A DNA stretch of 64,000 nt from Styela clava (lineage: Eukaryota > Chordata > Ascidiacea > Stolidobranchia > Styelidae), in assembly GCF_964204865.1 (NCBI RefSeq), contig NC_135255.1, forward strand, positions 21,977,135-22,041,134. The letters are read 5' to 3'. The notes below the pieces were generated by a model. It was not told where the DNA came from. It saw only the letters and a list, made by a program, of their open reading frames with translations, and ran no database searches. Positions 1 through 64,000 of this stretch are shown piece by piece. Within the stretch, counting starts at the first letter, position 1; each line of letters opens with the position of its first letter. The translations under genes were made by a program, and so were the position numbers.

Positions 1-335
1 TGTAACAGGTTGGATGCTTGCAGGATTTGTTGAACGTATTCCATTTTCAAATTTCCTACTCCTTTATACATGAATTCTATACATTGGGAAATCCCATTCT
101 GATCGACATCCTTCATATTGATAAAACCATCACGAGATTCCTTCATTTTGCTCGTAAACATCGCTTTAAAGTATCCTGATGAGGCTGCCAAGACACAGCG
201 ATGAGCACGAAAGGATTTGTCACCAACTTTGACATCAAAATCGCAGAGAATGTTTTGTTCTCTCAAGCTATCGAGTGATGTCATAAGCAAACCGGCTTGG
301 GTTGAATTTGTTTGTTTAATGTAATCTTCATTCAT
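1..335 (-). CDS. Copy A: 5' part of exon 1 of BTB-BACK-(DTC) gene, cut by window edge
   Basis: The first 111 codons of the array gene read leftward from an ATG at 335 (start MNEDYIKQTN) and run off the window. They cover a BTB/POZ domain: the FDV segment, the AHRCVLAASSGYF block with its conserved His, and the helical C-terminal part. BTB domains dimerise and, in BTB-BACK proteins, usually contact Cullin-3. The sequence is nearly identical to the starts of copies B (16943) and C (32551). The start is chosen because the upstream in-frame ATG of copy B is absent here and in C. The remaining exons lie outside the window, so integrity of this copy is unknown. Confidence 0.85.
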   Translation of the reverse strand, partial: MNEDYIKQTNSTQAGLLMTSLDSLREQNILCDFDVKVGDKSFRAHRCVLAASSGYFKAMFTSKMKESRDGFINMKDVDQNGISQCIEFMYKGVGNLKMEYVQQILQASNLL

Positions 336-1743
336 GATCAGTCAGCTCAATCTTACTCAGATCAGTAACTAAATATAACAAATTAACAATCCTAACACCT
401 GCATAAAGATAATACATTTTGTTAACGGCTGTGGTTAATCTTCCAAATCAAAACTACATTTTATTATTGAACATACTAGATGAATTGCTCATGTCAGCAT
501 ATTACTTTACAGTTGGTGGTCTGAATTCCTAGAGAAATTAACAAATGAGAAATCTCGCCATAACAAACATGTGACCTCCGAGTTGTTATTATTATTTCCA
601 ACAATGGCTATGAACCCAGAATGTTCAATTGCTTAGAAACTGCCTGTGGTTGCGTACAACTTTCCCATCAGGACTTTTTACGCAATATAACATGATAGAT
701 TTGAATAGTCTTCCCAAGCTATATTATGTATCATGAAAGCGGAAATGGTCACCAACTCAGTCCTCTGAACAATATAAGTCTGCAATTACGGTACATTCAT
801 TATTGCGACTGAAGAAAATGCCATTCCATTTTCTCCAGTCACAACAATTATATTGTTTTAAAGTCTCTGGAATGGCATTTCCTCAAAATCTTTATAACTA
901 GAAAACACAGATCTTTTTTGCAATAAATAAGTAAGGATTGCTATCTATAAGCCACTTGTCTTAACACAAAATATTGGATTCAACTGGTTCATCGAAGGTC
1001 AACAAAATTTGGCTATACTACCGGTACTATTTGTCACATTATAAGTATAATTTTATTTCGACTCCATTTAATACTGTAATAGGCAATAAAATGATTAATA
1101 AAAACAAACGTATGAACATACTCTGCTAATACTCCGCATTATCTTAGAGTCAGTCGCATAAGCTGATAACGGTATTCCAACCGAACTGCCATCGCCCAAC
1201 ATACTGATCGAATAACAATATAACTGCATTCATTACTCAGTTTCAAATGCAGCATAGCGCAGTGTTGCAAAAATCTCAACATTTGCAACAGTCTGATTCT
1301 GACCTTTCACTCCAACTCCCGGTGTAAGTTGCCAAGTCGAGTAACTTTGAATTGGCAAATAAAGACGCTGATTTTAACTGATATGCAAGGATGGAAAGTT
1401 ATGTTAATAAAAATAGGTAAAAAACATGAGTAGAGAATTTATGATCATTCAGATACAACATGTATTACCTAACGATTGGAATAAAACGTCATTGCAGTTT
1501 ATCCTGCATTAAATCTGGCATCATTGCGTCAACTTACCCCCCCCCCCGCATATTCATGACGTCATAGCTCATAGAATTGTTATAAAATCACGATCTTTAT
1601 GATGTAATAATTTCATCTCAGAGTAGTTGCTTATTTGTGCGAGCATGTTCAGCGTTAATTCGGTCATTAAGTCAGTTTCTAGGCAGAGATCAAGCCTTTT
1701 CTGTGTGAGAGAAAGTTCAGTATAAAGAAATGGATATACTGTA
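336..1743. other. 5' flank of copy A, conserved between units
   Basis: No gene is seen. The stretch aligns closely with 16944-18458 (B) and 32552-36027 (C, which has extra insertions), and more loosely with 47421-48816 (D). It must hold the promoter and any 5' UTR of the minus-strand gene, but I cannot place the transcription start. It contains an 11-C run at 1537-1547 and a palindromic CRE-like site just after it. Confidence 0.5.
1556..1565. promoter_or_regulatory. CRE/ATF-like palindrome, copy A flank
   Basis: ATGACGTCAT is a perfect 10-bp palindrome about 1.2 kb upstream of the copy A start codon. The same 10 bp occur at the matching place in units B, C (three times) and D, although D is otherwise diverged here. 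A TTATAAAA stretch lies about 20 bp to the right. Function is inferred only from conservation and motif identity. Confidence 0.4.
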
Positions 1744-2059
1744 CCGTGTTTCCCCGAAAACAAGACTGGATCTTATTTTAATTTTCTTTCGAAAAATAAC
1801 ACCAGGAATTATTTTCGGGGAATTCAAATAAACAAAAAATGAAAACCGATATCCATTTACTTATAAATAACATGTTTTTATTCAAAATAACTGCAAAACA
1901 TAGATTCTGAAATCATTTTAAAAGTGTAGGCGAGATTTCCTACTATCGACTAGTTCGAAAAAAAATTCGCGTTATTGACTGGGTCTTATTTTAAGGGGAG
2001 GGCTTATATTAAAATCAGTTTGAAAAATCAGGCTAGGTCTTATTTTCGGGGAAACACGG
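1744..2059. mobile_element. TA-flanked MITE, copy in unit A
   Basis: Terminal inverted repeats begin CCGTGTTTCCCCGAAAA on the left and are mirrored on the right, with TA on both sides (1742-1743 and 2060-2061). The 316-bp length, absence of a coding region and TA duplication suit a non-autonomous Tc1/mariner-like or other TA-targeting element. Internal copies of the GGTCTTATTTT motif lie near both ends. The same insertion is at 18459-18828 and 36028-36403, and is absent from unit D near 48816. Confidence 0.75.
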
Positions 2060-2580
2060 TAGATGTAGTGTTGTGCACTTTCTGTGGAATCTTCAAATGG
2101 CAAAGGCTCGCGGTATATCGGATTACTATGCATTGGACTGTTTATTTTCAACAAGGCTGCTAAATGCTGGATACGCTGATACACATAGCCGCAAGTCAGT
2201 CATAGGATCGAACTTTTGATAGTTATTATTATTTGTAGAGAAGCGCTTTCGTCTGGGTACGGATAAGATTTTTCTAATTTAGTTAGGATTAGTAAACACG
2301 ATACGAAAACAGAATCAAATGGAGAAGCGCACAACATGGGCAAACTTTCAACAATTAATTCACGTAAAAAATATTACCATGGTATCCGAATCCTTTAAAT
2401 ACGCAATACGCGGTGTGAAACGGCGTTTAGCCTGACAAACGTTCCTGCTTTTGAGGTATACTTTGCCATGATGTTTGCTTCACCTAAAAGGATAGGATAT
2501 GATTTACATATTTAACGGAAGCCGATAATACGGCTTAATCCAACCACGACCTCTCGCCCGGTTACTCGTTCATGTCGGGT
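2060..2580. other. Unit spacer right of the TA MITE
   Basis: This is non-coding sequence shared with 18829-19330 (B) and 36404-36915 (C), and in shorter form with 48817-49010 (D). I see no gene; short open frames here are not preserved between copies. Confidence 0.5.
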
Positions 2581-3690
2581 ATGAGATAGATAGATAGATA
2601 GTTTATTTCGAAAACTCCATAACAAACCTAAATTCAAAATGGAGAATTCTGGAGGGCAAGCAAAACCTACAAAAAAGTTTAAAACATGAAGTATCTCATG
2701 TGCCTGCCCACCAGCACGCACACAAAAACACAAGCCCAATTAAATGAGGCTTGGGCCAAACTTAAAAAACAAAATACACTATAGTAATAAACTTTCGGGC
2801 TGTTGTACTCTCTTTCAACAATTGCGTTGATAATGACCAATACCTACAACCTCATGCAAAGATAATGTGGGGAGTGGAATGTAATAAATTTGCGACGATA
2901 GTCATACTCATGAAGCCATGAAAGCTTCAAGAAAAACCAAGCCATGAATAACTACACTGATTGCTAGATTGGGCATTGCGGAAAAGGTGATAAGTGGTTT
3001 AATATACAAACAAACGCAAAACCATGGCGGCAAATTCGGTGTGCGGACACTCATAAAAGCAATTATTAGGAAAAACACTAATCACACGTGAGCAGGTCTG
3101 TAGCCTAATTGATACATTGACGTGGCCAACATTGTTAAAACAGTACCGGTATACACACAGAGAGAACAAATCAAAAATATGCCACTAAATGAATGTTTAA
3201 AAATGTTACACTGTAAGTTACACTGCAAACTATTTACACATATATAGTTGAATACTCAGTATTCAAGCTGAATTTCTAGAAATAGCAGTATATCATACTC
3301 TTTGTCACAAAATAAAATATCTGAATCAATCCCTGTTGTATTCATCTTTCGATTCTGTTATGATGTCCGTATGTTGCCTTTATGCTGCCATGTAATTTCA
3401 TATTTCGGCCTTTACTTGTTGATATTCCTTAAGTGCTGGTTCATTGTTGTCAATCTAATCTTTCTGCGCCGTTCAAAAATGCGACCGCACCCGACGACTG
3501 CCAAACACAAACTTTAAATCCAATCTTTTATCCATAAACTTCTTTAATTCCGGTGGATGGGCCTTGATCATGTTGATATCACGAGATACAAATCTAATAG
3601 TAAATACCGAAACACACAGCGCGTAGCATTCTCAGTCCATTTTATAATCTAAAATCTGCTTAATACAACCAAATACTCCAATGAGATTAT
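2581..3690. mobile_element. Unit A-specific insertion of about 1.1 kb, probably retroposon material
   Basis: Units B and C read directly from the CGGGTATG block to the TTAGNCAGTTATTTG block, while unit A has about 1.1 kb between them. The left end is a (GATA)n run followed by TTTATTTCG and AT-rich sequence, which resembles the microsatellite tail of a non-LTR retrotransposon in reverse orientation. No reverse transcriptase reading frame is visible, so any element would be a 5'-truncated copy. The exact boundaries are approximate. Confidence 0.45.
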
Positions 3691-3960
3691 TTAGTCAGTT
3701 ATTTGTTTTCGGAAGCATGGACTTGATGGTGTAGGATGTCGTAACCGACCAGCCAGTTACTTGAACCACCCTATACTGGCAGGTAATCCAGCAATCCTTT
3801 CGCACATAACTAACCCCGTGTAAGATGCGAACCCACTCATCCACGATGCGCCACACCGCCGAGCCAAGATATGTTATGGATGAGACTCATGTTTGAGTCC
3901 AGACCAAACCGCTAACCTTCGCGACTTGCGAATATTTTTGGAAAGAGGAATGCTTAATTC
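3691..3960 (-). repeat. Possible tRNA-like SINE fragment left of the hAT relic
   Basis: Read on the minus strand, the block near 3800-3880 has a GGCTCGGCGGTGTGGCGCA stretch and a GGGTTCGCATC stretch, spaced like the A and B boxes of an RNA polymerase III promoter. It is present almost unchanged at 19560-19620 in B and is partly deleted in C near 37040. A decayed SINE is the most economical reading; a functional tRNA is excluded by the poor fold. Confidence 0.35.
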
Positions 3961-5201
3961 CAGATGCGTAGCTTAGGGCGGGCAATGGGGTACATATGCC
4001 TCCGGGCGCCAAAATGGGGCTTGCAAAAATTTCACAACAATGGTAACAAAACGGTCACAAGCAAGATCGCACCGGCGCAGACATCTAGTCTTAGTATATG
4101 TCAAACAGCACACTTGGTCAGACGACAGACCACCTACGTCGACTGCCGACGTCATCAGGCACATAGCTCGCGCACGATCAGATTTCCATCGTAATTACAT
4201 GGCTAAAAAATCTCGCCGGGAAACAAAGCAAAATTTGATTTGTTAACGTTAGGTAACAAAATGCACCGGGTTAATTACGTGGTTCTGTATCGTTAAGTTC
4301 TTGCCTGCGCACTTCCATGTAAGTTGATATTAGTTCTGTGCTGGAGACAAATGGCAACGGAATTTGGTTGAATGAAGTTAATACATTATTTGAGTAATAC
4401 GTGGTTTTGTATTTCGTGGTTGTCAGAGTACAGTACTTTGCGGCAGAGTTACAAAAATATTTTATAGTGTGCTGAAAGACCCCAATGCCGTTTTCGACAA
4501 TTCGTCGAGATTGCATAGATTTTGTAAATTTTCGCGACACGGACATCAATGGCCACGAACTTTTCACCGAAATTGGAGATTGCAGAATGCTGCTCAGTAA
4601 CAGAACTGAAGGTCAACCAGAAACTCTTTTGGCTCTTCTCGGTTTTATTGTGTCTTTTGGAGACGACGTTTCACCCAATCTGCAAATTTGTCTACAAATT
4701 TTGTTAAAAATACCAGTTTCAATTGCAAGCTGTGAACGGTCTTTCAGCAAATTGAAACTTATTTTGTCGTATTCGCGTGCATCAATGGGACAGGATCGTC
4801 TCAGTGATCTTGCACCTCTAATTGTTGAAAAAGAAACACTGAAAAAAAAAAAAAAATTTTGATGACGTTTTAACCAGTTTGCAACAGTGAAATCAAATCA
4901 AATAAATTTATTGTAGACTATCATCTTTGACAGTAACTGAGTCGGACATTATGAACATGGTATGCTATATTTTGTATAGCTTTGCTTCTTTTTTAAATAC
5001 AATGTTCCATTGAAATTTGAATACACATATACATATATTTTAGAATAAATAATAAAATATATAAATACTTATAAATTTGAATTTACATATATAATTTGTT
5101 TTTACATATACAAGTAAATGTAATAGAAAATATGATTAAACGTGGAGGTCGGGGCGCCAATTTTATAGTTTGCCCCGGTCGCAAAATATGCTGGCTACGC
5201 C
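3961..5201 (+). mobile_element. hAT transposon relic, unit A
   Basis: The left end CAGATGCGTAGC and the right end GGCTACGCC are inverted copies, matching the intact ends CAGAGGCGTAGC / GCTACGCCTCTG of the sister insertion at 37123-38104. The right terminal few bases are lost here by a deletion also present in B. The interior retains a hAT dimerisation-domain frame (4485-4862). The element is inactive: no full transposase or BED finger can be read. Confidence 0.8.
4485..4862 (+). pseudogene. hAT transposase C-terminal (dimerisation) fragment, unit A
   Basis: The 125-residue open frame contains the hAT C-terminal signature: LLKIPVSIASCERSFSKLKL followed by the SMGQDRLSDLA helix, which in hAT transposases mediates multimerisation. 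A full transposase would be several hundred residues longer, and the catalytic core is absent, so this is a remnant inside the hAT relic. The poly-A/poly-Lys end (EKETLKKKKKF) may record a retroposed or slipped tail. The copy at 20215-20592 differs by only two residues, whereas unit C has lost the hATC part. Confidence 0.75.
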
Positions 5202-6692
5202 TTCCATTGGTGGAAGGATAAATAACTGATTACTTTAGGTACGTTTGGTTCCGCGGAGCTTCCCTTTTCCCGTGAAATGCGTGTTCAATACATGAAATGT
5301 CAATCATTACGTTCGGGTCGGCCTTCTCTATCGCTCACTTTTTTAAAATGAGGCGTTTTGGCCACGAGAGACCGTGGTCTGCAAAAAAAAAACAGAAGTT
5401 GCCTCATCAACACGACACATACTGTACTAAACTCTTGCAATGCGAATTCAATGAACTCCTAAACAAAATACGAAATTTCGGGCTCGGGCCTGCAAATCCA
5501 GGTAATTAGTCGGGCTCGGGTCAGGTTTAATTCCCACGGGCCTGGGTCAGGTCTGGCTGGAATTCTTGGGCCGATCTTACCTCTACTCTCGAGTGAAACA
5601 GCGATTTTTCCGGGTCTACACGTGTCGTTTGCAGAGATGTAAGAAAACACGAGCCATGGGTGGACAGTATACCAACAGACGCCCTGATATTGCCCCGTGC
5701 TTGGCTATTTGATAGTGAGGTACGGCTTTATTATGTACTGCGCAAATATCGACGGAGATCGCTTTGTGCCGCTGTACCACTGTATGTTCAATTTTATTCT
5801 TTTAAATTTTGCATTCTCCTTTTTCTGGATGGGAACTTTACCATGACTACGGCGCTTTAGGGTGCAAAGTAGTTTGAGCAAATATGCTAAAAACGTGAAT
5901 ACTATATATATAATTTATTTTTGTCTTTTGTTGACATAATCGCTAACTCAGTTTAGAGTATTTCAACTTAAAAATCGGGTGTAATCGCGGAAATAAGCTT
6001 TGGTTACTGGAGCGGGTGTAACCGTGGAGTTGTTGTAACGCGCTGATAGACGACTACTTTGTTTTACCTAGTGATTGCCGGTAAGAGTTCGGCTGACCGG
6101 ATGAATACATTTTTTTCTAGATATTCAACGTTCGTAGAGCAGTAAATTAGTAATATATTTTACAAAACTGTGTTAGAACAATTCATATATACATAGTTTC
6201 ACATTAGATCTGTATAAAAAATAATAATAAGCGCTACATAACAATCTAACAATGTATATCAGCATAGCATATGAATAGCACCAATAGTAAGGCAGATCAC
6301 TGAATGATTTGTGAAATAAATATCATTGATAATAGGTCAGAAACCAAGTTTCCCATCAAATTGAGAAAAAGATCAAGTCTTCCATTGGACACTTTCTCAT
6401 TACTATAAGTAACTTTTTCGTTAAATTCCTCCCATTGCAAATTTAGAAACTGTCTATCCCTCCCTTGTCATAAGTATTACTTTAATGAATCATAAGCTAG
6501 TTATTTATGCACAAGTCGCACTCTGGCGTTTGTACAATTTAAGTGGTTTACAATATGCTCATAAATTAGTATTATAGTATTAAAACTAAAGAAAATTAGT
6601 GATACCACAGCAAATTCAAGTTCCTCCCCAACAACGACAAAAACCCACCCTGGGGAAGAAATCCTCCACGGTAAAAAAACGTTCACCTAGTG
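5202..6692. other. Unit spacer with GGGCTCGGG-rich segment and decayed frame
   Basis: The block is shared with 20932-22473 (B) and 38390-39912 (C). It contains a GC-rich stretch near 5480-5570 with several GGGCTCGGG / GGGCCTGGG motifs, followed by a basic frame (RKYRRRSLCAA) that is open in C but interrupted by TGA here. The rest is AT-rich. I do not recognise a gene. Confidence 0.4.
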
Positions 6693-6970
6693 CACTGGTT
6701 CTCAACCCACTGCTGGACCATACAAAGATTTTGAGGTGGGCCAAAGAATGCTAGTTTTATTTATGTCACAATAGTTAATTTTGATTGTAGCAGCAATCAA
6801 TGACGAAGCTGTTTCTGCTACTAAGTGGTAATTTTCGTTCTAATTATTAAAGTGAAAATGTCCATTTTGATTTTCTTGTACTTTTCTCATTGCAATGAAA
6901 AGTTAGTGGGCCACAAGAATTTTTTGGCAACAAAAATGGGCCACGAAAGAAAAAAGGTTGAGAATCACTG
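6693..6970. mobile_element. hAT MITE with 8-bp duplication, unit A
   Basis: The ends CACTGGTTCTCAACC and GGTTGAGAATCACTG are inverted repeats of the CAGTGGTTCTCAACC type, typical of hAT elements. The flanks ACCTAGTG (6685-6692) and GCCTAGTG (6971-6978) are an 8-bp target duplication with one change. At 278 bp without a frame it is non-autonomous. It is also present at 22474-22766 and 39913-40190. Confidence 0.85.
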
Positions 6971-9900
6971 GCCTAGTGGGTATTAAAGATTTAACTATAT
7001 CGGCATTGTGGGTTAAATACCTCTGATTCAACCTCCACCTTTTCCAGGGTTGCCAAATCGGATAGATTTCCTTCCAAAAATAGTGACTGCTTTTACAGAG
7101 CCTTGTTAAGAGTGAAAATTCTTCATAAAAACTAAATTGAACTTTCTAATATGAGTCAATGTTATCAGTGGCAAGAGTTAGACTTGAATGATATCAGATA
7201 AAACGTAAGCAGAGCATGGAACTACATATGATTGAAGCAGCAAGTATGATTAAAAAAGCATAATAGTAAAGAAAATTGCTTATACTAAAATAGAAAGATA
7301 GATATAAAATTGGACTATATACTACTGCAAGTGAAATTGGAAAAATAATAAAAAACAATATGTCACTTATTGTCCACATTTGTCGACTCTAGTCACAACA
7401 AGTGGTATATTATTGTGAATTTGTGCCACCCCTGCATATATCAGAATGATGCGAAGATATGGAAAGGTGAGATGGTATGCATATTAGTGTGTGCAATATT
7501 GAAGTAATAATTGTTTTGAAGAAAACTTTGGATTGGAATTTGAAAGGCAATGGAAAGTGGAAATTGAAATTATGGCTCTGGATCTAGAAGTCAAAAGATA
7601 ATCCGCGCGACCAGTAAAAATATATCAATATATATATAAATACATCATAGGTCAATACGACAGCTCTGCCTTTAACAGCGAATATTTTTCTCATTTCTAT
7701 TAGAGAAACAGAGAATTGTGTTGAACACAAACGACTTGATATATTTCCAAACATGCTCGCTATTTAAAAGTTACTGCTTGTCCATATGCTTGCTCAGAAC
7801 AAGTGTAAAATTACAAAATTATCCATTCCTCAATTCTTTTCAAGTTTCATAAAATAAACTGAAAATTATTTCTAAAGCAGATAATTCGATGCACCAGAAA
7901 GCGAGCAACACGCTTGTTATTGATGAATGCTGAGTGTTTCTGTCAAACTGAACTTAATAGGATCAAAATAAGAAGGATTTTGTTGGCTAATACCCCTGAA
8001 CTAAAGAACAAGAAACTTTGAAAAATAATGGAAACACATGAAATGTTGGTCAAAATTCGAAAAAAAATATAAATAAATTTTTTTTTATATATTACCAGTA
8101 TTCCCAAACAGACTCAACAACAGTGTTGAGTATTTGAAAATTTTTGTTTAATTGAACGTTTAATTTCTCAAGTAAAATCTGATTGAAACTGCAGATCATT
8201 AATAGCCGAAAAAGAGAGCAAGAGATATATTTTTTCCTGCAGATGCGATGGGTGGCCGGGAGTCTTATAATACAAATTCGGATGTTACCACAATACTCAG
8301 ACCAGACAAAACAGCATTGAATAAGATGTAAGCATATAAACATGAAAAAAAATATACACAGACAATTGTGACATACTTGATAAATCATAATTACACAGGT
8401 ACCGCTGAAATATAGTTTACAACAAAAAAGCATTGGAAAAACTAATGGAGGCTATTATGGTGGGATTATCTGGTTGGTTACAGCTCCCCCTGCCAAGCAA
8501 ATTCATGATACATCTGAACATAGATCTGATTTCGGTAACCGGGCTGATAACAGAGTGCTCAACTAGCCTTCTCACCAGGATAAATACAAAACTTATATAT
8601 CGCAATTATCACTGGCCCACATCTCTGTGATATCACAATGGGGCGGCATGATAGAAAGAGTTTGTAAAAAACCAGCCTCTCCAGCACTGATTACAAAGCA
8701 GCAAAAGGCGACAAATGTGTATTTGCAAATTTGAGCACTTAATTCTTGTATTAACTCAAGCTATAAGCCACATAATAAGTTTCTTTAGCGGACCCTCCAA
8801 AGTGCTTCATGACCCCAAAGGGTCAGTGAACTCCAGTTTGGGAATCACTGAGTCAGTTAGAGTAAAACTTGTGAGAGTTATTCAAAAACTTGACTCAAAG
8901 CATCATTTTTTTTCAATGATTATAAAAATGCATTTTTACTTTTGCAAAGTCTTGAAACATCTTTATCCTGAATGATAACGTGATGATAAGGCACGTGTTT
9001 TCTTCCCCACAAACGAAAGAACAATAAGAATGGAAAACACAAATGAGCACATGTTTGCTCACCTATAAAGGAATGAATACTAGGAGCGTGATAAAAACAT
9101 TCATTCTCTCTTACAGATTAGTAAACTCTGATCGACCGAATCTTTTCATCCTTACTCAAAAGATTAACAACACAACAACTATTAGTATAAGAGAAAATAC
9201 TGAAAAAAGCAACTGAAACTTAAGTAATTAGGATGGAATTAGCCAGAAGTGGAAAGATGAACTGATTTGAAAGTTTGTTCATACAGTAGATGTGATATAA
9301 GGAAATATATACATATATGCACAAATATCATGTAGTTGATTAATAATAAAAGGATGAAACAGATCAAAATCGATGGAAATTTGAGAAAAAATAAATTGTT
9401 GGTTTTGAAAATTCTGACCAATTAGCATAATAGAAAAATATTGCCAAATACAATTCTTGATCATTCTCAAATGAACAGAATAAAGTTGGATTTAAATACG
9501 CAAGGACGAGTCTGACTGATATTGCAGTTCATTGGACTTTATAATATTTTGTAAGTGGCCTGATAAAATGCTTGATTTTGACACTATAAAATAAATGAAG
9601 GGATTCTAATATTAAATTGTCCACGTAGTGTTCAAAGTCGATTGTTGATTATGTACTATATGTAAGTATTTAATTCCACAGACTTTCAATTTCTACACAA
9701 CTTTTCAAGATAGCTACAGGTAGTTCCAGTAGGTTTAGATGGATTCTCCACCCCGTTCAGGCAATTTAGGGTCTGTTCCGGTAATGACAGGAACTTATTT
9801 TATTTACCACTGTAGCCCCAAAGTTTTCTGTTTTAAAATTGCCTTGAGATATATAAAATGTCCTTTAAAGATATCTGAGTCAATCTGACTGATATTGCAG

Positions 9901-10033
9901 TTCACCGAACTTTATAATATTTATAAGTGGCTTGATGAAATGCTTGATAATGACACTACAAAATCAATGAAGGAGTTTTAATATGGTATTGTCCGGATAG
10001 TGTTGAACGTCCATTGTTGATCATCTATTGTTA
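6971..10033. other. Intergenic spacer between 5' flank of A and 3' end of gene B
   Basis: No gene is recognised. The sequence is shared with 22767-25917 (C side), 40191-42929 (D side) and, from 8420 rightward, 55630-57052 (E side). It includes an (AT)n tract near 7619-7650, a one-ended hAT relic ending GGGAATCACTG at 8850, and a partial internal duplication: the block TCTGACTGATATTGCAG is at 9511 and again at 9887, separated by the ACAGGTAGTTCCNGTAGG block. Confidence 0.45.
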
Positions 10034-10115
10034 TTATTGAATTCCTGCTGCCTTTAATTTCGCCTCCAATGCATCCCAAAGTTTATTCACATGGTCATCA
10101 TCAGGGTATCCATTG
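10034..10115 (-). CDS. Copy B exon 4: DTC C-terminus and stop
   Basis: The acceptor is TTTTTCAG|CAATGG. The split codon restores Asn, followed by NGYPDDDH and a helix ending KLKAAGIQ, then TAA at 10034-10036. Deltex proteins end with a matching HGYPD block and a short ELxxQG helix. The His of HGYPD is Asn here, as in all sister copies. Confidence 0.85.
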
Positions 10116-13100
10116 CTGAAAAAGATTAGATTGTATGAGAGATAATGGTAGTTGCATATGAGTCTGATTTCAATTAACTGTAAAAAATAAGATGTTCGAT
10201 AAAAGAACACTGAAAGTCACAAATATTTGACTCCTTAGTACTAAGAAACGCCTAACTTAGCAATGCCTGTGTGAGTGAGATTTGAATGTAAGGTTTAGAT
10301 GTGTAAAAAGAATGTCAAGTCAACTTTACTCGTAGGTAGAGATGAATGTCTAAAGAGGTAATTTTTTCAGGTATTTGATTTCATTGATACTGTACTAAAA
10401 TATGAAACATCAAAATCACTAAGCCCAACACCTTATCCATGGTGCAAGGGAAGGCTTCGTCGAACATTGATCATCTTAGAGTTTTGAAACCGAGTAATGC
10501 CCCAAAGTCTTATTGTCTGCTTGAACAGAGCACTCACTGATCAAACCGAAGTTGTAAAACCACCAAATAAAATATATATTCATGATGCGCGATGGCATAA
10601 TGGTTGAAGCGTTAAACTTAATTGGGTTGGCATCGCAAACTGCACAACTTTGGTTTAAATCCAATGGCCATCACCCTACCCAAAACATTGGGAGGTAATG
10701 CCGAACCAAAAAAGAAACTAGTTCTGCCAAATATTATTAGCTCCTTTAATATTGCTACATATCAGTGGAAGCTTAAACAGGGCTTTGTTCACAGCAAAAT
10801 GTGTCGATAAGCGTCGTATATATAAAACTCAAATATCTCGTTTATAATAGAATTTTAAGAATAAGCAGTGTAAGTGTAACTATAATTTATATGTTGGATG
10901 CCCAATGAAACATTGACAGCAGAGAAGCAGAAAATTTAGTCGTTACTGGAATACGGATCAAATAGTTACAAAATTGGGCAATCATAATTCCAATGACAGA
11001 TGTGACAACAGAGAAACCTAGTAAACAACAGCTGGTCGTTGAACCTGTTACAGTCACGTTGCAGACAATTCAAGCCTGAATACCATAATGGTTTATTCTG
11101 ATTGTTACTAAGAAATAACCCTCAGTCACATACACCCTAACATTTTGCAACAGCATGACAAATAATGGTCAATATTTATCAGGAATAGAAAGAACGCTTT
11201 CTGGCCATCCCTCACCCATCAACTGAAATTCGATGGATGCGGTGGTTTCTTATATATATAGCTTTGTTAAAAGTGAAAGATGTATATAAGATGTGTATAA
11301 ACAAATTCGAATGTTGCTTGAAATCAAGAGAGGAAAGTTGAGAACGTTGTACTTGATTTTACCTAGGATGAGGCATTATATATGTGGTTGAGTGGTTACA
11401 AATGTCACAAGCTGGATGGAAGGTTATGGGATCAAAATCGCAGCCCAAAGATGCCTTTCTTTGATTTATATATAAGAGTTTGCCAAATGATGTTTAGTAC
11501 AAATCATGACTTTTTGTGTGAAAGTCCGTTTATCTAACTTCGCATGGAAGGTCAGTTTGGAAAATAAATATTGCTTTGGTTGAATCTAATTTTTGCAATT
11601 CCTATTTCAAAAATCTTAAATCTCAAATTTTGTTTGAACTAATTTTTTATTACATCGATACTGGATATAACTCACTCGAGGTTCCTTTTAATCCTTATAA
11701 TAATTGTACAGATTATTCAACTAAAGAACTTACTTATCTGGACCTCCATGTTTGTTAGTCTTTTGAGGAATTTCATCATTCCATATTATCTCTCCTCTGT
11801 TGCTTCTGATTATCTGAATCTTGAAGAGCAATCCCGCATTGAGTGCCTCCTCTAGAAAGTGTATGATTCCAATGTCGGGCAAATATTCAGTGAATTTCTT
11901 TGCCTCATATGAAACACCCTGCAAAAATAAACATACCGTAACAAATTATTCAACTCCCATCCCTGATAATTTATTAAAACTGATATAAACACCAGGTTCT
12001 CCAGAAGTATGCGCACCAAGATGTCACACAACCTGAATCCTAACCGGTTAACACATACTATGTTCAGGTTGTGCGCCATCTTGGTGCGCATACTTCTGAA
12101 GGTCCAAAAGCTTTAAACTAAAATTTCTGCAACTCAGAATCGTTTCATATAAATTTAACGATTCCTCAGAAGCAGACAGTTGCAAAAGCATTTTTTTGGT
12201 GATTTTAGTTGGGATGTTTTCAAATACTCGCTCTGAACAAGGCACAAAACAAGCAGGCACTGATACGTGAATACTTCAATTGATCGATTAGAATCTTTCT
12301 CACTAAACATTGACTATCAAAACATTTGATTTCTAGGTCAGGAGGAGGGCACACATTTGAACCAAAGATGTTTTACATGTGCAAACAAGTAAAATATCCT
12401 CAGGAAACATATAATCAGTGGCACCTTGTTCAGAGTTGCCTACACATAACATTTATTAAAAAAAAGTTTTAATTTTTCAAAAAAAGAATCAAACATAATA
12501 TATCTATAATTGGGAGCAGAGTTAGAATATGATGACACTAACATATTACTGATACACAAAAAATCCACTGATATGTAAGAGGTTATTTATGAAAAACCAA
12601 AGGACCAACATTTTTTCAGGCAGAGCATTGCTTGCCAATTTAAATACCTCGTTGATGAGATCGTCGATCTAAGATTTGAAGATTAATGTGAAGAGAAGTA
12701 GCCAAACTACTTTAGCATCACAGGTTGAAAATCCTGGATTCAAGCACATTACTCAGTGCATAATGCAATAGGTAGGAGTTTATGATAAATTAGGTGGCAA
12801 TGCAACCAGGAAGATTTCAGTACTACAATAAATAGTAGTGCCTTGCGTATCAGTGGCTGCTCATACATAGCCCTGTTTGGAACAAAAGACATGACAAACG
12901 TTTCATAGAAAAAATTCATATGGTAAGTTAGTCATTTTAGGCGTTTGGAATCTTATAGTCGGACAAAACTATCAGACTTAAGATAAATTATGATGATTAT
13001 TGCCAAAATGAAATACCTAATTTACTATTTCATATAAATTCTTAAATAATATTTTTTTCCAATATTAAATATATTCTAAATTGGGCCATGCCCAACAAGA

Positions 13101-16100
13101 GTCCTTCAAAATCACTGTACAATTAGAGATGTACCGATACCACTTTTGTCACCGATACCAGCTAAAAACGCCGATACCGATACTACAAAAAGGCAGATAT
13201 TCCGATACCGATACTATGTAATTATTACTTAATTAGGTGTGCTGTGTAGGGCAGACGGGTTAAAACAATGGTCTTTGAGCGTTGTTCATAGTACACATTA
13301 TTTCAGATCGAAAAAAAAAGATATATCACATAATATGAAATTAATGTGTTTGCTTTAACTGATTAAGATACATTGTACAGTAACGCTAGTAATCTCAGTG
13401 TTCAATTAGAAAACTCATAAGCCGGGATGTCCAATTTGAATTTAATGTTAATATCGCGACCTTCGAATATCGTTATTCGTGTTTAAAAGAATATCGAATA
13501 TCACCCACACATTCTAGCGCCGCCGTCCTACGTTCAAATTAAAAGCATTTTACAAATATTTTATTTCGTGGCTAATCGTAATCGTCGAAGCAATAAGTCA
13601 AAGCCAACATGAAGGAATATCAATAATTGATTGTGTCGGAATTTAGTTTATCGGTGTCGTTAGACTAAATGACACTCGTACTTGACGACAAACAGTCAGA
13701 ATTTATACCCGTGATAAAAGTTTATGTGCCGTTAATAAGAACCCCAATTCCACTGTATGATTTAAAACTGGGCGCCTAGTTGCTTTTTGTTATGTGCTGT
13801 GTTGATATATTTCTTCATAATTACTATGTAATATTAAAAATGTCAATATAAAAATTTGACAGCGAAAATAGTTCAGCTAGTTTGGCTGATAAATAGCTAA
13901 AAACACGTGAATCCTATTCTCTCGCAGGGGTGGGGACATGTATGGCTCATAGCTCAGGATCTCTCCAGACAAAAAATAAGTAGTATTCCAACTTATCTTT
14001 TAAAACATTCTGGACCATATCAAAAAGGTAAATATATCGGGAATATCGGCCTTAATTTAACCGATACTGATAAATGGCCGATACCGAAAAAATGGCCGAT
14101 ATTGCAGATACCGATACCGATACATCTCTATGTACAATTACATATGTGGAAATTTAATTCAGTAATGCAGAATAACTGATATGAACACAGCTTGGATTGA
14201 TTTTTGCAATGTCAGATTTTAACGAAAGTCATACGATTTCCTTCAATAATCAAATGCTTCAAAAGACAAATTTTGAAATGAAAACCTCAAATCAAGAATT
14301 TGCTCTATGTAATATAAACAATTGTGAATATATTCATTTATTTTGGACATCAGCACTGGTAGAGGTAAATCCTGCAAGGGGCCATTAAACCAACATAAAA
14401 AACTGCTTTCTGGAAACATCGGAAAAAATTTCTAGAACATCTAAGCACTAAGGTGTTGTGATGGCCTTGTGGTTATAGCATTGGACTTAGCTATGTTGGA
14501 TCATAATTTGAAGGTCTCAAGTCCCATGCCCACTGCCTTATCCAAGATGTAATAACTTGAGTAGGCAATTCCGAAACGAAAAATTATAGTCCACAAATAG
14601 CAGCTTCTTATGCATTAGCGGTTACTTATGCAGGGCCCTGTTTAAAGTGAACAATGTAATAACGAAAAGTGTAATTAGGATTCAATTGCTATTTGGGGGC
14701 AGGAAAATTGTATTTGGAATATTCAATGTTAAACATACAATCGATATATATTAATACAACAAGAATCCTGGTTCCAGTAAATACATAATTTAATATTCAA
14801 CCAACTGAATTCATTACATGACTCACATTCAGACTTCCAGCAGGGAATGAGTAGGAGATGACAGAAGTGTTCCACCCTCCATATCCTGGCAGTGATTCAT
14901 CCAACCTTTCCACTGTCATTCTTCCACCAGGTGGTTGCTGGTTGATGATTCTTAGACCAGATGAAGTAGCTTGACTTGAAGACTGAGATTCTGTAAATTG
15001 GAAAATTATTTCAGTTTATGTAAATTAGCATAAGATTCAGGTATTCGTTTAAAATAAAAAGTGGGGAAGGCTGATAATTATAATTATTCATAAAGTAGAG
15101 AGAAACTTTTTTATCGTTCTCAGTTCACGAGCAAAATAACAATATCTGGGATGTCAATAGCATAACAACCAGTCAAAGTTTAAATCAGGTAATACATTAT
15201 TAAAAATGGGAAACCATGAGAAAGGCGCTCATTCATAGCCTGTCAGAGCTCATTACAGGTATTACACATAATTACTTGAGGCCTAGTTTGGAACAGAACA
15301 GTTGGGAACAGCTACACACTTATTGAATCACTATGTAGCAATATTTATTCCAAGGGCTGGAAAGAATAATGGAAGGGATAATGGAATAATGGAAAGTGGT
15401 TAATAATGATGTTAATTCTCCAAAATGAATGGTTCAGAATTATAAATCAACAACTAGACATGAACAACTTAACAGTATTAGTGCTCAGTGCTCACTTTAT
15501 CGAACTCAGCTAAGCAGGGGCATGTCAAATGTTTATGCTGCCCCCCTAGAGACGTGCCCAGCAGCTAAGAAACACAAAAGAGATTGTACCTGAAGTGTCA
15601 CTCCTGTATCCACCCACTGCTTCCATCTTTGGCTCTTGTACATTCATAGATCCGTGACTACTTGATGCAGTGTTGCCCAAGGAAGTTTCTGTATCTGCTT
15701 TAGTACTTGGAACAGTGAAAGATGCTTTCTGAGCTGCCTGATCTGTGGACTTTTCATCAGCTCGAGAAAATATTTCATCAACAAGTAGATCGTAACATTT
15801 ACGAGAATCGTTGACCAAAGTTTCTGAGCGAATGGTTTGTTTGAGAAATTGCAGGGGGAATTTTCCGAGATCGAGAAGGCTAAACAGTTCATGAAAATGT
15901 TTTTTCCTTTTCTGAATATCTTGTTTAATCCATCTAAGAGTTCCATGCCATTTAACAGTCTCGGAAGAATATTTTGTGTTTGGGGATTTGTAAATCCTTA
16001 TGATCTCATCTTTGCTGATATCACAAAACTCTTTTTTCTCAATGACTTGTTCGAAAGTTGCTTCCAGAAATCGATTCATCACATCTTTCACAGCATTTGA

Positions 16101-16943
16101 GTTTGTAACTCGATGAGTTTCAGCCAGATTCTTCAGGATGAAGCAGTTGTCAATCTCAAGATTTGTCTCAAGATTCTTGACATCAGAGAATAATGCAGTG
16201 ATGATTGAATTCTTCGCAATATCATTACTTTTCACCAATGGTTCTTCCAATACAGTCTCCAGAAGAAATTTGAAAGGATAAGTCTGGATATTGATGACTG
16301 TAACAAGATCGGCAAAACATCTCTCTGCATCTTCATCTTTTGCTCTTGCCCATGTCATCATAGCTTGCCATGATGTTTGATAACTCACATTTGAAACTTT
16401 TATGTAACGCATGAGATCTGGCTTGATAATGAATGGGAACATCTCAGAGGAAATTACTGATTTGAAATTAGTGATCAAAACCTGTTCTGCTTGCTCTTTT
16501 ATATCATGGCGATCGTATGCTTGAGCCAAGTTGATGACAGAAAGGCAATTGGTCGAAGAGACATGGGTTTTCAAGTAATGAAAGCAAAAGTTAGTCAAGC
16601 CAACCATTTGTAACAGGTTGGATGCTTGCAGGATTTGTTGAACGTATTCCATTTTCAAATTTCCTACTCCTTTATACATGAATTCTATACATTGGGAAAT
16701 CTCATTCTGATCGACATCCTTCATATTGATAAAACCGTCACGAGATTCCTTCATTTTGCTCGTAAACATGGCTTTAAAGTATCCTGATGAGGCTGCCAAG
16801 ACACAGCGATGAGCACGAAAGGATTTGTCACCAACTTTGACATCAAAATCACAGAGAATGTTTTGTTCTCTCAAGTTATCGAGTGATGTCATAAGCAAAC
16901 CGGCTTGGGTTGAATTTGTTTGTTTAATGTAATCTTCATTCAT
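10034..16943 (-). CDS. Copy B: complete BTB-BACK-BACK-DTC protein, four exons, 594 aa
   Basis: Join 16943..15590, 14990..14827, 11918..11734, 10115..10034. Every junction has GT/AG sites and phases agree (1, 0, 2), giving one open frame to a TAA. Residues about 21-125 are BTB; 130-250 BACK; 262-392 a second BACK-like repeat; 393-465 a Ser/Thr-rich linker; 466-594 a Deltex C-terminal (DTC)-like domain with NQQPPGG, LPGY, SYSFPAG, IIWND and NGYPD landmarks. No RING and no Kelch repeats are seen. BTB-BACK proteins normally recruit Cullin-3; DTC domains belong to Deltex ubiquitin ligases and bind ADP-ribose or NAD. The fusion suggests a substrate adaptor in ubiquitylation, but this is inferred. 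The start at 16943 is preferred over an ATG two codons upstream (16949) because copies A and C lack the latter. Intron 2 carries a 1-kb hAT and SINEs. Confidence 0.85.
10580..10825 (+). repeat. tRNA-derived SINE, copy 3' of the gene B body (intron 3)
   Basis: The head GATGGCATAATGGTTGAAG resembles an A box, and TTTGGTTTAAATCC, about 45 bp on, resembles a B box. A tRNA-unrelated body follows, ending in CAGTGGAAGCTTAAACAGG and GCTTTGTTCACAGC. The same insertion is in intron 3 of copies C, D and E (57336-57575), so it predates the array. It is a transposable repeat, not a working tRNA. Confidence 0.65.
11384..11465 (+). repeat. tRNA-like head (SINE fragment), intron 3 of B
   Basis: GTGGTTGAGTGGTTACAAATG, followed by GGTTATGGGATCAAAAT, has the spacing of pol III A and B boxes but no full cloverleaf. 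It is present in all units (near 27555, 44290 and 58115). A SINE remnant is likely. Confidence 0.35.
11734..11918 (-). CDS. Copy B exon 3: central DTC segment
   Basis: The acceptor is TTTTGCAG|GGTG and the donor GATAA|GTAAGT, a perfect consensus. The 61 codons read GVSYEAKKFTEYLPD, then AGLLFKIQII and GEIIWNDEIPQKT. These align with the YxAxxFxxxxYLPD, RLIFxIGTS and VIWNEIHHKT blocks of Deltex. The frame stays open at all four places it occurs in the window. Confidence 0.85.
11999..12101. mobile_element. Short foldback MITE, intron 2 of B
   Basis: CTCCAGAAGTATGCGCACC on the left is mirrored on the right by GGTGCGCATACTTCTGAAGG, and the inner AAGATG and ACAACCTGA motifs are also inverted. The whole element is about 100 bp and nearly all stem. 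It is also in C (28408-28511) and D (45146-45236, one arm shortened) but missing from E near 60830. Confidence 0.7.
13124..14130. mobile_element. Non-autonomous hAT (1007 bp) in intron 2 of gene B
   Basis: The ends TAGAGATGTACCGATAC and the mirrored ...ATACATCTCTA are inverted repeats, with several internal ACCGATACCGATAC motifs near both ends. The flanks TGTACAAT (13116-13123 and 14131-14138) are a perfect 8-bp target duplication. Sister units read straight through at this place (CTGTACAATTACATATG), giving empty sites. No transposase frame is seen. Confidence 0.9.
14455..14655 (+). repeat. tRNA-derived SINE, intron 2 of B
   Basis: GATGGCCTTGTGGTTATAGC (A box-like) is followed by AAGGTCTCAAGTCCCATG (degenerate B box) and a body with TGAGTAGGCAATTCCGAAACG. 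It ends in the same GCAGGGCCCTGTTTAAAG type of tail as the other SINEs here. It occurs in the same place in C (29837-30050), D (46561-46790) and E (62553-62765). Confidence 0.65.
14827..14990 (-). CDS. Copy B exon 2: start of the DTC domain
   Basis: The acceptor is TTTACAG|AATC and the donor AAT|GTGAGT. The split codon with exon 1 gives Glu. The 54 following codons include NQQPPGGRM, ESLPGYGG and ISYSFPAG, matching in order the NQPxGxM, SLPGY and xYxxPxG landmarks of Deltex C-terminal domains. Sister exons exist at 30229-30392, 46958-47127 and 62935-63095. Confidence 0.8.
15590..16943 (-). CDS. Copy B exon 1: BTB, BACK and second BACK-like repeat
   Basis: The exon has 451 codons plus one base, ending CTTCAG|GTAC at 15590/15589. 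If read through the donor the frame would extend to a stop at 15546, which gives a false 'BTB-BACK only' protein. BACK1 and the second repeat align with a constant 140-residue offset: W192-x5-W198 with W332-x5-W338, P223 with P363, F226 with F366, T230 with T370, and LV 236-237 with LV 376-377. Confidence 0.9.
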
Positions 16944-17707
16944 GATCATTCAGCTCGACCTTACTCAGATCAGTAACTAAATATAACAATCCTAACACCT
17001 GCATAAAAACAATACATTTTGTTAACCTCTGTGGACCATCTTCCAAATCAAAACTACATTTTATTATTGAACATAATAGATGAATTGCTCATGTCAGCAT
17101 ATTACTTCACAGTTGGTGGTCTGAATTCCTAGAGAAATTAACAAATGAGAAATCTCGCCATAACAAACATGTGACCTCCGAGTTGTTATTATTATTTCCA
17201 ACAATGGCCATGAACCCAGAATGTTCAATTGCTTAGAAACTGCCTGTGGTTACGTACAACTCTCCCATCAGGACTTTTTACACAATATTATATGATAGAT
17301 TAGAATAGTCTTCCCAAGCTATATCATGTATCATAAAAGCGGAAATGGGGCCAATCTCCTGACCTCGAGTCCTCTGAGCAAAATAAATCTGTAATTATGG
17401 TACATTAATTATTGCGACCGAGGAAAATGCCATTCCATTTTTTCCAGTCGCAACAATTATATTGTTTAAAGTCTCTGGAATGGCATTTTCTCAAAATCTT
17501 TATAACTATAAAACACAGATAGCCTATTATAATAATAAGTATAAGTATTTTTTGCAATAAGTAAGGATTGCTATCTATAAGCCACTTCGTCTTAAAACAA
17601 AATAATGGATTCAACTGGTTCATTGAAGGTCAACAAAATTTGGCTATACTACTATTTGTCACAATATAAGTATAATTTTATTTCGACTCCATTTAATAGG
17701 CAATAAA

Positions 17708-17711
<4 letters not shown>

Positions 17712-17745
<34 letters not shown>

Positions 17746-17816
17746 TTGGTCACACTGATACTAACAAAACAACAACAAAGGGACAAACAAAATACAGAGG
17801 ACCTGGAGGACGGGCA
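17712..17816 (-). mobile_element. Poly(T)-headed retroposed insertion, unit B only
   Basis: A 32-base T run followed by about 75 bp (TTTGGTCACACTGATAC through CCTGGAGGACGGGC) interrupts sequence that is continuous in A (AATAAAATGATTAATAAAAAC). It has the look of the poly(A)-tailed 3' end of a retroelement or processed transcript inserted on the minus strand. Only a 3-4 bp duplication (ATT) can be argued. Confidence 0.6.
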
Positions 17817-18270
17817 TTAATAAAAACAAACGTATGAACATACTCTGCTAATACTCCGCATTATCTTAGAGTCAGTCGCATAAGCTGATAACGGTATTCC
17901 AACCGAACTGCCATCGCCCAACATACTGATCGAATAACAATATAACTGCATTCATTACTCAGTTTCAAATGCAGCATAGCGCAGTATTGCAAAAATCTCA
18001 ACATTTGCAACAGTCTGATTCTGACCTTTCACTCCAACTCCCTGTGTAAGGTGCCAAGTCGAGTAACTTTGAATTGGCAAATAAAGACGCTGATTTCAAC
18101 TGATATGCAAGGATGGAAAGTTATGTTAATAAAAATAAGTAAGAAACATGAGTAGAAAATTTAAAATCATTCAGATCCAACATGTATAAACCTAATAATT
18201 GGAATGAAACGTCATTGCAGTTTATTCTGTATTGAATCTGGCATCATTGCGTCAACTTACCCGCATATTC

Positions 18271-18280
18271 ATGACGTCAT
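18271..18280. promoter_or_regulatory. CRE/ATF-like palindrome, copy B flank
   Basis: ATGACGTCAT lies 1.33 kb upstream of the B start codon, equivalent to 1556-1565 in A. The 110-bp poly(T) insertion accounts for the extra distance. Confidence 0.4.
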
Positions 18281-18458
18281 AGCTCATAGAATTGTTATAA
18301 AATCACGATCTTTATGATGTAATAATTACATCTCAAAGTAGTTGCTTATTTGTGCGAGCATGTTCAGCGTTAATTCGGACATTAAGTCAGTTTCTAGGCA
18401 AAGATCAAGCCTTTTCTGTGTGAGAGAAAGTTCAGTATAAAGAAATGGATATACTGTA

Positions 18459-18828
18459 CCGTGTTTCCCCGAAAACAAGACTGGGTCTTATTTTAATTTT
18501 CTTTCGAAAAATAACACCAGGAATTATTTTCGGGGAATGTCTTAAATTTTAATTTATTAAAAACAAAATTACAGTGGAGAATTACGAGATTTTCAAATAA
18601 ACAAAAAATGAAAACCGATATCCATTTACTTATAAATAACATGTTTTTATTCAAAATAACTGCAAAACATAGATTATGAAATCATTTTATAAGTGTAGGC
18701 GAGATTTCCTACTATCGACTAGTTCGAAAAAAAATTCGCGTTATTGACTGGGTCTTATTTTAAGGGGAGGGCTTATATTAAAATCAGTTTGAAAAATCAG
18801 GCTAGGTCTTATTTTCGGGGAAACACGG
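18459..18828. mobile_element. TA-flanked MITE, copy in unit B
   Basis: This has the same ends and same site as 1744-2059. It is longer (370 bp) because it retains an internal segment deleted in A, around 18538-18596. TA flanks are at 18457-18458 and 18829-18830. Confidence 0.75.
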
Positions 18829-19335
18829 TAGATGTAGTGCACTTTCTGTGGAATCTTCAAATGGCAAAGGCTCGCGGTATATCGGATTACTATGCATTGG
18901 ACTGTTTATTTTCAACAAGGCTGCTAAATGCCGGATACGCTGATACACATAGCCGCAAGTCAGTGTAAGATCGAACTTTTCTTATTGAATATTATTTGTA
19001 GAGAAGCGCTTTCGTCCGGATCCGGATAAGATTTTTCTAATTTAGTTAGGAATAGTAAACACGATACGAAAACAGAATCAAATAAAGAAGCGAACAACAT
19101 GGGCAAACTTTCAACAATTAATTCACGAAAAGTTATTACCATAGTATCCGAATTCTTTAAATACGCAGTGTGAAACGGCGTTTAGCCTGACAAACACGTT
19201 CCTGCTTTTGAGGTATACTTTGCCGTGATGTTTGCTTCACCTAAATGGATAGGATATGATTTACATATTTGACGGAAGTTGATAATACGGCTTTAAGCGG
19301 ACCACGACCTCTCGCCCGGTTACCAGCAGTTCATC

Positions 19336-19406
19336 AATCAATCAATCATTTATTTTGGTACTCTGACATAAACACAAAAACAACACAAAAACTGGACAGA
19401 CAAACC
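19336..19406 (-). mobile_element. LINE tail fragment, unit B only
   Basis: (TCAA)n followed by TCATTTATTTTGGTACTC and A-rich sequence interrupts the block CAGTTCAT/GTCGGGTATGGG that is continuous in C (36907-36925). A microsatellite-ended 70-bp insert of this kind is typical of a severely 5'-truncated non-LTR retrotransposon. Confidence 0.5.
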
Positions 19407-19690
19407 GGGTATGGGATTAATTAGCCAGTTATTTGTTTCCGGAAGCTTGGACTTGATGGTGTAGGATGTCGTAACCGACCAGCCAGTTACTTGAACCACC
19501 CTATACTGGCAGGTAATCCAGCAATCCTTTCGCACATAACTAACCCCGTGTAAGATGCGAACCCACTCATCCACGATGCGCCACACCGCCGAGCCAAGAT
19601 ATGTTATGGATGAGACTCATGTTTGAGTCCAGACCAAACCGCTAACCTTCGCGACTTGCGAATATTTTTGGAAAGAGGAATGCTTAATTC

Positions 19691-20931
19691 CAGATGCGTA
19701 GCTTAGGGCGGGCAATGGGGTACATATGCCTCCGGGCGCCAAAATGGGGCTTGCAAAAATTTCACAACAATGGTAACAAAACGGTCACAAGCAAGATCGC
19801 ACCGGCGCAGACATCTAGTCTTAGTATATGTCAAACAGCACACTTGGTCAGACGACAGACCACCTACGTCGACTGCCGACGTCATCAGGCACATAGCTCG
19901 CGCACGATCAGATTTCCATCGTAATTACATGGCTAAAAAATCTCGCCGGGAAACAAAGCAAAATTTGATTTGTTAACGTTAGGTAACAAAATGCACCGGG
20001 TTAATTACGTGGTTCTGTATCGTTAAGTTCTTGCCTGCGCACTTCGATGTAAGTTGATATTAGTTCTGTGCTGGAGACAAATGGCAACGGAATTTGGTTA
20101 AATGAAGTTAATACATTATTTGAGTAATACGTGGTTTTGTATTTCGTGGTTGTCAGAGTACAGTACTTTGCGGCAGAGTTACAAAAATATTTTATAGTGT
20201 GCTGAAAGACCCCAATGCCGTTTTCGACAATTCGTCGAGATTGCACAGATTTTGTAAATTTTCGCGACACGGACATCAATGGCCACGAACTTTTCACCGA
20301 AATTGGAGATTGCAGAATGCTGCTCAGTAACAGAACTGAAGGTCAACCAGAAACTCTTTTGGCTCTTCTCGGTTTTATTGTGTCTTTTGGAGACGACGTT
20401 TTACCCAATCTGCAAATTTGTCTACAAATTTTGTTAAAAATACCAGTTTCAATTGCAAGCTGTGAACGGTCTTTCAGCAAATTGAAACTTATTTTGTCGT
20501 ATTCGCGTGCATCAATGGGACAGGATCGTCTCAGTGATCTTGCACCTCTAATTGTTGAAAAAGAAACACTGAAAAAAAAAAAAAAATTTTGATGACGTTT
20601 TAACCAGTTTGCAACAGTGAAATCAAATCAAATAAATTTATTGTAGACTATCATCTTTAACAGTAACTGAGTCGGACATTATGAACATGGTATGCTATAT
20701 TTTGTATAGCTTTGCTTCTTTTTTAAATACAATGTTCCATTGAAATTTGAATACACATATACATATATTTTAGAATAAATAATAAAATATATAAATACAT
20801 ATAAATTTGAATTTACATATATAATTTGTTTTTACATATACAAGTAAATGTAATAGAAAATATGATTAAACGTGGAGGTCGGGGCGCCAATTTTATAGTT
20901 TGCCCCGGTCGCAAAATATGCTGGCTACGCC
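19691..20931 (+). mobile_element. hAT transposon relic, unit B
   Basis: Almost identical to 3961-5201, including the loss of the extreme right terminus. This shows both descend from one insertion followed by duplication or gene conversion rather than independent insertions. Confidence 0.8.
20215..20592 (+). pseudogene. hAT transposase C-terminal fragment, unit B
   Basis: A 125-residue frame with the hAT dimerisation signature (SIASCERSFSKLKL, GQDRLSDLAPL). It differs from the unit A copy at two residues (Ile/Thr and Ser/Leu). It lacks the catalytic core, so it is a remnant. Confidence 0.75.
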
Positions 20932-22473
20932 TTCCATTGGTGGAAGGATAAATAACTGATTACTTTAGGTACGTTTGGTTCCGCGGAGCTTCCCTTTTCC
21001 CGTGAAATGCGTGTTCAATACATGAAATGTCAATCATTACGTTCGGGTCGGCCTTCTCTATCGCTCACTTTTTTAAAATGAGGCGTTTCGGCCATGTTTT
21101 GGCCACGAGAGACCGTGGTCTGCAAAAAAAAAACAGAAGTTGCCTCATCAACACGACACATACTGTACTAAACTCTTGCAATGCGAATTCAATGAACTCC
21201 TAAACAAAATACGAAATTTCGGGCTCGGGCCTGCAAATCCAGGTAATTAGTCGGGCTCGGGTCAGGTTTAATTCCCACGGGCCTGGGTCAGGCCTGGCTG
21301 GAATTCTTGGGCCGATCTTACCTCTACTCTCGAGTGAAACAGCGATTTTTCCGGGTCTACACGTGTCGTTTGCAGAGATGTAAGAAAACACGAGCCATGG
21401 GTGGACAGTATACCAACAGACGCCCTGATATTGCCCCGTGCTTGGCTATTTGATAGTGAGGTACGGCTTTATTATGTACTGCGCAAATATCGACGGAGAT
21501 CGCTTTGTGCCGCTGTACCACTGTATGTTCAATTTTATTCTTTTAAATTTTGCATTCTCCTTTTTCTGGATGGGAACTTTACCATGACTACGGCGCTTTA
21601 GGGTGCAAAGTAGTTTGAGCGAATATGCTAAAAACGTGAATACTATATATATAATTTATTTTTGTCTTTTGTTGACATAATCGCTAACTCAGTTTAGAGT
21701 ATTTCAACTTAAAAATCGGGTGTAATCGCGGAAATAAGCTTTGGTTACTGGAGCGGGTGTAACCGTGGAGGCATTTGTTGTAACGCGCTGATAGACGACT
21801 AACGCTTTGTTTTACTCAGTGATTGCCGGTAAGAGTTCGGCTGACCGGATGATTACACTTTTTTTTAGATATTCAACGTTCGTAGAGCAGTAAATTAGTA
21901 ATATATTTTACAAAACTGTGTTAGAACAATGCATATATACATAGTTGCACATTCGAGTATATATATGAAAAGGTAATAAGCGCTACATAACAATCCAATA
22001 ATGTATATCAGCATAGCATATGAATAGCACCAATAGTAAGGCAGATCACTGAATGATTTGTGAAATAAATATCATTGATAATAGGTAATTATAAACATTA
22101 ACTCTACAGAGGCAAAGTTGACAGAAACCAAGTTTCCCATCAAATTGAGAAAAAATCAAGTTTTCTATTGGAGAATTTCTCATTACAATAAGCAACTTTT
22201 TTCAATAAATTCCTCCCATTGCCAATTTGGAAACTGTCTACCCCTCCCTCGTCATAAATATTACTTTAATGAATGATAAGCTAGTTATTTATGCACAAGT
22301 CGCACTCTGGCGTATGTACAATTTAAGTGGTTTACAATATGCTCATAAATTGGTATTATAGTATTAAAACTAAAGAATATTACTAACACCACAGCAAATT
22401 TAAGTTCCTCCCTAACGACAAAAACCCATCCTGGGGAAGAAATCCTCCCCGGTAAAAAAACGTTCACCTAGTG
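20932..22473. other. Unit spacer, B side
   Basis: Close copy of 5202-6692 with the same GGGCTCGGG-rich segment (near 21220-21300) and the same interrupted frame. No gene is recognised. Confidence 0.4.
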
Positions 22474-22766
22474 CACTGGTTCTCAACCCACTGCTGGGCC
22501 ACAGAAAGATTTTAAGGTGGGCCATGGAATGCTAGTTTTGTTTATGTCACAATAGTTGATTTTGATTGTAGCAGCAATCAATGACGATGCTGTTTCTACT
22601 ACTAAGTGGTAATTTTCATTCTAATTATTAAAGTGAAAATCTCCATTTTCACCGAAAGATCTTGATTGTTCTTGTAGTTTTCCCATTGCAATAAAAAGTT
22701 AATGGGCCACAAGAATTTTTTGGCAACAAAAATGTGCCACGAAAGAAAAAAGGTTGAGAACCACTG
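22474..22766. mobile_element. hAT MITE, unit B copy
   Basis: Ends CACTGGTTCTCAACCC and GGTTGAGAACCACTG, flanked by CCTAGTG on both sides. It is the same insertion as 6693-6970, with about 15 bp of extra interior sequence. Confidence 0.85.
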
Positions 22767-25700
22767 GCCTAGTGGGTGTTAAAGATTTGGATATATCGGC
22801 ATTGTAGGTTAAATACCTTTGATTCAACCCCCACCTTTTCCAGGGTTGCCAAATCGGATAGATTTCCTTCCAAAAATAGTGACTGCTTTTACAGAGCCTT
22901 GTTAAGAGTGAAAATTCTTCATAAAAACCAAATTGACTTTCTAATATGAGTCAATGTTATCAGTGGCAAGAGTTAGACTTGAATGATATCAGATAAAACG
23001 TAAGCAGATCATGGAACTACATATGATTGGAGCAGCAAGTATGATAAAAAAATGCATAATAGTGAAGAAAATTGCTTATACTAAAATAGAAAGATAGATA
23101 TAAAAATGGACTATACACTACTGCAAGTGAAATTGGAAAAATAATAACAATATGTCACTTATTGTCCATATTTGTCAACTCTAGTCACACCAAGTGGTAT
23201 ATTATTGTGAATTTGTGCCATCCCTGCATATATTTCAAAGATTATGAAATCAGAATGATGCGAAGATATGGAAAGGTGAGATGAAATGCATATTAGTGTG
23301 TGCAATATTGAAGTAATAATTGTTTTGAAGAAAACTTGGGATTGGAATTTGAAAGGTAATGGAAAGTAGAAATTGCTAAAATGTTCATGCAAAAAAAGTA
23401 TAAAATGGCTAATTATAACAAAATGGAATGAGAAGAGAAAAATCAAAAACACATTATATCAACGCACCTTTTTATAATAGTTCAATTGATTATGATTGAA
23501 AATGTTCAATAGAAAACAGAATTTTATCTTATGACCAGGCCAGTAAAGTCAACAAAAAGTTACAAAAGGATGCAAAATACAATAATTTTAAGCCTGACAA
23601 AAGGTTGAAAAATTTAATTTTCAAAAGATAGGTTTTCTGCTAAAAAGTTTTACTTTGGATAATTTTAGTCAATATTATGACTCTCACCTATACAAGTGAT
23701 ATTATGGCCATGGATCTAGAAGCCAAAAGATAATCCGCGCGACCAGTAAAAATATACCAATATATATATATATATATACATCATAGGTCAATACGACAGC
23801 TCTGCCTTTAACAGCGAATATTTTTCTCATTTCTATTAGAGAAACAGAGAATTGTGTTGAACACAAATGACTTATTATTTTCAGCTTGTCCATATGCTTG
23901 CTCAGAACAAGTGTAAAATTACAAAATGATCCATTCCTCAATTCTTACCAAGTTTCATAAAATTAACTAAAAATATATTTAAAACGGATAATTCGATGCA
24001 CCAGAAAGCAAGCAACTCGCTTGTTATTGATGAATGCTGAGTGTTTTGGTCAAACTGGACTTGATAGGATCAAAATAAGGAGGATTTTGTTGGCTAATAC
24101 CCCTGAACTAAAGAACAAGAATCTTTGAAAAATAATGGAAACACATGAAATGTTGGTCAAAATTCGAAAAAAAATTATTTTAAATTTTTTTTATATATTA
24201 CCAGTATTCCCAAACAGACTCAACAACAGTGTTGAGTATTTGAAAAATGTTGTTTAATTAAACGTTTAATTTCTCAAGTAAAATCTGATTGAAACTGCAG
24301 ATCATTGATAGCCGAAAAAGAGAGCAAGAGATATATTTGTTCTGCAATGTAATGGGTGGCCAGGAGCCTTATAATACAAATTCAGATGTTACCACAATAC
24401 TCAGACCCGACAAAACAGCATTGAATAAGAGTTAGCATATAAATATGAAAATATATACACAACATAAACATTATGGTTAATTACAACCGATGGCACATTT
24501 GATAAGACATAATTATACAGGGACCGCTCGAATATAGTTAAAACATATACTTAGCAAATAGTAATGAAGGCTAATATGGTTACAGCTTCTTCCGCCAAGT
24601 AAGTTCATGGTACATGAGAATATAGATCAGATTTTAGTAAACAGGCTAATAGCGGAGTGCTTAACTAGCCATCTTCGACAGGATAAATACAAAACTTATA
24701 TATCGCAATTATCACTGGCCCACATCTCTGTGACATCACAATGTGGCGGCATAATAGAAAGAGTATGTAAAGAATCAGTGTCTCCAGCACTGATTACAAA
24801 GCAGCAAAAGACGACAAATGAGTATTTGCAAATTTGAGCACTCAATTCTTGTATTATCTCAAGCTATAAGCCACATAATAGATTTATTTAGCGGATCCTC
24901 CAAAGTGCTTCATGAACCCAAAAGGTCCGCGAACTCCAGTTTGGTAATCACTAGGTTAGTTAAAGTAAAACTTGTGAGAGTTATCCAAAAACTTGACTCA
25001 AAGCATCATTTTTTTCAATGAATACAAAATGCATGCAAAGTCTTGAAACATCTTTATCCAGAATGATAACGTAATTGAGATGGAACTGAATACCAGTGGT
25101 AGAATAAAATATATAAAAACGGGTCAAATATGGGAACAAAGTATATTTTGACTTCCAAATCAGCATAACAACAATATTTGAGTCTGGGAATCAATCTACA
25201 AATAGGTAAATGTAAGCAAAAGCATGAGTTTAATCAATTTTGCGAAATTATTGTGGATAATTTTAAAATATGAAAAGGCACGTGTTTCCTTCCCCACAAA
25301 CGAAAGAATAATAATAAAATGAAAAAACACAAATGAGCACATGTTTGCTCACCTATAAAAGAATGAATACTAGGAGCGTGATAAAAACATTCATTCTCTC
25401 TCACAGATTTGTAAACTCTGACCGACCGAATCTTCTCATCCTTACTCAAAAAATTAACAACAAAACGACTATTAGTATAAGAGAAAATACTTAAGTAATT
25501 AGGGTGGAATTAGCTAGATGTGGAAAGATGAACTGATTTAAAAGTTTGTTAATACAGTAGATGAAATACAAATAAATATATACATATATGCATAATTATC
25601 ATGTAGTTGATTAATAATAAAAGGATAAAACAGATCAAAAACGATGGAAAATTGAGAAAAGATAAATTGTAGGTTTTGAAAACTCGGCCAATTAGCATAA

Positions 25701-25917
25701 TAGAAAAATATTGACAAATACAATTCTTGATCATTCTCAAATTGACAGAATAAAGTTTGATTTAAACACGCAAGGACGAGTCTGACTGATATTGCAGTTC
25801 ACCCAACTTCATAATATTCATAAGTGGCTTGATAATGACACTACGAAATCAATGAAGGAGTTTAATATAGTATTGTCCGGATAGTGTTGAACGTCCATTG
25901 TTGATCATCTATTGTCA
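22767..25917. other. Intergenic spacer between units B and C
   Basis: Colinear with 6971-10033 but lacking the internal duplication at 9511-9907, which is single here (near 25781). It retains extra sequence (23370-23690) that unit A lost. It contains an (AT)n tract at 23758-23780. No gene is recognised. Confidence 0.45.
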
Positions 25918-25999
25918 TTATTTAATTCCTGCTTCCTTTAATTTCGCCTCCAATGCTGCACGAAGTTTACGCGTATTGTCATAATCAGGATATCCATTG
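25918..25999 (-). CDS. Copy C exon 4: DTC C-terminus and stop
   Basis: 82 bp from TTTTTCAG|CAATGG to TAA. It encodes NGYPDYDN and a helix ending KLKEAGIK. The NGYPD motif is kept; the following eight residues differ from B. Confidence 0.85.
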
Positions 26000-28900
26000 C
26001 TGAAAAAGATTAGATTGCATGAGAGATAATGGCAGTTGCATATGAGTCTGATTTCAATTAACTGTGAAAAAATAAGATGTTCGATAAAAGAACACTGAAA
26101 GTTACAAATATTTGACTCCATAGTACTAAGAAACGCTTAACTTAGCGATGCCTGTGTGAGTGAGATTCGAATGTAAGGTTTAGATGTGTAAAAAGGATGT
26201 CAAGTCAACTTTACTCTTAGGTAGAACTTCAAAACCCAGTAAGTCTGATTGGACAGAGCACTGATCGATGCGAAAGTGTAAAACCACCAAATAGAAAATG
26301 AATTGATTTGAGGGCAAATGGCCTAGTGCAGCGGTTCCCAAAAGGTGAGTCGCGTGTTTTCAGGTGTGCCACGAAAATTATTAGAATAACTAATATAAAA
26401 TATGATTTGATATTTTACAATTTACATATTGTCTTTATTATAAAAGTTTTATTGTTTCCTATTTAAATGCTGTGTATATGGATCAATAAATTCCATTTAG
26501 CTTGCTATGTCGTTATGTAACAATAGATATAGACACCACTTGCTGCAATTTCGTGAGATGCAATTTATTTTACCTGCTGAACTGAGTTAAGCGAACATGC
26601 AGAGATGAGGAAGAAAAGCTGGCCTTTTGCCTTCATTCCTTAGGCCTACGAGTTTACCAGCGTTAAAGGACATAAAGTACACCCTAACGATCACGATATT
26701 CACCATACTTTTCCGTGCAAGAGCGCCGCGAGCATTTTCCCTTGATAATTTGGCGCCGCTCGAACAAAAGGTTTGGGAACCGCTGGCCTAGTGGTTAAAG
26801 TGTTGGACTTAACTTGGCTGGCATCGCAATTCGCACATCTCAAGTTCAAATCCCACGAACCCCACCTCACCCAAGGTGTAAAAAATGAGTAGGCAATGCT
26901 GAACCGGAAAGATACTATTTCTTCCCTATAATAGTAGCCCTTTACATATTGCTAGATATCAGTGGAAGTTTGAACAAAGTCTTGTTTACAGCAAAATGTA
27001 TGAATAAGCATCGTATATATGAAAACCTTAGTGAAACCATAATTTATATCAAGTTGGATGCACAATGAAACGCTGACAACAGAAAAGCAAAACTTTTATT
27101 TATTACTGGAATACAGATCAATAATTACAAAATCGGGCAACCCTGATTCCAAGGTACAGTCATGTTTTAGAAAATCTAGGCCGGATACCATTGGGAATTC
27201 TGATTGTCACTAGGAAATTGCCCTCAGTCACATACACCCTAACATTTTGCAACAGCATGACAAATCATGGTCAATATTTATAAGGAATAGAGAGAACGCT
27301 TCCTGGTCATCCCTCACCCATCAACTGGAATTTGATGGACGCGATGGTTTCTTTTGGACTTTCTTCACTTAATAAACTTCCAGTGAACTTCACTTCCAGA
27401 ACTTCCAGAAAGTCCAGTTGGTGAAATGGACGCGATGGTTTCTTATATATAGCCTTGTTCATAGCGAAAGGTGTATAAAAGATGTGTATTAACGAATTTA
27501 AATGTTGCTTGAAATCAAGAGAGGAAAAGTGAGAATGTTGTACTGACGAGGCATGATATAAGTGGTTGCAAATGTCACAAACTGGATGGATGGTTATGGG
27601 ATCAAAACTGCGACCCAAACATGCCTTTCTTTGATTTATAAATAAGAGTTTGCAAAATAGTGTTTAATACAAAAACATGACTTTTTATGTGCAAGTTCAT
27701 TTTTCTAACTTTGCATGGAAGGTCAGTTTGGAAAAAAAATATTGATTTGGTTTAATTTAAGGTACTCCCGTAGTATGTGAACCAAGATGGCGGACATCGG
27801 AACACAGTATATGTATCAAGTTGGGGTTAGGCCATAATTTCAGGTACAAATACTACAGGAGTCACTTGGCTGGTCCCCGAATCGTAATCGAACTAAAACA
27901 AGGAAAATTGGAATAAAATTATGGCCTAACCCTAACCTGGTACACATACTATGTTCAGGTGTCCGCCATCTTGTTGCACATACTACGGAGCAGCGCCAAT
28001 TCATATTTTTGCAATTCACATTTTAAATCTCAAATTTGGTTGGAACTAAATTTTTAATACATCTGTCATTGATATAACTTAGTTGAGGCCCCAGTCAATC
28101 CTCATCACAATTGTGCAAATTTTAAAATATTTAATCAGAAAACTTACTTATCTGGACCTCCAAGTTTGTTAGTCTTATGAGGAATTTTATCATTCCATAT
28201 TATCTCTCCTCTGCTGCTTCTAATTATCTGAATTTTGAAGAGCAATCCTGCATTGAATGCTTTCTGGAGCAAGGGTATGATCCCGAAGTAGGGCAAATAT
28301 TCAGTGAATTCCTTTGCCTCATATGAAACACCCTGCAAAAATAAACATAATGAGTTATTAAACTTTTATCTCTGATAATTTATCAAAACTGATATAAACA
28401 CCAGGTGCTCCAGAAGTATGCGCACCAAGATGTCGCACAACCTGCATCCTAACCGATACACACATACTATGTTCAGGTTGTGCGCCATCTTGGTGCGCAT
28501 ACTCCTGAAGGTCCAAAAGCTTTAAACTAAAATTTCTGCAACTCAGAATCAATTCCTCAGAAGCAGACAGTTGCAAAAGCATTTTTTTGGTGATTTTAGT
28601 TGGGATGTTTTCAAATACTCGCTCTGAACAAGGCACAAAACAAGCATGCACTGATACGTTAATTGAACGATTGAAATCTTTCTCACTAAACATTGACTAT
28701 CAAAACATTTGATTTCTAGGTCAGGAGGAGGGCACACATTTGAACCAAAGATGTTTTACATGTGCAAACAAGTAAAATATCCTCAGAAAACATATAATCA
28801 GTGGCACCTTGTTCAGAGTTGCCTTCACATAACATTTATTAAAAAGAGTTTTAATTTTTCAAAAAAGAAATGAAACATAATATATCTATGATTGGAAGCA

Positions 28901-31900
28901 GAGTTAGAATATGATGACACTAACATATTTCTGATACACAAAAAATCCACTGATATGTAAGAGGTTATTTATAAAAAAAAACAAAGGACCAACATTTTTC
29001 CAAGCAGAGCATTGCTTGCCAATTTATATACATCGTTGGTGAGATCGTCGATCTGGGATTTGAAGATTAATGTGAAGAGAAGTAGCCAAACTATATTGGC
29101 ATCACAGGTTAAAAATCTTGGATTCAAGCACATTACCCAGTGTATAATGAAATAGGTAGGAGTGTAAGATAAATTAGGTGGCAATGCAACTAGACAGATT
29201 TCAGTACTACAATAAATTGTAGTGCCTTGTGTATTAGTGACTGCTCATACATAGCCTTGTTTGGAACAAAAGACATAACAAACGCTTCATAGAAAAAATT
29301 CATATGGTAAGTTTGTCATTTTAGGCGTTTGGAATCTTATAGTCGGACAAAACTATCAGACTTAAGATAGATTATGATGATTATTGCCAAAATGAAATAC
29401 CTAATTTACTATTTCATATAAATTCTTTAATAATATTTTTTTCCAATATTAAATATATTTTAAATTGGGCCATGTCCAACAAGAGTCTGTGAAAATCACT
29501 GTACAATTACATATGTGGAAATTTAATTCAGTAATGCAGAATAACTGATATAAACACAGCTTGGATTGATTTTTGCAATTTGCAATGTTAGATTTTAAAG
29601 AAAGTCGTACGATTTTCTTCAATAATCAAATGCTTTAAAAGACAAATTTTGAAATGAAAACCTCAAATCGAGAATTTGCTCTATGTAATATAAATAATTG
29701 TGAATATATTCATTTATTTTGGACATCAGCACTGGTAGTTACTGGTAGAGGTAAATTCTGCAAGGGGTCATTAAACCAACATAAAAAAATGCTTTCTGGA
29801 AACATCGGAAAAATTTCTAGAACATCTAAGCACTGAGGTGTTGTGATGGCCTTGTGGTTATAGCATTGGACTTAGCTATGTTGGATCATAATTTGAAAGT
29901 CTCAAGTTCCATGCCCATTGCCTTATCCAGGATGTAATAACTAAGTAGGCAATTCCGAAACGAAAAAATAACATTCCATCAAAAAATGATAGCTTATTAT
30001 GCATTAGCGGTTGCTTGTGCAGAGGCCTGTTTAATAAAGTGAACAATATAATAACAAAAGTGTAATCAGAATTTAATTGCTATTTGGGGGTCAAAAAAAA
30101 AGGAATTTTGGAAGATTTAATGTTAAACATAGAATCAATGTAAATTAATACACCAAAAATCTGAGTTCCAGTAAATAAATAATAACATAATTTAATATTC
30201 AACCAACTGAATTCATTACATGACTCACATTCAGACTTCCAGCAGGGAATGAGTGGGTGATGACACAAGTCGACAACCCTACATATCCTGGCAGTGATTC
30301 AGGCAATACTTCCACTGACATTTCTCCACCAGGTGGTTGTTGATTGATGATTCTTAGACCAGATGAAGTAGCTTGACTTGAAGGATGAGATTCTGAAAAT
30401 TGAAACATTTTTTGATTGGAGGGGATTAGTAAGAAATATTCCAATACTGGGTTATTATTATACATAAAATAAATTGATAGGGCATATTGTAATATTTTAT
30501 AAAAAAAAATAAACAAGGGCATATTGTAATTTGTAATTTTATATAATAAATAAACGAACAACTCTTTTGTGATTTTTAAATCCACGAAATTGCTAAGCCC
30601 CCATGCCAATACTAGGCTCAAATTGGATATTATGTTTTGACTTATGCTTTTGGATTTAGGCAGTATTAAATTTTTTTATACGACGCTTAATACGCCTTCG
30701 TTCTGAACAAAGTCCTGTACAAGCAGTCACTGATATGTAAGTAACTGATAAGCCACTGATGTGTGAAAAGCTACTATTATTGGGAAGGAACAACGTTGCC
30801 TACCCAACCCATTACACCTTGGGTGTGGTGGGTGAGGTGTGGGATTTGAACCCGGAAAGGCGTAATCTGAAATGGCAACAGTTAAGCCTATTGCTTCAAC
30901 TGTTACGTCATCACCCTGTGATCCAAATATAGTATTTACTGGGTATTGGTTCATTCAGTTTTAACCTCGTTACTTAAAAAACAGAAATGAATGAATGGAG
31001 TTGAAGATGACCAATTTTCCTAATTATGCTAAATATTATACCAGTATTTATTTTATCTATGGATTAAAAATTATCACAATATTGTTCAGAATTATGTAAA
31101 ACAATAAGCTAGACATGAACAATCCATAGTGAAATCAGACTCAGTGCGTACTTCAGTAATCTCAGTTACGAAACACAAATGCAAAAGATTGTACCTGAAG
31201 CGTCACTCCTGTATCCACCCACTGCTCCCATCTGTGGTTCTTGGACATTCCTAGAGCTGTGACTACTTGATGCAGTGTTGCCCAGGGAAGTTACTGAATT
31301 TGCTCTAATACTTGTAGATGTTGGTTGCTGGACTGACTGATTAGAAGATTCTGAACTCTTTCTTGCCCGAGATAATATTTCATCAAAAAGTCTATCGTAG
31401 CATTTACGAGAGTCATTGACTAAAGTTTCCGAGCGGATGGTTTCTTCCACAAATTTTAAGGGAAATTTTTTCAGGTCAAGAAGGCTGAACAGTTCATGAA
31501 AAATCTTTTTCCTTTTTTGAATATCATGCTTTATCCATCTAAGAGCTCCATGCCATTTAACAGTCTCAGAAGAATATTTTGTGTTTGGGGAGTTGTAAAT
31601 CCTTATGATGTCATCCTTGCTGATATCACAGAACTCTTTTTTCTCAATGATTTGTTCGAAATTTGATTCCAGGAATTGATTCATCACATTTTTCACAGCA
31701 TTTGGGTTGGTAACTTGATGAGTTTCAGCCATATTCTTCAGGATAAAGCAGTTGTCAATCTCAAGATTTGTCTCAAGATTCTTGACATCAGAGAATATTG
31801 CAGTGATAACTGAATTCTTTGCAATGTCATTACTTTTCACCAGTGGTTCTTCCAACACAGTATCCAGAAGAAATTTGAAAGGATAAGTCTGGATATTGAT

Positions 31901-32551
31901 GACTGTAACAAGGTCAGCAAAACATCTCTCTGCATCATCTTCATCTTTTGCTCTTGCCCATGTCATCATAGCTTGCCATGATGTTTGATAACCCACATTT
32001 GAAACTTTTATGTAACGCAGGAGATCTGGCTTGATAATGAACGGGAACATCTCAGAGGAAATTACTGATTTGAAATTAGTGATCAAAACCTGTTCTGCTT
32101 GTTCTTTTATATCATGACGATCGTACGCTTGAGCCAAATTGATGACGGAAAGACAGTTGGTCTGAGAGAGATTGGTTTTCAAGTAATGAAAGCAAAAGTT
32201 TGTCAAGCCAACCATTTGTAACAGGTTGGATGCTTGCAGGATTTGTTGAACGTATTCCATTTTCAAATTTCCTACTCCTTTATACATGAATTCTATACAT
32301 TGGGAAATCCCATTCTGATCGACATCCTTCATATTGATAAAACCATCACGAGATTCCTTCATTTTGCTCGTAAACATCGCTTTAAAGTATCCTGATGAGG
32401 CCGCCAAGACACAGCGATGAGCACGGAAGGATTTGTCACCAACTTTGACATCAAAATCACAGAGAATGTTTTGTTCTCTCAAGCTATCGAGTGAAGTCAT
32501 AAGCAAACCGGCTTGGGTTGAATTTGTTTGTTTAATGTAATCTTCATTCAT
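25918..32551 (-). CDS. Copy C: complete BTB-BACK-BACK-DTC protein, four exons, 595 aa
   Basis: Join 32551..31195, 30392..30229, 28332..28148, 25999..25918. Exon phases and splice sites match copy B exactly, and the frame is open throughout. The protein is one residue longer than B because of an extra Asp in the WARAKDEDDAERC segment of BACK1. The BTB domain is nearly identical to B. The linker after residue 393 (ARKSSESSNQ...) and several DTC loops differ strongly: EMSVEVLPESLPGYVGLS in exon 2, EYLPYFGIIPLLQKAF in exon 3, NGYPDYDNTRKLRAALEA in exon 4. The likely role is the same as B: a putative Cullin-3 adaptor with a Deltex-fold recognition module. Preserved splicing and reading frame in two diverged copies argue that the four-exon gene is real and functional. 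Confidence 0.85.
26305..27020 (+). repeat. tRNA-derived SINE in intron 3 of C, split by a hAT MITE
   Basis: The head GCAAATGGCCTAGTG is interrupted at 26328 and resumes at 26786 with GCCTAGTGGTTAAAGTG, followed by the B box-like TTCAAATCCCA and the shared SINE body and tail. Removing the insertion restores a tRNA-like A box. It is the counterpart of 10580-10825. Confidence 0.7.
26329..26785. mobile_element. hAT MITE (457 bp) inserted in a SINE, unit C only
   Basis: The ends CAGCGGTTCCCAAA and TTTGGGAACCGCTG are perfect inverted repeats of the hAT type. The flanks GCCTAGTG (26321-26328 and 26786-26793) are a perfect 8-bp target duplication. No transposase frame is present. Sister units have the empty site. 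Confidence 0.95.
27765..27990. mobile_element. Foldback MITE, intron 3 of C
   Basis: CTCCCGTAGTATGTGAACC and, inverted, GTTGCACATACTACGGAG form the ends. Inner motifs CAAGATGGCGGACA / TGTCCGCCATCTTG and GGTTAGGCCATAATTT / AAATTATGGCCTAACC are also inverted. It occurs in D (44512-44728) and E (interrupted, 58324-60415) and is absent from B at about 11580. Confidence 0.75.
28148..28332 (-). CDS. Copy C exon 3: central DTC segment
   Basis: 185 bp with TTGCAG|GGTG and GATAA|GTAAGT, as in B. It encodes GVSYEAKEFTEYLP, AGLLFKIQII and IIWNDKIPHKT. The His of PHKT is closer to the Deltex HHKT block than in copy B. Confidence 0.85.
28408..28511. mobile_element. Short foldback MITE, intron 2 of C
   Basis: Same family and site as 11999-12101: inverted GAAGTATGCGCACCAAGATG arms joined by a short loop. 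Confidence 0.7.
29837..30050 (+). repeat. tRNA-derived SINE, intron 2 of C
   Basis: Counterpart of 14455-14655 with the GATGGCCTTGTGGTTATAGC head and TAGGCAATTCCGAAACG body. Confidence 0.6.
30229..30392 (-). CDS. Copy C exon 2: start of the DTC domain
   Basis: The acceptor is ATTTTCAG|AATC and the donor AAT|GTGAGT, 164 bp as in B. Landmarks NQQPPGG, SLPGY and HSFPAG are retained, while the segment between LPGY and SFPAG differs from B. Confidence 0.8.
30686..30920 (-). repeat. tRNA-derived SINE in reverse orientation, intron 1 of C
   Basis: On the minus strand the head is GGTGATGACGTAACAGTTGA and the B box-like TTCCGGGTTCAAATCC, followed by GGGTAGGCAACG and a tail at CTTTGTTCAGAACG. A diverged relative lies at 63310-63440 in intron 1 of E. 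Intron 1 of B has no such insertion. Confidence 0.7.
31195..32551 (-). CDS. Copy C exon 1: BTB, BACK and second BACK-like repeat
   Basis: 452 codons plus one base, ending GCTTCAG|GTAC. If not spliced the frame would stop at 31166 after a non-homologous tail, and that tail differs from the unspliced tail of B, as expected for intron sequence. Confidence 0.9.
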
Positions 32552-33136
32552 GATCAGTCAGCTCAACTTTACTCGGATCAGTAACTAAGTATAACAATCC
32601 TAATGCCTGCATAAAGGTAATACATTTCGTTAACCACTGTGGTTAATCTTCCAAATCTAAACTACATTTTATTATTGAACATGATAGATTAATTGCTCAT
32701 GTCAGCATATTACTATAAAGTTGGTGGTCTGAATTCCTAGAGAAATTAACAAATGAGAAATCTCGCCATAACAAACATGTGACCTCCGAGTTGTTATTAT
32801 TATTTTCAACAATGGCTATGAACCCAGAATGTTCAATTGCTTAGAAACCGCCTATGGTTACGTACAACTCTCCCATCAGGACTTTTTACGCAATATAATA
32901 TGATAGATTAGAATAGTCTTCCCAAGCTATATTATGTATCATAAAAGCGGAAATGGGGCCCACCTCCTGACCTCAGAGTCCTCTGAGCAATATAAATCTG
33001 TAATTACATTGATTATTGCGACTGAAGAAAATGCCATTCCATTTTCTCCAGTCACAACAATTATATTGTTTTAAAGTCTCTGGAATGGCATTTCCTCAAA
33101 ATCTTTATATAATAACTAGAAAACACAGATCTTTTT

Positions 33137-33588
33137 GGGTCTCGTGTAGTTTCGTACCTAACGTACTTCTAGTAGGCGTAGCATAACAATTTTTTGACAT
33201 GCCAATCCTAACCCTCACCTGACTATGCCATCCAAAAATTACGTCACTACGACGTCACAATCACGTCATAGAGCTTACCAAATACTCGTACGATCGCCCG
33301 AAATAGCATCGGCGTCGACGATAAAGAACTGACTGACGTCAGCGACCTTTCTCCTATCGGGATCCTTGCAACGAGAAAATGAGAGAAATGGCTGTTCGAT
33401 TTCGGGTTCTCGTCTGTGCGTCTTGGATGACAGTTCGCATAGTTTGAAGGGCTCTATTACGTCACTGTGACGTCGTAGTGACGTAATTTTTGGATGGTGT
33501 GGTCAGGTGGGGGTTAGGATTGATATGTAAAAAAATTGTCATGTTACGCCCACTAGAAGTATGTTAGGTAAGAAACTACATGAGACCC
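33137..33588. mobile_element. Mutator-like MITE with long TIRs and 9-bp duplication, unit C only
   Basis: The ends GGGTCTCGTGTAGTTTCGTA and, inverted, GGGTCTCATGTAGTTTCTTA begin terminal inverted repeats that stay recognisable for well over 100 bp (inner arms ACGTCACTACGACGTCAC and its mirror). The flanks GATCTTTTT (33128-33136 and 33589-33597) are a perfect 9-bp duplication. The empty site is readable in A at about 909-920. Long TIRs with a 9-bp duplication point to the MULE superfamily. Confidence 0.85.
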
Positions 33589-33738
33589 GATCTTTTTTGC
33601 AATAAGTAAGGATTGCTATCTATAAGCCACTTGTCTTAACACAAAATATTGGATTCAACTGGTTCATCGAAGGTCAACAAAATTTGGCTATACTACTATT
33701 TGTCACATTATAAGTATAATTTTATTTCGACTCCATTC

Positions 33739-34776
33739 AACGTACGTTACCCTATTATCGCCACTCGCCAATTTTCACCGCACGCCTTCAGAATCGCCCT
33801 GCTGTAGTCGCACTTTCAGATAGCGCTGAATATGAGTTGTTTTCGGGTTGCGACGTCATAAGTGATAAATATTAAACACATTCTGTCACCCGGTGGCGTA
33901 AAGACATTTCAATGAAAACATACATTTTTGTAAGATGTAAAAATCAGCTGATATCACGCTCGGCCAACTTTTTGGGAGGCCTGTAATTACTAATTAGCAG
34001 CCGAAAATAGCGCGACAGTGTTTATTTATTTTAGTTTGTGTTAGTCAGTGTTAGATCGACATCGAATTAAATTTGAAATGTGATGTGTTTGTAAATATCG
34101 TGCTGCTGTTAATTATTGTATCCGCAGGGTGGCGATAATAGGATATGAAAATTTTGGCTCGCCAAAAAGGAAAACCGAAAAATTCGTGAAAAAACAAAAC
34201 AGCAATGCTCAATAATGTGAGGACAAAAACTAAAACGAAGTGTTATCAAATCTTTCACAGTAACGGTAGTTTCATTTAATAAAAAAAACTCCCGATTTCG
34301 CTGACCGCCAGATCGCCTCAATGTGATCGCAGAACCGCCATGCTACGATGCGCAAGTTTTACATTTTGATGACGTCATCATATAAAACTTCAAAGTGAAA
34401 AACAAATCTCGTAGGGCCTACATAAATGTTTGAAATAAATAAAAGTAATAACCTTCTAACAGCAGCAACACTCTTCAATCATTGAAAATTTCATAGCGAA
34501 TGATTATGTATTTAAAGAGAAAAGCTATTGAAAAAAAAGTTTGACATAAGTGGCGATAATAGGATAATCGTAGTTCCTATTATCGCCATACCAACATTTC
34601 CACTATTTTCGTGAGGTGTCGCTATAGCAAATTCATTTCGCGACTCGCTGCTGTTGGCATTTTTTTCTTCGATCTGTAGCTAATGTTCCGAAACAATATA
34701 GAGAAATTATTACCAGAAGTGGATGGAATTCGGATGGATTGTAATAGAAAGTGGCGATAATAGGGTAACGTACGTT
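33739..34776. mobile_element. 1-kb TIR element with internal copies of its end motif, unit C only
   Basis: A perfect 26-bp inverted repeat marks the ends: AACGTACGTTACCCTATTAT(CGCCAC) at 33739-33764 and its mirror at 34751-34776. The core GGCGATAATAGG recurs inside at about 34129 and 34552, and inverted at 34578. No transposase frame is seen. The target duplication is unclear, so the superfamily is left open. Confidence 0.8.
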
Positions 34777-35270
34777 ACAGATTTGATAGGCAATAAAATG
34801 ATTAATAAAAACAAACCAAACGTATGAACATACTCTGCTAATACTCCGCATTAGCTTAGAGTCAATTGCATAAGCTGATAACGGTATTCCAACGGAACTG
34901 CCATCGCCCAACATACTGATCGGATAACAATATAACTGCATTCATTACTCAGTTTCAAATGCAGCATAGCGCAGTATTGCAAAAATCTCAACATTTGCAA
35001 CAGTCTCATTCTGACCTTTCACTCCAACTCCCTGTGTAGGCCTACGTTGCCAAGTCGAGTAACTTTGAATTGGCAAATAAAGACGCTGATTTCAACTGAT
35101 ATGCAAGGATGGAAAGTTATGTTAATAAAAATAAGTAAGAAACATGAGTAGAAAATTTAAAATCATTCAGATACAACATGTATAAACCTAATAATTGGAA
35201 TGAAATGTCATTGCGGTTTATTCTACATCAAATCTGGCATCATCGCGTTAACTACCCCGCATATTCATGA

Positions 35271-35790
35271 TCAATCAATCAATCAATCATCATTTATTCG
35301 TCAACACAATTTAAACATGGTATGATATATAAAAAAAATAATTACAAATACAAGTGGAAACTAACTTAAATTGTGTGACAGGAGTCGCGAGGGACCTCAA
35401 GAGGTCTTCAGGCAGCGACACCTAAAACGCTTGTTGATTCAGGTTAATAGCTTAAAAAGTTAATGAAACACCAAAACATTTCAAAATAAATATTTTGAAG
35501 AAAAAAAGAACATTTTCAAAAAACAAAAAATACCAAATATCCATCATAAGTATTTAAAATAAAAAAAAACATAACATCCTGGTTACGAGCATGTTTTTTT
35601 ATTATTTAAATCAGTGACCAAATTCATAAAAGATGAAATGCACCGTATGAATTAAACGGTTGCACGAAAAGACATAAAATATGTTATATATCGATGTGGA
35701 GTAAAAAAAAATATAACGATTAACTATAATTCCCTTAGACTGAATCTTTCAGTATCCCCTGACATGATGTACGCAAGGTCTTTAACCAAA
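35271..35790 (-). mobile_element. LINE 3'-end insertion, unit C only
   Basis: (TCAA)n and TCATTTATTCGTCAACAC start the block, and GTGTGACAGGAGTCGCGAGG with GGCAGCGACACCTAAAACGC lies 100 bp in. A related GTGTGACAGGAGTTGGGAG / GCAGCGACACCAACAACGC segment is at about 50730-50780 after a similar TCAATCATAATTTATT start. Two related 3' ends with the same simple-repeat start suggest one truncated non-LTR family read in reverse. Confidence 0.6.
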
Positions 35791-35854
35791 ATGACGTCAT
35801 AGCTCACCATGCTCACCATGACGTCATAGCTCACCATGCTCACCATGACGTCAT
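35791..35854. repeat. Triplicated CRE-like palindrome, 27-bp period
   Basis: ATGACGTCAT occurs at 35791, 35818 and 35845, separated by AGCTCACCATGCTCACC. Units A, B and D have a single copy. The expansion borders the LINE-tail insertion. Confidence 0.85.
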
Positions 35855-36027
35855 AGCTCATAGAATTGTTATAAAATCACGATCTTTATGATGCGATAAT
35901 TTCATCTCAAAGTAGTTGCTTATTTGTGCGAGCATGTCCAGCGTTAATTCGGGCATTAGGTCAGTTTCTAGGCAAAGATCAAGCATTTTCTGTGTGAGAG
36001 AAAGTTCAGTATAAAGAAATGGATATA

Positions 36028-36403
36028 CCGTGTTTCCCCGAAAACAAGACTGGGTCTTATTTCAATTTTCTCCCGAAAAATAACACTAGGACTTATTTTC
36101 GGGAATGTCTTAAATTTTTATTTATCAAAAACAAATTACAAAATGGGGAATTACGAGATTTTCAAACATACAAAATATGAAAACCGATATCCATTTACTC
36201 ATGAATAACATGTTTTTATTCAAATAACTGCAAAACACAGATTATGAAATCATTTTAAAAGTGTAGGCAAGATTTCCTACTAACGACTAGTTCGAAAAAA
36301 AAATTTCGCGTTATTGACTAGGTCTTATTTTAAGTTAGGGGGAGGGCTTATATTAAAATCAGTTTTAAAATTCAGGCTAGGTCTTATTTTCGGGGAAACA
36401 CGG
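36028..36403. mobile_element. TA-flanked MITE, copy in unit C
   Basis: Same family and insertion site as 1744-2059 and 18459-18828; ends CCGTGTTTCCCCGAAAA and mirror, with TA at 36026-36027 and 36404-36405. Confidence 0.75.
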
Positions 36404-37122
36404 TAGATGTTGTGCACTTTCTGTGGAATCTTCAAATGGCAAAGTGTCGCGGTATACTGTATCGGATTATGATGCATTGGACTGTTTATTTTCAACAAGG
36501 CTGCTAAATGCCGGATACGCTGATACACATAGCCGCAAGTCAGTGTAAGATCGAACTTTTGATATTGAATATTATTTGTAGAGAAGCGCTTTCGTCCGGA
36601 TCCGGATAAGATTTTTCTAATTTAGTTAGGAATAGTAAACACGATACGAAAACAGAATCAAATAAAGAAGCGAACAACATGGGCAAACTTTCAACAATTA
36701 ATTCACGAAAAGTTATTACCATAGTATCCGAATTCTTTAAATACGCAGTGTGAAACGGCGTTTAGCCTGACAAACACGTTCCTGCTTTTGAGGTATACTT
36801 TGCCGTGATGTTTGCTTCACCTAAATGGATAGGATATGATTTACATATTTGACGGAAGCCGATAATACGGCTTTAAGCGAACCACGACCTCTCGCCCGGT
36901 TACCAGCAGTTCATGTCGGGTATGGGATTAATTAGCCAGTTATTTGTTTCCGGAACCTTGGACGTGATGGTGGAGGATGTCGTAACCGATCAACCAGTTA
37001 CCAGAACCACCGTATAGCGGCGAGTAATCCAGAAATCCTTTCGCACATAATTAACCCCGTCCAGACCAAACCGCTAACCTTCGCGACTTGCGAATATTTT
37101 TGGAAAGAGGAATGCTTAATTC

Positions 37123-38104
37123 CAGAGGCGTAGCTTAGGGCGGGCAATGGGGTACATATGCCCCCGGGCGCCAAAATGGGGCTTGCAAAAATTTCACAAC
37201 AATGGTAACAAAACGGTCACAAGCAAGATCGCACCGGCGCAGACATCTAGTCTTAGTACATGGCAAACTGCACACTTGGTCAGACGACAGACCACCTACG
37301 TCGACTGCCGACGTCATCAGGTACATAGCTTGCGCACGATCAGATTTCCATGGTAATTACATGGCCAAAAAATCTGTCTGGGAAACAAAGCAAAATTCGA
37401 TGTGGTAACGTTAGGTAACAAAATGCACCGGGTTAATTACGTGGTTGTGTATCGTTAAGTTCTTGCCTGCGCACTTCGATGTAAGTTGATATTAGTTCTG
37501 TGCTGGAGACAAATGGCAACGGAATTTGGTTGAATGATGTTAATACATGTTTTGAGTAATACGTGGTTTTGTATTTCGTGGTTGTCAGAGTACCGTACTT
37601 TGCGGCAGAGTTACATAAAATATATTATACTGTGCTAAAAGACCCCAATGCCGTTTTCGACAATTCGTCGAGATTGCACAGATTTTGCAAATTTTTACGA
37701 CACGGACATCAATGGCCACGAACTTTTCACCGAAATTGGAGATTGCAGAATGCTGCTCAGTTTGCGACAGTGAAATCAAATCAAATAAATTTATTGTAGA
37801 CTATGTAAATCATCTTTAACAGTAACTGAGTGGGACATTATGAACATACCGGTATGCTGTATTTTGTATAGCTTTGCTTCTTTTTCAAATAAAATATAAT
37901 GTTCCATTGAAATTTGAATACACATATACATATATTTTTGAATAAATAATAAAATATATGAAATACATATAAATTTGAATTTACATATATAATTTGTTTT
38001 TACATATACAAGTAAATGTAATAAATAAATCTGATTAAACGTGGAGGTCGGGGCGCCAATTTCATAGTTTGCCCCGGGCGCAGAATATTCTGGCTACGCC
38101 TCTG
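37123..38104 (+). mobile_element. hAT element with intact ends, unit C
   Basis: The ends CAGAGGCGTAGC and GCTACGCCTCTG are perfect 12-bp inverted repeats. The flanks CTTAATTC (37115-37122) and CCTAATTC (38105-38112) are an 8-bp duplication with one change. The interior is shorter than in A and B: the hAT dimerisation segment is deleted near 37760. It defines the true ends of the relics at 3961 and 19691. Confidence 0.9.
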
Positions 38105-39912
38105 CCTAATTCGACGGTCAACGCTCATTCCAGGCTGAAGGGAAATTGGCAGCTCACGTCGTTTACTCAAACCTCAGAACGTTCCTAATATACGAATATC
38201 TTGGTATGAAAATTTTGTTTCTATATTCTCATTCAATTTAAACATTCTATTTTTACCTTATTTTTTTTCACGTTGTGTTAGACCCCATCCTGGGTGTCGC
38301 TGCTCGATAACCAGTACTGTTTTTTTTGGCCTCTCCCTCCACCCTGAAATGCTATTCTTCTTTTATTCTACTCCGTATATGTACCTTACGTATTTTCAGC
38401 GTTGGTGGAAAAATAAATTACTGATTACATTAGGTACGTTTGGTTCCTCGGAGCTTCCCTTTTCCCGTGAAATTCGTGTTCAATACATGAAATGTCAATC
38501 ATTACGTTCGGGTCGGCCTTCTCTATCGCTCACTTTTTTAAAATGAGGCGTTTCGGCCATGTTTTGGTCACGAGAGACCGTGGTCTGCAAAAAAAAAAAA
38601 CAGAAGTTGCCTCATCAACACGACACATACTGCACTAAACTTTTGCAATGCGAATTCAATGAACTCCTAAATAAAATATGAAATTTCAGGTTTGCTTCGG
38701 GCCTGCAAATCCAGGTAATTAGTCGGGCTCGGGTCAGGTTTAATTCCCACGGGCCTGGGTCAGGCCTGGCAGGAATTTTTGGGCCGATCTTACCTCTACT
38801 CTCGAGTGAAACAGCGATTTTCCAGGTCTACACGTGTCGTTTGCCGAGATGCAAGAAAACACGAGCCATGGGTGGACAGTATAACAACAGACGCCCTGAT
38901 AACAGTAACCCGACAAACAGTAGTACGGATAGTGCAGTACGGCTTTATCACGTACTGCGTAAATATCGACGGAGATCGCTTTGTGCCGCTGTACTACTGT
39001 ATGTTCAATTTAATTTTTTTAATTTTTGCATGCTTTTTCGGATGGGAACTTTACCATGACTACGGCGCTTTAGGGTGCAAAGTAGTTTGAGCGAATATGT
39101 CGAAAACGTGAATACTACAGAAGAAGTAATTTTTGTCTTTTGTTGACATAATCGCTAGCGCAGTTATAGTATTTCAACTGAAAATCGGATGTAATCGCGG
39201 AAATAAGCTTCGGTTACTGGGGCGGGTGTAACCATGGAGGCATTTGTTGTAACCCGCTGATAGATGACTAACGCTTCTTTTACTCAGTGATTGCCGGTAA
39301 GAGTTCGGCTGACCAGATGAATACATTCTTCTCTAGATATTCAACGTTCGTAGAGCAGTACATTAGTAATATATTTTACAAAACTGTGTTAGAACAATTC
39401 ATATATACATAGTTTCACATTAGATCTGTATAAAAAATAATAATAAGTGCTACATAACAATCCAACAATGTATATCAGCATAGCATATGAGTAGCACCAA
39501 TAGTAAGGCAGATCACTGAATGATTTGTGAAATAAATATCATTGATAATAGGTAAGATAATAGGTCAGAAACCAAGTTTCCCATCAAATTGAGAAAAAAA
39601 TCAAATCTTACATTGGAGACTTTCTCATTACTATAAGCAACTTTTTTCGTTAAATTCCTCCCATTGCAAATTTAGAAACTGTCTACCCCTCCCTTGTCAT
39701 AAATATTACGTTAACGAATCATAAGCTAGTTATTTATGCACAAGTCGCACTCTGGCGTTTGTACAATTTAAGTTGTTTACAATATGCTCATAAATTAGTA
39801 TTAAAACTAAAGAAAATTAGTAATACCACAGCAAATTCAAGTTCCTCCCCAACAACGACAAAAACCCACCCTGGGGAAGAAATCCTCCCCGGTAAAAAAA
39901 CGTTCCCTAGTA
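38105..39912. other. Unit spacer, C side, with a short basic open frame
   Basis: Colinear with 5202-6692 but retaining about 290 bp (38105-38395) deleted in A and B. At 38841-39059 a 72-residue plus-strand frame reads GGQYNNRRPDNSNPTNSS then RLYHVLRKYRRRSLCAAVLL. The equivalent frames in A and B are interrupted. I do not recognise the peptide. Confidence 0.35.
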
Positions 39913-40190
39913 CACTGGTTCTCAACCCACTGCTGGGCCACAGAAAGATTTTAAGGTGGGCCACCGAATGCTAGTTTTGTTTATGTCACAATAGTTAATT
40001 TTGATTGTAGCAGCAATCAATGACGATGCTGTTTCTACTACTAAGTGGTAATTTTCATTCTAATTATTAAAGTGAAAATCTCCATTTTGATTTTCTTGTA
40101 GTTTTCTCATTGCAATAAAAAGTTAGTGGGCCACAAGAATTTTTTGGCAACAAAAATGGGCCACGAAAGAAAAAAGGTTGAGACCCACTG
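39913..40190. mobile_element. hAT MITE, unit C copy
   Basis: Same insertion as 6693-6970: CACTGGTTCTCAACCC and mirrored right end, flanked by CCTAGTA/GCCTAGTG. Confidence 0.8.
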
Positions 40191-42929
40191 GCCTAGTGGG
40201 TATTAAAGATCTAACTATATCGGTATTGTGGGTTAAATACCTCTGATTCAACCCCCACCTTTTCCAGGGTTGCCAAATCGGATAGATTTCCTTCCAAAAA
40301 TAGTGACTGCTTTTACAGAGCCTTGTTGAGAGTGAAAATTCTTCATAAAAACCAAATTGAGCTTTCTAATATGAGTCAATGTTATCAGTGGCAAGAGTTA
40401 GACTTGAATGATATCAGATAAAACGTAAGCAGAGCATGGAACTACATATGATTGAAGCAGCAAGTATGATTAAAAAATGCATAATAGTAAAGAAAATTGC
40501 TTATACTAAAATAGAAAGATAGATATAAAAATGGACTATATACTACTGCAAGTGAAATTGGAAAAATAATAACAATATGTCACTTATTGTCCATATTTGT
40601 CAACTCTAGTCACAACAAGTGGTATATTATTGTGAATTTGTGCCACCCCTGCATATATCAGAATGATGCGAAGATATGGGAAGGTGAGATGAAACGCATA
40701 TTATTGTGTGCAATATTGAAGTAATAATTGTTTTGAAGAAAACTTTGGATTGGAATTTGAAAGGCAATGGAAAGTAGAAATTGCTAAAATGTTCATGCAA
40801 AAAAGTGTAAAATGGCTAGTTATAACAAAATGGAATGAGAAGAGAAAAATCAAAAACACATTATAACAACGCACCTTATTATAGTAGTTAAATTGATTAT
40901 GATTGAAAATGTTCAATAGAAAACAGAATTTTATCTCGTAACCAGGCCAGTAAAGTCAACAAAAAGTTACAAAAGAACTGCAAAATACAATAATTTTAAG
41001 CCTGACAATAGGTTAAAAAATTTAATTTTCAAAAGATAGGTTTCCTGCTAAAAAGTTTTACTTTGGATAATTTTAGTCAATATTATGACTCTCACTTATA
41101 CAAGTGAAATTATGGCTCTGGATCTAAAAGTCAAAAGATAATCTGCACGACCAATAAAAATATATCAATATATATATATATACATTATAGGTCAATACGA
41201 CAGCTCTGCCTTTAACAGCGAATATTTTTCTCATTTTTATTAGAGATACAGAGGACTATTTTAAACACAAATGACTTAATATTTTCAAACATGCTCGCTA
41301 TTTAAGAGTTACGGCTTGTCCATACGCTTGCTCAGAACAAGTGTAAAATTACAAAATTATCCATTCCTCAATTCTTTCATAAAATTAAGTAAAAAATATT
41401 TCTAAAGCAGATAATTTGATGCACCAGAAAGCAAGCAGACGACACTCGCTTGTTATTGATGAACGTTGAGTGTTTTGGTCGAACTAAACTTAATAGGATC
41501 AAAATAAGGAGGATTTTGTTGTCTGGTACCCCTGAACTAAAGAGCAAGAAACTTTGAAAAATAATGGAAACACATGAAATGTTGGTCAAAATTCGAAAAA
41601 AAATTCTTTTGAATTTTTTTTATATATATTACCAGTATTCCCAAACAGACTCAACAACAGTGTTGAGTATTTGAAAATGTTGTTTAATTGAACGTTTAAT
41701 TTCTCAAGTAAAATCTGATCGAAACTGCAGATCATTAATAGCCAAAAAAGAGAGCAAGAGATATATTTTTTCCTGCACATGTGATGGGTTGCCGGGAGCC
41801 TTATAATACAAATTCGGATGTTACTACAATAATCAGACCCCACAAAACAGCATTGAATAAAATGGAAGCATATAAACATAAAAAAATATATACACAACAT
41901 AACCATTATGGTTAGTTACAACCGCTGGCATATTCGATAAATCATAATTATACAGGAACCGCTCGAATGTAGTTAAAACATATAATTAGCAAATAGTAAT
42001 GAAGGCTAATATGGTTACAGCTTCTTCCGCCAAGTAAGTTCATGGTACATAAGAATATAGATCAGATTTTAGTAAACAGGCTAATAGCGGAGTGCTTAAC
42101 TAGCCATCTTCGACAGGATAAATACAAAACTTATATATCGCAATTATCACTGGCCCACATCTCTGTGACATCACAATGTGGCGGCATAATAGAAAGAGTA
42201 TGTAAAGAATCAGTGTCTCCAGCACTGATTACAGAGCAGCAAAAGACGACAAATGTGTATTTATTTGCAAATTTGAGCACTCAATTCTTGTATTATCTCA
42301 AGCTATAAGCCACATAATAGATTTCTTTAGCGGGTCCTCCAAAGTGCTTTATGAACCCAAAAGGTCAGCGGACCCCAGTTTGGGAATCACTGAGTTAGTT
42401 AAAGTAAAACTTGTGAGAGTTATTCAAAAACTTGACTCAAATCATCATTTTGAAATCATGAATATAAAAATGCATTTTTACTTTTGCAAAGTCGCTACAG
42501 GTAGTTCCGGTAGGTTTAGATGAATTTTCCACCCCGTTCAGGCAATTTAGGGTCTGTTCCGGTAATGACAGGAACTTATTTTTTATTACTGTATCCCCAA
42601 AGTTTGCTGTTCTATCTTGAAAATTGCCTTGAGATATATAAAATGTCCTTTAAAGATATCTTGAAAATTGCCTTGAGATATATAAAATGTCCTTTAAAGA
42701 TATCTTGAAAATTGCCTTGAGATATATAAAATGTCCTTTAAAGATATCTTGAAAATTGCCTTGAGATATATAAAATGTCCTTTAAAGATATCTGAGTCAA
42801 TCTGACTGATATTGCAGTTCACCGAACTTTATAATATTTATAAGTGGCTTGATAAGGACACTACAAAATCAATGGATGAGTTTTAATATAGTATTGTCCG
42901 GATAGTGTTGAACGTCCATTGTTGATCAT
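40191..42929. other. Intergenic spacer between units C and D
   Basis: Colinear with 6971-10033, with a shortened segment after 42480 and a local tandem expansion at 42615-42790. No gene is recognised. Confidence 0.45.
42615..42790. repeat. Four tandem copies of a 44-bp unit, unit D side only
   Basis: The unit starts TCTTGAAAATTGCCTTGAG and ends CCTTTAAAGATA, and is repeated at 42615, 42659, 42703 and 42747 without change. Units at about 9835 and 56890 have a single copy. Perfect identity indicates recent expansion. Confidence 0.95.
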
Positions 42930-43020
42930 CTATTCTTTGTATTCAATTCCTGCTGCCTTTAATTTTGCCATTAATGCATCACAAATTCTTTTATAATGGC
43001 CAGGATCAGGATATCCATTG
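42930..43020 (-). pseudogene. Copy D exon 4 (DTC C-terminus), frame open
   Basis: 91 bp; encodes NGYPDPGHYKRICDALMAKL and ends AAGIEYKE before the stop. The stop is three codons later than in B and C. Confidence 0.8.
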
Positions 43021-43488
43021 CTGAAAAAGATTAGATTGCATGAGAGATAATGGTAGTTGCATATGAGTCTGATTTCGATTAACTGTGAAAAATAAAATGT
43101 TTGATAAAAGAACACTGAAAGTCACAAATATTTGACTCCTTAGTACTAAGAAACGCTTAACTTAGCGATGCCTGTGTGAGTGGGATTTGAATGTAAGGTT
43201 TAGATGTGTAAAAAGAATGTCAAGTCAACTTTACTCGTAGGTAGAGATGAATGTCTAAACAGGTAATTTTTTTCAGGTATTCGATTTCATTGATACTGTA
43301 CTCAAATATGAAACATCAAAATCACTAACTAAGCCCAACACCTTATTCATGGTGCAAGGGAAGGCTTCGCCGAACATTGATCATTTTAGAGTTTTGAAAC
43401 CGAGTAATGCCCCAAAGTCTTATTGTCTGCTTGAACAGAGCACTGATCAAACCGAAGTTGTAAAAACACCAAATAAAATATATATTCA

Positions 43489-43735
43489 TGATGCGCGATG
43501 GCATAATGGTTGAAGCGTTAAACTTAATTGGGTTGGCATCAAAAACTGCACATCTTTGGTTCAAATCCAATGGCCATCACCCTACCCAAAATATAAAGTC
43601 GGCAATGCCGAACCAAAAAAGAAACTAGTTCTGCCAAATATTATTAGCTCCTTAAATATTGCTACATATCAGTGGAAGCTTAAACAGGGCTTTGTTCACA
43701 GCAACATGTGTGGATAAGCGTCGTTTATATAAAAA
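43489..43735 (+). repeat. tRNA-derived SINE, intron 3 of D
   Basis: Counterpart of 10580-10825: GATGGCATAATGGTTGAAG head, TTTGGTTCAAATCC B box-like segment (closer to consensus than in B) and the CTTTGTTCACAGC tail. Confidence 0.65.
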
Positions 43736-44511
43736 CTCAAAGATCTCGAATATAATAGAATTTTAAGAATAAGCAGTGTAAGTGTAACTATAATTCATAT
43801 GTTGGATGCCCAATGAAACATTGACAACAAGGGAAGCAGAAAATTTAGTCGTTACTGAAATACGGATCAAATAGTTACAAAATTGGGCAACCATAATTCC
43901 AATGACAGATGTGACAACAGAGAAACCTAGTAAACAACAGCTGGTCGTTGAACCTGGTTACAATCACGTTGCAGACAATTCAAGCCTAAATACCATAATG
44001 GTTGATTCTGATTGTCACTAAGAAATTACCCTCAGTCACATACACCCTAACATTTTGCAACAGCATGACAAATCATGGTCAATATTTATCAGGAATAGAA
44101 AGAACGCTTCCTGGCCATCCCTCGCCCATCAACTGAAATTTGATGGATGCGATGGTTTCTTATATATAGCTTTGTTCAAAGTGAACGGTGCATAATGGAT
44201 GTGTATTAACAAATTTAAATGTTGCTTGAAATCAAGAGAGGAAAGTTGAGAACGTTGTACTTGATTTTACCTCGAACGAGGCATGATATATGTGGTTGAG
44301 TGGTTACAAATGTCACAAGCTGGATGGATGGTTATGGGATTAAGATCGCAACCCAAAGATGCCTTTCTTTGATTTATAAATAGGAATTTAAAAAACAGTG
44401 TTTGACAAAAAACATGACTTTTTGTGTGCAAGTTCATTTTTTAAACTTTGCATAGAAGGTCAGTTTGGAAAATAAATATTGATTTGGTTTATTTTAAGGT
44501 ACTCCCGTAGT

Positions 44512-44728
44512 ATGTGAACCAAGATGGCGGACATCGGAACACAGTATATGTATCAGGTTGGGGTTAGGCCATAATTTCAGATACAAATACTACAGGAGTC
44601 ACTTGGCTGGTCCCCGAACTCGTAAACGAACTAAAACAAGGATAATTGGAATAAAATTATGGCCTGACCCTAACCTGGTACACATACTATGTTCAGGTGT
44701 ACGCCATCTTGTTGCACATACTACGGAG
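44512..44728. mobile_element. Foldback MITE, intron 3 of D
   Basis: Same family and site as 27765-27990: CTCCCGTAGTATGTGAACC left arm with mirrored right arm. Confidence 0.75.
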
Positions 44729-44885
44729 CAGCGCCAATTTTAATTTTTGCAATTCACATTTCAAATCTCAAATTTGGTTGGAACTAAATTTTTAATACAC
44801 CTGTCATTGATATAACTTAGTTGAGGCCCCAGTCAATCCTTATAACAATTGTGCATATTTTAGAATATTTAATCAGAAAACTTAC

Positions 44886-45073
44886 TTATCTGGACCTCCA
44901 AGTTTGTTAGTTATATGAGGAAACTCATTATTCCATATTATCTCTCCTCTGTAGCTTCTGATTATCTTAATCTTGAAGAGCAATCCTGTATTGAATGCTT
45001 TCCGTAGCAAGTTCTTAGGGTAGGGGTTAGCAGGCACATATTCAGTGAACTTCTTTGCCTCATATGAAACACC
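44886..45073 (-). pseudogene. Copy D exon 3 (central DTC), frame open
   Basis: 188 bp with intact splice sites. It encodes GVSYEAKKFTEYVPANPYPK, then TGLLFKIKII and IIWNNEFPHIT. The loop after EYVP is one residue longer than in B and C. Confidence 0.8.
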
Positions 45074-45145
45074 CTGCAAAAATAAACATAAGTTATTCAA
45101 CTTCTATCTCTGATAATTTGTTAAAACACATATAAACACCAGATT

Positions 45146-45236
45146 CTCCAGAAGTATGCGCACCAAGATGTCGCACAACCTGAATCCTATCCGGTACACA
45201 CATACTATGTTCAGGTTGTGCGCATACTTCTGGAGG
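45146..45236. mobile_element. Short foldback MITE, intron 2 of D, right arm shortened
   Basis: Same site as 11999-12101; the right arm lacks the CCATCTTGGTG segment, so the hairpin is incomplete. Confidence 0.65.
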
Positions 45237-46560
45237 TCCAAAAGCTTTTAACTAAAATTTCTGCAACTCAGAATCGTTTCGAATAAATTTAACGATTCCT
45301 TAGAAGCAGACAGTTGCAAAAACATTTTTCAGGTGATTTTAGTTGGGATGTTTCCAAATACTCGCTCTGAACAAGGCACAAAACAAGCAGGCACTGATAC
45401 GTAAATATCTTAATTGAACGATTGAAAACTTTCTCACTAATTGAGAATAATAATTGACCATCAAAACAATTGATTTCTAGGTCAGGAGGAGGGCACACAT
45501 TTGAACCAAAGATGTTTCACATGTGCAAACAAGTAAAATACCCTCAGGAAACATATAATCAGTGGCACCTTGTTCAGAGTTGCCTTCACATAACATTTAT
45601 CAAAAAAAGTTTTAACTTTTCAAAAAAAGAATCAAACATAATATATCTACGATTGGGAGCAGAGTTAAAATATGATGACACTAACATATTACTGATACAC
45701 AAAAAATCCACTGATAGGTAAGAGGGTATTTATGAAAGGACCAACATATTTTCAGGCACTGCATTGCTTGCCAATTTATTTACACCGTTGGTGATGTCGT
45801 GGATCTGGGATTTGAAGATTAATATGAAGAGAAGTAGCTAAACTATGTTGGCATCACAGGTTAAAAATCTTGGATTCAAACCCAGTGTATAATGAAATAG
45901 GTAGGAGTGTATGATAAATTAGGTGACAATGCAATCGGAAAGATTTAAGTTCTACAATAAATAGTAGTGCCTTGCGTATTAGGGGCTCCTTATACATAGC
46001 CTTGTTTGGAATAAAAGACATGACAAACGTTTCATAGAAAAAATCATATGGTAAGTTTGTCATTTTAGGCGTTTGGAATCTTATAGCCGGACAAAACTAT
46101 CAGACTTAAGATAAATTATGATTATTGCCAAAATGAAATACCTAATTTACCATTTCATATAAATTTTTGAATAATAATATTTTTTTCCAATATTAAATAT
46201 ATTTTAAATTGGGCCATGTCCAACAAGATCTTGTGAAAATCACTGTACAATTACATATGTGGAAATTTAATTCAGTAATGCAGAATAACTGATATAAACA
46301 CAGCTTGGATTGATTTTGGCAATTTGCAATGTTAGATTTTAAAGAAAGTCATACAATTTTTTTTTCATACAAGACAAATTTTGAAATGAAAACCTCAAAT
46401 CGAGAATTTGCTCTATGTAATATAAATAATTGTGAATATATTCATTTATTTTGGACATCAGCACTGGTAGAGGTAAATTCTGCAAGGGGTCATTAAACCA
46501 ACATAAAAAACTGCTTTCTGGAAACATCGGAAAAAAAATTTCTAGAACATCTAAACACTG

Positions 46561-46790
46561 AGGTGTTGTGATGGTCTTTTGGTTATAGCATTGGACTTAG
46601 CTATGTTGGATCATAATTTGAAGGTCTGAAGTTCCATGCCCACTGCCTTATCCAGGATGTAATACCTTGAGTAGGCAATTCCGAAACGAAAAAATTACAT
46701 AACATCCAAAAAATAGTAGCATTATGCTACTATAGTATTATGCATTAGCGGTTGCTTGTGCAGAGGCCTGTTTAAAGTGAACAATATAAT
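46561..46790 (+). repeat. tRNA-derived SINE, intron 2 of D
   Basis: Counterpart of 14455-14655, with a small local duplication in its body near 46720. Confidence 0.6.
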
Positions 46791-46957
46791 AACGAAAAGT
46801 GTAATTAGAATTCAATTGCTATTTGGGGGCCAAGATTATTTTATTAGGAAGATTTAATGTTAAACATAGAATCAATGTAAAATAATACAAAAAGAATCTT
46901 GGTTCTTGTGAATACATAATTAAATATTCAACCAAATGAATTCATTACATGGCTCAC

Positions 46958-47127
46958 ATTCAGACTTCCAGCAGGGAATGAGTAAGTGATGGCATAAGTG
47001 CCCATCACCCATAATTCATATCCTGGCAGTGATTCCCTCAACCTTTCCACTGACATGCTTCCACCAGGTGGTTGTTGGTTGATGATTATCAGACCAGATG
47101 AAGTAGCTTGACTTGAAGACTGAGATT
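46958..47127 (-). pseudogene. Copy D exon 2 (DTC start), frame open
   Basis: 170 bp, two codons longer than B, with acceptor TTTACAG|AATC and donor AAT|GTGAGC. Landmarks NQQPPGG, SLPGYE and TYSFPAG are retained; the extra codons fall between LPGY and YSFPAG. Confidence 0.75.
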
Positions 47128-47420
47128 CTGTAAATTGAAAATTATTTTAGTAAAAGATGATCACAAGACATGATTCTGATTACGCTTAATATAAAATGAT
47201 AGGGCATTTTGTAAGCCAGAGATTCCTTCATTTTTCTTGTAAACATCGCTTTGAAGTATCCTGACGAGGCTGCCAAGACACAGCGATGAGCACAGAAGGA
47301 TTTGTCACCAACTTTCACATCGAAATCGCAGAGAATGTTTTGTTCTCTCAAGCTATCGAGTGATGTCATAAGCAAACCAGCTTGGGTTGAATTTGTTTGT
47401 TTAATGTAATCTTCATTCAT

Positions 47421-49010
47421 GATCAGTCAGCTCAACCTTACTCAGATCAGTAAGTAGGATTAACAATTCTGATGCATGCATAAAAATAATACATTTTGTT
47501 AACATTCGAAGTATATGACTATGAGTATAAGATAGTGATAGATTGGAATAGTCTACCCATGCTATATCATAGTTCCCACCTCAGATAATATATATCACGT
47601 TTTATTGCAGGTCAATTACAATACAAGACTTCTAAACATACAATATAAATATTGCGGCCGGTAAAAGTGAAATTGCATTTTCTGGAAATCTTCAGTTTCA
47701 TAGCTAAATAGTGAGCTGTGCTGCAATAAGTGGGGATTCCCATAACTACTTCTCAAAAACAAAATAATGAATTAACAAAAAGTTTCTTTGCTAATATCTG
47801 AATATAGTACCGTAATAGTAAAGAGATCAGTAAGTCCAGAAGTCTGTAAGTTCATTCTGTCATTGGAAGTCAACAAAATTTAAATTTGGCTCGACTATTA
47901 TAAGTTTATTTCGATTTTATGAATGAACATCGTAGGCTATATAAGTATAAGTTTATTTTGCCTATAATCAGAATAACAATAAAAGGATTGATAAAAATAA
48001 ATAAATAAAAACTGATTATGAAATCAGAAGAGCAAACATAACATTAGATAAGGTTTAAAACGTATAGAATATAAGATGAAAGATTTTGCCAAGAAGTGTT
48101 ACGTGTTCACTCACCTAAAATTATTTTACACACGTACCGTACCGGTACCGGTACCCACCGACCCCCCCACACACAACCACAGAGAAATTAACAATCACAG
48201 TGACCGGTACCCGGACCGTACTCTGCTGATACACCGCATTAACTTATATTCAGTTGCATAGACTGATAAAGGATATTTCCACTGAACCGCATTCGCCCAA
48301 CATATTGGTTGAATTACAATATAATTGCATTCATTACTCAGTTTCTAATGCAGCATAGCGCAGTTGTGCAAAATCTTAACATTTGCAACAGTGTAACTCT
48401 GACCTTTCACCTCCACTGTTCGTGTAAGTTGCCAAGCCGAGAGGCTTTAAACTGACAATGAAAACGCTGATTTCAACTGATACTCATCTAATAGGCATGG
48501 TTGGAAAGTTGTTTTAAATCAAAGAAGTAAAAAAAAAATGAGTGAAGAAATGACGCACCCTGATATTACGTAACAATTCGGATAAAAAGTCATTGCTTGT
48601 CTGTTTCGAATTACATCTGGCAACTTTGCTTTCAATCAAAAATTGTGCATATTTATGACGTCATAAATAAAATGTTATGGGATTTATCATTATGATATAA
48701 TAATTTCTCCCCGAAGTATTTGCTAATCTATGCGAGCATGCCAGCATTGACCTGCTTCGAGGCAAAGATCAAGCATTTTCTGTGTGGAAGACAGTTCAGT
48801 ATAAAGTATTGGATATGGATGTGGTGTTGCGCTCTTTCTGTGGAATATTCAAATGGCAAAGGATCGCGGTCTTGAATTACTATGCATTGGATCATTTATT
48901 TTCTACAAGCCTACTAAAAGTCAGGAACGCTGGGGCACATAAGCACAGGTCAGTGTAAGATAGAACTTCTTGCTATTCATTATGCGGGGTTGTTGAACCG
49001 GATAAGACTT
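47421..49010. other. 5' flank of copy D, the most diverged version
   Basis: Patchy alignment with the A-C flanks: the segments around 48230-48460 and 48650-48960 align, the rest is rearranged. It contains an ACCGGTACC-rich, C-rich tract at 48130-48225. It lacks the TA MITE present in A-C: GGATATGGATGTGGTG at 48811-48826 is the empty site. The CRE-like palindrome is kept. Confidence 0.5.
48655..48664. promoter_or_regulatory. CRE/ATF-like palindrome, copy D flank
   Basis: ATGACGTCAT lies 1.24 kb upstream of the D start codon, at the same relative place as in A and B although the surrounding sequence is well diverged. Confidence 0.4.
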
Positions 49011-49942
49011 ACAACCGGGAGTGCCACGGGTGATGAAAGTTAACGCGAACCCCCATGACGATAAAACGGGCAATGTCCAATAAACCGTTCACACGATTAT
49101 TTTTCATACACCTCAACATACAAACGGACGCAGGGTTTTCCGCGTTCAGCCTTAGAGATAGATAAAGATTCAATTTCATAAACAATACTAAACACAATAT
49201 TAAAAATTTTGGTAGAAAAAAAGTACCCAATTTTAAAACTATTTTGATTAGGCGCGAATGCAGGACAGTCAAAGATTATCGAGGCCCCTGACCATTACAT
49301 TCACACCGTAAATAAACTGCCAGATTGGTTGGGACAATATAAGTATAAAAAAAGACAGAAAATTGTCCTCAGATAATTTTGCTCCATGACACTTTAGAGC
49401 AGTTTTATTGTAGAGTTGAGACGACATATGTGTGAATATATATTATACTACATTGTGATCTAATACAACACTGATCAGTGATCACCATAATACAGTGTTT
49501 TCCAACCTATTTTTCTGAATTACCTTCTTTCGATTTAATAAGGGGTTTTATTCCCCACATACTAAGGCATCAAAAACAAATTGTTAAAACTTTATTCAAT
49601 TGCGGCCGGTTGGAAACCCCTGCCGTAATAGAAACGGGCTCAGTATAGAAAATAAAGATCACGGGAATAGGAGGTATATGCTTTTATAAGTCTTTTTTTC
49701 CTAATGAACCTGACTAAAATCCGCCTGCCAATCTCCGAGTCCAAGTAAGATAAAAGTCTAGTAGTGATAAGCCCATGTGGAGTACATCGCACTCCGAAAA
49801 CTTTCATGAGAGTTCATTGCAATTAAAAAAAAATTACCAGCGTATAGAGAAAAAATTTCAACAACATAATATAACTAGCGCTTGAAATCGAATGCCTGTT
49901 AGATCAAAACGCAATAATGAAGTTATACCGAAAGTGCAATTA
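49011..49942. other. Unshared sequence right of the D flank
   Basis: No match to the other units and no recognisable gene. Frames are short and unsupported. Some segments may be decayed repeats. Confidence 0.4.
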
Positions 49943-50657
49943 GGCCGCGAGCCGAGGCCCTGAAAAACGCCTAGAAAGTGAGTTTCGTAGCGCACATCAG
50001 GTAACTACCTGAAAATGATTTTAAAATGTTCCTTAAAAATTTAGTAACAAATATTGCCTTGTTCCCACTTCCAAAAGTTGCACGTTTTACGGAAAAGACG
50101 CTTTTACTACAAGAAATATGTGCTACGATCTGTCCTATATTCTCTACATTTTCGGCATGGAACAATGACTTCTGCATGACGTAACAATTGAATTAAACCA
50201 GCTGTTAGCGAGCGGATGAATATTAGTTATTACTGCTCGACCTTGCGCTGAGTTGGGCAGGCTTTCCATAGCCCGGTTTAGTTATTATTATTAGTTAAGT
50301 TATGCTAAGACGTTGTTGAAAAATGTATAAGTAAGTTATTAAACACTTGTAGATCCTTACCACGGATATGGGCCGTGAGACGAAGTCATGAAAACGCCCA
50401 GAAAATGAGTTTCGTAGCGCACATCTGGTACCGTAACTAAATAAATTCTTCAGTTTTGTGTGAAAACGAACATAATGAACGCATTACAGCTTGTTCCACA
50501 ATCCTGTTGCGAAATTGAATATAAGAGGTTCCCGGAAATTCAATAACCATAAGTTCACAACACATACATAAGAACTATGCAATTCGAGAGCCCTACAGCA
50601 CACTAACACAAATTTATTCCTGTAATGTTTTGCCTGACCAAAATCGGACTTCCTCAG

Positions 50658-50790
50658 TCAATCATAATTTATTAGGTAGATTACGAAAAATATGGCAAAC
50701 ATGTAACCAACAACAAAAAATACTTTAATTGTGTGACAGGAGTTGGGAGTGAGCTCGAAAGCAGCGACACCAACAACGCTGATTCACATT
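50658..50790 (-). mobile_element. LINE 3'-end-like fragment inside the long-TIR element
   Basis: TCAATCATAATTTATT, followed by GTGTGACAGGAGTTGGGAG and GCAGCGACACCAACAACGC, matches in order the start of the unit C insertion at 35271. It is a second copy of the same truncated retroelement family. Confidence 0.5.
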
Positions 50791-51369
50791 TGCGAATAAA
50801 TTTTATGTAATAACCACAAGCAGTTTACAACAAGAACAGCATAAAAAGCTACATCCATTTTATAGAGGCTATCAAACGTATTTATTTTTAAGCAATGAAG
50901 TCACAAATTAACATCGTGAGCACGAAAACACAAATAAATCAGTTATTTCTCACTTAGAAATTTACAGCAAAAGTCAAGAAAATTAAATGAATGTACAATA
51001 TGTACATAAAATAGTGAACAGAAATATTACAATTTACAATTAATCTTTTTTTAGTTTATGTGGTTATGTATTTAAACAAAGGCAATAATATTTCTAGAAA
51101 CAGGACTACGACACTAACAAATGTCCGAAAAAACAACAAATAAATGATACTTATTAAATCAACTGTAATATCTAATTCACTTTCTTCTGAATTGTTTTCG
51201 AAATCCACTATCTCAAAAATCGACTTTTCCTCTATAAGTGTACTGTGATTTTTGCAGTCAATACAAAAACAAAAATCTGTGCAATTTAAGTTGATTTTGG
51301 CACACTTTCATAAAATATTTTGACTATTTTTCTTACACTTGCAGTTTGCCAACTCAAGAACTTATTTGA

Positions 51370-51515
51370 GGGCCACATGCTTCTTCAGTGAATCATTGTT
51401 GGGTGGAGAGTATAATCCTTATGTTTGACAGTGTTAAATAGACGTGCCCTGGTATCATTTACATTCTTCATATCCTCTTCAAATTCCTCAGCTTTATTTA
51501 TTAATGCCTCGTTAA
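51370..51515 (-). pseudogene. Decayed fragment of a repeat-associated protein
   Basis: On the minus strand a frame reads EALINKAEEFEEDMKNVNDT then RARLFNTVKHKDYTLHPT, and after a +1 shift NDSLKKHVALK. The pattern RxxLF followed by a P-T...SLxxHV block resembles a multicopy, repeat-associated protein family of invertebrates. The frameshift and lack of flanking frame mark it as a relic. Recognition is weak. Confidence 0.3.
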
Positions 51516-52895
51516 CCTCAAAAGATCTTCATGGTCGAGGGAAAAAAATGAATTGAAAATCTCAATGAAGTCTCCAACATGAATTTGATGGGCAGTTCCA
51601 ATTGCAGAAAAGTGCTAAAGTATTTCAATATGAATAGCCCATCTAAGCTGTTTGCAACTATTATGATTCTCATATACCTTTAAGCTTTAAGACTTCTTGT
51701 TTCATCCATTTTATAGCACTGATAGCAGCAGGGATCAGAGCCTGCGTTAGGTCGGATTGGTGGAACATTGCCGTTTTCTTTTGTAGTACAGTATCTAAAA
51801 TGAGGAAGAAAATAATATTTGGAGCAGCATGAGTTTAAAAATACCCCTAAACACTAACTAATACCTTGAATACATAATGCATTTTATCTGATGTACTAAA
51901 TGAGCGTATATATGCTCATTGCATGTACTACAGTCCAGCAGTGTTTGCATACCATTACTAGACTATATCTACACTAAATTTTGATATATCACAGTCTGAA
52001 ATGTCCTATGACAGTATGAGTACCGGTATGGACTATAGACTATATTTTAAAACATCAACTGTTTGTCTACAACTTGATTTCTCACCTCTCAATCATTTCC
52101 AATGCTACCTTTCTTTCCACTCCGGCATAACTTATCATTGCTTCCCAGGTTCTTGTCGACTCTATGAATTTAGATTTAGACCAACCGACATTAGTGAAAT
52201 TGAATAATTTCTTCTCTTTCACACAATCGTGCATTACAGAAACAGCCATTCATTTATATTTCCAAATATGCTGTGGTCTATATAGTAGTATAAGTCTGCT
52301 GAATAGTCAAGAAGAGTCATTAAATTAATCATAAACATTTCATGCAAGCCAGAAAATATCGTTGTTTGTGACATATTATTCTAGGTCTAGCCTTCCTTGG
52401 AGTTACCGCTCCGTACCTATTTAACAACGTCTTATGAGCTAGTGCTCAACTAATATTGCTATTTATGGTAAGGATATACAAGTGTTTAATATCTTACCCA
52501 TACTTTTCAACACCTCCTTAGAATAACTGAACTAATATTACCGGTAACTGAAAAAAAATATGGAAAGGCTACTCAACGCAAAAGCGAGCAGTTGTAGTCA
52601 TCTGATATTCATCCGACCACTGGGGATCCACCTACAGCTGACTAACTTGACTGTTACGTCGTGCAGAAGTCTGCGTTCATTGGCCCATGATACCGGAAAA
52701 GCAGAGAAAATAGGACAGATGGTAACACATATTTATTGTAGTAAAAGCGTCTTTTCTGTAAAACGTGCAACTTTTGGAAGTGGGAACAAGGCAATATTTG
52801 TTACTAAATTTCTAAGGAACATTTTAAAATCATTTTCAGGTAGTTACCTGATGTGCGCTACGAAACTGAAAGATAAATGTCCTCGGCTCGCGGCC

Positions 52896-55620
52896 TAAAT
52901 ACTCTGAAGCATTTTATACAAGTCAGCATGAGCATACGAGTCACTCGTGATAAGCGTATTTGGTTATAATTAGTCATTCTCCGAAACAAAGTGAAAAAGC
53001 ATTTAAATATAGAATAAATGAAAAAGTATGAAATTTATCTCGATATGTGAGTTTTACAATTTCGAATCGAATTTATTCGAATCAACTGCAAGTTTGAATT
53101 TTCTTAAAAAACGCCGTGATATGTTAAAAAGGGGAATTGCATGATTCAACAGGCGATACATAACGAAAAGTGGTTTTCAATCGGGTTCCGGTAGTAAAGT
53201 CCAGTGTTTCTCTTCAAATCCGAGAGTATATTTAATATACATATATTGTTTAAAAATAATAAAATGCCTATTAGGCCCGCCACCTTTTATTTAACCTGCT
53301 CTACTTTGAGAATCATTTTGTTTTGAAGGTGTTAGGTTTACTTTCTTATATATTCATAGTTTATACAATTCAGTCAATTAAACTATTGTAAAGGGGTCCC
53401 TCGAGCCTTTCCATTGGGGTTCCGCTCCGACAAAAAATTGAAGGCTACTGATATACAACAACAGAGATCCTCTGGATGGGTCTCCGACACGATGCACACG
53501 GGCCCGTAAGGAACACGTGAGTCGCTGCAGGCCTGTTCTAAAGTATGCTCAACTAATGTCGCAATCTCGCGTTATTTCTCGCCTTCAACAAACTCAGACC
53601 CGGAGTGGGTTTGTGGAGCAGCAAAAATACGATCATTATATGTCTTTTAAGAGTTATATTCAATTAAAGAATTGTTTCTCATTGGTATGTCATTGACTTG
53701 CGTCTAAAACATTTAGCAACTAAGATATTGAAACGAATGTGCTGAATAAAAATTACTTGGAGTGATCGAATCAAATGTGTTTAAGTATTTTTTCCCATTT
53801 ACAATCGGACGCTAGGCCAAGGCACTCAAGGTTGATACCCCCATGCAGCAAGAAATTTCTACGAGTTCGAAAAAAATGTTAACAGCGCGATTTTTATTCT
53901 TGCGTCAAACGCGTATTACTAATTTTTGCGCCGTGGTGGATATCAAAGTTTAATTTATTTCTCGCATAACTGTACATTTAGTGATTAGTCCAACGAACGC
54001 AATTGTTGCCAAGCAACCGTCGCCACCGAGAATAACTAATGAAATTCGGACATCGAGAATATTCCTGCATCGTGCAAATAATGTTGCGTTGTGCTATTTC
54101 GTAGCTAAAACACACGCAATCACCCCTGAGTTAATGTGACCGCTGGTCAGTTACGGTTTTCGCGCTCGGTCAAGTTTGTACACTTGCACTAATTAGCTAG
54201 TTTGCGTGTTTTCATTGCCGATATGAATCGTTACTTATTCGTTTACCAAATAATTTGCTATAACCCATCTTATGTGGGGAAAGACCACAAGCGTGAAAAA
54301 TCGCCTGTTTCAGCCGTTAGTCATATTACTCCGAATGCTGTACCGAAACTGATTGGACCCAACTTGGAAGTATTTTCATCATGACAGAAAGGTCTGTGTA
54401 ATAACTAGCAACCATTAGTTTTTTTCGCAAAAGACTTGCGGCAAGCTTGTGGAACACAGTCATTTAGATTGTTAAACAATATAAACTACTTTTTTTCATT
54501 TCTACGCCCAAAACCATGCTACTGCTATAAATGCAAAAGCAATAATACAATTGAACAAAAAATATTTCAATACTACAATCTATACAGTCTTCAACTATAA
54601 AATAGAAACTAAAATCAGCCGACTATGGAATCTCTGTGACATCATGCAGAACATTTGGAAAGATTTTCAACCATGAACAAAATGCAGATGCTGACCTATC
54701 AGTGAGACTTTAATTTAGAATATCAGTATTTATATCCTAACCTAAAACATACCATTCACCTACGAGCTTATTTGCTTCTAGGCAATGTGTCCATCTTGAT
54801 CTTAATTTCAACGGAAATGTGGCCGCCCTAACCTTAATTTAAACAATCCCGATATTTATCTAAATTCGAAACCAATCATATGCTGGAGGTTACAACAGAT
54901 AATACTTTTTAGATTTCATACCAAAGCATTGCCTTATATTTCAAAGATGCATTGCTTATTTATTTCAATGCAAGATAAGCTTATGCTTCTGGATTTATGT
55001 GAAAGATGGTTACTGGTAAGTGCGGGTTGACCACTGGACTCTTGAATGAATAGCTGATTGGCAATATTATTCGTCAAATAATCTGGCAACATGCCATAGT
55101 CCGCCATAATTGAACGAAGCTATCTCATGAGGTTTCTTCTCCTACGGATAAATAATAACAGTAATATGAATATAATATCCAAATGCCTGTTTGCTCATAG
55201 CTGTCTTAATTACAGTGTTGGATGGGCCGTAACATAAATGAAAAACACATCACTATGAACAATATCAAGTAAAATTACTATGCAATTAGGAAAATGAAAA
55301 ACTAAATGTCTATAAAATTGGATAGAAGAAACGACAACACTGGTAATAGTATGAAATTGGATAGTACACTGGTAATAATTTGAATCACATAACATACATT
55401 ATATATTAACTTTGGATAGGAAATGCATTGTTGTATCACAGTCATTTAGGTATAAATATAGAATGTTCCAGCAAGAAAATTCTATTAAAAACAGACACTG
55501 GTATAAATAAGGGAGAAAAGTAAGAGCTAGAAAACATATACAATGGGTGCTAAATGTTCAACTATTATATCACAGTGGTCAAATAACTGAAGGTAAAAAC
55601 CCATTCAAATAAAGATTAAA
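52896..55620. other. Unshared 2.7 kb between the long-TIR element and the E spacer
   Basis: No match to other units and no recognised gene. The longest frame (54202-54384) has no family features. The 53270-53600 part is less AT-rich. I see no repeat boundaries, so this may be the original junction sequence between duplicated blocks or older transposon debris. Confidence 0.35.
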
Positions 55621-57052
55621 TCATATAGTTAAAAAAAGGCATTAGAAAAACTAATGGAGGCTAATATGGTGGTGGTATCTGGTTGGTTACAGCTTCGTCT
55701 GCCAAGCAAGTTCATGATACATCTGAATATAGATCAGATTTTGGCATTTCATTTTTATGATAACCAGGCTAATAGCAGAGTGCTCAACTAGCCTCTCTGC
55801 CAGGATAAATACAAAACTTGTATCTTACAATTAAATAGGCAGACTATGCCATGCATCATACTGATTCAGGTTTCTCTCTAATATAGAAGATATTCCCCGA
55901 TTGGCCGCCTAGTTGGAGTAAAACTTGTGAGAAGTATTCAAAAAACTGGCTCAAAGCATCTTTTTTTCAATAAACACAAAAATACTCTTTTCTTTTTGTA
56001 AGGTCTTGAAACAACTTTTCCCAGTATGATAATGACTAACATAATTGATAGTAATTGAGATGGAACTGATTAACAGTGAAAGAATAAAATGTATAAAAAC
56101 GGGTCAAATATGCAAACAAAGTGAGTAACAATACATGAGTCTGGAAGTCAATCTACAAATATCGTATTTGCTCATTTTACAGCCCGGGCCCATATTTTTT
56201 TTTCAACCAACTCACCAACCGGGCCCTTGTTATTTTCGATCGTTACAATATTTAATATATTGTTATTTCCAGTTCTCAAGTATGATTTAAACTAGAATAA
56301 CGAAAATTTTGACTTTTTCTACGCACCGCAGGTACAAATCCGCAAAAGAAGAAAAGTTTTGCGACGCCCTATCAATATTGAAACAGCGCACTTGGCCGTC
56401 ACGGGTATTCAAGCACCGGCCCTTTTTTATTTTTATGTTCTGTTCACACAAGCGACTATTCAAACGGGCCCTTAATCAAGATCGGGCGGTAAAACGAGCA
56501 TATACGGTATATGCATATATGCATATTTATCATGGAGTTGATCAACAATAAAGGATGAAACAGATAAAAACGATGATAATTTGAGAAAATATAAATTGTT
56601 TGTTTTGAAAATTCTGACTTATTAACGTTGATTAACAGTATAGAGTTTGATTTAAAAACGAAAATTGAGTCAAATTTGACTGATATTGCAGTTCATCAAA
56701 CGTTATAATAATCAGTAAGTGGCATAATGAAATGCTTGATAATAACAATATAAAAACTTTTACAAGATAGCTACAGGTAGTTCCGGTAGGTTTAGATGGA
56801 TTTTCCACCCCGTTCAGACAATTTAGGGTCTGTTCCGGTAATGACAGGAACTTATTTTTTACCATTGTACCCCCAAAAATTGCTGTTCTATTTTGAAAAT
56901 TGCCTTGAGATATCTTTAAAGATATCTGAGTCAATCCGAACTTTATAAGTGGCTTGATGAAATGCTTGATAATGACACTACAAAATCAATGGATGAGTTT
57001 TAATATAGTATTGTCCGGATAGTGTTGAGCGTCCATTGTTGATCATCTATTG
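55621..57052. other. Intergenic spacer, E side
   Basis: Colinear with 8420-10033, starting at the GAAAAACTAATGGAGGCT block, with one extra TIR element at 56162-56507 and a single copy of the 44-bp unit near 56890. No gene is recognised. Confidence 0.45.
56162..56507. mobile_element. TIR element of about 350 bp, E spacer only
   Basis: TCGTATTTGCTCATTTTAC on the left and, inverted, CCGTATATGCTCGTTTTAC on the right, both next to TA. The interior is GC-richer (CGGGCCC motifs near both ends). Non-autonomous. Confidence 0.6.
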
Positions 57053-57137
57053 TTAGTATTCTATTCCTGCTGCATTTAATTTCGCCTCCAATGCATCACA
57101 AAGTTTACGCTCATGGTCATCATCAGGATATCCATTG
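57053..57137 (-). CDS. Copy E exon 4: DTC C-terminus and stop
   Basis: 85 bp from TTTTTCAG|CAATGG; encodes NGYPDDDHERKLCDALEAKL, ending NAAGIEY before TAA, one codon longer than B. Confidence 0.75.
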
Positions 57138-60100
57138 CTGAAAAAGATTAGATTGCATGAGAGATAATGGTAGTTGCATATGAGTCTGATTTCAATTAAA
57201 TGTAAAAAATAAGATGTTCAATAAAAGAACACTGAAAATAACAAATATATTTGACTGCTTAGGACTAACAAATGCTTAACTTAACGATGCCTGTGTGAGT
57301 GAGATTTGAATGTAAGGAATGTAAAATATATATTCATGATGCACGATGGCACAATGGTTGAAGCGTTAAACTTAATTGGGTTGGCATCGCAAACTGCACA
57401 TCTTTGGTTCAAATCCAGTGGCCATCACCCTACCCAAAATATTGAGTAGGCAATGCCGAGCCAAAAAAGAAACTAGTTCTGCCAAATATTATTAGCTTCT
57501 TAAATATTGCTACATATCAGTGGAAGCTTAAACAACTTATCCAAAATATGTGGATAAGCGTCGTATGATATAAAAACTCAAAGATCTCGTTTATAAAAGA
57601 ATTTTAAGAATAAGCAGTGTAAGTTTAACTATAATTTATATGTTGGAAGCCCAATAAAACATTGACAACAGAGAAGCAGAAAATTTAGTCGTTACTGGAA
57701 TACGGATCAAATAGTTACAAAATTGGGCAACCATAATTCCAATGACAGATGTGACAACAGAGAAACCTAGTAAACAACAGCTGGTCATTGAACCTGGTTA
57801 CAGTCGCGTTGCAAACAATTCAAGCCTAAATACCATAATGGTTGATTCTGATTGTCACTAAGAAATTACCCTCAGTCACATACACCCTAACATTTTGCAA
57901 CAGCGTGGTCAATATTTATCAGGAATAGAAAGAACGCTTCCTGGCCATCCCTCACCCATCAACTGAAATTTGATGGATGCGATGGTTTCTTATATATAGC
58001 CTTGTTCAAAGTGAACGGTGTATAAAAGATGTGTATAAACAAATTTAAATGTTGCTTGAATCAAGAGAGGAAAGTTGAGAACGTTATACTTGATTTTACC
58101 TCAGACAAGATATCTGTGGTTGAGTGGTTACAAATGTCACAAGCTGGATGGAAGGTTATGGGATCAAAACTGCCACCCAAACATGTCTTTCTTTGATTTA
58201 TAAATAAGAGTTTGAAAAACAGTGTTTGACAAAAAACATGACTTTGTGTGCAAGTTCATTTTTCTAACTTTGCATAGAAGGTCAGTTTGGAAAATAAATA
58301 TTGATTTGGTTTATTTTGAGGTACTCCCGTATAGGCTTGCACGTAATTGACAAAAATCAATTCCGTAATTACGGCCAAATCGATTACGTAATGACCCCGT
58401 AATTGCGATATTTTTTCACACATTTAAACCTATCATAACAACCAATTGAATCCACTTCATTTTCGATTGCGTAAATATCGAGTTTGGGTTTTCATATTCC
58501 TGGCAGTACTACACGCCGGCGACAGATGTTAAGACAAGAGTGAATTCAAATTAATTTTATTCTGATTTTTATCTTTTGTGCTAGCTTTGATTTCCTTTAT
58601 CACCTTCGCAAATTAACCGTCCCAATTTTATGCGATCAATTTTATCATTACCGACACTGGTATACGGATATTTATGAAACGATAGTTGACTTTTTTAAAA
58701 TCGTATTAAAAAAAATGTCGGGTTTCCAATTTATCAATGCCACGACGAGCGTATTCTCTCGTTTGATTATACTTGCGCTTGCCTCGCGACGAAGACTTGT
58801 TATTGCACCGTTTTTAACATTATTCGACTTTACTACCTAGTCAGCATTTTATAATAATTATTGATGCCGACTTATTGACGTTATTCCGATGACCATGCTT
58901 CATTTTACATAAAATCATTTCGCGGCCTAAATGTTGTAACATTATTTGCAACAAATTCAGATCAAATTTTAATTATTTGCGCATAATTTAAATACCGTAC
59001 TTATATGATATGGCTTTTCCGAAAATACAAAGTTATATCGTAAAAAAATGCATATTGTGACATTTATTTTGCACTCACGAAAAAATTAACCTATTTTTCT
59101 AACTCAAGTCGACGATCCTACCGGCCAAGATTGACACAAATTTGGTCGAGTGTCGGTGATTTTCAAGAATCAAAATAAGTTGCCGCATTTGGTAAAAACA
59201 GTTAATCATATTTGGCCGAAATATTGCGAGGCATTGTGGAAAATGCTAAAACCGGTAACAGAACATCAAGGTTTTGTAATTGAAAATGGTTCTCGGCTCT
59301 CACACAGAATAAACACACTGGCTCATACTTGATATTTGATAGTAGTTAAATTGAGAATATTGATCTGTTAAAAACAAAAAAAAACGATCGTCGAAATTCT
59401 TAAATCTCGTTGCCTTGGTTAAATATAATCCAATGATCGGGACATTTTCAATTAAATACTGCACAAAGATAGTTACACATTAAACATTTAGGCTACAATT
59501 TAGCTTTTTTTTTTAATTTCAATCATACACTGTGGTGGAGAAATCCCACTATTTAAATAAGGGTAACTATAAAAATAGAATAGGATTCTGGATTCGATTT
59601 AAGTATTCTAAAACAGTGGTTCCCAACCGCCGGTCCGCGGACCGTCAACGGTCCGCAAAGGATTTTTACCGGATCGCGGGAAATCCCGTCATATTGTTGT
59701 TTCTCTACCGTCTCAATCGCTTTACCGATGCCGAAAAGACGAAGTTGCGTTGGTTCATTACGCAATTTCTCTTCCGTCGTCATATTGCTAATTTTTACCG
59801 GATCGCGGGAAATCCCGTCATATTGTTGTTTCTCTGCCGTCTCAATCGCTTTCCCGATGCCGAGAAAGACGAAGTTGCGTTGGTTCATTACGCAATTTCT
59901 CTTCCGTCGTCATATTGCTGTTTGATAAGCGCGACATTAATTATCACGGTGACGTATTGGCAAGAGAGAGAAAAGTGAGAAAAACGGCTGCAAATACCGA
60001 AGCTCTAACTTCTTCTACTTTTTGAACTTTCACTTTTTGCAATCGACGGAATTGACTGCTTTGAAGAGAGCTCGTTTCAATCGCGAAAGCGCTCGACCAA

Positions 60101-63095
60101 TAATTACGACTTTACGTAATTCGTAACTTCCCTTCCGTAACTCGAAATAATTCCGTAATTCCGTAAATCTGTAAATTACGTGCAAGCCTACTCCCGTAGT
60201 ATGTGAACCAAGATGGCGGACATCGGAACACAGTATGTATATCAGGTTTGGGTTGGGCCATAATTTCAGGTACAAATACTACAGGAGTCACTTGGCTGGT
60301 CCCCGAACTCGTAATCGAACTAAAACAAGGATAATTGAAATAAAATTATGGCCTAACCCTAACCTGATACACAGTATGTTCAGGTGTCCGCCATCTTGTT
60401 GCACATACTACGGAGCAGCGCCAATTTTAATTTTTGCAATTCACATTTTAAATCTCAAATTTTGTTTGAACTAAATTTTTAATACATCTGTACTTGATAT
60501 TACTTAGCTGGGGCCTCAGTCAATCCTTATAACAATAGTGCATATTTTAGAATATCTAATCAGAAAACTTACTTATCTGGACCTCCAAGTTCGTTAGTCT
60601 TATGAGGAATTTCATCATTCCATATTATTTTTCCTCTGCTGCTTCCAATTATCTGAATCTTGAAGAGCAATCCTGCATTGAGTGCTTTCTGGAGCAAGTC
60701 ATTAAGGTATCGGTTCGAAGGCAAATATTCAGTGAACTTCTTTGCCTCATATGAAACACCCTGCAAAAATAAACATCTCTAAGTTATTCAACTTCCATCT
60801 CTGATAATTATTTAAAACTGATATAAACACCAGGTCATATGTTGAGCTTTAAACTGAAATCTCTGCAACTCAGGATCGTTTCGAATAAAAATGATGATTC
60901 CTTAGAAGCAGACAGTTGCAAAATCATTCTTTTTATAGGATGTTATCAAATACTCACTCTGAACAAGGCGAAAAACAAGCTAAGGCCTAAAGCAGGGGTC
61001 GGCAACCTACAACCCGCGGGCCAAATTATCGGCCGGACACTTCACTGAATTATAGTAAAAAACCAGCTGATTTGATGATTATATTCTTTATGTCACAAAT
61101 TTAATGTGATACACGTGTAGACTTAAGTATATAATTCACAATTACTCGTTAAATGAGCCTATAATTTATATATAATTGGACAAATGACAACAAAATGCAG
61201 AAAAGTTGATCCTAAGTGCAAAGTGTTCAATGGCGCAGAATATATTCAAATGGAATTTTTTATAGATGCAATGCAATGAGGAAATAAACCTATATTTTAT
61301 TCGTGACAAGTATCACTGCTTGATTTTTATTGTAAGAAGTATCATCCGTTCGGTTTTCAACTTTCTAAAAATATGTGTGGCCCGCCAATGACTTGCAACC
61401 CTTAATTTTGGCCCGCAAGTGACAAAAGGTTGCCGACCCCTGGCCTAAAGCAATATCCAAATTAACAATTGGAATCTATTTCGCTAAACATTGCCTATCA
61501 AAAAATTTGATTTCCAGTTGAGAAGGGCACACATTGGAACCAAAAATATTTTACATTTTATATTTTTTTTCCGGTGCAAACAAGAAAAAAACCTCAGAAA
61601 ACATAGAATCAGTGGCACCTTGTTCAGAGTTGCCTTCACATAATTTATTAAAACAAGTTTTAATTTTTCAAGAAAGAAATCAAACATAATATATCTATTA
61701 TTGGGAGCAGAGTTAGAATTTGATGACACTAACATATTACTGATACACAAAAAATCCACTGATATGTAAGAGGTGATTTAGGAAAAAACAAAGGACCAAC
61801 ATTTTTTCAGGCTGAGCATTGCTTGCCAATTTATATACATCGTTGGTGAGATCGTCGATTTGGGATTTGAAGATTAATGTTAGGAGAAGTAGCCAAACTA
61901 CGTTGGCATCACAGGTTAAAAATCTCGGATTCAAGCACATTACTCAGTGCATAATGAAATAGGTAGGAGTGTAAGATAAATTAGGTGACAATGCAACCAG
62001 GAAGAATTCAGTTCTACAATAAATAGTAGTGCCTTGCGTATCAGTGGCCGCTCATACATAGCCTTGTTTGAAATAAAAGACATGACAAACGTTTCATAGA
62101 AAAAATTCATATGGTAAGTTTGTCATTTTAGGCGTTTGGAATTCTTAAATAATATTTTTTTCCAATATTAAATATATTTTAAATTGGGTCATGTCCAACA
62201 AGAGTCTGTGAAAATCAATTACATATGTACAATTACATATGTGGATATTTAATTCAGTAATGCAGAATAACTGATATAAACACTGCTTGGATTGATTTTT
62301 GCAATTGGCAATGTCAGATTTCAAAGGAAATCATACGGTTTTCTTCAATAATCAAATGCTTCAAAAGACAAATTTTGAAATGAAAACCTCAAATCAAGAA
62401 TTTGCTCTATGTAATATAAAAAATTGTGAATATATTCATTTATTTTGGACATCAGCACTGGTAGAGGTAAATTCTGCAAGGGGCCATTAAACCAAGATAA
62501 AAAACTGCTTTCTGGAAACATCGGAAAAAATTTCTAGAACATCTAAGCACTAAGGTGTTGTGGTGGCCTTGTGGTTATAGCATTGGACTTAGCTATGTTG
62601 GATCATAATTTGAAGGTCCCAAGTTCAAGTCCCATGCCCACTGCCTTATCCAGGATGTAATAACTTGAGTAGGCAATTCCGAAATGAAAAATTATAGTCC
62701 ACAAATAGCAGCTTCTTATGCATTAGCGGTTACTTATACAGGGCCCTGTTTAAAGTGAACAATGTAATAACGAAAAGTGTAATTAGGATTCAATTGCTAT
62801 TTGGGGGCAGGAAAATTGTATTTGGAAGATTCAATGTTAAACATAGAATCAATATATATTAATACAACAAGAATCCTGGTTCCAGTAAATACATAATTTA
62901 ATATTCAACCAACTGAATTCATTACATGACTCACATTCAGACTTCCAGCAGGGAATGAGTAGGTGAGGACATAAGTGCCCGTAAAATATCCTGGCAGTGG
63001 TTCCTTCAACCTTTCCACTGACATTCTTCCATCAGGTGGTTGTTGGTTGATGATTCTTAGACCAGATGAAGTAGCTTGACTTGAAGACTGAGATT
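57053..63095 (-). CDS. Copy E: DTC exons 2-4; exon 1 not in the window
   Basis: Exons 63095..62935, 60760..60573 and 57137..57053 have consensus splice sites, the same phases as B and C, and an open frame to a TAA at 57053-57055. They encode the complete DTC-like domain: NQQPPDGRM, PLPGYFTGTYVLTYSFPAG, GVSYEAKKFTEYLPSNRY, AGLLFKIQII, IIWNDEIPHKT, NGYPDDDHERKL and a helix ending NAAGIEY. YVLTYSFPAG is the closest of the copies to Deltex consensus. Exon 1 would be expected about 0.6-0.8 kb to the right, but 63641-64000 is unrelated sequence; it may lie beyond the window or be lost. Intron 3 contains a foldback MITE split by a hAT; intron 2 contains a second hAT. Confidence 0.75.
57336..57575 (+). 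repeat. tRNA-derived SINE, intron-3/3' side of E
   Basis: Counterpart of 10580-10825 with GATGGCACAATGGTTGAAG head, TTTGGTTCAAATCC B box-like segment and a partly deleted tail. Confidence 0.6.
58332..60190. mobile_element. hAT element (1859 bp) inside the foldback MITE of E
   Basis: The ends TAGGCTTGCACGTAATT and AATTACGTGCAAGCCTA are inverted repeats, flanked by a perfect 8-bp duplication CTCCCGTA (58324-58331 and 60191-60198). CCGTAATT motifs cluster inside both ends. Short frames inside (for example 59150-59332) do not show a transposase signature. A second hAT-type end is nested at 59613. Confidence 0.9.
59613..59978 (+). repeat. Nested hAT-type relic with a 129-bp tandem duplication
   Basis: A CAGTGGTTCCCAACCGCCGG start, typical of a hAT end, is followed by two nearly identical 129-bp units (59663-59791 and 59792-59920). 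As 129 is a multiple of three, the plus frame repeats about 43 residues (FYRIAGNPVILLFL...). No matching right end is seen, so it is a one-ended remnant. Confidence 0.65.
60573..60760 (-). CDS. Copy E exon 3: central DTC segment
   Basis: 188 bp, same length as D, with TTTTGCAG|GGTG and GATAA|GTAAGT. It encodes SYEAKKFTEYLPSNRYLNDL and IIWNDEIPHKTNELGGPD. Confidence 0.8.
60993..61442. mobile_element. hAT MITE (450 bp) in intron 2 of E
   Basis: The ends CAGGGGTCGGCAACC and GGTTGCCGACCCCTG are perfect inverted repeats, with inner GGCCCGC/GCGGGCC motifs. The flanks GCCTAAAG (60985-60992 and 61443-61450) are a perfect 8-bp duplication. The end sequence is of a hAT type widespread in animals. Absent from sister units. 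Confidence 0.95.
62553..62765 (+). repeat. tRNA-derived SINE, intron 2 of E
   Basis: Counterpart of 14455-14655; here the B box-like part reads CCCAAGTTCAAGTCCCA, the best-preserved version in the window. Confidence 0.65.
62935..63095 (-). CDS. Copy E exon 2: start of the DTC domain
   Basis: 161 bp, one codon shorter than B, from CTACAG|AATC to AAT|GTGAGT. The length difference falls in the loop between LPGY and YSFPAG, where every copy differs. Confidence 0.75.
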
Positions 63096-63309
63096 CTGTA
63101 GATTGAAAATTATTTTAGTGAAAGATGATCATAAGACATGATTCTGATTACGCTTAGAATAAAACGATAGGGCATTTTGTGATATTATATATATAAGCCC
63201 TTATGAAATCTTATAAGCCCTCACGGCAGTGCTAGTCTCAAATCGTGTAATTATTTTTACTAATGCTTTTGCATATGAGTAATATTGAATATTTTGTCAG
63301 AATCTACTA

Positions 63310-63440
63310 TTATCTGTAAGTAACGACATTGCCTGCCCAATCTGTTACACCCTGGGTGGCGCCGTAGGATTTGAACCAGGGAGGTGTAATCTGAAATGGC
63401 AAAGGCTAAGCCCAATGCTTCAACCACTGCGTCATCACCA
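63310..63440 (-). repeat. Reverse tRNA-derived SINE, intron 1 of E
   Basis: On the minus strand GGTGATGACGCAGTGGTTGA (A box-like) and CCCTGGTTCAAATCC (B box-like), followed by GTAACAGATTGGGCAGGC. It is at the same place as 30686-30920 in C and shorter at its tail. Confidence 0.7.
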
Positions 63441-63640
63441 ACTTGGTATTGGTTCATTTGGTTTTAACCCGTTACTTTTAAATCATAAATACCAGAAACT
63501 CGATTGGAGTTGAGGTGACCAATATCCTAATTATGTTAAATATCAAACCAGTATTTATATTGTCTATGGATTAACACTAATTTCAATTAGTCTACATATA
63601 TTCTAAATTAGAATAAATTCTAAAAAAATTAATAAGAATG

Positions 63641-64000
63641 ACATATTTCATATTTCAGTTGTCCGGACACTTGTGCGATACCCATACCGTCTGATCGTAC
63701 TACCCAGCATACAGTCACTCATGAAACGAGTGGTTGATACGGATAGTCTGGTAGAATATGGTGAATCGAGGGATGGATTGAAATAAATGGTTGAGCACGC
63801 GCGATTTATCATTCGTCTGGATCGGTACGTTAGGGCTGTACGGTATGCCATACCGTATGCACTACCGACATGCACGTTCCATTGTAATCAGGTCTAACCA
63901 TAATCGCCTTCCAGCCTCGTGGTTGTACGATCAGACAGTAGTGGCTAGAGCCAACGGACGAGTTTATCTAGGCTACTTTATGCACACAGTCCTTTTCTAT
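63641..64000. other. Unique sequence replacing the expected exon 1 region of E
   Basis: Homology to intron 1 of C fades at about 63575. The following sequence (TGTCCGGACACTTGTGCGAT...) matches no other part of the window and has no recognised frame. It may be the edge of a large insertion in intron 1 of E. Confidence 0.4.

Follow-up and report, generated by a model that had tools for sequence, protein, structure and literature searches.

A Deltex C-terminal domain joined to BTB-BACK-BACK adaptors and to kinases in tandem arrays of Styela clava

The analysed window, a stretch of 64,000 nucleotides of Styela clava DNA, carries on its minus strand (16949-10034) a gene of four exons encoding a 596-residue protein composed of a BTB domain, two BACK stretches and a Deltex C-terminal (DTC) domain. 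This gene is one member of a family arranged in two mixed tandem arrays, on C6 and C5. With a probability of roughly 0.55 we regard its product as a CUL3-type adaptor whose non-catalytic, diversifying DTC binds targets, the DTC being a cassette also common to kinases and directed to fast-changing partners.

Gene model and domain architecture

The originally predicted junctions, 15590/14990, 14827/11918 and 11734/10115, have GT/AG at all three sites and leave a single open frame throughout. Translation from the ATG at 16949 results in 596 residues with exon phases 1, 0 and 2; the product of 594 residues first described corresponds to a start at the ATG at 16943 (595 codons including the stop). 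The features of this gene, termed copy A, are as follows.

15590..16949, minus strand: exon 1, BTB and two BACK, residues 1-453 (Pfam); ATGs at 16949 (first) and 16943 (second)
16563..16883, minus strand: BTB domain, residues 23-129 (Pfam)
16746..16754, minus strand: M66-K67-E68, aligned with M-S-E / F-S-E of KLHL3/KLHL11 (alignment)
15831..16133, minus strand: second BACK, residues 273-373 (Pfam); KLHL3 BACK aligned at 291-392
14827..14990, minus strand: exon 2, first DTC exon, phase 1 entry
14863..14922, minus strand: DTC hypervariable stretch 1, residues 477-496
11734..11918, minus strand: exon 3, second DTC exon
11847..11876, minus strand: DTC hypervariable stretch 2, length-variable, residues 523-532
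11766..11768, minus strand: P559, aligned to catalytic DTX2 His582
10034..10115, minus strand: exon 4, last DTC exon with stop
10070..10072, minus strand: A585, aligned to catalytic DTX2 Glu608

A Pfam search of the joined product matched all of the predicted domains, BTB (PF00651; 4.5e-26, residues 23-129), BACK (PF07707; 3.9e-22, two stretches) and DTC (PF18102; 4.5e-15, residues 472-589, 56.4 bits versus a cut-off of 25). Among solved structures the DTC part alone is most similar to human DTX3L (3pg6, 5.9e-12), followed by DTX2 (2.9e-5) and DTX1 (0.0021). The Pfam matches of the copy A protein include neither a RING profile, at E values up to 10, nor a MATH profile, and a Kelch profile is likewise missing among those of P0001, a database protein of 596 residues identical to the copy A product from end to end. 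The same model was found intact in a second copy at 32551-25918. Because of this recurrence and the full-length identity of P0001 the model is not a chance product, and a chance open reading frame or a mis-spliced model is ruled out by the open joined frame, the Pfam matches, the intact copy B and the identical database protein. The BTB-BACK-BACK-DTC architecture is thus real, as the profile matches of the joined product and P0001 demonstrate. BTB and/or BACK are combined with a DTC in 41 of 85 database proteins (counted by hand on gene models, not transcripts); P0013, P0018, P0020, P0021 and P0024 are models without a full DTC. No DTC-bearing named rows from outside Styela clava occurred among 85, 71 and 99 protein matches, obtained by a method that needs shared 5-residue words, and no description of the BTB-DTC architecture was found in the open-licence PMC literature among the matches listed.

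M66-K67-E68 occupies the position which we take to be the φ-X-E Cullin-3 motif; the φ position is M or L in 33/33 rows and the glutamate is present in 32/33 (alignment A1). From the sequence, the BTB-BACK-BACK-DTC proteins are predicted to recruit CUL3. The genome matches of exon 1 include BTB-BACK-BACK-Kelch genes on C14, exemplified by P0057 (37% identity) with two BACK stretches and Kelch repeats. The proposal of a Deltex fold in place of Kelch fits as far as the replacement is concerned, because such genes exist on C14, but a carry-over of the Deltex chemistry is not supported.

Tandem arrays, exon exchange and loss of the Deltex active site

In both arrays, the three-exon DTC set is located downstream of different modules: BTB-BACK-BACK, an IRE1-like kinase or, in one array only, a weakly ZU5-like module. 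The C6 array comprises 28 first and 27 second DTC exons, with which 16 BTB, 6 kinase and 6 ZU5-like modules are collinear; in-frame stops are present in 2/16 BTB and 1/6 kinase matches. The further copies within the window are listed below; the nearest BTB exon upstream of copy D lies beyond the window at C6:22046186-22047604.

31195..32551, minus strand: copy B exon 1
30229..30392, minus strand: copy B DTC exon 2
28148..28332, minus strand: copy B DTC exon 3
25918..25999, minus strand: copy B DTC exon 4 with stop
47219..47425, minus strand: copy C exon 1, broken, homology stopping after about residue 69
46958..47127, minus strand: copy C DTC exon 2, open
44886..45073, minus strand: copy C DTC exon 3, open
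42940..43020, minus strand: copy C DTC exon 4
62935..63095, minus strand: copy D DTC exon 2
60573..60760, minus strand: copy D DTC exon 3
57057..57137, minus strand: copy D DTC exon 4
1..340, minus strand: 5' part of the next copy's exon 1, truncated by the window edge (full exon C6:21976129-21977475)

In the sister genes, the best PDB match of the kinase module is IRE1 (4.2e-24), the A[VI]K, HRD and DFG motifs are present in 17/17 kinase models, and no RNase profile was detected in the three models scanned (P0058, P0073 and P0087). The ZU5 assignment lies under the Pfam cut-off (0.023-0.053), and the module has no convincing match in the PDB. In a tree of 55 DTC rows, a 100/100 branch separates the C6-type from the C5-type rows; the grouping follows array type, not the N-terminal module. 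A clade uniting all BTB-DTCs versus the kinase-DTCs is rejected (p-AU 5.5e-9), and the same topology test rules out that all BTB-DTC tails arose once and were never exchanged. The isoforms X1 (kinase-DTC, P0060) and X2 (ZU5-like-DTC, P0064) of LOC120331568 were also considered as alternative splicing onto one DTC, a weak reading that was dropped because they differ in DTC and leader sequences; a comparison by eye places their DTC exons in two distinct units.

His582 and Glu608 of DTX2 are described as the Deltex catalytic residues in passages of PMC7615817. Each is retained in 0/55 array-type DTCs, while both are present in two Styela Deltex genes, L001 and L003; the loss is not unique to the fusions, since another Styela Deltex-like gene, L002, also lacks them. 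The position of His594/Tyr719 is occupied by N in 53/55 array-type DTCs. In the printed array-type rows the HPNPG loop is missing and the LPG, YLP, WN and GYPD landmarks are retained. Because His582 and Glu608 are replaced in 55/55 array-type DTCs, the Deltex ADP-ribose or ubiquitin chemistry is not supported as a carried-over function. The array DTC is apparently catalytically dead, as judged from the aligned residues, and an active Deltex ligase or an ADP-ribose ubiquitylation is unlikely.

Selection on the modules and alternative readings

The expansion of the family is clear, as is the contrast between a variable DTC and constrained effector exons. Calculated from pairwise counts without a site model, and thus open to distortion by copy-to-copy exchange, omega amounts to 0.19 (C6, n=14) and 0.28 (C5, n=8) for the BTB-BACK exons and to 0.29 (C6, n=5) and 0.20 (C5, n=8) for the kinase exons; both modules are under purifying selection (0.19-0.29). 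With intervals from codon bootstrap, the same counts yield for DTC exon 2 values of 1.21 (0.79-1.86) in C6 (n=19), including 1, and 2.39 (1.29-4.54) in C5 (n=12), and for DTC exon 3 values of 0.51 in C6 and 1.19 (0.59-2.55) in C5, so that only C5 exon 2 has an interval above 1. Amino-acid versus synonymous states, compared between exon 2 and exon 1, gave p values of 1.0e-7 (C6) and 1.8e-6 (C5). Variable columns of the two arrays correlate in exon 2 (Spearman 0.48) and exon 3 (0.36), values reached by no circular shift; the between-array correlation alone is not DTC-specific, because the variability of exon 1 correlates as well (0.18, reached by none of 386 shifts). The DTC retains invariant columns. 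Among the window copies A-D, the divergence of the DTC exons is approximately equal to or greater than that of the flanking non-coding DNA in the alignable introns.

A DTC tail without strong constraint, drifting via birth, death and gene conversion and serving merely as spacer or stability tail, appears rather unlikely. Such a drift would be compatible with the C6 exon 2 interval spanning 1, with the evident copy-to-copy exchange and with the window unit that combines a broken exon 1 with open DTC exons, but not easily with the C5 exon 2 interval above 1, the persistent invariant columns, the variable columns correlating between arrays, and DTC exons that diverge in copies A-D at a rate similar to or above that of their alignable non-coding flanks. 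We consider it improbable that the DTC, though devoid of catalysis, has remained a reader of ADP-ribose (alternatively of NAD+ or single-stranded nucleic acid) and brings CUL3 or the kinase to ADP-ribosylated proteins. The good profile match and the retained landmarks are in line with such a reader; it is opposed by the replacement of His582 and Glu608, the asparagine at the His594/Tyr719 position and the missing HPNPG loop. According to passages of PMC11460948, His594 of DTX2 is important for ADPr interaction, and the H707A, Y719A and E733A exchanges in DTX3L abolish or impair ssDNA ubiquitination.

Very improbable is a mainly unspliced BTB exon giving a BTB-BACK-BACK protein without DTC. Although 14 further codons are open beyond the donor (ORF of 467 aa) and several of the database models do not contain a complete DTC, copies A and B share conserved junctions, the DTC exons are open in copies C and D, and 41 of the 85 gene models join BTB and/or BACK to DTC. 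The least probable reading is a family for self/non-self or gamete recognition, not defence; hypervariable tandem families also occur in these settings, but the BTB-BACK and IRE1-like kinase modules would rather suggest cytosolic proteins.

Proposed function and relation to known systems

For the favoured reading, the CUL3-type adaptor with a target-binding DTC, we propose the following scenario. BTB and BACK would dimerise and hold Cullin-3, and the C-terminal DTC, deprived of the Deltex active site, would bind the target. The DTC would represent an exchangeable three-exon cassette with phase 1 entry, common to several effector genes, tailing BTB-BACK-BACK adaptors and IRE1-like kinases in the two arrays and the ZU5-like module in one. 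As the DTC is common to adaptors and kinases, related recognition surfaces might be coupled to either ubiquitylation or phosphorylation. The effector modules would remain constant and the DTC surface would be diversified, probably by selection and exchange among copies. The likeliest use would be the recognition of fast-changing partners, e.g. proteins of intracellular microbes or parasites, and presumably an immune role. Tentatively, and with some doubt, the family may constitute an intracellular repertoire in which a hypervariable non-catalytic DTC is swapped among CUL3 adaptor, IRE1-like kinase and ZU5-like module, an undescribed animal defence or recognition system. If true, new specificity would pass from one effector to another via exon exchange within tandem arrays. 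We know of no earlier case of a Deltex fold as a diversifying recognition domain, nor of one diversifying domain common to ubiquitin-ligase adaptors and kinases within the same arrays. The family also offers a natural experiment on the binding capacity of the DTC fold after loss of its chemistry.

The Styela fusion shares the C-terminal DTC with the Deltex ligases (DTX1-4, DTX3L), being closest to DTX3L among solved structures, but differs from them by lacking a RING profile, the catalytic His and Glu and the HPNPG loop. The sister-gene kinases resemble IRE1 in their best match and retained kinase motifs, whereas the three models scanned have a DTC tail instead of an RNase profile. With the KLHL adaptors the fusion has in common a BTB and BACK related to KLHL3 and KLHL11, the retained Cullin-3 motif position and Styela BTB-BACK-BACK-Kelch relatives such as P0057; unlike them, it carries a DTC instead of Kelch, contains two BACK and diversifies in its C-terminal domain. 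Nematode MATH-BTB and F-box cullin adaptors diversify fast, with positive selection on the substrate-binding and not the cullin-binding part, as reported in passages of PMC4334554. The Styela family would follow the same logic of a variable recognition part on a cullin-type adaptor, but its putative recognition domain is a different one and is also joined to kinases and ZU5-like proteins within the same arrays.

Gene model of copy A and its neighbours

The original prediction of a four-exon gene with GT/AG sites and a single frame proved correct for copy A, one of the repeated minus-strand BTB-BACK-BACK-DTC units (DTC, Deltex C-terminal domain) of the window. Exon 1 encodes the BTB-BACK-BACK module and exons 2, 3 and 4 the DTC; the intron phases are 1, 0 and 2, and the product comprises 596 residues from the ATG at 16949 or 594 from a second ATG at 16943. 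The repeats are spaced by ca. 14-17.5 kb:

16949-15590, 14990-14827, 11918-11734 and 10115-10034, minus strand: exons of copy A, joined via GT/AG in one frame
32551-25918, minus strand: copy B, intact
Copy C, minus strand: exon 1 truncated after about residue 69, DTC exons still open
Copy D, minus strand: DTC exons inside the window, nearest upstream BTB exon outside
Fifth exon 1: interrupted by the left window edge

A Pfam search of the joined product recovered all three predicted domains, BTB (4.5e-26), BACK (3.9e-22, two stretches) and DTC (4.5e-15; 56.4 bits vs. a cut-off of 25), and the isolated DTC part matched DTX3L (5.9e-12), DTX2 (2.9e-5) and DTX1 (0.0021) in the PDB. The 596-residue database protein P0001 is identical to the product end to end; it represents a separately derived gene model, which by itself does not prove that the gene is transcribed. 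In the genome search, an exon 1 at C6:21908942-21910300 is 100% identical to that of copy A at the protein level, and another at C6:21954388-21955749 scores the same as copy B; both pairs stem either from very recent duplication or from haplotypes that remained duplicated in the assembly. Two array units contain a hAT transposase C-terminal dimerisation region on the plus strand (4485-4862, Pfam 2.1e-10, and 20215-20592), which was probably duplicated together with them.

Tandem arrays and extent of the family

Mapping of whole-genome matches revealed two large arrays and several dispersed members:

C6 (which holds the window at 21977135-22041134), 21.70-22.55 Mb: at least 28 first and at least 27 second DTC exons; at least 16 BTB-BACK-BACK (2 with in-frame stops), at least 6 kinase (1 with a stop) and at least 6 ZU5-like modules
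C5, 2.6-4.8 Mb: at least 29 BTB, at least 14 kinase and at least 44 first-DTC-exon matches, counted by hand
C9 (L021), C8 (L022) and C6:18.69 Mb (L023): divergent members with 49%, 40% and 45% identity

The C6 counts are lower bounds from the best-scoring candidates under an E-value limit per search, with at least 150 first-DTC-exon matches genome-wide. Up to 22.05 Mb this array runs entirely on the minus strand, and from 22.27 Mb onwards entirely on the plus strand; its two opposite arms resemble a large inverted duplication. According to the map, evaluated by hand, an N-terminal module is found immediately upstream of 25 first DTC exons and is absent in the other three, one of which is that of copy C, where exon 1 is broken. 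Two units carry two differing modules before a single DTC (BTB and ZU5-like at 21862663/21864085; kinase and ZU5-like at 22350083/22360532), and both modules may be joined to the shared tail by alternative splicing; in a third unit two BTB modules are present, of which one contains stops.

The nearest PDB relative of the array kinase is IRE1. Kinase-DTC database models match Pkinase (P0058, 5.9e-42; P0073, 4.4e-41), and the A[VI]K, HRD and DFG motifs are present in 17/17 models checked; the ZU5 match of the ZU5-like-DTC model P0064 is weak (0.053). Further clusters of related kinase exons occur at C10:4.06-4.38 Mb and C18:1.84-1.99 Mb. Away from the big arrays, the BTB-DTC locus L023 adjoins a kinase-DTC locus (L024, C6:18.71 Mb), possibly as the remnant of an ancestral pair. 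In L022 (C8:11.70 Mb; 3646-5859, minus strand) a divergent BTB-BACK-BACK exon is followed by a long G/F/S/T-rich repeat (e.g. SGFGFGTGYSAPKSTSQ), which recalls FG repeats, and then by DTC exons, and at L005 (C5:16.22 Mb) a stretch upstream of DTC exons resembles, by eye, the end of a BACK domain.

Every named DTC-bearing relative in three protein-database searches originates from Styela clava; the database names are uncharacterised, kelch-like or kinase-like, and DTX3L-like in two short models. The architecture is undescribed among the listed matches of open-licence PMC papers on Deltex combined with BTB, kelch or tunicate. The accessible text of a BTB architecture survey (PMC1257465) lists BTB-ZF, BTB-BACK-kelch, T1-Kv, MATH-BTB, NPH3 and PHR families without the word 'deltex', and BTB, kelch and Deltex do not occur in the main text of the papers on the genomes of Styela plicata and Botryllus schlosseri.

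Possible origin, exchange pattern and missing catalytic residues of the DTC tails

The exon 1 matches on C14 belong to BTB-BACK-BACK-Kelch genes (e.g. P0057, with two BACK stretches, Kelch repeats and 37% identity), and on the basis of these relatives it is reasonable to assume that the DTC stands where Kelch stood. In a 67-row DTC tree (L023 dropped as too short, L022 left out; the bootstrap was unsettled and, by the tool's warning, some long branches meet) canonical Deltexes are split from the fusion DTCs with 100/99 support. The Deltex-like locus L002 (C1:11.087 Mb) groups on the canonical side, carries an upstream CPMC stretch which by eye resembles a RING end, has P and T in place of His582 and Glu608 (DTX2 numbering), and may resemble the donor of the array DTC.

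In a 55-row tree a 100/100 branch separates C6-type DTCs, with BTB, kinase and ZU5-like genes together, from C5-type DTCs, with BTB and kinase genes together; types were assigned by contig where given and otherwise by N-terminal likeness, P0069 on a C10-sized contig being put with the C6-type. The array label requires one change on this tree and the module label 11. A single clade of the 34 BTB-DTCs against the 16 kinase-DTCs costs 209 log-likelihood units and is rejected (p-AU 5.5e-9), a test independent of the array labels. The grouping by array type and this rejection argue that the tails were exchanged or homogenised among effector types within each array type, after the array types had split.

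His582 and Glu608 were located on the PDB alignments by counting from the chain end, with DTX2 presumed to be 622 residues long, and the DTX3L columns were then applied to 55 array-type DTCs (C6-type, 18 BTB and 9 kinase; C5-type, 16 BTB and 7 kinase; five in the ZU5-like group, two of them models without a ZU5-like part), four further aligned rows being kept outside the tally. The His582 position is occupied by P (51), S (3) or L (1), the Glu608 position by A (53), V (1) or I (1), and the His594/Tyr719 position by N (53), H (1) or D (1); the array-type sequences printed from the alignment contain no HPNPG loop. The Styela Deltexes L001 and L003 retain His582 and Glu608. This pair is catalytic in ADP-ribose ubiquitylation by DTX2 (PMC7615817), strict conservation is described for its DTX3L counterparts H707 and E733 (PMC10810221), and Y719/His594 is an additional pocket residue (PMC11460948).

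Divergence of the DTC tail and proposed function

Omega was estimated on copies hand-picked from the match lists before any sequence comparison; three exon 3 stretches (one of C6, two of C5) lacked the motif used by the script and were left out.

Pairwise Nei-Gojobori omega (codon-bootstrap interval, copies used)
Exon 1: C6 0.19 (0.14-0.25, n=14/16, one of them read as far as its stop); C5 0.28 (0.22-0.36, n=8/29)
Exon 2: C6 1.21 (0.79-1.86, n=19/28); C5 2.39 (1.29-4.54, n=12/44)
Exon 3: C6 0.51 (0.33-0.78, n=18/27); C5 1.19 (0.59-2.55, n=10/12 fetched)
C6 BTB units alone: exon 2 1.30 (0.79-2.17, n=13); exon 3 0.52 (n=12)
Kinase exon (control): C6 0.29 (n=5/6); C5 0.20 (n=8/14)

Only in C5 exon 2 does the interval exceed 1. 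Relative to exon 1, extra amino-acid states versus extra synonymous codons differ in both arrays (Fisher; exon 2, C6 1.0e-7 and C5 1.8e-6; exon 3, 9.4e-5 and 9.1e-4). Variable columns correlate between the arrays in exon 2 (Spearman 0.48, 0/49 shifts as high), exon 3 (0.36, 0/61) and also exon 1 (0.18, 0/386). Among copies A-D the mean divergence amounts to 0.117 in exon 2, 0.133 in exon 3 and 0.175 in exon 4, compared with 0.093 at the intron 2 start, 0.057 at the intron 3 end and 0.110 after the stop; two further intron stretches give 0.181 and 0.240, driven by apparently misaligned pairs. The DTC tail of these copies thus roughly keeps pace with neighbouring non-coding DNA or outpaces it, in contrast to the conserved effector modules.

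The BTB-BACK part resembles that of KLHL3 and KLHL11, and the M-K-E of the family aligns with the phi-X-E Cullin-3 motif; at this position M or L occupies phi in 33/33 members and E is present in 32/33. In the simplest reading, BTB-BACK would recruit CUL3, the DTC would supply the target, and the sister genes would direct the IRE1-like kinase to similar targets. For nematode F-box and MATH-BTB adaptors, PMC4334554, citing Thomas 2006, describes positive selection on the substrate-binding and not on the cullin-binding part. The Styela family appears to show a similar kind of contrast between modules, with a different recognition fold.
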